The notes under the pieces: model-generated
Database searches by the model: none
What the model was told of the DNA's origin: nothing
What the model saw: only the letters and a program-made list of their open reading frames with translations
Part shown: piece after piece, positions 1 through 40,175 of the stretch
Layout: every line of letters starts with the position of its first letter
Numbering within the stretch: the first letter of the stretch is position 1
Assembly: GCA_030038275.1 (NCBI GenBank)
Contig: JASHPG010000154.1
Location: 1 to 40,175, forward strand
DNA: 40,175 bases
From: Candidatus Acidiferrales bacterium
GTDB lineage: Bacteria; Acidobacteriota; Terriglobia; Acidiferrales; UBA7541
Reading direction: 5' to 3'
Translations under genes and position numbers: made by a program

Positions 1-23
1 CGCGTCCGAGTGTAAACCGGAAC

Positions 24-215
24 TCAGGCACCATGCCAGTCCCCGCGTTGAGACTCGACCCATGCCAATACTTCGGCCTCGCGGAAACGCCAGTATTTTC
101 CCAGCCGATAAGCTGGCAAACGCTCTTGAGATCGTTTGCGCATCCGTCCGTAAACCCAAGAGACCGGCACGTGGAGGAGACCTGCGACTTCATGAACCGT
201 GAGCAACTGGTCCAT
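24..215 (-). CDS. Excisionase-like helix-turn-helix DNA-binding protein
   Basis: A 63-residue protein carrying a MerR/excisionase-type winged-helix fold: 'LLTVHEVAGLLHVPVSWVY' gives the HTH, followed by the basic wing 'RLPAYRLGKYWRFREAEVLAWV'. Such small proteins (helix_turn_helix_17 type) usually act as excisionase or directionality factor, or as a regulator in integrative elements. I chose the ATG at 215. The open frame runs back to 434, but those residues are Ser/Arg-rich and unlike the family, while the 63-aa form has the normal length. A weak purine stretch (GAACGAGAG) precedes the start. The gene reads toward the left window edge, where the element's integrase would be expected. Being an excisionase is inferred from family and context; it could equally be a transcription regulator. 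Confidence 0.7.
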   Translation of the reverse strand: MDQLLTVHEVAGLLHVPVSWVYGRMRKRSQERLPAYRLGKYWRFREAEVLAWVESQRGDWHGA

Positions 216-483
216 CTCTCGTTCTGCTTCCACTGTGGTTCCGTTCGCGCGGTCACTCTCTCCAAAACTTAATCTCCCGCTTGCCGAGGAAATTCGCGAA
301 GACGATCCCTCCGCGTGAAGCTCGCGAGTCTGCGCATCAGGCGAGCATGAATCATTTGCTATGAGGCGCGAGCCATGCTGCCGAGGTGGCGCTGGGTTCT
401 TGCGCGGGCCGAATTGAGTTGTGCGGGATTGCATTGGCGTTTTTCTTGGGTTATCTGTCGGTCTCCGTTTAGGCTTGACTTTC

Positions 484-549
484 TGTATGCGCGCCTATAT
501 GTTTGCATACATACAGAGCGGATGCAACCATATTCCACCGGGTTGCATC
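484..549. promoter_or_regulatory. Two inverted repeats upstream of the RHH-protein gene (operator-like)
   Basis: The gap between the divergent genes at 215(-) and 577(+) contains two clear dyads. The first has arms CTGTATG (484-490) and CATACAG (510-516). The second is GATGCAACC (521-529) and GGTTGCATC (541-549), a perfect 9-bp arm with an 11-nt spacer. Both sit just upstream of the ribosome-binding site GGGAGG (563-568). Because the downstream protein has an RHH N-terminus, autoregulation through these dyads is plausible but not shown. The remaining part of this gap, 216-483, shows nothing I can name. Confidence 0.5.
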
Positions 550-576
550 TGACGCTGCGAAAGGGAGGCTCGCCGG

Positions 577-1728
577 ATGCCGAAGAAGCCCGAGAACGAA
601 GAAAGGCCCTTGCAACAGCAAACCCTGTCTCTTCGGATCAGCGACGCGTTGCGTACTCGATTGGAGCGGGCCAAGGAGCTTATATCCTCGAAGACCGGCG
701 AGGCAGTGACGACTTCCGATGTCGCCAAGCAATTCCTCGAATCGGCTAGGGAGGACCGTCTGGAAGTTGTGGACCTGCTGGCCCAGCCGACGGAAACGCT
801 TCTTCAAATTCGGAGGAAGGGCGAAGCGCAGCACGTTCTGTCGCGCGCGGAATGGACGGTCCTTGCCTACTTCGTACAGCAGGGTTTGGAAGCCTTTTCC
901 GACCGGACCCCTAACCCTGTTTCGCGCGAATCCCTGATCGGCGTTTTAGATGCGTTTGTCTCGGTGTTTGAACTGCGGAAGGAACGCACCTCGAAGCTCG
1001 ACGAGTATTACCTTGGCAATCTACCTACCGAGTGCCGACCTGCCAAAGCGAAAGACACAGGCGAGCAAGTGACTCCCGAAATCGTGCGCCGGACGGTGCT
1101 GGAGACTCGCAAACGATTGAGCGATCCGGCAACGAAGTGGGAGCCATTGCTGGCCGCTCGAAATCTGTATGTGATTCTGGAAGAAGAGAAGCTCTCCGGG
1201 GCCGAAGCACTAGACCGCGTCCTCCGTCCCTGCTGGCTGATTCTCTGGCGGCTAGCGGCACGAGGCCACTACTTCGTGAAGCAGCAGCCTCTCCGCCCAG
1301 CATCGACTCCCAAGGATTCTTTCTATCAGCCTCCCATCCCGTCCGTTAAGGAGGGCGAATATTCGCTTTCGTTTGCCCGTGGAGAGGGCAGCGAGTTCTC
1401 TCTTCTTCTGAGCTTCCCAGGTCCTCGCGGGCCTATGTATCCGATTGAGGGATATCCGAAGATCACTGAGTTTCGCGCGATGCTTGCGACGTTGGGACCA
1501 GAAGGAGAACGGCGTTGGAACCGCGAGTACTTCCTCGGGTATACCGCGCCATCGGAGGAGGGTAAGGGGAAGGAAGATGTTTGGTTCCGCGGCCACGCCA
1601 ATGCGATCACGTTCGGTTTCTCGGAGAAGGAGTGGAAGTCGGTACAGACGTTATTTCGCCGCGCCTGGGAAATCCCCGAGGTACGTATGGCCTGGGATGA
1701 ACTGGCGCTCGAATATGGAGAGCTGTGA
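577..1728 (+). CDS. Unknown protein with RHH-like N-terminus (mobile-element cargo)
   Basis: A 383-residue protein I do not recognise. Residues about 14-60 look like a ribbon-helix-helix DNA-binding segment: 'QTLSLRISDALRTRLERA' as strand plus helix, then 'TTSDVAKQFLES'. The rest is a soluble mixed alpha/beta protein without membrane segments. The C-terminal half has a 'SFARGEGSEFSLLLSFPGP' beta-rich patch and ends in a helical 'KSVQTLFRRAWEIPEVRMAWDEL'. The start at ATG 577 is well supported by GGGAGG eight bases upstream. It precedes the candidate oriT and the mobC-coupling protein-relaxase genes on the same strand, so a role in transfer control or plasmid-like maintenance is possible. A strong palindromic terminator follows at 1786. 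It could be an antitoxin-like regulator or a relaxosome factor; function unknown. Confidence 0.75.
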   Translation: MPKKPENEERPLQQQTLSLRISDALRTRLERAKELISSKTGEAVTTSDVAKQFLESAREDRLEVVDLLAQPTETLLQIRRKGEAQHVLSRAEWTVLAYFVQQGLEAFSDRTPNPVSRESLIGVLDAFVSVFELRKERTSKLDEYYLGNLPTECRPAKAKDTGEQVTPEIVRRTVLETRKRLSDPATKWEPLLAARNLYVILEEEKLSGAEALDRVLRPCWLILWRLAARGHYFVKQQPLRPASTPKDSFYQPPIPSVKEGEYSLSFARGEGSEFSLLLSFPGPRGPMYPIEGYPKITEFRAMLATLGPEGERRWNREYFLGYTAPSEEGKGKEDVWFRGHANAITFGFSEKEWKSVQTLFRRAWEIPEVRMAWDELALEYGEL

Positions 1729-1785
1729 GGATGCGCTGCTTCGCAGCGGGAGTTTGCGGACACGCCACCCCAAATTGGGTGCTGC

Positions 1786-1806
1786 AAAGCGCCGCGCGGC
1801 GCTTTT
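1786..1806 (+). terminator. Palindromic terminator after the RHH-protein gene
   Basis: A perfect 20-bp palindrome (1786-1805) with arms AAAGCGCCGC and GCGGCGCTTT, continuing into a fourth T. It lies 57 bases after the stop codon of the gene at 577-1728. The GC-rich stem with A-tract and T-tract flanks fits a bidirectional rho-independent terminator. Its right arm also forms part of the first of the repeats at 1797-1880, so a role in a nicking or binding region is an alternative. Confidence 0.6.
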
Positions 1807-1880
1807 GGTTAACGTGTTCTCGCAGCGCAGCTTAACAAAATCGCGGCGCTGACGGTTAACCTTCGGCGCTTCCGGTTAAC
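1797..1880 (+). repeat. 17-bp direct repeats upstream of mobC (candidate oriT / relaxosome binding region)
   Basis: Three 17-bp copies of CGGCGCTNNNGGTTAAC lie at 1797-1813, 1844-1860 and 1864-1880. A shortened, degenerate copy (GCGCAGCTTAAC) ends at 1836. The variable three bases are central, and each copy ends in the palindrome GTTAAC. The spacing between the last two is 20 bp, about two helical turns. The block sits directly upstream of a MobC-like RHH protein, a coupling protein and a MobF relaxase, which is where origins of transfer and their accessory-protein sites are usually found. No nic site could be assigned. They may instead be operator sites for the RHH proteins on either side. 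Confidence 0.5.
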
Positions 1881-1942
1881 TCATTGATTTTGCTAGCCGA
1901 AGTAGCGAACAGGTTTTGAAGTTCCTCAGGGAGGTTCCTCCT

Positions 1943-2290
1943 ATGTCTGCCGATCAACTGCGGAGCAGAACCGTAGGTTGCAAGATGACCGAGGCCGAAT
2001 GTGAGCGACTAGTTGCCGTGGCTGAGCGCGACGGTTTGACGCTCAGCGAATGGTGCCGCGAGGCACTCTTGCAACAAGCGGGTGTGCAAAAACCGCGCGC
2101 GTTGGAAGAGGCGGTGCTGGCAGAGATTATCGCGTTGCGGACAATCCTCTTGAATGCGCACTACAAACTGGCCCATGGAGAGGCGCTCACACCCGAGGAA
2201 ATGCAAAAACTCATTGAGCGGGCAGACCAGGACAAATTCCGCAAGGCGCAGGAGCGCCTTGCGGCGGCTGCTACTGGAGGTGCGAAATGA
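1943..2290 (+). CDS. mobC: MobC-like ribbon-helix-helix relaxosome accessory protein
   Basis: A 115-residue protein beginning with an RHH DNA-binding segment ('SRTVGCKMTEAECERLVAVAERDG', then 'LTLSEWCREALLQQ'), as in plasmid mobilization proteins of the MobC/TraY/TrwA kind, which bind oriT and help the relaxase nick. The second half is helical and charged ('EEMQKLIERADQDKFRKAQERL'). The ATG at 1943 has AGGGAGG eight bases upstream; an earlier in-frame TTG at 1916 lacks a site. The stop overlaps the start of the coupling protein (ATGA at 2287-2290), so the two are translationally coupled. The relaxosome role comes from fold and neighbours. The exact family (MobC versus other CopG-like) is not certain. 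Confidence 0.75.
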   Translation: MSADQLRSRTVGCKMTEAECERLVAVAERDGLTLSEWCREALLQQAGVQKPRALEEAVLAEIIALRTILLNAHYKLAHGEALTPEEMQKLIERADQDKFRKAQERLAAAATGGAK

Positions 2291-4266
2291 ACCAGGAATG
2301 GGGCCGAAACCAGTACGCAGGTGAGTGGCCGAATCCGAAGGCCGCTTGGACGCTTGCCGCATTGCTTTTCGCAGCGGCAAGCATGGCCGCGATTTGTGCA
2401 TATCGTTATTCCTACGTTCTGACACCGTTGCAGCGGTTCTATTTGAGGCCGTACATCCGCAGTGGACTCCGTACCGAAATTGGTGTCTCGAAAACTGACC
2501 GCTATGTGCTGCTAAATGTTGTGGACCGACGAGGCAGCAGGCTGGCACTCAACGAAGAAGTAGCGCCGGTAGCAAGTGTCACGGGAGAGGCGACGTTTTC
2601 CCTTACGGATGAAGCAGTCAGAATGGGAGACCAACGGCTGGTTTTCCAGCAGGGACAATATGACAACGCCAAGCTGCATGCGTTCTTAGGTCACTGGATT
2701 TACCGCGACCAAAGCTTCACGGACTTTTTGAGGCCAGCCCTTTGGGGTGGGCTGGGAGTGTTCTTTGTAGGCTTGCTGGTAGCCATACCCAAGGACGCTG
2801 CGCGCGCCCGCGCACGGAAAGAGGGGCGCAGACTCAAAGGGCCGGAACTTGTGACCGTGCGCGACTTCAATCGCAGAAACCGATCAGATGGCATCCGGTT
2901 CGAACAGAAACAGAGTTTCTTACAGAAAACGTTCGGAAGGGTTCCCACTCTAAGGCTCCCTCGCGCCATTGAGCCAAGCCACATCCTCATCATGGGTGAT
3001 ACGGGGACCGGCAAGAGCACCCTCATCCGAAGAATCTTGTTGCAGATCGAGGAGCGTGGCGAGACGGCCATTGTCTACGACCCGGCACTCGATTACACGC
3101 CGGAGTTCTACTCGCCTGAGCGTGGCGACGCGATCCTGAATCCGCTCGATGCCCGGATGCCCTATTGGAGTCCCGGCGAAGAGCTGAGAAATGATGCCGA
3201 AGCGCTCACCTTAGCTGCGTCTCTTTTCCCCGACCGGCACAATGAGAACCCGTTCTTCGTTGAAGGCCCGAGAAAAATCTTCGCGCATCTTCTCACGTTC
3301 AGACCGACACCGGACGAACTCGCTTGGTGGATGTGTCATGAGGATGAAATCGACCGGAGGGTGAAAGGCAGCGAGTATGCCGCGATGATCGACCGTCAGG
3401 CTCCGGCGCAGCGGAGCGGTGTGCTGGCATCCCTGAACATGATCGCCGACACCCTCAAGCTGCTTCCCTCAGAGAAAGAAACTACGGCGCGATGGAGCGC
3501 GGCGGAATGGTCAAAACAGAGGAAGGGTTGGCTTTTCCTCACGAGCACACCAGAAACGCGCAAACGGCTTATCCCCTTAACGAGCTTGTGGCTCGATACG
3601 CTTGTATTGCGGTTGATGAATCAAGGGCAGACCAACAGTCAAAAGACTTGGTTCGTTCTGGACGAACTCGCGAGCCTCCAGCGATTGCCACAATTGCATA
3701 CCGCCATCACGGAAAACCGCAAGTCGAACAATCCGGTTGTGCTCGGCTTTCAGGGACGCAGCCAGCTTGAAACGCGCTACGGGCATGAGGCGGAAGCAAT
3801 GCTGTCGCAGCCCGCGACAAAAATCTTCTTGCGCACGAGCGAGTGCCGTGCAGCCGAGTGGATTTCAAAAACGATTGGCGACGTTGAAATCGAGAGACTG
3901 CGCGAGAGTCGTTCGAGCGGACAGTCGGGTCGGCAGCGGAACACCAAGAGCTACAACTTGGAACGCCAGGTCGAACCACTTGTAATGGCGTCGGAGATCG
4001 GCGGGCTTGCCGACCTGTGCGGCTATCTCAAGAAAGGAAATCTTGTCGTGCGGATGAACTTCCCGTTCATCAAATTGCCGAGCAAGCATGCGAAGTACAT
4101 TGAGCGGCCAATGAGAAAACGGGCCGAGGAGCCGCCGCGAGCGGGAGCGGTAGTCGTTGGAGCGAACGAGATGCCCGAGCAGAAAATCACCCTGAGTGAA
4201 GTAAAGCAAGACCGTGAACATCAATTGGCTCGAACCGGCCCGACACAAGAGCACTTCTTCGAATAG
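2287..4266 (+). CDS. traD: Type IV coupling protein (TraD/TrwB/VirD4 family)
   Basis: A 659-residue conjugative coupling ATPase that would carry the relaxase-DNA complex to a type IV secretion channel at the inner membrane. Two membrane segments are visible, about residues 19-41 and 148-168, flanking a periplasmic part as in TrwB/TraD. Walker A is GDTGTGKS (237-244). Walker B is 'WFVLDEL' (455-461), followed by the family-typical 'LPQLHTAITENRKSNNPVVLGFQ' region. The length is normal for TrwB/TraD_N-type proteins. The start codon overlaps the mobC stop by four bases, and the relaxase starts ten bases downstream, giving a compact mobC-T4CP-relaxase operon. No mating-channel genes are present in this window, so the channel may be encoded further left or borrowed from another element. 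Confidence 0.92.
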   Translation: MNQEWGRNQYAGEWPNPKAAWTLAALLFAAASMAAICAYRYSYVLTPLQRFYLRPYIRSGLRTEIGVSKTDRYVLLNVVDRRGSRLALNEEVAPVASVTGEATFSLTDEAVRMGDQRLVFQQGQYDNAKLHAFLGHWIYRDQSFTDFLRPALWGGLGVFFVGLLVAIPKDAARARARKEGRRLKGPELVTVRDFNRRNRSDGIRFEQKQSFLQKTFGRVPTLRLPRAIEPSHILIMGDTGTGKSTLIRRILLQIEERGETAIVYDPALDYTPEFYSPERGDAILNPLDARMPYWSPGEELRNDAEALTLAASLFPDRHNENPFFVEGPRKIFAHLLTFRPTPDELAWWMCHEDEIDRRVKGSEYAAMIDRQAPAQRSGVLASLNMIADTLKLLPSEKETTARWSAAEWSKQRKGWLFLTSTPETRKRLIPLTSLWLDTLVLRLMNQGQTNSQKTWFVLDELASLQRLPQLHTAITENRKSNNPVVLGFQGRSQLETRYGHEAEAMLSQPATKIFLRTSECRAAEWISKTIGDVEIERLRESRSSGQSGRQRNTKSYNLERQVEPLVMASEIGGLADLCGYLKKGNLVVRMNFPFIKLPSKHAKYIERPMRKRAEEPPRAGAVVVGANEMPEQKITLSEVKQDREHQLARTGPTQEHFFE

Positions 4267-4275
4267 GGCCGATCC

Positions 4276-7047
4276 GTGCTGACCATCTCGAATCCCTTGA
4301 GCGCAAGCCAAGCCCAGGCGTATCACGCCGAAGAGTTCAGCAACGCCCGCGAGAACTATTACACGCAAGGCGACCAGATACAGGGCGAGTGGCACGGGAG
4401 ACTTGCTGAGCAGTGGGGTCTCAAGGGTGAAGTGCGTGAGGAGCACTTTCAGCGGCTCTCCGAAGGCCAGCACCCGGTCACGGTCGAGCAGCTCGTCCGC
4501 CACAAAGCCGCACGGGAATACGTGAACGAACACGGCCAGAAAGTACGGACGATGGAGCACCGCGCGGGTTGGGATGCCACGTTCTCCGCACCGAAGAGCG
4601 TGTCGCTCACTGCTCTGGTGGGCGGGGACGAACGGGTGCGTGCAGCGCATCAAGAAAGCGTAGCCGTCGCACTCGATGAACTGGAACGATACGTCCAAGC
4701 TCGAATCGGCGGAAATCTGCCAGCGGAAACAACCGGCAAATGGGTAGCGGCAAAGTTTGAGCATGACACCGCGAGGCCCGTGGACGGCTACGCGGCGCCT
4801 CAACTGCATACCCATGTGGTTTTCTTCAATCTTACTGAAACGGAAGGCGGGAAAGCCTACGCGCTACAGCCCAGAGAACTTTACAGGACGCAGCAATACG
4901 CGACGGCAGTGTACCGCTCCGAACTGGCCATGAGGCTCAAGGGATTAGGATACGAGGTCGAGCGCGGAAAGAGTGGACAGCCTGAAATCAAAGGTTATTC
5001 CGAAGAATACCTCGCCGCATCAAGCCCACGTCGTCAGCAGATCGAAGAGCATCTGGCTAAGGAGAATCAGCGAGGAGCTGACGCGGCGCAAATCGCCGCG
5101 CACAAAACACGTCAAGCCAAGCTCACTCTCTCCCATGAAGAAGTGAAACTGCATCATCGGGAGATGGCGAAGGCGTTCGGAGATCAACCGGAACGTGTGA
5201 GGGCCGCAGCCACGGAGAAGGCAAGCCGTGTTGAACACGAAGCTCCACACACAACGGCGCGGTCTGCGGTGACATTCTCGAAAGAGAGAAATCTAGAACG
5301 GGAAGCTGTAGTCGAGGAGCGCGAGTTATTGCGGGATGCGTTGAGGCGCTCGATGGGAGAGGCAACACTGACTGAGGTCCGCGCCGAATTCGAGAAACGC
5401 ATCAAGGCCGGCGAATTCATCGGAGTAGAAAAGAAACTCGACGCACCATGCCGTGCATACACAACTCAGGAGATGATTGATTACGAGCAGGACACGATCC
5501 AAGTCATGCGCGAGGGACAAAACAAACATCCGGCGATTGTTAGTGCGGATACCCGCAGAAGAGTCGAGACGGGCCATCCGCATCTAAACGAAAGCCAACG
5601 GCGAGCTGTCGAGCAAATCCTCGCGAGCCGGGATCAGGTCACAGCACTGGAAGGTGTCGCTGGGTCGGGCAAGACTACTTCCCTCACGGCAATTCGAGAA
5701 GCAGCAGAGCGCGAAGGTTTCACAGTAGAAGGCTTTGCGCCAACGTCGCGTGCAGCGCAGAAGCTTGCCGAGGCCGGGATCGAGTCGAACACCTTGCAGC
5801 GGCATCTTGCATGGACCGACAAAGAGCATAGCGGACAAAAGCGGCTCTACGTTTTGGATGAATCCAGCTTGGCAAGTACGAAGCAGATGAACGGATTCCT
5901 CCACAGGCTAAAAGAGAATGACCGTGTCCTATTGGTAGGCGACACACGCCAACACCAAGCCGTCGAAGCCGGTACCCCATATCAGCAGCTACAGGAAGCT
6001 GGAATCCAAACCGCAAGGCTCGACGAAATTGTGCGGCAAAGGGACCCGGCGCTCAAGGCAGTAGTTGAGAAATTCTCGCACGGCCACGTGCGCGAGGCGA
6101 TGGAGAAACTCGACGCGCAGGGCCGCGTGCACGAAATCTTCGACCGCGACGAGCGGCTAAAAGAAATCGCGCGGGAGTACGCACGGCAGCCGGAAGGAAC
6201 GCTGGTGGTGTCGCCCGACAATCAATCGCGCCGGGAGATCAACGAAGCGATCCGTCACACGATGCAGAGCGAAGGTCAGGTCAAAAACGAAGAACACAAA
6301 TTCCGGGTGTTGGTAGCGCGACAAGAGATCACCGGAGCGGATCGGCAATGGGCCACCCAATACGAGCGGGGCACCGTGGTCCGGTACACGCGAGGCAGCA
6401 AAGCGTATGGCATCGAAGCGGGAGAATATGCACGTGTGCGAAGCGTGGATCAGAAAGAGAACCGCGTAACGGTGGAGCAGGAGAACGGCGAGCAGGTGAG
6501 TTACGATCCGCGCCGCCTGCACGGCGTGACGCTCTACCAGGAAACCGAGCGCAGCTTTGCCGAAGGAGACCGCGTGCAGTTCACCGCGCCAGATCGAGAG
6601 CGGCACATCGCCAACCGCGAGCTAGGCACTGTCGCGAAGATCGACGCGCGCGGGAACGTGCAGGTGCGTCTCGACTCAGGTCGCGCAGTCGCGTTCAACG
6701 TAAAAGAAAATCCACATCTCGATCACGGATACGCGGTGACAAGCCACAGCAGCCAGGGACAAACCGCCGACCGCGTTCTGGTGTACGTGGACACCGAGCA
6801 GGTGGGCGAGAAACTCATCAATCGGCGCTTGGCTTACGTGGCGGTGTCGCGTGGCCGCTACGATGCGCAAATCTACACCGGCGACAAATCCCATCTCGCC
6901 GAGCAACTCTCGCGCGATGTATCGCACCGATCTGCTATCGAAGCAACGCACGGGTTCAGGCCAACGGCGAATCACACGGAGAGTTCCCCTGGTGGAAGAC
7001 AGGGCCAAGAGCACACGCAGGCTGCAAGTCACGGAATGAGTAGGTGA
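4276..7047 (+). CDS. mobF: MobF-family conjugative relaxase-helicase (TrwC/TraI type)
   Basis: A 923-residue DNA-transfer initiator. The N-terminal TrwC relaxase domain has the tyrosine pair Y28-Y29 (and Y16) in the position of the catalytic tyrosines. Its metal-binding histidines are H163 ('FEHDTAR') and H178/H180 ('QLHTHVVF'), and it carries the family signature 'GWDATFSAPKSVSL' around residue 95-110. The C-terminal half is a RecD/TraI-type SF1 helicase: Walker A GVAGSGKT (460-467), 'LYVLDESSL' as Walker B, and 'VTSHSSQGQTADRVLVYVD' near residue 820. It would nick at oriT, stay bound to the 5' end and unwind the plasmid strand. I used the GTG at 4276, which gives the standard 'MLTISNPLS' start. 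Shorter than F TraI but normal for TrwC. Confidence 0.95.
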   Translation: MLTISNPLSASQAQAYHAEEFSNARENYYTQGDQIQGEWHGRLAEQWGLKGEVREEHFQRLSEGQHPVTVEQLVRHKAAREYVNEHGQKVRTMEHRAGWDATFSAPKSVSLTALVGGDERVRAAHQESVAVALDELERYVQARIGGNLPAETTGKWVAAKFEHDTARPVDGYAAPQLHTHVVFFNLTETEGGKAYALQPRELYRTQQYATAVYRSELAMRLKGLGYEVERGKSGQPEIKGYSEEYLAASSPRRQQIEEHLAKENQRGADAAQIAAHKTRQAKLTLSHEEVKLHHREMAKAFGDQPERVRAAATEKASRVEHEAPHTTARSAVTFSKERNLEREAVVEERELLRDALRRSMGEATLTEVRAEFEKRIKAGEFIGVEKKLDAPCRAYTTQEMIDYEQDTIQVMREGQNKHPAIVSADTRRRVETGHPHLNESQRRAVEQILASRDQVTALEGVAGSGKTTSLTAIREAAEREGFTVEGFAPTSRAAQKLAEAGIESNTLQRHLAWTDKEHSGQKRLYVLDESSLASTKQMNGFLHRLKENDRVLLVGDTRQHQAVEAGTPYQQLQEAGIQTARLDEIVRQRDPALKAVVEKFSHGHVREAMEKLDAQGRVHEIFDRDERLKEIAREYARQPEGTLVVSPDNQSRREINEAIRHTMQSEGQVKNEEHKFRVLVARQEITGADRQWATQYERGTVVRYTRGSKAYGIEAGEYARVRSVDQKENRVTVEQENGEQVSYDPRRLHGVTLYQETERSFAEGDRVQFTAPDRERHIANRELGTVAKIDARGNVQVRLDSGRAVAFNVKENPHLDHGYAVTSHSSQGQTADRVLVYVDTEQVGEKLINRRLAYVAVSRGRYDAQIYTGDKSHLAEQLSRDVSHRSAIEATHGFRPTANHTESSPGGRQGQEHTQAASHGMSR

Positions 7048-7250
7048 CCCACGGTGCGTTAGGCGCGCGAGACTGGTATTTGTCGGGGGTTGTGACACTG
7101 AAGACGGCCCAAAAGGTCGGCTTCGCTCCCAGCTTCCACTGAGGGATATGGGGATGCACAACGTATTGTACTCCCTTGCCGACTAAAATTCTTCGCGCTC
7201 TCGCCACCGTCAAAGAGGCACGCTCCCTCGCGCGGATTACAAGTCTAATG

Positions 7251-7279
7251 GTGACAATTGCATTAATTCCGTGTATAAA
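7251..7279 (+). promoter_or_regulatory. Probable sigma-70 promoter of the hxs operon
   Basis: GTGACA (7251-7256, five of six against TTGACA) and TATAAA (7274-7279) are separated by exactly 17 bp. They lie 44 bases upstream of the hxsA ATG, which has AAGGAG at 7306-7311. This is the clearest promoter in the mobile-element part and suggests that the hxs genes have their own transcription start rather than read-through from the transfer operon. The preceding 7048-7250 shows no gene. Confidence 0.6.
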
Positions 7280-7322
7280 TGTTACATCCCTTGGGAATTC
7301 ACCTTAAGGAGAGCACCCAGCC

Positions 7323-7610
7323 ATGAAATCATACAAGTTCCTAATTCCTATTAGTGTTGCCGCCGCCGCCCTCGGTGGAAGCGCAGCTAAGGCGGATGCA
7401 AAGACCGAAGCGCCGAAGTCAAAAGAGATTGCCGCCAGTCCTGTCGAAAAAGAGGCGTTCCGCCAAAAATACGTACAGAACGGCGAAGAACATGCTCTCC
7501 TCATGCGCTTATCCGATGAAGGCATTCTTTATGCGCAGCACGATTCGCATTCATCCCATGATTCGCATTCATCGCACGCCTCTCACTCTTCTCATCAATC
7601 ATCAACGTAA
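7323..7610 (+). CDS. hxsA: His-Xaa-Ser repeat protein HxsA (putative radical-SAM substrate)
   Basis: A 95-residue precursor-like protein. Residues 1-25 form a signal peptide (basic start, hydrophobic 'FLIPISVAAAALGGSAA', cleavage likely near AxA). A charged linker follows. Residues 73-93 are seven unbroken His-Xaa-Ser triplets (HDS, HSS, HDS, HSS, HAS, HSS, HQS), then a two-residue tail. This is the defining architecture of HxsA in the His-Xaa-Ser system described by genome comparison (HxsA-D), where two radical SAM enzymes are thought to modify the repeat region. The DNA shows an 18-bp internal duplication (GATTCGCATTCATC at 7542 and 7560), suggesting repeat expansion. The following gene starts 78 bases downstream. 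Family assignment is firm from the repeats and neighbours. The modification is, to my knowledge, not defined. Confidence 0.88.
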   Translation: MKSYKFLIPISVAAAALGGSAAKADAKTEAPKSKEIAASPVEKEAFRQKYVQNGEEHALLMRLSDEGILYAQHDSHSSHDSHSSHASHSSHQSST

Positions 7611-7688
7611 CCTCGATTCGATTCGTGCCGCGAACAATTCGGTCCCAATGCGGTTTCAGACACACTGCGCTCACGATTTTGGCGGATT

Positions 7689-7988
7689 ATGAATCTTGAG
7701 GTCACCTTTGATTCGGCAGTTTATTCCATGGATGCCGTTAAAGCGGCTTGCTACAAATTCGTTGATCGCTTTTCCCCAGACATCGAATTCGATCACGGAA
7801 AAATCGTTTGCCGTCTGCAGTTCGATGACAAATTGGCGCGTTCAACAGCCGAATCGTATATAGAAAACCTCAAGAAGGAGGTCCTCGATCAGGATTTACG
7901 TCTCAAGCTGAAGACTGAAACGGAGCCGATACGTAACTTGATCCTCGCTCACGCTTTTTCAAAGACCGGATTGATCCGTGATGACTGA
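7689..7988 (+). CDS. hxsD: His-Xaa-Ser system protein HxsD
   Basis: A 99-residue soluble protein matching HxsD, the small companion always seen beside the HxsB and HxsC radical SAM enzymes. It has a beta-rich N-terminus ('LEVTFDSAVYSMDAVKAACYKF'), a strand 'GKIVCRLQF' and the conserved-looking C-terminal helix 'IRNLILAHAFSKTGL'. Size and shape recall small peptide-binding or chaperone-like proteins used by RiPP maturases, but that role is inference. Its stop overlaps the start of hxsB (ATG 7981, stop ending 7988), so translation is probably coupled. Confidence 0.85.
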   Translation: MNLEVTFDSAVYSMDAVKAACYKFVDRFSPDIEFDHGKIVCRLQFDDKLARSTAESYIENLKKEVLDQDLRLKLKTETEPIRNLILAHAFSKTGLIRDD

Positions 7989-9435
7989 ATTCCACCAAAT
8001 CGCCTCGTACGAACCCCAGTCTCCTAAGTACCAACTCCTGCCATTCCGGCTTACTGAATTGAACGACGAGAAGTACGTGCTAACGAATATTGCAGGCGAA
8101 TATCTGATCGTCTCGAAGGATATTGTTCCCAGGCTCGTAAACCATCAACTATCGACTGATGATCGCGCCTACATAGAGTTGCGGGCGCGCCATTTTTTAA
8201 TGGACAGCGCAACAGCGATTGCTCCGGATCTGCTGGCAATCAAATTGAGAACTCGATATGAGCGTTTGGCCAACTTCACGAGCTTGCATATGTTTGTCGT
8301 TACCCTTCGGTGTGAACATAGCTGCCAGTATTGCCAAGTTTCTCGACAATCTGACGATAAGCGGCAGTTCGATATGTCACTGGCGGATGCGGATGCCGCT
8401 CTTGACCTTACGTTCCGATCTCCTGCTCCCTATATAAAGATCGAGTTTCAGGGAGGAGAACCTCTACTCAATCGCGACCTCATCCGCCATATCGTTTGCG
8501 AAGCCGAACAGAGAAAGCCCGCCAAGCAGATTGAATTTGTGATTGCAACTAATCTGGCTCTGATTGATGCAACATTCCTTGACTTCTGCTACAAGCACGA
8601 CATCAAGATTTCAACCTCCCTGGACGGTCCCCGAGATTTGCACGATCGAAATCGGCCTCGACCGGGAAACGACAGTTACGAGAAGACCATCAATGGCATT
8701 CGGCAGGTGCGCGCCGCCCTTGGTAAAAATAAGGTTTCAGCGTTGATGACCACAACGGAAGCCAGCTTGGGTCGGGTGAAAGATATCATTGACGAGTATC
8801 TGGCCCAAGAATTCAAAGGCATTTTCCTGCGACCACTATCACCCTATGGTTTCGCTATCAGAACGAAATCATACATGCGGTACAACACGGATCGATGGCT
8901 AGAATTCTATAAGCAGGGCCTCGAGTACATAATCCAACTTAACAAGCAAGGAATTGAATTCAGAGAATTTTATGCGAGCACAATATTGGCGAAAATGTTG
9001 ACTAGCTCCGATCCTGGCTTTGTGGATTTGATGAGCCCTTCGGGAATAGGAATCGCCGCTGTCGTCTACAACTATGATGGGTACGTTTATCCGTCAGATG
9101 AAAGCCGCATGTTGGCCGAGATGGGAGACCAACATTTTCGGCTCGGGCATGTCCGGCAGAACTCGTATAATGAAATCTTCCTCTCACCGAAGTTGCTGAA
9201 ACCAATTGAAGAATCGTTCGCGTTCAGCAACCCGATGTGTCACGACTGCGCTTTCGAACCCTATTGCGGTGCTGATCCCGTGTTCCACTGGGCCATGTAC
9301 AAAGATTACGTTGGACGAAAGCCGGAATCTGAGTTCTGCCGCCGAAATATGGCAATCTTTCAGCATTTGATTGAACTGATGGAAGGCGACCTTTTGGTTA
9401 AGCAGTTGTTTCTTAGGTGGGCGAACAGATGTTGA
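7981..9435 (+). CDS. hxsB: His-Xaa-Ser system radical SAM maturase HxsB
   Basis: A 484-residue radical SAM enzyme. The [4Fe-4S]-SAM motif C-x3-C-x2-C is at C111, C115 and C118 ('RCEHSCQYCQVS'). 'EFQGGEPLLN' follows as the GGEP motif, and later 'STSLDGPRDLHDRNR' is typical of peptide-modifying SPASM enzymes. The C-terminus carries extra cysteines (C420, C423, C429 in 'MCHDCAFEPYC', and another in 'EFCRRN') that would bind auxiliary clusters. Length and order (D-B-C) fit HxsB. ATG 7981 is preferred over the GTG three bases before. Its reading end overlaps hxsC by seven bases. It presumably acts on the HXS repeats of HxsA in the cytoplasm before export; the chemistry is unknown. Confidence 0.92.
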   Translation: MTEFHQIASYEPQSPKYQLLPFRLTELNDEKYVLTNIAGEYLIVSKDIVPRLVNHQLSTDDRAYIELRARHFLMDSATAIAPDLLAIKLRTRYERLANFTSLHMFVVTLRCEHSCQYCQVSRQSDDKRQFDMSLADADAALDLTFRSPAPYIKIEFQGGEPLLNRDLIRHIVCEAEQRKPAKQIEFVIATNLALIDATFLDFCYKHDIKISTSLDGPRDLHDRNRPRPGNDSYEKTINGIRQVRAALGKNKVSALMTTTEASLGRVKDIIDEYLAQEFKGIFLRPLSPYGFAIRTKSYMRYNTDRWLEFYKQGLEYIIQLNKQGIEFREFYASTILAKMLTSSDPGFVDLMSPSGIGIAAVVYNYDGYVYPSDESRMLAEMGDQHFRLGHVRQNSYNEIFLSPKLLKPIEESFAFSNPMCHDCAFEPYCGADPVFHWAMYKDYVGRKPESEFCRRNMAIFQHLIELMEGDLLVKQLFLRWANRC

Positions 9436-10592
9436 AACTCGGTGGCAATATCGATCCGCTGACTCAAGCAGGTGAGTACGGCGACGCTCTCTTCACCATA
9501 ACGGCTGATCCATTTCTGCCTAAATCTATTAGGAATCGTTTCGCATTGCTGACGGAAGACTCGCTGGATGCTCCGGGTTATGGCGTACAGTTGGTAACGA
9601 ACAACGGCGGCAAAGATGACGAGGCTCCGAGGCCCAATGTGAGGATTTATCGCTTACCGGTTCACTTCAATTATTTGCGGCCCGGCGATATCGTATTTAT
9701 CGACAACAAACGACATTTCCTGCGCACCCTTTTCCGAAGGGAATCACGTCACAATTCGATCTTACTAACGGAGCAATGCAATCACTATTGCCTGATGTGC
9801 TCCCAGCCGCCCAAGAAAACCGACGATTCTTATTTGCTTCGACGGACCTCCGAACTCATAAAGATGATTCCCACGGACACGCGAAGCATCGGTTTCACGG
9901 GTGGCGAGCCAACGTTATATGGCGAGGCTTTGATCGAGCTTATTAGGCAGGCGAAACTTCAGCTCCCGAATACATCCATCGGGCTACTAACCAATGGTCG
10001 AAGGTTTGGGAATAAGGATTTTGCCGCACGATTTGCAGAAGTCGATCACCCGGACTGCATGCTAGGGATACCAATCTATTCTGATGATCCCGTTCGCCAC
10101 GATTACGTAGTGCAGGCGCGAGGCGCTTTTGATGAAACGATGCGGGGCATTCTTAATCTCAAACGCTATGGTCAGAAGGTGGAGATCAGAATCGTTATTC
10201 ATAAGCAAACAATTAATCGGATCGTAAACACGTGTGAATTTATCTGCCGGAATCTCCTATTCGTCGATCACGTCGCCCTGATGGGGCTTGAGATCACCGG
10301 ATTCACCAGACCAAATCTGGACCTGTTGTGGATCGATCCCTACGAATATAGGGATGCCTTGAGCGAGGCCATGCACGTTTTGAACTCGTATGGCATGAAT
10401 GCATCTGTCTACAATCACCAATTGTGCGTTGTGAACAGAGATGTCGAACGCAATTACCGCAAATCGATCAGCGATTGGAAGAATGAGTATTTAGAAAAAT
10501 GTGCTCCGTGCACCCGCAAAGGCGAATGTGGCGGGTTCTTTTCCTCTTCCAAGATGTACAAACACAGTGCGTACATCACGCCATTCGTCTGA
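9429..10592 (+). CDS. hxsC: His-Xaa-Ser system radical SAM maturase HxsC
   Basis: A 387-residue second radical SAM protein of the HXS system. The cluster motif is C117-x3-C121-x2-C124 ('EQCNHYCLMCSQPP'), followed by the GGEP motif 'IGFTGGEPTLYG' and a C-terminal cysteine group ('CAPCTRKGECGGFF') suited to another iron-sulfur site. The N-terminal 110 residues form an extra domain before the barrel, seen in this family. ATG 9429 has AGGTGG eight bases upstream and overlaps the hxsB stop; an in-frame GTG at 9417 is less likely. HxsB and HxsC almost always occur together, so they probably act in sequence or as a complex on HxsA. Confidence 0.92.
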   Translation: MLKLGGNIDPLTQAGEYGDALFTITADPFLPKSIRNRFALLTEDSLDAPGYGVQLVTNNGGKDDEAPRPNVRIYRLPVHFNYLRPGDIVFIDNKRHFLRTLFRRESRHNSILLTEQCNHYCLMCSQPPKKTDDSYLLRRTSELIKMIPTDTRSIGFTGGEPTLYGEALIELIRQAKLQLPNTSIGLLTNGRRFGNKDFAARFAEVDHPDCMLGIPIYSDDPVRHDYVVQARGAFDETMRGILNLKRYGQKVEIRIVIHKQTINRIVNTCEFICRNLLFVDHVALMGLEITGFTRPNLDLLWIDPYEYRDALSEAMHVLNSYGMNASVYNHQLCVVNRDVERNYRKSISDWKNEYLEKCAPCTRKGECGGFFSSSKMYKHSAYITPFV

Positions 10593-10659
10593 TACCGGGC
10601 CGCTGGGCGGCTCTCTTTGGCAGCCCTCTGCGTTCTTAAGAAAATGTGGGACAGCAATT

Positions 10660-11127
10660 GTGGAGGCGTCCTCAGGGTATCCAGTTATTGATGTTGCGTG
10701 CGGGGCGGGTCGCAATGCATTTTATCTAGCATATCTGGGCTGCACCGTCATCTGCATAGATCGGGACCTGAGCACTCTTCGGCAAAACTTGGTGCATCCG
10801 GAACTCTCCAAGCGTTTAACGCTCATAGAAATGGATTTGCTCGCTGACCCTTGGCCGTTTCAAGAGCGGATGATCGGGGGAATCGTGTTGGTGGATTTTC
10901 TTGATCGTTCGCTCTTTCGGTTTTTCCAACGATCCCTGATCACAGGTGGGTATCTCCTCATTGAAACGATCTCCAATAGAGGCGGCAATTATCTGGAATT
11001 GCCCAAAGCCAGCGAACTGAGGCAGACATTGGAGAAATCATTTGAATTCGACGCTTATGATGAACGCGAAGCAGGCCCAGGCCATGCAAATGCCGTCACG
11101 GTCAGAATGTTGGCAAAACGGCGATGA
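10660..11127 (+). CDS. SAM-dependent class I methyltransferase downstream of hxsC
   Basis: A Rossmann-type methyltransferase: motif I 'VIDVACGAGRNAFYLAYLG', then 'VICIDRD' as the acidic end of strand 2, 'LTLIEMDLL', 'GGIVLVDFLDR' and the C-terminal 'GYLLIETISN' strand. It resembles TehB-like small-molecule or peptide methyltransferases. The start is uncertain. The frame is open back to 10501, and residues 'SLWQPSAFLRK' encoded at about 10612-10644 look like the usual family N-terminus, but the only usual start codon between hxsC's stop and motif I is GTG 10660. Another possibility is a start overlapping the end of hxsC. It follows hxsC on the same strand and is absent from the core HXS set, so it may be an accessory tailoring enzyme. 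Substrate unknown. Confidence 0.75.
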   Translation: MEASSGYPVIDVACGAGRNAFYLAYLGCTVICIDRDLSTLRQNLVHPELSKRLTLIEMDLLADPWPFQERMIGGIVLVDFLDRSLFRFFQRSLITGGYLLIETISNRGGNYLELPKASELRQTLEKSFEFDAYDEREAGPGHANAVTVRMLAKRR

Positions 11128-11211
11128 AGACCTCTTAAGAATTCTGGCGGGCAGTGGTTGGGAGCAAGTTTGGGAGCAGAAGGCGCATGCGAAGCGTTCG
11201 GCAGGCCCAGG

Positions 11212-12966
11212 CTACGGAATAACTGACGCTTTATGCTTGTTAAGAGCGGCAGTCAGATTTGTCAGGAGCGGACGAAAAGCAGAAAAGTCAATCGTATCAG
11301 CCTTCGGTCGCACAACCTTATGGGCGAAAATCTTTTTGCTGTAATGCTTGTCCTTATCGAAGCCATCGCCCGGATTGAATGTCTTGCCGTCAATTGCCGT
11401 GGACTTGCTTGAAGCATCGAAGAGGTCCTCGATCCTCGACGCGATTCCGCCAGCTCCAAGTGGCGTTGGCACGGCGTACAGATTCTTGATGATGTGGACA
11501 AAAGGCTCCGTGCCGCTGACAACCACCTTGGAGACATCCTTTATCGTTTTCCTGATGGTCTTAGCGCCGTCGTCGTTGTCATACAAAATGACCACCGGGT
11601 TCGTTAGTCCAGGACCCGTGAACTCTTTGGTCTCTCGCTTGTATGCTCCGATGAAATTGCTCAGCACGCTGCTGCCGCCGTCCTTGAGATCAAGGAGTCG
11701 CGCTGTGCTCGATTTGGGATATTTGTAGAGCCTGAGTTTTAGACGAATCTTTTTGTCCGACATGACTTCAGCTAGCACAGGGAATTCCGTCGCAAGGCTT
11801 CGAATCGCATGCGTGAGGTAGACGTTGTCGGTTTCCCCCTCGCAGATAACTACGGGAGCTTGAGCTGCGTAGAACGTGCTATAGATCAAGAACTCCCTGT
11901 AGACCTTCTCATTGGACGACCTCTCGTTGGGCAGCGCATCCGATGTGTGAATCTTGTTGTAAACCTCGATGCTATCGATGAAACCCAACATTCCGTGAAG
12001 CTCGTTTAGCGTACCTGGATGTTTTTCCAAGACCGCTTGTCCGTCTTTGTGCGTCACCCCAAGGATTTGGAATGTGCCCGTCTTAACGAGGCTGCGGACC
12101 ATCGCGCGTACGTTGTGACGGTACTCCCATCGAACATTGATCTTCTTATTGACGACGAGGCCAGTTACATTCTGTCGCGACGTTCTGTACATCTGGTGCG
12201 TCTTTGTCGCGTTGATGCGAAAGCCGGTGCGCCCGATGACCTTCTGCAACGCTTCACCGGGCAACCACAAATGGGAGGCAGCGCCGTCAATACCCGACGG
12301 CACGGCGATATCCGCCGGAAAGTCCTTCTTGTTGGTCGAGAACGTCAGATCGTCAGCATATCGGGAATACGTGCACCCGGACTCTGACGCCAACCTCACC
12401 AGTCGCATGTCGAGCAAATGAGCGACCAGATTAGAGATCACGGGCGAGCAGGGGCTTCCTTGCGGCAGCGAATTTTCGTGACACGCGATCTGCGCAATCA
12501 CAGTCGCGGCTTCTTCGTGCAACTCAAAGTCTCGGTTTTTCAGCAGAAAACCGCGCACCCTGCCGAAATTGATTGATGGGAAGAAGTCCTCTAGATCGAG
12601 ATTGAAGACCCATCGGCGATGGCGGTGCTGGCGAGCGTTTGTAATGATAGACCGCTTGCGCTTGAATCCGTGGGCCGTCCGATCTTTACGCTGCTTCGCA
12701 GTATTTATTTCTTCAACGCAGTCTTGCAGGAGTTCGGATAATTTGCGCTGTAGGAGCTTCAAGGCATCAATAGGTGCCTTGATCGTTCGTTGGTCGCCGT
12801 TCCGTTTGGGAATTTGGAATGTCTTGTACTTCGTCGTCTCAGGCTGCTTATACAAAATATATGAAACAGCCTTCGGCTTGAAATCCAGCAACTTCGCCAC
12901 ATCACTCAGCGATTTTGCAGCTTCAGAGTGACGAGTCTGGACATGCGTCACGATAGGGCGACTCAC
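11212..12966 (-). CDS. Retron reverse transcriptase fused to TOPRIM nuclease domain (Ec67/Eco2 type)
   Basis: A 584-residue retron protein, close to the length of the Ec67 (Eco2) enzyme (about 586). The RT domain has the retron-specific NAxxH (NARQH, 110-114) and VTG (267-269) motifs, 'LDLEDFFPSINFGRVRG', 'LPQGSPCSPVISN' and the catalytic YADD (203-206). The C-terminal part is a TOPRIM domain with 'ICEGETD' (E376) and 'LYDNDD' (D463-D466), ending 'IFAHKVVRPK..IDFSAF' much like Ec67. The RT makes msDNA from the adjacent RNA (12960-13090). In this class the TOPRIM fusion is the effector of phage defence. The GTG at 12966 has AGGAG five bases upstream. A later GTG at 12951 would align with the Ec67 start. 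It is convergent with the methyltransferase gene. Confidence 0.93.
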   Translation of the reverse strand: MSRPIVTHVQTRHSEAAKSLSDVAKLLDFKPKAVSYILYKQPETTKYKTFQIPKRNGDQRTIKAPIDALKLLQRKLSELLQDCVEEINTAKQRKDRTAHGFKRKRSIITNARQHRHRRWVFNLDLEDFFPSINFGRVRGFLLKNRDFELHEEAATVIAQIACHENSLPQGSPCSPVISNLVAHLLDMRLVRLASESGCTYSRYADDLTFSTNKKDFPADIAVPSGIDGAASHLWLPGEALQKVIGRTGFRINATKTHQMYRTSRQNVTGLVVNKKINVRWEYRHNVRAMVRSLVKTGTFQILGVTHKDGQAVLEKHPGTLNELHGMLGFIDSIEVYNKIHTSDALPNERSSNEKVYREFLIYSTFYAAQAPVVICEGETDNVYLTHAIRSLATEFPVLAEVMSDKKIRLKLRLYKYPKSSTARLLDLKDGGSSVLSNFIGAYKRETKEFTGPGLTNPVVILYDNDDGAKTIRKTIKDVSKVVVSGTEPFVHIIKNLYAVPTPLGAGGIASRIEDLFDASSKSTAIDGKTFNPGDGFDKDKHYSKKIFAHKVVRPKADTIDFSAFRPLLTNLTAALNKHKASVIP

Positions 12967-13090
12967 CGGCACTCCTATGCGATAGTCAATGCGCAACGGA
13001 AATACGCGTAATCGCACACGGCGAGTCAGCATACTCCCTCACATTTGTTTCAAATGCCACGAAACATGGCACAAAATCTGCCGGTGAGTC
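12960..13090 (-). ncRNA. Retron msr-msd RNA
   Basis: Directly upstream of the RT gene, a perfect 12-bp inverted repeat bounds a 131-nt segment. Read on the minus strand, a1 is GACTCACCGGCA (13090-13079) and a2 is TGCCGGTGAGTC (12971-12960). After a1 comes GATTTTGTGCC, nearly the Ec67 msr start (GGCAGATTTG). The first base after the stem, G13, corresponds to the branching guanosine. Small msr hairpins follow (TGCCA/TGGCA; CATTTG-AAA-CAAATG). The 3' end carries AGGAG immediately before a2, as in Ec67. A -10 box TAGAAT lies six bases upstream of a1. The msd stem is less clear by eye (a TGTGCG/TGCGCA pairing). The RT start codon is inside a2. Confidence 0.85.
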
Positions 13091-13096
13091 TCGGGC

Positions 13097-13102
13097 ATTC
13101 TA
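13097..13102 (-). promoter_or_regulatory. -10 box of the retron RNA
   Basis: TAGAAT on the minus strand, six bases before the first base of the a1 arm. This places the transcription start at or next to the predicted 5' end of the msr RNA. No good -35 box is seen at the expected distance. The stretch 13103-13306 further upstream holds no gene that I can support. Confidence 0.5.
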
Positions 13103-13306
13103 CCACGGTGTCCCGCTCTGTTTGGCAGGCTGTCTCGTGGTGACTCTCGATAAGTAGGCAATTCGATAGCGATCCAGAATTGATTTTCAAACGCTTGTCC
13201 CGCCCGGCTTCCGCTATCAACGTTCGCGCCAGATAAACGGCGTTCTGTCACGCCCGCTGCGACCCGCTCCAGCCGCAAACTGCGAGTCACTTCCTTTTTG
13301 CCCTTC

Positions 13307-13368
13307 CGGTGAGTGCGTTTCGATTCGGTCCCTGTGCCTGGTTGAAGGGACCGAATCTCAACTCACCG
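13307..13368 (+). promoter_or_regulatory. Long two-part hairpin in the ardC leader (candidate single-strand promoter or operator)
   Basis: A 62-nt dyad. The outer arms are CGGTGAGT (13307-13314) and ACTCACCG (13361-13368). The inner arms are GATTCGGTCCCT (13322-13333) and AGGGACCGAATC (13346-13357), around a 12-nt loop. It ends 13 bases before the ardC start, just ahead of the AAGGA ribosome-binding site. Hairpins that form in single-stranded DNA and act as promoters (Frpo/ssi of F-type plasmids) drive early antirestriction genes after transfer. That role here is an inference from position. An operator or RNA attenuator is the alternative. Confidence 0.5.
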
Positions 13369-13381
13369 AAAGGACAAGAAA

Positions 13382-14224
13382 ATGAAATCAGAACAAATCA
13401 GACAAATCACAAGCCAGGCAATCGAGGAGCTAGTCGCGGCGCTCAAGGCCGGTAGCAGTGAAGCCTTGACGAATTATCTCGCAGCGATGGGCCGATTCCA
13501 CCGTTACAGCTTTTTCAACGTCATGCTCATCGTGCGCGCTTGCCCCAATGCAACGCACGTGGCCGGATATCAGACGTGGAAATCGCTCGGACGCTACGTC
13601 AAGAAGGGCGAAAAAGGGATTATGATCCTTGCTCCTCTCTTTCGTCGCCGCACAAACGAAAGCAATGAAGCGGACAATGCCAGCTTGGATTCCAGCGACT
13701 CCCGGACACTGACGGGCTTCCGTGCCGTTTATGTTTTCGACGAGAGCATGACTGGAGGAAATCCTTTGCCCCAAATCGGCTGCGTCAACGGCGATCCAGG
13801 CGCGCATCGCGAGCGGCTCGAACAGTTCGTTCGGGACCAGGGCATCGCACTAGAATATTCGGCTGATATCGCGCCTGCGAAGGGCGTCTCAGAAGGCGGG
13901 ACAATCAAGCTGCTACCCGACCAGTCCCCGGCTGAAACCGTGGCGACGCTGGTACACGAGCTAGCCCACGAGCGGCTTCACCGCACTGAGCGCCGCGCGA
14001 GCACAACGAAGCGCCTCCGCGAGACGGAAGCCGAGGCCGTCGCTTTTGTGGTTTGCCAAGCCATCGGCCTTGAGACCGGAACGGCGAGCGTGGATTACAT
14101 CTCGCTGTGGAATGGTGACGCCGCTGTGCTTCTTGAGAGCCTCGAACTCGTGCAGCGCACGGCTACGGAAATTATCGCAGCGATTACCGCAGACAAGCCC
14201 CTGCCTCCCGAAGGCGGAGGCTAG
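13382..14224 (+). CDS. ardC: ArdC-like antirestriction protein (ssDNA-binding domain plus zinc metallopeptidase)
   Basis: A 280-residue protein. Residues about 1-125 form the ArdC N-terminal domain (DUF1738-like; 'YSFFNVMLIVRACPNATHVAGY', 'GRYVKKGEKGIMILAP'), which in the plasmid pSA protein binds single-stranded DNA. Residues about 140-240 form an IrrE/ImmA-like zincin with HExxH at H192-E193-H196 ('VHELAHERL') and a downstream 'ETEAEAVAFVV' that supplies the third ligand. ArdC protects incoming conjugative DNA from restriction. The start at 13382 has AAAGGA upstream. It stands behind a long hairpin and next to a retron and a toxin-antitoxin pair in the cargo region. Family assignment is firm; antirestriction activity is inferred. 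Confidence 0.88.
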   Translation: MKSEQIRQITSQAIEELVAALKAGSSEALTNYLAAMGRFHRYSFFNVMLIVRACPNATHVAGYQTWKSLGRYVKKGEKGIMILAPLFRRRTNESNEADNASLDSSDSRTLTGFRAVYVFDESMTGGNPLPQIGCVNGDPGAHRERLEQFVRDQGIALEYSADIAPAKGVSEGGTIKLLPDQSPAETVATLVHELAHERLHRTERRASTTKRLRETEAEAVAFVVCQAIGLETGTASVDYISLWNGDAAVLLESLELVQRTATEIIAAITADKPLPPEGGG

Positions 14225-14226
14225 GC

Positions 14227-14679
14227 TCAAGCTTTGACGCTGTCAGGATGCAAGGCTGCGACACCATCAAAACGGCCAAAATCCGCCACGTTCAGTGTGA
14301 GGATATGGCTCACTCCGTGGATGTACATGGCCGCTGCTAGGCGCGCATCGTAAACCTGAACTCCAGAAACGCTGTGCTTTAGCACAATCCTTCGCCACTC
14401 GCGGTAAACCGCCTCATTATCTGGCAGCAGACTCATCCCGGTTTCTATCGCGCGCACTTCGCGCTCGCTCTCGCCTACTGACAAACCGAGGCCATTGCGT
14501 TCGACGGGCCGAGTCATCGCATTCCAGAATTCTGCGATGTTCTGGTGTGTGTAGTGGAGCGTTGTGCCCTGTCCTGCGAGACGTGCGAGGGCGGTATCAA
14601 CCAACTTGTGCTGAGGATCAGAGCGGCGTGTGATGCGCAGCAGAATGTTCGTATCGACCAGACACGAAGCAATCGCCAT
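14227..14679 (-). CDS. vapC: VapC-like PIN-domain toxin
   Basis: A 150-residue PIN-domain ribonuclease. The acidic residues expected to bind Mg2+ are all present: D9 ('CLVDTN'), E50 ('NIAEFW'), D111 ('VYDARLAA') and D133 ('VADFGRF'). Its ATG directly follows the antitoxin stop (TAAATGG), so the pair is translated from one message. VapC toxins cleave tRNA or rRNA when the antitoxin is lost, which helps keep mobile elements in the population. It is convergent with ardC, with only two bases between the stop codons. Confidence 0.92.
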   Translation of the reverse strand: MAIASCLVDTNILLRITRRSDPQHKLVDTALARLAGQGTTLHYTHQNIAEFWNAMTRPVERNGLGLSVGESEREVRAIETGMSLLPDNEAVYREWRRIVLKHSVSGVQVYDARLAAAMYIHGVSHILTLNVADFGRFDGVAALHPDSVKA

Positions 14680-14925
14680 TTAGTTGTGTTCCTGATATAT
14701 CCATTCGCGGGAGATTGTCTCTGGCAAAGGCGGAATCTTGTCGGAGAACTGTGCGAGCGAGTCCAGCCATGTCCGTATCTCGGCTGCGGTTTGTGGCCGA
14801 TGAGTTTCCGACGGCTGCGCTTCCACTTGCTGCGCCAGAATCTCTTCGATGTATGCCTCGACCCTCAACCCGCGCGCTTTGGCTCGGGCAGCGATTTCGT
14901 CGGGTATCTTGACCGTGATTTCCAT
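14680..14925 (-). CDS. Antitoxin partner of the PIN toxin
   Basis: An 81-residue antitoxin. The N-terminus 'MEITVKIPDEIAARAKARGLRVEAYIEEILAQ' is a short DNA-binding RHH-like segment. The C-terminal half, rich in Pro, Glu and Trp ('TAAEIRTWLDSLAQF', 'PPLPETISREWIYQEHN'), should wrap the toxin. The ATG at 14925 is preferred over a GTG two codons earlier because it gives a standard antitoxin start. The toxin gene begins immediately after its stop codon. Like other antitoxins it probably represses its own promoter, which would lie in 14926-15040. Confidence 0.85.
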   Translation of the reverse strand: MEITVKIPDEIAARAKARGLRVEAYIEEILAQQVEAQPSETHRPQTAAEIRTWLDSLAQFSDKIPPLPETISREWIYQEHN

Positions 14926-15040
14926 CCACACAATTTAGCACGAATCGGCGGCCAGCGACATCTTGACTGGCAGCATCGGAAACACAATGTCGCAGCTAAG
15001 ATCAGTCGAACATTGGACGCATCAAGCCGGTCATGTTGCC

Positions 15041-15071
15041 TGTCACAGTAACCTGTCACAGCTTGTCACAG
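15041..15071 (+). repeat. Three direct copies of TGTCACAG
   Basis: TGTCACAG occurs at 15041-15048, 15054-15061 and 15064-15071, in the gap upstream of the antitoxin gene and at the broken end of the Fic fragment. The spacing is 13 and 10 bp. It may be a regulator-binding cluster or a scar at the breakpoint where the Fic gene was cut. No function can be assigned. Confidence 0.45.
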
Positions 15072-15241
15072 TAGCGGCTGGCAATATTGCAGTGGCCTTC
15101 AAGCACGAGGGCGCGCTTCTGCATTTTGCCAATCCAGTCTTCCATCAGTTTGGCCGCATCCAGAAATCCACGGGCGCGCTCAATCCTTGTCAGCGCCGCT
15201 GTGATAGCATGTGTAATCGTGAATCGTGGTGCGAAGCTCAT
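15056..15241 (-). pseudogene. Truncated Fic-family protein (N-terminal fragment)
   Basis: The 61 codons read like the N-terminus of Fic-family AMP-transferases of the Fic_N type: 'ITHAITAALTRIERARGFLDAAKLMEDW', then 'MQKRALVLEGH', where intact proteins continue with a 'HHSTxIEG'-like inhibitory helix. Here the similarity stops after about residue 49, and the frame ends at TAG-like scrambled sequence with TGTCACAG repeats. The catalytic HPFx[D/E]GNGR part is missing. It is therefore a remnant cut off when other cargo (the toxin-antitoxin pair) joined the element. Too short to be an active enzyme. Confidence 0.6.
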
Positions 15242-15385
15242 GGCAGTTCATTTACACCGCGCTTATTGTGCCAGATGCTTCCGAGGAAGACATTGAAGAG
15301 TGGCGCGACTCGAATTGTTTCGGCCCTAAAAACTGTGCAGTTCGTTCCGCGCCTAGTTGGCGCTCAGGCTTATTTGGCCGAGGCG

Positions 15386-15479
15386 TTGTTCCCAAGTTGT
15401 TCCTCAAAAGTCACGAAAACGACCCGGAATAATCGATCCCAGGTAGGGGATCATGAATTTGGGAACAACTTGGGAACAA
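15386..15479. repeat. 18-bp inverted repeat made of TTGTTCC/GGAACAA boxes near the attachment site
   Basis: TTGTTCCCAAGTTGTTCC at 15386-15403 is repeated exactly in inverse orientation at 15462-15479, 58 bases away. Each arm itself holds two copies of the box TTGTTCC (GGAACAA in the other arm) with an 11-bp period, about one helical turn. The block lies 85 to 180 bases inside the element from the tRNA fragment, where arm-type binding sites of tyrosine integrases are found. Integrase binding is inferred. The remaining sequence between 15242 and 15563 shows no gene I can support. Confidence 0.6.
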
Positions 15480-15563
15480 GTAGTGCCAAATACCGTCAAA
15501 AACCGTCTATCACGACATAGGTAAAGGCAAGAAAAGACAGCCACATAGTATTCTCGGTTCTCA

Positions 15564-15608
15564 TTTGCAAGCAGGGGGTCGCCGGTTCGATCCCGGCCAC
15601 GTCCACCA
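15564..15608 (+). other. tRNA-Ala(UGC) 3' fragment: right attachment site of the element
   Basis: The sequence from the anticodon loop TTTGCAA (15564-15570) through the GCAGG stem side, the variable region, the T arm GCCGG-TTCGATC-CCGGC (15581-15597), the acceptor strand CACGTCC, discriminator A and CCA end (15605-15608) is the 3' part of a tRNA-Ala(UGC). The 5' half is missing: upstream bases do not complete the anticodon stem, and no GGACGTG acceptor strand is present. Tyrosine-recombinase islands often cut in the anticodon loop and leave such a copy at the far end. The intact tRNA is expected left of the window. Confidence 0.85.
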
Positions 15609-15860
15609 ACCACTGTCCGCAATTTCAATCGCTTCCTCTGAGTTCGTCCCTATCCGATGCACTATGCCACGGGGGAATACCCGCAAAATTCGCAAGCTGC
15701 AGGCCGCCGGCACAGAATTCGCAACACAGTTCGTTTTAGCGTTTTAAGCTCCCCCAGCCACTAGCTATTAAGCTTCCGGAACTGCTTTCCGCGCGCCGTG
15801 AACTCTGATAGCATCAAATGTTGCCAATTACTTTCATTTTTACTGTGGAGCAATCGAATC

Positions 15861-16052
15861 ATGGCATTAGCATGTGAAATCTGCGGCAAAAAGCCTCATT
15901 ACGGCAACTCCATCAGCCACGCGCATAACGTCACGCGGCGTCGCTGGAATCCCAATCTGCGCCGCGTCCGCGCCGTCGTAAACGGTGTGCGCAAGCAGGT
16001 GCGCGTCTGCACCTCCTGCATCCGTTCGGGCCGCGTCAAGAAAGCTGCCTGA
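15861..16052 (+). CDS. rpmB: 50S ribosomal protein L28
   Basis: A 63-residue L28 of the zinc-binding (C+) form: the cysteine pair in 'CEICGKKPHYGNSISHAHN' and the second pair in 'VRVCTSCIRSGRV'. 'TRRRWNPNLRRVRA' is the conserved rRNA-binding core. The ATG at 15861 is preceded by GTGGAG; an open extension to 15798 is not part of the family. It is the first chromosomal gene after the attachment site. The gap 15609-15860 between the two contains no recognisable gene. Confidence 0.97.
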   Translation: MALACEICGKKPHYGNSISHAHNVTRRRWNPNLRRVRAVVNGVRKQVRVCTSCIRSGRVKKAA

Positions 16053-16088
16053 GACCTGCGCCCCAGAGAATTGGGTGAGGAGTTGGGA

Positions 16089-17135
16089 TTGAAGCCGAAA
16101 ACTCTGGTCATCGCGACGGCGTTGGCGGTTTGCGCGGTTGCCGTCGGATGCCGGAAGGAAATAGCGCCTGGCCCGAACGTCTGGGCCGTTGTGAATGGCA
16201 AGCAGATTCTCCGCGAAGACGTTGAGCGCGTGTACCGCTCCCGAGTGAATTCCGAAGCTCCAGCGCCCTCCCATGAGGAAGCGCTTTCGCTTAAACTCAG
16301 TATTCTCGACGAACTCATCAACAGCCAGATACTTCTCGACCGCGCCGAGAAGATGAATGTTGTCGCCAGCGATGAGGAGGTGGAAGACCATTTCACGCAG
16401 TCGAAGGCGCCCTACACCGAACAAGAATTCCAGCAGAGACTTCAATCCAGCGGCCTGACCATCGACGACCTGAAAAGCGACATCCGGCGGCAGCTATCTA
16501 TCGATAAGCTGCTGAATCGCGAAGTGGTGGCGAAGATCGCCATCACGAATCAGGACATCACGGACTTCTACAACAAAAACAAGTCGCAGTTCGACGTGGC
16601 CGAGCCGCAATATCACATCGCAGAAATCGTCGTTACTCCGCATCCCGACCCGACGGTTCACAATCGCAAAAACAGCAAAGCCGATAACGAAGCGGATGCC
16701 GGCCGGAAAGCGGCCATGTTGATTCAGAAGCTCGGCGCCGGGGCGGACTTCACCGACCTTGCCATGGATTATTCCGAGGATCCCAGCGCATCCACCGGCG
16801 GTGATATTGGCTTCATTCCGGAATCATCGCTGAACCGCTCCGATCCAGCGCTCAAAAAAGCGGTGCTGTCGCTCAAGCCCGGGCAGTTCAGCCAGCCGGT
16901 TCATACCAAGGACGGCGGCTACACGATTCTGAAAGTAATCGCGATCGAACCGGCCGGCAACCGGCAGCTTTCCGACCCGCAGGTTCAGCAAACAATTCGC
17001 AACGCGCTGCGCACGCGAAAAGAGCAGCTTTTGCGCTCCGCCTATCTAACGGAAGCGCGCGACGAGGCGCATGTGACCAATTACCTTGCGCGCGAAATTC
17101 TGGAATCCGCCGGCAAGCTTCCCGATTCAAATTAG
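16089..17135 (+). CDS. SurA-like peptidyl-prolyl isomerase lipoprotein
   Basis: A 348-residue periplasmic folding factor. The N-terminus is a lipoprotein signal ending in the lipobox 'AVAVGC' with Cys21. Residues about 30-160 form a SurA_N-like helical chaperone domain ('VVNGKQILREDVERVY', 'LKLSILDELINSQILLDRAEK'). Residues about 180-285 form the PpiC/parvulin domain ('YHIAEIVVTPHPD', 'FTDLAMDYSEDPSASTGGDIGFIP', 'PGQFSQPVHTKDGGYTILKV'). I chose TTG 16089, with GAGGAG six bases before and a clean signal peptide; the TTG at 16071 is less likely. It should isomerise prolines and escort outer-membrane proteins. PrsA-like function is an alternative. Confidence 0.9.
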   Translation: MKPKTLVIATALAVCAVAVGCRKEIAPGPNVWAVVNGKQILREDVERVYRSRVNSEAPAPSHEEALSLKLSILDELINSQILLDRAEKMNVVASDEEVEDHFTQSKAPYTEQEFQQRLQSSGLTIDDLKSDIRRQLSIDKLLNREVVAKIAITNQDITDFYNKNKSQFDVAEPQYHIAEIVVTPHPDPTVHNRKNSKADNEADAGRKAAMLIQKLGAGADFTDLAMDYSEDPSASTGGDIGFIPESSLNRSDPALKKAVLSLKPGQFSQPVHTKDGGYTILKVIAIEPAGNRQLSDPQVQQTIRNALRTRKEQLLRSAYLTEARDEAHVTNYLAREILESAGKLPDSN

Positions 17136-17222
17136 ATTTGCAATTTTGCGCCAGCCCCGCGAAAATTCAGTCCGCGCCAGACGCAATTAATGCAACTGTC
17201 GCGGCATTGATCGGAGGCAATC

Positions 17223-17825
17223 ATGAACGAGGAGATGTCGGAAAAGCTAGCGATTCGGGAGGCGCAGGAGAATTGGGTCGTCTGGCGAGATGCGGGCGAC
17301 TGGGAACAGTTTAGAACCGTTTGGGCGGACGATGGCCGCATGATGGCTACCTGGTTTCAAGGCACGGGAGAGGAGTTCGTTCGCGTCAGCAAGGAAGGTT
17401 TCGAGAAGGGCGTAAACATCCTGCATACGTTGGGCGCGTGCTCCATCGAGGTAGCTAAAAACCGCGCCATTTCGCAAATCAAAATGTCGATATTGCAGCG
17501 CGCCAAGGTGCACGATATCGTTTGCGACGTGACCTGCGTAGGCCGATTCTTCGATTTCTTTGAAAAGCGCGGCGGCAAATGGCTGCTCGTTCTGCGCCAG
17601 CCTATTTATGAAAAAGATAGAATCGACCCGGTTGATCCCGCAGCGACGCTCCGGCTCGATGGCGAGCTGCTTAAGAAATTCCCCGAGGGCTACTGCCACC
17701 TTGCATATCTTCAGTCGCAGAACGGATTCAAGGTGAAGCCGGACATGCCCGGCCTGAGGGGGCCAGATGTACAGAAACTCTACGCGAGAGGGAAAACCTG
17801 GCTTGCAGGCGGGTCGCCGTACTAG
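17223..17825 (+). CDS. NTF2/SnoaL-like family protein
   Basis: A 200-residue protein with an NTF2-like alpha+beta barrel: an N-terminal helix 'KLAIREAQENWVVWRDAGDWEQFRTVWADDGRM' typical of SnoaL-like proteins, then strands 'IVCDVTCVGRFFDFFEK' and 'GGKWLLVLRQPIYEKDRI'. Such folds serve as small isomerases, hydrolases or ligand-binding proteins, and the substrate cannot be read from sequence. The C-terminal 50 residues extend beyond the usual domain. The ATG at 17223 follows GGAGG at 17213-17217. It stands alone between the isomerase and rpiA on the same strand. Confidence 0.8.
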   Translation: MNEEMSEKLAIREAQENWVVWRDAGDWEQFRTVWADDGRMMATWFQGTGEEFVRVSKEGFEKGVNILHTLGACSIEVAKNRAISQIKMSILQRAKVHDIVCDVTCVGRFFDFFEKRGGKWLLVLRQPIYEKDRIDPVDPAATLRLDGELLKKFPEGYCHLAYLQSQNGFKVKPDMPGLRGPDVQKLYARGKTWLAGGSPY

Positions 17826-17875
17826 CGGAGTCTCTGATTCAAGACACGGCGAGCAGCCGACGAGTCGCGCGAAGC

Positions 17876-18580
17876 ATGAACCTTGCCGAACAAAATCAGT
17901 TGAAGAGAGCTGCCGCGGAATCTGCCGCAGCTCTCGTGCAGGACGGAATGATTCTCGGCCTGGGCACCGGCTCGACGGCAGCTCTTTTCATCCAAGCCCT
18001 CAGCCGCAGGCTTGCCGCGGATGGACTGCGCATCAAGGGCATCCCAACCTCCAGCAATACGGAAGACCTCGCGCGCAGTTTGGGAATTCCGCTTAGCAGC
18101 TTTGCTGAAAACGCGCAGATTGACCTCACGGTGGACGGCGCAGACGAGATCGAGCGCGGCACGGTCTGCCTGATCAAGGGCCGCGGTGGCGCCCTGCTTC
18201 GTGAGAAAATCGTCGCGGCGGCGAGCCAACGAATGGTCGTGATCGCGGATGAAACCAAGCTCGTGGACCGGCTCGGCTCACTGGTTTCCGTGCCGGTCGA
18301 AGTGGTGCGATTCGGGTGGCAGGCTACCGCTCGAAACCTTGCGAAAATTGGAGGCAATCCGTCTCTGCGATTAGGTAATGACGAGACGCCTTACGTGACA
18401 GACGGCGGGAATTTCATTATGGATTGCGCATTTGGTCCAATAGCCGAACCAAAAGAAGTTGCGCATCAACTCGATCACGTCGTGGGAGTAATCGAGCACG
18501 GACTTTTTCTTGGCTACGCCAGCGAAGCAATTGTTGCAGGGCGAGAAGGCCTGAAAACCTACATAAGATCTGGAAACTGA
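17876..18580 (+). CDS. rpiA: Ribose-5-phosphate isomerase A
   Basis: A 234-residue RpiA converting ribose 5-phosphate and ribulose 5-phosphate in the pentose phosphate pathway. It shows the family motifs 'GLGTGSTAALFI' (phosphate loop), 'TVDGADEIE' and 'KGRGGALLREKIVA' with the catalytic acidic and lysine residues, and 'DGGNFIMDC' near the C-terminus. The length is normal. It follows the NTF2-like gene after a 50-base gap. A short inverted repeat CCAGGC/GCCTGG (18590-18609) lies just downstream and may act in termination, but there is no T run. Confidence 0.96.
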   Translation: MNLAEQNQLKRAAAESAAALVQDGMILGLGTGSTAALFIQALSRRLAADGLRIKGIPTSSNTEDLARSLGIPLSSFAENAQIDLTVDGADEIERGTVCLIKGRGGALLREKIVAAASQRMVVIADETKLVDRLGSLVSVPVEVVRFGWQATARNLAKIGGNPSLRLGNDETPYVTDGGNFIMDCAFGPIAEPKEVAHQLDHVVGVIEHGLFLGYASEAIVAGREGLKTYIRSGN

Positions 18581-18687
18581 ATGGCAGGACCAGGCACATC
18601 GGAGCCTGGCTTCCAACGCGAATCCATTAGCGGGAAAGATTCTCCGCAGCTCCGCCAGGATTACCGTTTCCAATAACCAAATCGCCT

Positions 18688-19389
18688 TCAGTTTCCGCCA
18701 GCGATCACCCAATCTTGTGGATAGACAGCATCGAGCGCGCCCCACAACGCCTTCAGGGTTCTCTCGGCGGAACAGATTGCGCTGAAGGCGTCGCTTTCTG
18801 GCCTAGTCACGAGCCACGAGCGCCACGCGGCGCGGTTACGAGCGTCCGTTTCCCGGTACGCGAGGAAGTATGTCGCCGCCCGCGGCTCGTCAACATCATA
18901 AAATCTCCGCAGGCCGACAATCTTCGCCGCCGAAAGCTCCGGTACTTGCGCCTCATATGCGTAGAACGCCGCAGCCGCTTCAGCCATGGTTCCATGCGTG
19001 GCGACTTCATCAAAAGTATCGAGCAGGGCTGCGATCGCCGGCAGCGGGCGCGCCGCACGAATCGAGCTTTCGCTCACGCCGAAAGACTGCGCGAACTGCC
19101 GCCAGAGCATCGGATGGGGCGCGGCCGAATCCAGCTCATGGGCGAGATTTTCGCGTACGATCGCAGCGAGCGGCAGAGGAGCACGTTCAGCTACTTTCTT
19201 GAGGTTTTCGGGAAACGCGCGAACGTGGTGGTAATACTGCTCCGCGTAAAGCTGTAAAGATTCCCTCGACAGGCTCCCTTCGCCCCAAGCCCGGTAGAAC
19301 GGGTGCTTCAGCAGATGATGGTCTTCAATCAGCGCGTCCAGCGATTCCAACAAACACTTTGGACGCGATTCCTTTAGCTTCCCGTACAT
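18688..19389 (-). CDS. CADD/TenA-like protein (putative folate / p-aminobenzoate synthesis)
   Basis: A 233-residue all-helical protein of the TenA/PqqC heme-oxygenase-like fold, of the CADD family. 'HHLLKHPFYRAWGEGSLSRESLQLYAEQYYHHVRAFPENL' holds the first metal/active-site region. 'LAHELDSAAPHPMLWRQFA' and 'FYAYEAQVPELSAAK' supply the second set of Glu/His ligands. Chlamydial CADD makes p-aminobenzoate from its own tyrosine using a metal pair, and the same job is likely but inferred. The ATG at 19389 is chosen over a TTG at 19410. It is convergent with rpiA. Confidence 0.88.
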   Translation of the reverse strand: MYGKLKESRPKCLLESLDALIEDHHLLKHPFYRAWGEGSLSRESLQLYAEQYYHHVRAFPENLKKVAERAPLPLAAIVRENLAHELDSAAPHPMLWRQFAQSFGVSESSIRAARPLPAIAALLDTFDEVATHGTMAEAAAAFYAYEAQVPELSAAKIVGLRRFYDVDEPRAATYFLAYRETDARNRAAWRSWLVTRPESDAFSAICSAERTLKALWGALDAVYPQDWVIAGGN

Positions 19390-19543
19390 GCGCCTATTCC
19401 GTTCCCCCAAAACGCCATTGGATGGGGTGTGAGGATGACGGGGAAATGCTACTCGAATCGGCGAGTGAAATCCAGCGCCAGTTTCTTAGCAAACACGTTG
19501 GACAGCGCGCGAATGGGTGCAGAACGGTCGCAACGAAAGCGGG

Positions 19544-20056
19544 TCAGTGGAGGCCGGACCAATCGTCGGCGAGGAGAATTGAGTTGCTGGGATTCGATGG
19601 ATCGTACTTCACGCTGGCGACCTGGCCAGCGGCAACACGCACGAGATGCAGGCGTTCTTCAAGCCCCGTGACATCCTGCGCGGTCTCGTAGGAAACTCCC
19701 GAGATAGCGTAGGTGTAGTGAAGCAGCTTGCGAGTGGCGCTAACGGCATCGTTACCGCCGCGCCGCGAGAAGAATGAACCAGTTCGGGCGGGTTCCGACC
19801 CAAGCGGGGCTTTCGCGGAAACCGAAGATCTTGGCCCGCCATTGAACGCCGCGGGGTCGTGCTCGGCGAATTCGAGAATGTGGCCTTCGACGATTCGCCC
19901 GACGCGGTTTAAATACGCGCGGCGGCGGCGCTCGATTTCATCAATGTCCTCGTCCCTGGTACGGAACGCGAAAAATACGCCCGCACCGGCCAGAACGGCC
20001 AGTCCCACGAGAGGAACTAAGTTGCGCCAATCCCTGAGAAACTCGTTCAACGGCAA
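19544..20056 (-). CDS. DUF3592-like single-pass membrane protein
   Basis: A 170-residue protein with one N-terminal membrane segment ('LVPLVGLAVLAGAGVFFAF', about residues 13-31), a charged linker ('RDEDIDEIERRRRAYLNRVG') and a C-terminal beta domain. The domain end 'YTYAISGVSYETAQDVTGLEE' and 'GQVASVKYDPSNPSNSILL' matches the pattern of DUF3592-like domains, whose role is unknown. The start used is a TTG, with no strong ribosome-binding site, so the exact N-terminus is uncertain. Confidence 0.65.
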   Translation of the reverse strand: MPLNEFLRDWRNLVPLVGLAVLAGAGVFFAFRTRDEDIDEIERRRRAYLNRVGRIVEGHILEFAEHDPAAFNGGPRSSVSAKAPLGSEPARTGSFFSRRGGNDAVSATRKLLHYTYAISGVSYETAQDVTGLEERLHLVRVAAGQVASVKYDPSNPSNSILLADDWSGLH

Positions 20057-20171
20057 TGTCTCTGCAAGAGATATTAAATCGACGTGAACGGAAAAACGAG
20101 AGTGTGCACGAGCTACGCATCCAAAAAATCAACGGGGTATCGCCACATCGTGCGCGTGGCGGCGGAAAGTA

Positions 20172-20984
20172 TCAATCGCGCGGAGCGATGACAGGATTAC
20201 TGAGCGAACCGATACCGCCAATGCGGACTTCAACCACCTCTCCGGCGGCAAGTGAACCGACTCCAGCCGGAGTACCGGTAGCAACGACGTCGCCGGGCTC
20301 AAGTGTCATGGCTTCAGCGATCCAGCGGAAAATCACGTCAACAGAGAAGACCAGATCGGAAACGTGCGCCGATTGCTTTCGGGTTCCGTTGACGTAGGTT
20401 TCGATCGACGTGTCCGGCGTAGGTGCGTCAGTTTCGAGAACCGGGCCGAAGGGGCAGAACGTGTCGAAACCTTTGCCACGAGTGTACTGACCGTCAAGCC
20501 TCTGCAGGTCCCGAGCGGTCACATCGTTAAGGCAAGTGTACCCAGCAATGTACGGGCCGACGGGTTCTGACGCTTTCGGATGATAGCAGCGGCGGCCGAC
20601 GATAAACGCGAGTTCGCCTTCAAAGTCCACGCGCTTAGAGATCCGCGCGAGGACGATCGCGTCACCAGGCGCGATAATCGCCGACGGAGGCTTGGAGAAG
20701 ATTACGGGCTGCTTGGGCGGATCGGAGCCCATTTCGTTCGCGTGATCCAAGTAGTTGCGGGCCATGCAAATGATTTTGGAAGGCCAAGACGGCGTAAGGA
20801 ACTGGATTTGATCCATCGGCCAGTGGCGGCCAGTGCGCGCGCGCGCGCCCCACAACTCGCCTGAAATTTCATGAACAGCGCCGCCTTCGAGGATGCCGGG
20901 GCGGGATGCTTCGTAGGCTTGGCGCGGCGTCAGATTAGGGTGCTGAGTTGCATATTCCTTCAGTTGAAAGCGGCAAAGCTTCAT
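20172..20984 (-). CDS. Fumarylacetoacetate hydrolase family protein
   Basis: A 270-residue FAH-fold enzyme. The core begins at 'KIICMARNYLDHANEMG' and includes the metal-binding acidic residues in 'RVDFEGELAFIVGRRC' and 'GYTCLNDVTARDLQ', then 'TRGKGFDTFCPFGP' and the C-terminal 'LEPGDVVATGTPAGVG'. Family members hydrolyse or decarboxylate acylpyruvates and aromatic breakdown products (fumarylpyruvate hydrolase, HHDD isomerase); the substrate here cannot be fixed. I set the start at ATG 20984, four bases after the preceding membrane-protein gene, placing it at the end of the hslV-hslU gene string. Confidence 0.92.
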   Translation of the reverse strand: MKLCRFQLKEYATQHPNLTPRQAYEASRPGILEGGAVHEISGELWGARARTGRHWPMDQIQFLTPSWPSKIICMARNYLDHANEMGSDPPKQPVIFSKPPSAIIAPGDAIVLARISKRVDFEGELAFIVGRRCYHPKASEPVGPYIAGYTCLNDVTARDLQRLDGQYTRGKGFDTFCPFGPVLETDAPTPDTSIETYVNGTRKQSAHVSDLVFSVDVIFRWIAEAMTLEPGDVVATGTPAGVGSLAAGEVVEVRIGGIGSLSNPVIAPRD

Positions 20985-20988
20985 CAAG

Positions 20989-21480
20989 TCACCGGGCGTG
21001 CCGGGCGGCGGCACGCGCAGCGCGACGCCCGGGCGAAATGGAATGCCGGCACGCATGGACGACCATTTCGATCACCCAGGACCCCACAGCAGCAATGCCG
21101 TAGAGCACCGCGCCTTCGACGAGCAGGACCACCGGCCCCCGGTGCAGCGCGTCAAAGAGGCGTTCGAAACAGAATCCCGCGAGGTAATAGCCGACGACAA
21201 ATATAACCCACGCAGTCATCGCGGAGGAGAACATTCGCACCGGCTCGGAAAGAAAGCGGCAGACCGGTGCCAGAGTCAGCAGGAAGAAGCAGCCGATAAA
21301 GAAGGCGTTTCGTTCGAACGCGTACGATTCGAGGGCCGGAATGCGATTGATCACGACCAGCGCGATCGCCATTTCGACGACCATCGCGATGCCGGTGTAA
21401 AGCCCGAATTTTAGGGCCGGGCTGGACGGCCGAGTATCCATTGAACGGCCGCCGCGTGCCCGCGGGACGTCTTCAGTCAT
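20989..21480 (-). CDS. Small multi-pass membrane protein of unknown function
   Basis: A 163-residue hydrophobic protein with about four membrane segments: 'FGLYTGIAMVVEMAIALVVI', 'FFIGCFFLLTLAPVCRFL', 'MTAWVIFVVGYYLAGFCF' and 'VVLLVEGAVLYGIAAVGSWVIEMVV'. The tail is Arg/Ala-rich. I do not recognise the family. Its start codon overlaps the stop of the fibronectin-type lipoprotein gene by four bases (ATGA), and its stop is four bases from the FAH gene start, so it belongs to a tightly packed operon. Confidence 0.75.
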   Translation of the reverse strand: MTEDVPRARGGRSMDTRPSSPALKFGLYTGIAMVVEMAIALVVINRIPALESYAFERNAFFIGCFFLLTLAPVCRFLSEPVRMFSSAMTAWVIFVVGYYLAGFCFERLFDALHRGPVVLLVEGAVLYGIAAVGSWVIEMVVHACRHSISPGRRAARAAARHAR

Positions 21481-22727
21481 GGCTGGGTTTGGGTCGCAGC
21501 CGGTACATTCACGGACATCGCAGTGCTGGGCTGACTTTCATTGCCCGAGCGATCCACAGCAGTCACAGCGTAAAAGTACCGTTGACCCGGAGCTACATTC
21601 ATATCCCGGAACGCAGGCGTAGGCAACAGTTCGGTATCCATGAGTGTTCCAAGAATACCCGCCCGCTCACTTCGATAGACGTGGTACCCAGCCAAATCGG
21701 TTTCAGAGCTAACAGCCCAGGAAAGGTCGACGTGCGCAGCGGCGCCAGGCGCCGCGGGAACAAAGATACCAATCAGCCCTGTGGGAGCAGCCGGAGGAAA
21801 AATATCGCGCGCAGTGATGGTTAAAAAGTTTGAGTTGGCGGATTCGACGGCGAAACCGGAGTAATCGATGACGCTTCGTACCGAGTACACGTACGTTTTT
21901 CCGAACTCGGCGTGCGTGTCGCTGAAACTAGGGAAAGTGGATTCGCCTATTTTCATGAGCGGAGTTTGCAGTGCCGGACGGGATGGTACAGCTCCTGGTA
22001 AAGAACCGGACGGCGAAGAAGATGAACCTTCATTTGCGGCCGGCGGACTTGATTGCGCTTCGCCGCGATAGATTCTGTAGCCCGCCGGCGGCGGGATGGG
22101 ACCGACCGGCGTGCGCTGGGGCGCGGTCCACGCGAGCGCAACGGCCGTGGGAGTTACTTTGCCCTGCACGTCGGAAATAGGTTCAGGTGCCGGATAAACT
22201 CGCAGGGCCGCGATATTTGACGGCGAGGAGGTTTTCTTTGCTGAAATGCGCGTACGCACTGAATAAAGAATGATGCTACTAGGATGCGCCGTGAAATCCG
22301 CTACGTCGAGTCTGTCGAGATAGCGGAACTGCCCACCTATTGTGTATTGCGCCACAAGACCGGATGGAATCGTGGTCAGAAGAGTCGGCCGCTTTGGTGA
22401 GATCGGATGTAGTTCGTTCGCGGCCGGAACGGCCTCAAAATCGCGGTAAATCTCGACGGTCGGAGAGTGTTCGAGCGGCGCCCCTTCTAGGGAATCTTTC
22501 GGCACGGTGAAAGTAAGCAGCGCGCCGTTTCCGGATTGCGAGGCGGCCAAATCCGAAATAGTTTCCGGAACGAGAGGTTTGCGCGCGGATGGCTCGCCGG
22601 GCGAAGCGCAACCGAAAGCAAATAGCCCAAGAACGAGCAGGGCGGTTGCCGCTACAGCCATCGAGATGTAGGAGTTCGAAAAAATCAGCGACGAATGGCG
22701 AGGGGGTTCCGAATGTCGCGTTACCAT
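21477..22727 (-). CDS. Lipoprotein with fibronectin type III-like repeats
   Basis: A 416-residue surface or periplasmic lipoprotein. 'MAVAATALLVLGLFAFGC' is the signal and lipobox (Cys40 from the first ATG, Cys18 if M23 at 22661 is the start). Three Fn3-like beta domains follow, roughly residues 55-160, 165-300 and 305-408, recognised by 'PEPISDVQGKVTPTAVALAW', 'APTGLIG..VDLSWAVS' and 'YFYAVTAVDRSGNES'. Pro-rich linkers join them. Such proteins commonly bind polysaccharide or other surface proteins, but no specific ligand is evident. It lies between hslU and a membrane protein in one gene string. Confidence 0.8.
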   Translation of the reverse strand: MVTRHSEPPRHSSLIFSNSYISMAVAATALLVLGLFAFGCASPGEPSARKPLVPETISDLAASQSGNGALLTFTVPKDSLEGAPLEHSPTVEIYRDFEAVPAANELHPISPKRPTLLTTIPSGLVAQYTIGGQFRYLDRLDVADFTAHPSSIILYSVRTRISAKKTSSPSNIAALRVYPAPEPISDVQGKVTPTAVALAWTAPQRTPVGPIPPPAGYRIYRGEAQSSPPAANEGSSSSPSGSLPGAVPSRPALQTPLMKIGESTFPSFSDTHAEFGKTYVYSVRSVIDYSGFAVESANSNFLTITARDIFPPAAPTGLIGIFVPAAPGAAAHVDLSWAVSSETDLAGYHVYRSERAGILGTLMDTELLPTPAFRDMNVAPGQRYFYAVTAVDRSGNESQPSTAMSVNVPAATQTQP

Positions 22728-22744
22728 CGTCGACGTCTGCGCCT

Positions 22745-24151
22745 TTAGAGGATGTAGCGGCTTAGGTCCTGGTCCTTTACGATATTCGCGAGCTGCTTTT
22801 GCACGTACGCGGCGTCCACTTTGACTGTTTTCTTCTTCAGTTCGGGCGCGTCGAAGGAGATTTCTTCGAGCACTCGCTCAAGAATAGTGTGCAGGCGGCG
22901 CGCACCGATATTTTCGGTCTGCTCGTTGACCGTGGCCGCGAACCGAGCGACTGTAGCGATGGAATCGTCCGTGAACGTCAGCTTTAGCCCCTCGGTATCT
23001 AGCAGAGCGGTGTACTGCTTGATGAGCGCGTTTTTCGGCTCGGTGAGAATGCGGATGAAATCAGCCTCAGTGAGCGAACTCAGCTCAACGCGAATCGGAA
23101 AGCGGCCTTGCAGCTCCGGAATCAGCTCCGAGGGTTTCGAGGTATGGAACGCGCCAGCGGCGATGAACAGAATGTGATCGGTGCGCACCATGCCGTAGCG
23201 CGTGTTGACCGTGGTCCCTTCGACGATCGGTAGAATGTCGCGCTGCACGCCCTCGCGCGAAACGTCCGGGCCGTGGCCGGACTCGCGGCCGGCGATTTTG
23301 TCGATCTCGTCGATAAACAAAATTCCCATCTGCTCCACGCGATCGACGGCCACGCGCGTGACCTGATCCATATCAATCAGGCGATTCTCCTCTTCCTGAA
23401 TAAGGTAATCGAAGGCTTCGGACACGGTCATCTTGCGCTTTTTCTTTTGCTGCCCGAACATGCCGGAAAGCATGTCCTTGACGTTGATGTCCATCTCCTC
23501 GACACCCTGATTCGTGATTATCTCGAGCGCCGGCATGGCGCGTTCGCGGACCTCCACTTCCACGAGACGCTGATCGAGCTTGCCTTCGCGAAGCTGGGCG
23601 CGGAGTTTTTCGCGAGTGCGCTGCGTCTGCTCGCGGCGCTGCGCTTCGGTGGGGCCGTTCGGCTCAGCAGTCGGAGGGGAAGAAGGCAGTAGCAGCTCGA
23701 GTAGGCGCTCTTCCGCTGACTGTTCGGCGCGTTCGGCCACTTCGTCAAGTTTTTCTTCCCGGACCATATCGATGGCCGTCTCCACAAGGTCGCGGACCAT
23801 GGATTCCACGTCGCGACCGACGTAGCCGACTTCGGTGTATTTGGAAGCTTCGACTTTCACGAACGGACAGCCTGCCAGACGAGCGAGACGACGGGCGATT
23901 TCCGTTTTGCCAACGCCAGTGGGACCGATCATCAAAATGTTCTTCGGCAGGACGTCTTCCGCCATCTCGGTAGGCAATTTCTGTCGGCGCACGCGATTGC
24001 GAAGCGCGATCGCTACGGCTTTCTTCGCGGCCTGCTGGCCGACGATGTATTTATCGAGCTCGGCGACGATCTCGCGTGGGGTGAGTTCGTCGAATGACGG
24101 CATCGGTTCGGGCTCGGCTGCTTGCTGTTCTCCGGACAAGTAGATCACCAT
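22745..24151 (-). CDS. hslU: ATP-dependent protease ATPase subunit HslU (ClpY)
   Basis: A 468-residue AAA+ unfoldase that feeds proteins to the HslV peptidase. Walker A is GPTGVGKT (76-83). '[23 protein letters not shown]' contains the substrate pore motif GYVG, '[16 protein letters not shown]' is Walker B, and '[20 protein letters not shown]' is sensor 2. The very C-terminus (DLSRYIL) is the tail that docks into HslV. The I domain is shortish, with a Pro/Glu-rich insert '[19 protein letters not shown]'. ATG 24151 has GGAG six bases upstream; the open frame to 24214 overlaps hslV and is not used. It starts 20 bases after hslV. Confidence 0.97.
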
Positions 24152-24171
24152 GTCTTTCTCCGGCTTGCCGC

Positions 24172-24696
24172 TCACACTTCTTCGATGCTGAAGTTCGCGT
24201 TCGTGTAGATGCAAATATCGGCAGCGATGCGCATCGCTTCCTGAGCGATGTCCTTGGCGCTCAACTTGGAGTTTTTTGCCAAGGCGCGCGCAGCGGCGAC
24301 CGCGTAATTGCCGCCGGAACCGATGGCACAGACGCCGTCGTCCGGCTCGATGACGTCGCCGTTGCCCGATAGCAGGAACGTATTTTTCGGGTCAGCGACG
24401 AGCAGCAACGCATCGAGGTGGCGCAGCGAACGGTCGGTGCGCCATTCCTTTGCCAGTTCGACGGCGGCCCGCGGAAGGTTGCCGTGAAATTCCTGAAGCT
24501 TATTTTCAAAACGCGAGAAGAGCGAGAGCGCGTCGGCGGTACTGCCGGCGAAACCGGCGACGATCTTGTCGTTGTAAAGGCGACGTATCTTCTTGGCGCT
24601 ATGCTTGATCACTGCATCGCCCAAGGTGACCTGCCCATCAGCGGCCAATACAACTTTGTTGTCCTTGCGCACGCAGAGGACAGTCGTGCCGTGCAT
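24172..24696 (-). CDS. hslV: ATP-dependent protease peptidase subunit HslV (ClpQ)
   Basis: A 174-residue threonine peptidase forming the inner rings of HslUV. The active N-terminal threonine follows a three-residue leader ('[15 protein letters not shown]'). '[23 protein letters not shown]', '[13 protein letters not shown]' and '[14 protein letters not shown]' are standard HslV blocks. The ATG at 24696 gives the family length. ATG 24723 would add nine residues ('MQTSREAQQ'), and the frame is open much further. A TATAAT box at 24730-24735 would start transcription at about 24723, so only these two starts are possible from that promoter. Confidence 0.95.
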
Positions 24697-24729
24697 CTGC
24701 TGGGCTTCGCGGCTAGTTTGCATCAAGTG

Positions 24730-24735
24730 ATTATA
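24730..24735 (-). promoter_or_regulatory. Perfect -10 box upstream of hslV
   Basis: TATAAT on the minus strand, with a weak TTTGCA (four of six) 16 bases further upstream. The predicted start of transcription falls at or within a base or two of the ATG at 24723, giving either a leaderless message or a leader of about 27 bases before ATG 24696. Confidence 0.55.
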
Positions 24736-24832
24736 CTCCGCGGCTCGCGAATGCAAAAATCCGGCGCGGAGGTGAACACGCTCGCGAAAGAAAAGCGTAC
24801 GAAGACAAACCGAACTGGCGAAGCTAAGATCG

Positions 24833-25780
24833 CTACCAGTCTGGATTTGACGATGGATTTTTGCTGGAATTAGAGCCGCCGTTATTCGAGCTGCTATTCT
24901 GGTTCTGGTTCTGATTCTTATCCTTGTCTTTCTTATCCTCTTTAGCCTCTTTCTTGCGTTCCTTCTTTCCAACTTTGGCCCAGCGATCTTCGAGGGATTG
25001 TTTGGTGAAGAGCGAATTCGCGAGGTCGGTGTTGTAATCGCATTTGGCGAAGAAAACCTGAAAAACTTTCATGTTGTTGCGGTCGCGTTCGAGCTGGAAA
25101 GCGGTTTGTATGCCCTGAACCTGATGGTAATCGGAGAAAAAATCGGTTTCCTGTCTGGCCAGCTGCGTTTTCGGATCGCGAGTTTCGATCGTTTCCTGAA
25201 TCGGCAGATGAGTGGCCTGGGCGAACGCGATCCGAATCGTGCGATTATCGCTGTCCACCAGCTCAACCCAATCAACCTGTTTCAGTTGGACAATATCCGG
25301 ACCGGCATAGCGGAAAATCATGCCCGGCTCGTGGATGCGACGGCGCAGGATATTGTCGATATCGTTCAAATTGTCCTGCTGAAATTGTTCCAGATCGGAA
25401 GGCGGAGCGTCCGAAACGCCGCCGCGATCGAGCACCCAGCCTTGTTTGCCGTTGTACACCTGAATGATGTTGCGCTTGGGCAAGTTTTCCTGGCGCTCCT
25501 TATCGGGCGGAATCGAATAATCGATGAAGCGTCCGAAACCTGTCACGTCGCCGGAGTGGTCGAACTGGCTATCGTTACCGCTACAAGTGACGTCGTGGAC
25601 GTTCAGGTAAGTTGGACCACCGAGTGCGTCGATGCCCGCCTGCAAAATCTGCTTGGCCCTGGCCGCGCTTTGATCTGGCATCAAGACTTCGTCGTCCTGC
25701 GCGAACGCGCGAGAGGAAACGGCCACCGCCACGGAAACGCAAAACACCAAGCTGAGAATGAGCGAGCGTGTCATTCGCAC
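24833..25780 (-). CDS. Secreted protein of unknown function with low-complexity tail
   Basis: A 315-residue exported protein. Residues 1-27 are a signal peptide ending '[10 protein letters not shown]'. The middle part reads like the LolA/LppX-like outer-membrane lipoprotein sorting fold often found in Acidobacteriota ('[23 protein letters not shown]', '[18 protein letters not shown]', '[25 protein letters not shown]'). Residues about 275-315 are low complexity: a Lys/Glu run, then Asn/Gln and Ser/Asn repeats. The GTG start at 25780 has GAGGAG seven bases upstream; ATG 25774 is possible. Function is unknown. Confidence 0.8.
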
Positions 25781-25988
25781 GGAACGGCTCCTCTGTTGCT
25801 GCTGCTAAAAACGGCAATCATGGAAGCTACGGCACCTGGGGAATCGCTTCGACACTGTCTTTTCCATCGTTGGGCAATGCATTTAACAAGATGTCGTTGA
25901 ACGCTATTTCGGTTGCAACACGGTCTACGAAAACGCGTTGCCGCCACTCGAACCACGCAACTTTGCCCGTACTCCACGAACTGCGGAA

Positions 25989-26747
25989 TCACGCTCCTGC
26001 CGGAACATGGCGCGCCGCCCGCACCAATGCTCGAAAAAGTGGCTGACCCAGGGCATCGGTTGCTCCCAGGCGCTCGGGATGCCACTGAACCCCGACAATC
26101 CAGTTCGGATCGTCAGTCCACTCGACTGCTTCGATGACCCCGTCCGGCGCTCGCGCCACCACACGCAATCCGCGGCCGGGTTCCTGAATGGACTGGTGAT
26201 GAGAACTGTTTACGCGAACCTCGCCGGCGGTTCCGGTTATGTTCGCAAGCTTCGAATCAGCGGCAACGGCCACCGCGTGGAAAACCTCTGGCGCGAGCTT
26301 CTGGTCGATGGTCTGGTGATCGATCGACGTTTCAAGCTCGGTTCGAATGTCTTGCACCAGCGTACCCCGACGAAAAACGTTCAGACTTTGGATGCCGTAG
26401 CAGATTGCCAGCACCGGCTTGTGCTCTGCGAAACAGTGTCCGAGCAACGCCCAATCTGTGCTCTCACGGTATGGATCAGGATCGGACGTCGCCGAATGTC
26501 GCGGCGCGCTAAACCGCGAAGGATCCACATCCGCCGGACTGCCGGTCAGCAATACTCCATCAAGCGTTGCCGCGATCTTCTCCAAGTGGCCAGCGGAAAG
26601 CCCGAGCGACAAAACGACCGGCTCGGCGCCCGCCGCGCGCAGCGCCCCCGTGTACGGTTCCAGCTTGGCGAATTCGCCAGCAAGTTCTTCTTTTCGCGTG
26701 CGATACGGAAGACCAATGCGAGGCTTCGGGCTTGCGTCAGGGCGCAT
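25989..26747 (-). CDS. Class I glutamine amidotransferase-like hydrolase (PuuD/peptidase C26 family)
   Basis: A 252-residue protein of the gamma-glutamyl-GABA hydrolase type. It has nucleophile Cys116 in 'VLAICYGIQSLNV', 'DGVLLTGSPADVDPSRF' before it, 'VNSSHHQSIQEPG', and the catalytic His/Glu in 'IVGVQWHPERL'. Such enzymes release glutamate from gamma-glutamyl compounds, for example in putrescine breakdown, but no other putrescine genes are nearby. I set the start at ATG 26747; the open extension to 26933 is Cys/Arg-rich and overlaps ruvA in another frame. The gap 25781-25988 upstream of the secreted-protein gene is empty. Confidence 0.88.
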   Translation of the reverse strand: MRPDASPKPRIGLPYRTRKEELAGEFAKLEPYTGALRAAGAEPVVLSLGLSAGHLEKIAATLDGVLLTGSPADVDPSRFSAPRHSATSDPDPYRESTDWALLGHCFAEHKPVLAICYGIQSLNVFRRGTLVQDIRTELETSIDHQTIDQKLAPEVFHAVAVAADSKLANITGTAGEVRVNSSHHQSIQEPGRGLRVVARAPDGVIEAVEWTDDPNWIVGVQWHPERLGATDALGQPLFRALVRAARHVPAGA

Positions 26748-26814
26748 CAAAATGAGCGTATCATCGCGGATGGACGCGGCAAAGTAGCTCACATCTGTAC
26801 GCGTTCGAGGATGG

Positions 26815-27432
26815 CTAACCGGAACGCGCGCTTTTCTGCATGGCCGAACCGCCCAGGATTTGCAAGGAAGCTCGCAACAGCTTTTCAAAATCTCGAGCGC
26901 CATCGCCGCGCGATTGTTCGATAGCTCGTTCAACGGAACGATCGTCGTAACCCAGGTTCGTCAGGGCGGATGCCACATCAGATTCCACTTGCGAGCGAGT
27001 CGCGGGCTTCCCACTCTCCGGCACATCTACGGCTGTAAGCTTATCGCGCAACTCCACCACGATGCGCTCCGCTGTTTTCTTGCCCACGCCCGGGATCCGC
27101 ACTAATTGTGCGAGGTCGCCCTTGCGAATCGCGGGAACTAGCTCTTCCACGCCCATGCCAGACAGTATTTTCAGCGCGAGTGACGGTCCAACGCCAGAGG
27201 CGGAAATCAACAGTTCGAAGCATTGCTTTTCGCGAGCGGTCAGGAATCCGTAGAGGGCGAGCTGATCCTCGCGCACGTGCGTGTAGATCAACAGAGTCGT
27301 TTCCTGATGGAGCGCGCCCAGTTCGGCAAACGTGGAAAGCGGAATCTGCACCTGATACCCAACGCCGCCGACATCGATGAGCACTTGGTTCGGACGTTTA
27401 TCGATGAGCTTGCCGCGCAGCAGGCCAATCAT
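26815..27432 (-). CDS. ruvA: Holliday junction branch migration protein RuvA
   Basis: A 205-residue RuvA. Domain I is an OB fold ('MIGLLRGKLIDKRPNQVLIDVGGVGYQVQIP'). Domain II carries two helix-hairpin-helix motifs ('LLISASGVGPSLALKIL' and 'LVRIPGVGKKTAERIVVEL'). Domain III, about 155-200, is the flexible RuvB-binding part ('DVASALTNLGYDDRSVERAIEQ'). It binds four-way junctions and recruits the RuvB motor. ruvB and ruvC are not adjacent here. The final residues after 'FEKLLRASLQILGG' are a short extra tail. Confidence 0.97.
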   Translation of the reverse strand: MIGLLRGKLIDKRPNQVLIDVGGVGYQVQIPLSTFAELGALHQETTLLIYTHVREDQLALYGFLTAREKQCFELLISASGVGPSLALKILSGMGVEELVPAIRKGDLAQLVRIPGVGKKTAERIVVELRDKLTAVDVPESGKPATRSQVESDVASALTNLGYDDRSVERAIEQSRGDGARDFEKLLRASLQILGGSAMQKSARSG

Positions 27433-27579
27433 GTCGTGCGATTATTGATTAGCGTAGCTGACCTGTCAAATCCTCGTAGGCAAGATTGCAAGGCGCCACG
27501 TGAAAAGCGCGGTTCACACTTGCCGCGCGCGGCGCGAGCAATTTACGTCCGCATCACAACCCACATCCGCAGATCGAAG

Positions 27580-28848
27580 CTACGCGTAGAACCCGCGCAG
27601 TTTCAGCGCTCGCGCAACGCGGTCGATTGCCAAAATATAGGCTGCAATCCGATTGTCTACTCTGTGTGTTTCCGCGTAGTGAACTACTTGATCGAAGCTC
27701 TGTTCCATCACGTCTTGTAGCCGCTCGTTCACTTCGCGCTCGCGCCAGAAGAAGCCCTGCCGGTCCTGTACCCACTCGAAGTAGCTTACGGTCACGCCAC
27801 CGGCATTTGCCAGAATGTCAGGCAGGATGAAAATCCCTTTCTGGCCAATCGTGGAATCCGCATGCGATGTAGTGGGGCCGTTAGCGCCCTCGCACAGTAT
27901 GCGGCAATCGACGCGGTGCGCGTTGGCTGCGGTAATCTGATTTTCCGTCGCCGCAGGAATTAAAATGTCACAAGGACGGAAAAGCAGCTCCTGTGCGCCC
28001 ATTTTTTCACCGCCTGCGGGAAAGTCCGGCAGCTTTTTGCTCTGTCCGTATACCCATTCGTGCACTTTCGGAATATCGAAGCCGTTCTCGTTGTACAGGC
28101 CCCCATGGATGTCAGCGATGCCGATGATTTTGTAGCCAGCTTCGTGCATTAGCATCGCAACGTTCGAACCAACGTTTCCGAAACCCTGCACGATCACGCG
28201 GCACTTCTCGCGCTTCATCTTGAATTTCGCGACCGCTTTATCGCAGCAGATCATCACGCCGCGGCCCGTGGCTTCGCGGCGGCCTTGCGACCCGCCCAGG
28301 TCAAGCGGCTTGCCCGTCACAACGGCAGTGGTAGCCGAGCGGACGTGCATAGCATAAGTGTCCATAACCCAGGCCATCGTTTGATCGTTTGTCCCAATAT
28401 CGGGGGCCGGCACGTCCCGTTCGGGACCGAACCAATCGACTAATTGCGCGGTATAACGACGGGTCAAGCGCTCCAGTTCAGACTTGGAGAGTTTTTCCGG
28501 ATCGCAGATCACTCCACCCTTCGCGCCACCGAACGGAATATTTACCACGCCGCATTTCCAAGTCATCCACGCCGCAAGCGCCCGCACTTCGTCCAGGCTT
28601 ACGTCTGGTGCGAAGCGGATGCCGCCTTTTCCCGGCCCGCGTACCGTGGAGTGCAGCACGCGATATCCCGTAAAAATCTGCATCTGTCCATTGTCGAGCG
28701 CCACCGGAATGTACACGGTGATCTCGCGTTCCGGATATTTCATGTACTGGTACAGTCCAGGCTCGAGGCCAAGCTTGCGAGCGGCGATCTCAAAACGAGC
28801 TTCCGCCGACTCAAAAACACTCATTTCGCCGGTTATGGGCGTGGGCAT
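27580..28848 (-). CDS. gdhA: Glutamate dehydrogenase (Glu/Leu/Phe/Val family)
   Basis: A 422-residue dehydrogenase that interconverts glutamate and 2-oxoglutarate plus ammonia. The catalytic N-terminal domain has '[25 protein letters not shown]' and '[10 protein letters not shown]' with the active-site lysines. '[18 protein letters not shown]' follows, and the Rossmann domain starts at '[16 protein letters not shown]'. The size fits the hexameric 410-450 aa class. The ATG at 28848 has GGGGAGG about seven bases upstream, a strong site. No regulatory site is obvious. gpmI lies upstream in the same direction with a 120-base gap, probably a separate unit. Confidence 0.97.
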
Positions 28849-28968
28849 GTCAGATCCTCCCCGTTATCAGATGGATTGGCAGGCGAAAGGGGCATCTCTG
28901 GAATTGTTGAATCGAGAAAGATACAAACTTTGCGGAAAGGAATTGGGAGAAGTTCTCGGACAGCGGCA

Positions 28969-30549
28969 TTAACGCCGCACCCCGGCGTTGCGAAGGTCGT
29001 CACCGGTCATTTCGCGCGGTTCGGTAGCGCCCACCAAGCCAAGAACGGTAGGAGCGATATCGCGCAACGAGCCACCGGATTTCAGAGGAGTTTTCCCGTC
29101 GTCAGTGACGAGCACGAACGGCACGGGGTTCGTGGTGTGATAAGTGTGCGGGCCGCCGGTCGCTGGGTCGATCATGGTTTCCGCATTGCCGTGATCGGCG
29201 GTGATGATCCATGCGCCGCCGCGCGGTTTCAGCGCCTGATACATCCGGCCAAGACATTCGTCGATCGTCTCGCACGCCTTAATCGTGGCTTCGAGCTTGC
29301 CGGAATGTCCCACCATATCGGCGTTGGCGAAATTCATGATGATGGCGTCGAATTCGCCTTTTTCAACGGCGTGGATTACCGCGTCGGTGATGCCGACCGC
29401 GGACATCTCCGGCTTCAGGTCGTACGTGGGCACCTTCGGAGACGGCACCAATAGTCGTTCTTCGCCAGGGTAAGGTTTTTCGATGCCGCCATTAAAAAAA
29501 TAGGTCACATGCGCGTACTTTTCGGTCTCGGCCACGCGCAAATTCTTGTAGTTCAGCTCGGCGAAGACATTCGCCAGAATGTGCTCCAGCTTTTCAGGCG
29601 CAAGCAGGTAGCGCAGCCACGGCCAGGTTTTTTCGTATTGCGACATAGCCACGAAGCACAAATTCTTCGGCCGCTTCGGGTCAGCGAACTTATCGAATCC
29701 CGGCTCGATCAGCGCTCGCGTCATCTGCCGTGCCCGGTCCGCGCGAAAGTTGAAGAAGATCACCGCGTCATCGTCGCGGATGGTCGCGCGCGGCACGCCT
29801 GGCTTGCCGGGTGCCGCGGCCGCGGTAATCACCACCGGCTCGACGAATTCGTCCGTAATTCCTTTTTCGTAGCTCGCGCGCATCGCCGCGATCGGATCGC
29901 TGAATTTCGCGTCCGATTCGCCATGAACCATGGCGCGGTACGCGCGCTCGATGCGTTCCCATCGATTGTCGCGGTCCATCGCATAATAGCGGCCGCTGAC
30001 GCTCGCGATCCGCCCCAAGCCATATTCGCGCATCTTCTGTTCCAACGCGCGCAGGAAATCGATACCGCTTTCGGGCGGAGTGTCACGGCCGTCCATGAAG
30101 GAATGAACGAAAACGCGCTCCACCCTATTTTCGCGGGCCATGCGCAACAGCGCGTAAAGGTGTTCGATATGCGAATGAACGCCGCCGTCGCTTACCAGGC
30201 CCATCAAGTGCAATTGACGCTCGCGCCCGCGCTTCATGGCCTCTAACAGCAGTGGGTGGCGCAGAAACTCTCCGCTCGTAATTAACTGATCCACGCGCGT
30301 GATATCCATCTGCACGATGCGGCCGGCGCCGATGTTCAGGTGGCCCACTTCGCTATTGCCCATCTGCCCTTCCGGCAATCCGACCCATGGCCCGGAGCTA
30401 TGTATGAGCGTGTTCGGAAACTCCTTCAGCAGGTGATCGTAGTTGGGCTTGCGCGCCAATGCGATGGCATTGCCCTGAGTCTCAGGCCGATAGCCCCAGC
30501 CGTCCAGGACCGTCAGCACAATTGGACGCGGCCGCTTACTCATCGGCAT
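28969..30549 (-). CDS. gpmI: 2,3-bisphosphoglycerate-independent phosphoglycerate mutase
   Basis: A 526-residue Mn-dependent mutase of glycolysis. '[22 protein letters not shown]' gives the first metal aspartate. '[17 protein letters not shown]' holds the phosphorylated serine (S66). '[14 protein letters not shown]' belongs to the transferase domain, and '[25 protein letters not shown]' and '[13 protein letters not shown]' give the remaining metal ligands. The length is normal for the family. ATG 30549 is used; ATG 30543 two codons on is equally possible, as no clear ribosome-binding site is present. Confidence 0.97.
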
Positions 30550-30778
30550 GTACCGTCACGAGATACCCATTTCTACTCGAACATCTCTGAGTGGCTATCC
30601 GATCGGGCTTCGCTCTTTCCAAACATAGCCAGCCCAAGTTAGCCGAGTCGGCGCGCGCCTTGCAAGCCCATGTTGGCACACGGGCATAAGAAATTCGATC
30701 AGCTTGTGAACTTGCCCCGGGTTGAGTCGCGCAGCGCCATCGCGCGGCAGAAAAAGGTTTAGGCAGGTGGAGGACCGA

Positions 30779-31203
30779 TTACCAAGCTCGGATTACGTTG
30801 GCCAGCGCGGCGACTAAGAAAGCCAGCATACAAGTGCCCGCTGCAGCCGCACCGGCAAGAGACCACGACGTTAGTTGGTCGTGCGGCTGGTGTATCGACC
30901 GTCGACGCGTCAATAAAAACAGCAATGCGGCTCCGGCCTCGGACACCAGCGCTATCACGCAGAAATATCCAGCGGCAAGCGGTTGAAGTATTCAGATGGG
31001 AAAACGAGTGCGATGAAAACAGGCCAAAGAGCTAGGCAGACCCCGTATTTAAATTTGCGCCTGCGATCAAGCGAGTGGAAGAACTCATTTGCATGAGTTG
31101 AGGTTCTGCACACATTCCTAATCAATTTGAGAGCGAGCGAATTAGCCATCTGCGAGACAGCATCAGTGTATCTGGATAAGAAATCAGTAGTGGACACCGC
31201 CAC
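30779..31203 (-). pseudogene. Possible frameshifted small membrane protein gene
   Basis: From 31203 a frame encodes 'MAVSTTDFLSRYTDAVSQMANSL', a basic stretch, a membrane helix 'YGVCLALWPVFIALVFP', and stops at 30955. A second frame, open from about 30970 to a TAA at 30779, continues with 'LAAGYFCVIALVSEAGAALLFLL' and 'WSLAGAAAAGTCMLAFLVAALANVI', two further helices with a polar linker. Joined by one frameshift near 30960-30975 these give a coherent three-helix protein. It may be a broken gene, a sequence error or two unrelated open frames; no family is recognised. The gaps on either side, 30550-30778 and 31204-31322, show nothing. Confidence 0.35.
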
Positions 31204-31322
31204 CTCCGGGCACGTCCATTCCCGCGCTACGCCTTCGTAGTATGATGCGCGAAAGCGTTAAAACGTACCGCTTACACGGTTTGCGCAAAAACCCTCCACT
31301 GCATGATGATTCGCTGATGTTT

Positions 31323-31961
31323 TCAGGAGCGGGTGATGCGTATGATGTCGTGCAGCAACTCGACCTTCCAGCCGGGGAAGCGCGCGGCTATGCGTGAGCG
31401 AAGCTCATCAAAAGTGGGTGCGCCGTTTCGGCCATCGAGCATTCGCGCATCGTCCATCAGCACCACATTGCCCTTGGCAGGATGCGAGAGCGCCGCTTCT
31501 ACCTCAGACGAAAGCCTCTCTGGGTCGCGTGCCAGAGTGCCCCATCCCCAATAACCCGCGTCCAACCAGAAAAGAGCAGGATCAGAAATCGACTTAAGTA
31601 ACTCGGGCAAAACCCTTTGGCTGTCGCCCTCTAACACGTGAATCCGCGGGTCGCCCGAGAAACGGTGCGCGGCGCGGCGCGCCAGTTCCGTATCGAATTC
31701 GATGGAATAGATGCGATCGAAATCGTTTTTCACTGCGGCAACCATCTCGCCGTAATACGTGCCGGTTTCGATCATTGTGCGGAGACCGTAGCGCCGGGCG
31801 TATTCGCGAACGGCGCGCTGCTTCACCAGATGCGGCGAGCGGACTGGCTGACCGCGCAGTTTCCAATACCAGTAGTCGGGATAATGTCCGAGCGCTTTAT
31901 ACGCGCCATAAATGGGCAAGTTGCGCAACAATTTTCGAAAGGGTGCCAATCGGCCTCGCAA
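31323..31961 (-). CDS. SAM-methyltransferase-like protein of unknown role
   Basis: A 212-residue protein with a Rossmann methyltransferase-like core: 'TMIETGTYYGEMVAAVK' as motif I, 'DRIYSIEFDTELARRAAHRF' as strand 2, 'IHVLEGDSQRVLPELLKSI', 'DPALFWLDAGYWG' and 'NVVLMDDARM'. The N-terminal 45 residues ('IYGAYKALGHYPDYWYWKLRG') are aromatic and basic. Similar proteins occur near polysaccharide and sugar-modification genes, but none is present here. The start is a TTG with no clear ribosome-binding site, so the N-terminus may be shorter. The gap 31962-32175 is empty. Confidence 0.7.
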   Translation of the reverse strand: MRGRLAPFRKLLRNLPIYGAYKALGHYPDYWYWKLRGQPVRSPHLVKQRAVREYARRYGLRTMIETGTYYGEMVAAVKNDFDRIYSIEFDTELARRAAHRFSGDPRIHVLEGDSQRVLPELLKSISDPALFWLDAGYWGWGTLARDPERLSSEVEAALSHPAKGNVVLMDDARMLDGRNGAPTFDELRSRIAARFPGWKVELLHDIIRITRS

Positions 31962-32175
31962 ATTTCGATGGAGGATCGCAGCGTAACGTCCAGTGGAAAT
32001 CGTGTCAAGCAGGCGCCCATAGAATCAAGTGGACTTTTCGCTGCATGCTTTTGAAGCGCGCCTACACGCGCGAGCAATTCGAGAATTTCATCTCCGAATG
32101 TGGCTGGCAGACATACGAAATCGCGAAAGCGCCCTTGGATTCGAAATCACCCTAATGAAATAAGTCCCGGTCAAA

Positions 32176-35633
<3,458 letters not shown>

Positions 35634-35816
35634 TGGTCTGGTCCCGCCACACCGCTAAAATTGCCGACCCATTCTATATTACCGTTGCGGTTTTGCCAGC
35701 CGCCAGCGGCAAGTGCCAAGATTGCCTGCGAAACCTCGGCCAGATAGCCCGCGGCGTCTCGCATCTTACCAACCCGTCATCTTCTCCGCCCCTAAAACAG
35801 TGTCAATAATAAAGCC

Positions 35817-35845
35817 TTGACTTATGCAATAGGCTCCGATAGGAA
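35817..35845 (+). promoter_or_regulatory. Probable promoter upstream of rpsU
   Basis: TTGACT (35817-35822, five of six) and TAGGAA (35840-35845, weak) are separated by 17 bases. This leaves a leader of roughly 85 bases before rpsU. It is the best candidate in the 305-base gap 35634-35938 between glgC and rpsU, which otherwise shows no gene. Confidence 0.4.
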
Positions 35846-35938
35846 AGGGGAAGAATTTGCCGGTTCGCAACGATCCGGATAGAATTAAGGCAACGATCCG
35901 ATCGACATTTCACAACAGGGGAACGGGGGTGAATACGC

Positions 35939-36136
35939 GTGGCAGAAGTTGTTATCCAAGAGGGTGAATCCCTGGAGAACGCTCTCCGCCGCTTCAAAAG
36001 AAAAGTCCAGGCTGAGGACATTATCAAGGAGATCAAAAAACACAGCTACTACATGAAGCCCGGAGAGAGACGTCGTGCCAAGGAAGCCCTCTCGCGTAAG
36101 CGTCTCCGTAAAAAGCAGCGGCGTGAGCAGGACTAG
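35939..36136 (+). CDS. rpsU: 30S ribosomal protein S21
   Basis: A 65-residue S21 with the typical 'QEGESLENALRRFKRKVQ' N-terminus, 'EIKKHSYYMKPGERRRAKEALSRKR' middle and a basic tail. It joins the 30S platform near the mRNA start site. The GTG at 35939 is the only suitable start and follows a G-rich stretch (GGGGAACGGGGG). An imperfect hairpin GCTCC-GATT-GGAGC at 36174-36187 lies after the stop and may contribute to termination, though no T run follows. Confidence 0.97.
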   Translation: MAEVVIQEGESLENALRRFKRKVQAEDIIKEIKKHSYYMKPGERRRAKEALSRKRLRKKQRREQD

Positions 36137-36322
36137 GCGGCCATTCAACAGGCATCTCTCCCAGCGGTACGGCGCTCCGATTGGAGCCCCCGATGCGTGG
36201 TTGTGTGCGGGTCGGGGCAGAGGAGCTGGTGGGTTCCCGCGCTGTTTTGCGGGGACTTGCCGGCCGTCTCGTAGCATGCTCTCTGTCTTCGTCCTCCATG
36301 CGAACCCGGCCGGGAGCGGCGA

Positions 36323-36634
36323 ATGGAATACCATGACAAGGTCCTGAAGTGTTCGGAGTGCGGTGCGGAGTTTGTGTTTACTGCCGGCGAACAGATGTTC
36401 TTCGCCGACAAAGGCTTCAAAAATGAGCCGAAGCGCTGCAAAGCCTGCAAGACGGTTCGCAGCCAAGGCCACGACACGGGTTCAACAACCCTTCAGCGCG
36501 TGGAAACGAAAGCGGTCTGCTCGCAATGTGGGAAAGAAACGACCGTTCCGTTCAAGCCCACGCAAGGGCGGCCCGTCTACTGCAGGGAATGCTTTCAACA
36601 CCGGCGTTCGGTCGGTGTGAACGCTGTGGCGTAG
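36323..36634 (+). CDS. Double zinc-ribbon protein of unknown function
   Basis: A 103-residue protein with two zinc ribbons: C10-x2-C13 with C39-x2-C42 ('LKCSECGAEFVF', 'RCKACK'), and C66-x2-C69 with C87-x2-C90 ('VCSQCGKETTVPF', 'YCRECFQ'). The first half matches the probable zinc-ribbon domain proteins frequent in Acidobacteriota and Chloroflexi. It may bind nucleic acid or a protein partner. ATG 36323 has GGGAG seven bases upstream. It follows rpsU in the same direction after 186 bases. The gap 36635-36827 that follows holds only a doubtful open frame. Confidence 0.85.
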   Translation: MEYHDKVLKCSECGAEFVFTAGEQMFFADKGFKNEPKRCKACKTVRSQGHDTGSTTLQRVETKAVCSQCGKETTVPFKPTQGRPVYCRECFQHRRSVGVNAVA

Positions 36635-36827
36635 CGGCATCGCAACAGCGGCGCACAGCTACGCCAAAAGCTGAATACAAGGAACGCGCCTTTTGTGGAT
36701 CAAATCGCCAGCATCCGCGGAGGGCGCGTTTGCTTTTCCGATCCGCGCCTCTTGGACCACGATCCGGCCTTCAACGCTACCGTTTTGTCGAAGGCACTTC
36801 ACTACGAGGTCTGCACGCGAGTGGAGG

Positions 36828-37295
36828 TCACTCCAGAGACTCGGGCTGCAAGGCGATGCCTTTTTCCCCCGCGGCGCGTTTCTCCCAATACTTCCGCACC
36901 CAGGCTTCCCAACTTTTCCCCGCGGCGGTATCGCGTCCCGTAAAGGCTAGCGCGGCGATATCGGAATACGAGATCGAAAGTCTTTCGTCCGAATCTTTCG
37001 GCATCACGCGCACAAAGGATTGTTCGAGCCCCGGCCCCTTGCGGCGGTCAAAAACGTAGCCTTCGACTTTGTCGCCGTTTTTGCGAGTGATGGTCACGTC
37101 GCCACGATAACTGAACGCGGTATCAAGCGCCGAGTGTATTTCCTCCGCACTCGCGAGGGCCGGCATCCAGCCTTCCAGTTGCGCGCGCGCCGTTCCGGGC
37201 GCGGGTGGGACAGGACCAGCGTTTAGTGCTCCCGATTGCGCGGACCGGCCATCAACACCCTGCGTGGCACGATCGGCTGAACTTGTCTCGCTCAT
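36828..37295 (-). CDS. Small hypothetical protein coupled to hpnH
   Basis: A 155-residue soluble protein. The first 45 residues are disordered-looking (Ser/Ala/Pro/Gly-rich). The rest is a small beta domain ('[30 protein letters not shown]', '[26 protein letters not shown]') and a basic end '[16 protein letters not shown]'. The beta part resembles LSm-like or RNA/protein-binding small barrels but cannot be placed. Its start overlaps the hpnH stop by four bases (ATGA), so it is expressed with hpnH and may serve the same pathway. Confidence 0.75.
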
Positions 37296-38413
37296 TGAGG
37301 CAACTCCCGCGCGGCGCTGTTCTGAACTTGCTCCAGCGGAATGTACGCGTGAACGGGACGAACCGGCTCGCGCAGCAGATCGAGCGCCTTCGGATCTGCG
37401 TACCGATTCGAGAAGGTAGCCCGAACGGTAGAGAGAAATCCGCGAATCGAGCCGAACGTCTCGTTCACTGCCGATGCCTCGTAGCCGCTATGCACCATGC
37501 AATTAGCGCACTTCGGATTGCCGGATTCCGTGCCGTAATTGGGCCATTCGGTGGAATCCAGCAACTCCGCAAACGTCTCCGCGTAGCCATCCTGAAGCAA
37601 ATAACAAGGCTTTTGCCAGCCGAAGATGTTGTAGGTCGGCATGCCCCAGGGCGTGCACGTGTGATTGCGCTTGCCCATTAAAAATTCCAGGAACAGCGGC
37701 GACTGATTGAAACGCCAGTTCGGCTTCCGGTTGGAAAGAATCGCGGTAAAAAGACGGCGCGTGCGCTCCCGTCCCAGAAAACGCTGCTGGTCGGGCGCTT
37801 TTTCGTACGAATAGCCAGGCGAAAGCATCATGCCTTCGACGCCGATTTCCATCATCTCGTCGAAGAAGGCGCGCACCGAATTCGGATCGGCGCCGTCGAA
37901 GAGCGTGGTATTCGTGGTCACGCGGAAGCCGCACCTTACGGCTTCCTTCACGCCTTCGAGCGCCTGGTCGAATCCGCCTTCCCGGCAGACGGAAAAATCG
38001 TGGTGCTCGCGCTGGCCGTCTAGGTGAACGGAGAACGTCAGATACTTGCTGGGCTTGAAGAGATCGATCTTTTCTTTCAGCAGCAGGGCGTTCGTGCAAA
38101 GATAGATGTACTTTTTGCGCGCGACGAGGCCTTCGACGATTTTGTCGATCTGCGGATGCATCAGCGGTTCGCCGCCCGGAATCGAAACCATCGGCGCGCC
38201 GCACTCTTCGACCGCGCGGAAGCATTCCTCAGGCGAAAGATTCTTCTTCAGCACGTGCGCCGGATATTGAATCTTCCCACATCCTGCGCAGGCCAGGTTG
38301 CAGCGGAAAAGCGGCTCCAACATCAACACCAACGGATACCGATTCCGCCCTTTGAGTTTTTGGCCAACGACATACGCCGCCACCGTCCACATCTGCGATA
38401 CGGAAACTCCCAC
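37292..38413 (-). CDS. hpnH: Adenosyl-hopene transferase HpnH (radical SAM)
   Basis: A 373-residue radical SAM enzyme that adds the 5'-deoxyadenosyl group to diploptene, the first step in making extended C35 hopanoids. The family signature is nearly unaltered: '[24 protein letters not shown]' with C-x3-C-x2-C, '[16 protein letters not shown]', '[11 protein letters not shown]', '[23 protein letters not shown]', '[18 protein letters not shown]', '[23 protein letters not shown]' and '[15 protein letters not shown]'. The GTG at 38413 has GGGAGG eight bases upstream and gives the standard 'MGVSVSQ' start; the frame is open far beyond and must not be used. A TetR gene is divergent, and a small gene is coupled downstream. 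Confidence 0.95.
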
Positions 38414-38525
38414 GTTAGCGACCTCCCGCCGAAAAAGCGCTTCTCGAAATGCGAACGCATATATTACCATAGGATACGCGAACAAGAACTCTCTTTCGCA
38501 TTCTAGTTTAAAAGCGAGAACATTC

Positions 38526-39209
38526 TTGGCTAAGGGCCTTATTTCCAACGAAAGTGCTGTCGAGCACTCGGCGCAAGGTTCCGCGGATCGAGAGAACCGT
38601 TCCGGACGGCGCAATCCGGTGCAGGAGCGCAGCCATGAGACTGTACAGAGAGTTTTCCGTGCGGCTTCCGAACTGCTTGCGTCGGCGCCGATTGACGAGA
38701 TTACGACGAGCCGCATAGCCCAGGCCGCCGGCCTTTCTATCGGAGCGCTGTACCGATTTTTCCCCGATAAGCAATCGATTATCGACGCCATCGCCGTGCG
38801 CCACATGGAGGAATTTCGCGCGGAATTCGAATCGCACCTCGCGGCTCTGAATGGCAGCGACGGTCCGGCATTCCTTTCCATGGTGATCGACGCGTTTGTT
38901 GCGTTTCTCGAAGCTCGGCCGGATTTTCGCGCCGTTGCCTTCGGGCGGATCAGTGCGGCCACCAGGCGGCGACAGGCGGATCCCAACGCCAGCGGCGCCG
39001 GCCTGGTTAAGCGGTTCATGATGGAATCGCTCGGGATGAGCGACCTGGCAAATCTCGATTTGAAGCTGCGCATCGCAATCGAGGCTGGCGAACGGCTTTT
39101 CGCGTACGCGTTCGAGCAGCCAGATGCCACCGCGCGGGACGCGGTCATCGCGGAGCTGAAGCGCCTGCTGTCTGAATATTTCTTCCCAACAGAGCACCTT
39201 AAGTCGTAA
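38526..39209 (+). CDS. TetR-family transcriptional regulator, divergent from hpnH
   Basis: A protein of about 227 residues. The DNA-binding domain is '[49 protein letters not shown]', with a helical ligand-binding domain after it ('[28 protein letters not shown]', '[19 protein letters not shown]'). The start is uncertain: TTG 38526 leaves a 30-residue polar extension, and GTG 38619 would begin just ahead of the HTH. It faces away from hpnH across 38414-38525, the classic layout for a TetR repressor controlling its neighbour. Control of hopanoid synthesis is an inference, and the ligand is unknown. Confidence 0.9.
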
Positions 39210-39706
39210 TTCATCTCGAACAATGCCTGTGCGCCTTTCATTCGCTCGAACAGCGAATGCTTGACCATGAATGGTGTCCGCCTGCGCAGGGGCGAATGGT
39301 TCGCTATTAGAAAAACGCAAGCTGTTGAATTTCGGCAGCTTAGATCGCGCTCTACTCGAGGCATTTTCGCGATTAGGTTTTCGCTTGCCTCCGGAAAGCC
39401 ACGATGAAGACATCGTACCGGGTCGCTGCGGATCGGCTTATCGTGCCGTATTCGGACAGCGACCGTTCCCGTCAAGCTCCCGACTTTGCTCTCGCCAAAC
39501 ATAACCACCGGTCGACCGTAGCAGAGTTGAACAGCGAAGCCACCTGGTCAGAAGTACGGTTGAGGTACAGGCGATTTGACCTGTCCCTCGCTCCACCAAT
39601 TCCCGACGGAACAGGCGGAAAGTCTCACACGAACAGGGTTGGCATCGCACGCGGCACAGTTGCGAGGCCTAGCTCCCTGAAGACGCGCTTTCTACGAAAA
39701 AACGCG

Positions 39707-40175
39707 CTATTCGTAGCGAAGGGCATTCATGGGATCGACGCGCATGGCTCGGCGCACTGGAACATAGCAGGCGACTAGCGCGACAAGGATCAACAGCGAG
39801 GCGACCGCAGCGAACGTGAGCGGGTCGTAAGCGCTGACGCCGAACAGCATTTTGGAAATAAGCCGGGTGAGCGCGAACGAACCTCCCAGCCCCAAGGCGA
39901 CGCCGATAAGAGCCATCTTCGCCGCCTGGGTAAGAATCAGGCGCATCACATGCGAAGGCTGCGCGCCGAGAGCCATGCGCACGCCGATTTCGTGGGTTCG
40001 CTGGCCGACCAGGTAAGAAATCACTCCATAGATGCCGATGCAAGAGAGCAGCAGCGCGAGCGCGGCGAAAATCGATAACAAGATCATCGAGAAACGGCGA
40101 GTGGCGAGCGAACGCGAAATGATGCTATCGAGCGTGTGGACACCGGACACCACAATTCCGCTATTGACCGCGCGC
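39707..40175 (-). CDS. ABC transporter permease, C-terminal part (MacB/ADOP type), cut by window edge
   Basis: The last 155 codons of a permease; the frame is open through the right edge of the window. The FtsX-like domain has three membrane segments ('MILLSIFAALALLLSCIGIYGVISYLV', 'MALIGVALGLGGSFALTRLI', 'LTFAAVASLLILVALVACYVPVRRAM'), the conserved 'RTHEIGVRMALGAQPSHVMRLIL' loop and the typical ending 'DPMNALRYE'. Full-length members (about 800 aa with two FtsX domains) are numerous in Acidobacteriota and are thought to export peptides or drugs with a partner ATPase. Between it and the TetR gene, 39210-39706 shows no gene that I can support. Confidence 0.93.
   Translation of the reverse strand, partial: RAVNSGIVVSGVHTLDSIISRSLATRRFSMILLSIFAALALLLSCIGIYGVISYLVGQRTHEIGVRMALGAQPSHVMRLILTQAAKMALIGVALGLGGSFALTRLISKMLFGVSAYDPLTFAAVASLLILVALVACYVPVRRAMRVDPMNALRYE

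Follow-up and report, generated by a model that had tools for sequence, protein, structure and literature searches.

The HXS system was reportedly defined by Haft and Basu through comparative genomics. PMC9062424 cites the Haft and Basu paper for HXS, and in the literature examined, including PMC9062424, PMC8446631 and PMC6537148, no report of the HXS product or of a modification of the HxS tract was found. Two types of the system are the closest to the locus described here. The HxsA2 type is recognised by NF038296, TIGR03976, TIGR03977 and TIGR03978, and the HxsA type by TIGR03979, with TIGR03981 (MauG-like) and TIGR03982 as associates. The locus has homologous HxsB and HxsC proteins and HxS repeats in common with the HxsA type. 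However, in the HxsA type HxsA follows hxsC and carries a C-terminal PG_binding_1 domain (L057, L143, L144, L147, L148), whereas in the window the gene for the repeat protein opens the cassette and its product terminates with the repeats.

The window, a stretch of 40,175 nucleotides from a Candidatus Acidiferrales bacterium (contig JASHPG010000154.1), was found to match the HxsA2 type in its four proteins, all scoring above their cut-offs, in the order A2-D-B-C and in the C-terminal HxS tract. It differs by a fifth gene, hxsM, and by its location on a MobF element beside a retron. The A2-D-B-C layout is also present in the annotated plasmids L052 and L053. The features of the cassette are:

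7251..7279, + strand: sigma-70-like promoter candidate of the hxs operon, GTGACA-17-TATAAA (10/12 consensus positions; main support from its position)
7323..7610, + strand: hxsA2, Sec-type signal peptide with FLxP motif, linker and C-terminal (HxS)7 tract (NF038296, 69.8 bits, cut-off 48)
7539..7601, + strand: seven triplets HDS HSS HDS HSS HAS HSS HQS, probable modified core (from the sequence)
7689..7988, + strand: hxsD, small beta-alpha-beta-beta-alpha protein, probable adaptor (TIGR03976, 58 bits, cut-off 50)
7978..9435, + strand: hxsB, radical SAM maturase; one auxiliary set of 4 Cys, N-terminal domain in which three strands are followed by helices (TIGR03978, 602.9 bits, cut-off 370)
9417..10592, + strand: hxsC, second radical SAM maturase, 4-Cys auxiliary set (TIGR03977, 385.5 bits, cut-off 267.9)
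10567..11127, + strand: hxsM (name coined here), class I SAM methyltransferase (PF08241, 21.9 bits, cut-off 21.2; linkage to hxs loci)

The first-pass annotation had placed a complete HXS system at 7323-10592, and this was confirmed, as hxsA2-hxsD-hxsB-hxsC are contiguous there and each product exceeds a curated NCBIfam cut-off. We regard the HXS system of the window as real, with a probable new tailoring variant. The annotation had proposed TIGR03976-TIGR03979 as a check; TIGR03976, TIGR03977 and TIGR03978 were passed, but TIGR03979 gave 33.5 bits against a cut-off of 121.65. The name HxsA was thus rejected for the repeat protein, which is HxsA2, while its seven perfect triplets stand. The overlapping operon was borne out for hxsD/hxsB and hxsB/hxsC, but hxsA2 and hxsD are separated by a gap of 78 bp. 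The promoter attributed to the operon has a spacing of 17 bp and ends 44 bp before the hxsA2 ATG; it is weak evidence, because chance alone would give 1.09 matches of this quality in a window and a standard promoter scan listed none upstream of hxsA2. The cassette extends beyond 10592 into hxsM (about 10567-11127), which overlaps hxsC and has a putative GTG start codon at 10567 in an open frame of 10501-11127. This methyltransferase gene had been overlooked in the earlier reading of 7323-10592.

HxsA2 is a protein of 95 amino acids with the C-terminal end HDSHSSHDSHSSHASHSSHQSST, made up of HxS triplets, seven in tandem. When the HxsA2 sequence was shuffled 20,000 times, the longest HxS tract had three triplets, reached in two shuffles, and a chance origin of the repeats was rejected. 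The reported 18-bp duplication is present (7539-7556 and 7557-7574, the first 36 bp of the triplet tract) but imperfect, with 16/18 positions identical. Core tracts had 5-10 triplets in 92 C-terminal tracts; this count excludes L067 and L113, the two of 104 frames that are longer than 220 aa, and then 10 tracts among the remaining 102 because they are not C-terminal. The Sec-type signal of HxsA2 is predicted, as judged by eye. An FL/YL leader pattern was detected in 84 of 96 sequences; the pattern is crude, is not tied to the signal and misses L104 and L128, which are similar by eye. A Pfam scan of the window's HxsA2 gave no domain.

Both radical SAM enzymes retained an intact CxxxCxxC, as had been stated before, and these cysteines showed no variation across alignments of 51 HxsB and 99 HxsC sequences. 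Four further cysteines in each protein were conserved in 99-100% of the aligned sequences. In a structure-model comparison against the PDB, HxsB had its nearest folds in CteB (5why, E 4.4e-19), anSME (4k37, E 2.4e-16), TigE (8vpo, E 8.2e-16) and ChlB (9gm3, E 2.2e-14), with a shared radical SAM core, 15-18% identity and TM-scores (query length) of about 0.57-0.64. Their substrates and reactions differ, and the HxS core of the window has no Cys. Triceptide (three-residue cyclophane) maturases act on an aromatic residue, any residue and a third residue, a spacing that fits HxS and serves as a lead only. HxsB fell far under the cut-off of every such model among the best 25 of 68 families (bits/cut-off: YhhB 78.4/445, AmcB 65.7/425, GrrM/OscB 62/310, XyeB 59/450, FxsB 52.2/370); the chemistry is not read from the sequence. 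The anatomy of the cassette is established; its chemistry we infer. The HxsD structure model (pLDDT 93.2) had no confident match in the PDB, the best being a weak Pcc1-like one (E 8.0e-3, TM 0.40). A PqqD-like recognition domain was rejected for HxsD on the predicted beta-alpha-beta-beta-alpha topology and these Pcc1-like matches.

On balance we favour a reading in which the window holds a horizontally acquired HxsA2-type HXS cassette, hxsA2-hxsD-hxsB-hxsC-hxsM, carried as cargo downstream of the relaxase gene in a MobF mobilisable element, with the repeats modified by two radical SAM enzymes, tailored by a methyltransferase and exported by Sec. The precursor HxsA2 would carry a Sec signal whose conserved FLxP motif may double as a leader. 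HxsB and HxsC would work in the cytoplasm, each with a radical-SAM cluster and, judging from the cysteines, one putative auxiliary Fe-S cluster. They would act repeatedly on the C-terminal HxS triplets, presumably presented by HxsD and the HxsB N-terminal domain. The likeliest chemistry, and the weakest step, would be the joining of the His ring to the Ser of its own triplet, or Ser oxidation. In the subtype, HxsM may methylate the HxsA2 precursor or the modified product, as its linkage suggests. The product would exit via Sec and may act in the cell envelope, because of the Sec signal, the peptidoglycan-binding domains (five HxsA-type and two accessory proteins score above the PG_binding_1 cut-off) and the MauG-like protein in sister HXS systems.

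That protein also points to a role for the product as a protein-bound redox or metal cofactor of the envelope, comparable to the quinone cofactors matured by MauG, in which the His-rich core would bind metal once modified. The family scan covered L143, where it identified a MauG-like protein of the HXS-associated family TIGR03981 (531.3 bits, cut-off 340); homologues of it also lie four places after hxsB in L060, L084, L131 and L134. The His spacing was invariant in the HxsA2-type alignment, which also agrees with such a cofactor. The MauG-like gene is, however, absent after hxsC in the window, and we consider the cofactor somewhat unlikely; it is compatible with the favoured HXS cassette reading and not opposed to it.

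The methyltransferase could be a chance neighbour, in the cargo region, of a plain four-gene HXS system. Relatives of hxsM were found at most one gene from hxs genes in eight of 101 loci from three phyla, represented by Acidobacteriota, Melainabacteria and Pseudomonas, with five of the eight in Pseudomonas. It is absent beside the other 93 loci, which suits a chance neighbour and means that it is dispensable for the core reaction. Tblastn of plasmid records with two queries gave no hxsM, and hxsM is separated from hxsC by one gene in L125 and by up to about 120 bp in four Pseudomonas loci. Against chance stand the recurrence of the same subfamily beside hxs in all three groups, and the overlap of hxsM with hxsC in the window and in L067. 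The hxsM family was also the commonest directly after hxsC in the locus set (6 loci). In samples of 396, 298 and 398 genomes, scores above 100 bits for the hxsM type were found at hxs seed loci only; this linkage test is biased, in that the seeds of its profile were themselves linked to hxs, the 297 other Pseudomonas genomes were sampled without an hxs check, and the absence elsewhere is incomplete because only 8-11 candidates were scored per genome. Taken with this linkage, a chance neighbour appears unlikely to us.

No NCBIfam model reached its cut-off for hxsM. It shares a generic class I core with daptide-type and TehB-like methyltransferases and is not a member of the daptide family (NF041820, 27.8 bits, cut-off 175). 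We tentatively suggest a methylating HXS subtype in several phyla, in which HxsA2, once processed by HxsB/HxsC, would be tailored by a methyltransferase dedicated to it, to give a doubly modified, Sec-exported repeat protein, traded by mobile elements as cargo where a related element holds restriction genes. If true, methylation would mark that core a second time, with an easily detected mass shift of +14 per methyl, and would thus give an extra handle on the product.

The element that carries the cassette has these features:

1916..2290, + strand: NikA-like mobilisation protein (PF21983, 35.6 bits, cut-off 27)
2287..4266, + strand: TraD/TrwB-type coupling protein (PF10412, 273.7 bits; Walker A motif)
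4276..7047, + strand: MobF relaxase-helicase, TraI/TrwC type (NF041492, 224.9 bits, cut-off 100; YY28, HxH178, Walker A)
11212..13032, - strand: Ec67-type retron reverse transcriptase-TOPRIM (type I-C), neighbouring cargo (NF038237, 699.9 bits, cut-off 450; PADLOC RT-Toprim_I-C)
13382..14224, + strand: ArdC-N-domain antirestriction-like protein (PF08401, 44.4 bits, cut-off 22.6)
15564..15610, + strand: tRNA-Ala 3' fragment that starts near the anticodon loop; probably an attachment-site copy marking the element's right end (47 nt, 91.5% identity with the 3' portion of tRNA-Ala(TGC) from relative G004)

The element has the relaxase and coupling protein expected of an integrative mobilisable element. 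The term transfer-competent was too strong, since relaxase, coupling protein and NikA-like protein were the only transfer functions recognised on it. No recombinase was detected among the 16 element frames scanned with Pfam, and the left end of the contig cuts the element; the genome has 14 PF00589 integrases, none on this contig. PF03135/VirB4, the sole mating-pair family searched, was not found in the 88% complete genome. Integration at a tRNA, as also claimed, is suggested by the 47-nt fragment. There is no intact tRNA in the window, and a 25-base piece of the fragment, searched with up to two mismatches allowed, occurs only once in the assembly. In ten stretches of the same genus, similarity to the window starts at 15780-15861. 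L039 has a tRNA-Ala about 6.7 kb from rpmB, and the other nine have none; the target tRNA could not be placed, because several of these nine have short upstream sequence and the tRNA-Ala of L039 is in the opposite orientation.

L193 holds a related MobF element whose backbone, NikA-TraD-TraI, is followed by genes for type I restriction, and this comparison marks the hxs cassette as an accessory function rather than a housekeeping one. HxsB exceeded its cut-off in one of 101 genomes, the window's own, and HxsD was found in 6 of 396 genomes of the phylum, again including the window's own. The GC content falls to 0.49, against 0.52-0.59 elsewhere. The rarity of HxsB, the GC content and the restriction cargo of the related element uphold the suggestion of the first-pass annotation that hxs is mobile cargo.

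Tblastn with HxsB matched 510 of 72,556 plasmid records, of which 397 had a query coverage of 80% or more and 342 were typed as conjugative. Klebsiella made up 322 of the 510, and among the matches listed Klebsiella was only about 31% identical. Annotated hxs genes also occur in the record of a Leptospira phage, and an alignment-based search found ten viral contigs that encode an HxsB relative, with L140 a near-copy of the Leptospira phage HxsB, L145 and L146 partial, and L147 and L148 only 29% identical; a viral scan with a single HxsB sequence gave nothing. Because hxs relatives occur on plasmids, the Leptospira phage and viral contigs, hxs loci are not always chromosomal and unlinked to mobile genes, a pattern named earlier as one that would speak against mobility.

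The proposed survey for nearby mobile genes covered 80 genome loci. Among them, a tyrosine recombinase was found at 18 and any seed match at 25, as counts without a background control; no mobile gene was detected within 10 kb at 55, with a limited seed set (14 rows for 13 loci, L180 being entered on both strands) and full flanks in 53. These loci are the best 80 of 492 relatives, and the frequencies therefore describe the closest relatives. In 79 of them a frame with three or more HxS triplets in tandem lies upstream of hxsB, and there was an HxsC match in 79 and an HxsD match in 73; the HxsA and HxsC gaps (L083, L097) fall at contig ends. The set of 101 loci contains the near-copies L056/L140, L051/L133, L053/L136 and L049/L099.

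The neighbouring retron and the restriction genes of the related element would suit an anti-phage or anti-plasmid defence module. PADLOC, however, gave weak matches alone for the hxs proteins (viperin-type for both radical SAM proteins, mad2 at 34.1 bits for the methyltransferase), and the 55 loci with no mobile gene detected also argue against defence, which we hold to be quite improbable. The defence or competition role suggested earlier was not shown. A secreted, bacteriocin-like competition peptide would fit a precursor with radical SAM maturases, the mobile location and an ABC-ATPase and FtsX-type permease pair after hxs in several Pseudomonas loci (L070, L077, L085, L098, L102 region), but it is highly improbable, as that pair is presumably chromosomal flank, no protease or immunity gene was recognised among the partly annotated neighbour families, families other than hxs keep to a single position in at most 6 of 101 loci (ranks -5 to -3 and +2 to +4), and the Sec-type signal and the peptidoglycan-binding domains of HxsA-type proteins point elsewhere.

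The HxsB tree split the Acidobacteriota, which also favours horizontal acquisition. It is a quick tree with long-branch warnings, built without L145 and L146, and gives no star to the group of the window. Pseudomonadota showed 6 changes on this tree versus 7.7 with shuffled labels, so that the history of the system is partly vertical.

The window spans an entire contig (C46, 40,175 bases). The four proteins encoded at 7323-10592, HxsA2, HxsD, HxsB and HxsC, all scored above the curated NCBIfam cut-offs, which upholds the assignment to the HXS system made in the first-pass annotation, with HxsA2 as the repeat protein. The seven HxS triplets claimed there were found at the C-terminal end of HxsA2, while shuffled versions never exceeded three, a length reached in 2 of 20,000 shuffles. 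The 18-bp duplication described in the repeat region is present, but it is imperfect (16/18 identical). Homologous C-terminal HxS tracts (n = 92) contained 5, 6, 7, 8, 9 or 10 triplets in 17, 49, 15, 5, 5 and 1 tracts, respectively, with for the most part S, A, Y or R as the middle residue. Together, the duplication and the range of 5-10 triplets fit a change in repeat number. Two HxsA2-like genes per single HxsB were seen in four of the compared loci (L059, L075, L087, L101).

In the literature, a putative maturase role is cited for HxsB and HxsC (PMC9062424), a listing for Pseudomonas aeruginosa has hxs genes alongside genes of conjugative elements (PMC8446631), and an HXS system is noted in Vibrio (PMC6537148). 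No HXS product was reported in the titles and abstract openings covered, which come mainly from open-access literature. The HXS cassette itself is of a known kind, and the new part is the linked methyltransferase gene, hxsM. Homologues of hxsM were found near hxs in 8 of 101 loci, including the window:

10501-11127, + strand, methyltransferase frame (hxsM) 3' of hxsC; start probably GTG at 10567, overlapping hxsC
L067 ('Acidobacteria bacterium isolate RYN_26'), 49% identity, the frame running across the stop codon of hxsC
L125 (Melainabacteria), separated from hxsC by one gene
L069, L081, L096 and L100 (Pseudomonas), after hxsC
L071, divergent, upstream of hxsA2

By inspection, the hxsM-bearing loci occupy four or five places in the HxsB tree. 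Directly after hxsC, hxsM was the commonest fixed-place family in this set (6 loci); next in rank near hxs, at 5 loci apiece, were families of the PG-binding, TIGR03982 and MauG types. NCBIfam has no model for hxsM, generic matches all being below cut-off, while it does cover other HXS associates (TIGR03981, TIGR03982).

A profile built from these eight hxs-linked sequences was searched with 8 candidates scored per genome (11 in one of three samples). Among 396 genomes of the phylum, at 8 candidates per genome, only G000 and G171 exceeded 100 bits, and the match in G171 (C21:78024-78587) lies at the same contig place as in the genome of L067, which implies that the phylum is Acidobacteriota. 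Only the centre genome exceeded this score among 298 Pseudomonas genomes, and only that same genome among 398 Pseudomonadota genomes. The remaining above-threshold matches reached 60-86 bits with partial domain coverage, and no hxsB, hxsC or hxsD was detected in their short flanking stretches, except at L163 (a 74-residue hxsB match, E 4e-4). In the phylum sample HxsD occurs in 6 genomes, 2 of which also have hxsM; when all candidates were scored in 24 hxs genomes it was found in 7, each time at a seed locus. This shows that the hxsM subfamily is rare away from hxs; the association is not blind, because the seeds were picked for hxs adjacency and 8-11 candidates were scored per genome. Two queries gave no match in plasmids, and the scan of viral contigs gave one weak relative (30% identity).

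Upstream of hxs lie NikA-like, TraD-type and MobF genes with the expected motifs. Homologues of the relaxase were found at 84% in a genome of the same genus (G003) and at 59% in G078, and matches at E 1e-40 or better in 7 of 61 genomes, its own included. The NikA-TraD-TraI order recurs in G078, where it leads into genes for an ArdC protein and for type I restriction and a TIR-like gene that scored 24.6 bits, below its cut-off (28); a large serine recombinase and tRNA-Gln lie on the opposite side. At the comparable place the window has hxs and hxsM, together with a type I-C retron and an ArdC-N protein; the contigs of G003 and of a further genome, G005, end before the cargo region. The following features were also found on or beside the element:

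577-1728, + strand, 383-aa protein adjoining the mobilisation genes, without Pfam or NCBIfam match
11212-13032, - strand, retron protein of type I-C (Ec67-like) in which a reverse transcriptase is fused to TOPRIM; motifs YADD, VTG and CEGETD
14227-14679, - strand, protein with a PIN domain; a small frame of the same strand (14680-14931) precedes it
15564-15610, tRNA-Ala 3' fragment

The PIN-domain gene and the small frame are a probable VapBC-type toxin-antitoxin pair, and no credible Rfam match was obtained for the RNA of the retron. A MobF relaxase was also found upstream of hxs in two Novosphingobium loci (L127, L130), and plasmid carriage of hxs is broad, yet Klebsiella-heavy. HxsB was above cut-off in 1 of 101 genomes, the window's own, and HxsD in 6 of 396 genomes of the phylum, again including its own. 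GC content across hxs was 0.49-0.50 in 2-kb windows versus 0.52-0.59 away from it. The reading of hxs as mobile cargo is thus backed by its sporadic distribution, the GC dip and the related MobF element with other cargo, and its setting on the element illustrates cargo carriage well. Of the proposed transfer competence, the mobilisation genes stand, but the source genome (4.07 Mb, 88% complete) gave no PF03135 match and no recombinase was found among the 16 element frames scanned, both of which count against self-transfer.

In the HxsB tree the HxsB of the window adjoins Nitrospira (support 80), within a nine-row group (support 92, not starred) that also includes Acidobacteria RYN_26 and betaproteobacteria and is apart from four other Acidobacteriota HxsB; the tree was built by a quick method and carries long-branch warnings, and several changes on it are not proof of transfer. 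HxsB is near-identical between Bartonella and Gilliamella contigs (L106, L109, L111, L114), suggesting recent exchange or a binning error.

The CxxxCxxC motif, described earlier as intact in both radical SAM enzymes, is kept together with four further cysteines in HxsB (421/424/430/454; 51 sequences) and HxsC (337/362/365/371; 99 sequences). Because of these additional cysteines, each enzyme probably holds one auxiliary cluster. The HxsB structure model (pLDDT 90.5) starts with three strands, then helices, a predicted order that we take to resemble a RiPP recognition element; residues 1-100 used as a sequence query gave nothing useful. The solved folds closest to this model were the peptide maturases CteB, anSME, TigE, ChlB and SuiB. 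HxsD was modelled as a confident small fold (pLDDT 93.2), for which no confident structural relative was found.

HxsA2 carries a putative Sec-type signal, as judged by eye. A crude FL/YL pattern was present in 84 of 96 sequences, 61 of them with P two places on, and L7 was invariant in a 20-sequence alignment. As this motif is conserved inside the signal, it may double as a leader. A selected set of 38 proteins encoded close to the hxsC end included 7 with PG_binding_1 (five HxsA-type repeat proteins and two accessory proteins), and a MauG-like protein in locus L143 was above its cut-off. With the signal in HxsA2, these neighbours point to action of the HXS product in the envelope. Neither a protease nor an immunity gene could be recognised among the annotated neighbour families. 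An ABC-ATPase and FtsX-type permease pair 3' of hxs in some Pseudomonas loci was taken for putative chromosomal flank.

Recurrent genes were seen 3' of hxsC after HxsA2-type systems in L060, L084, L131 and L134. These include a small protein, in which PG_binding_1 was detected for L060 and L084, a TIGR03982-type protein (L060, L131) and, in all four loci, a third gene that is a homologue of the MauG-like one in L143.

Two further stretches of the window were annotated:

22745-24972, - strand, AAA ATPase and proteasome-subunit gene in the chromosomal flank
37292-39508, - strand, frame of 738 aa whose C-terminal half carries radical SAM and DUF3463 domains

The former pair are presumably HslU-like (AAA ATPase) and HslV-like (proteasome subunit), and 738 aa is long for a radical SAM/DUF3463 pairing.
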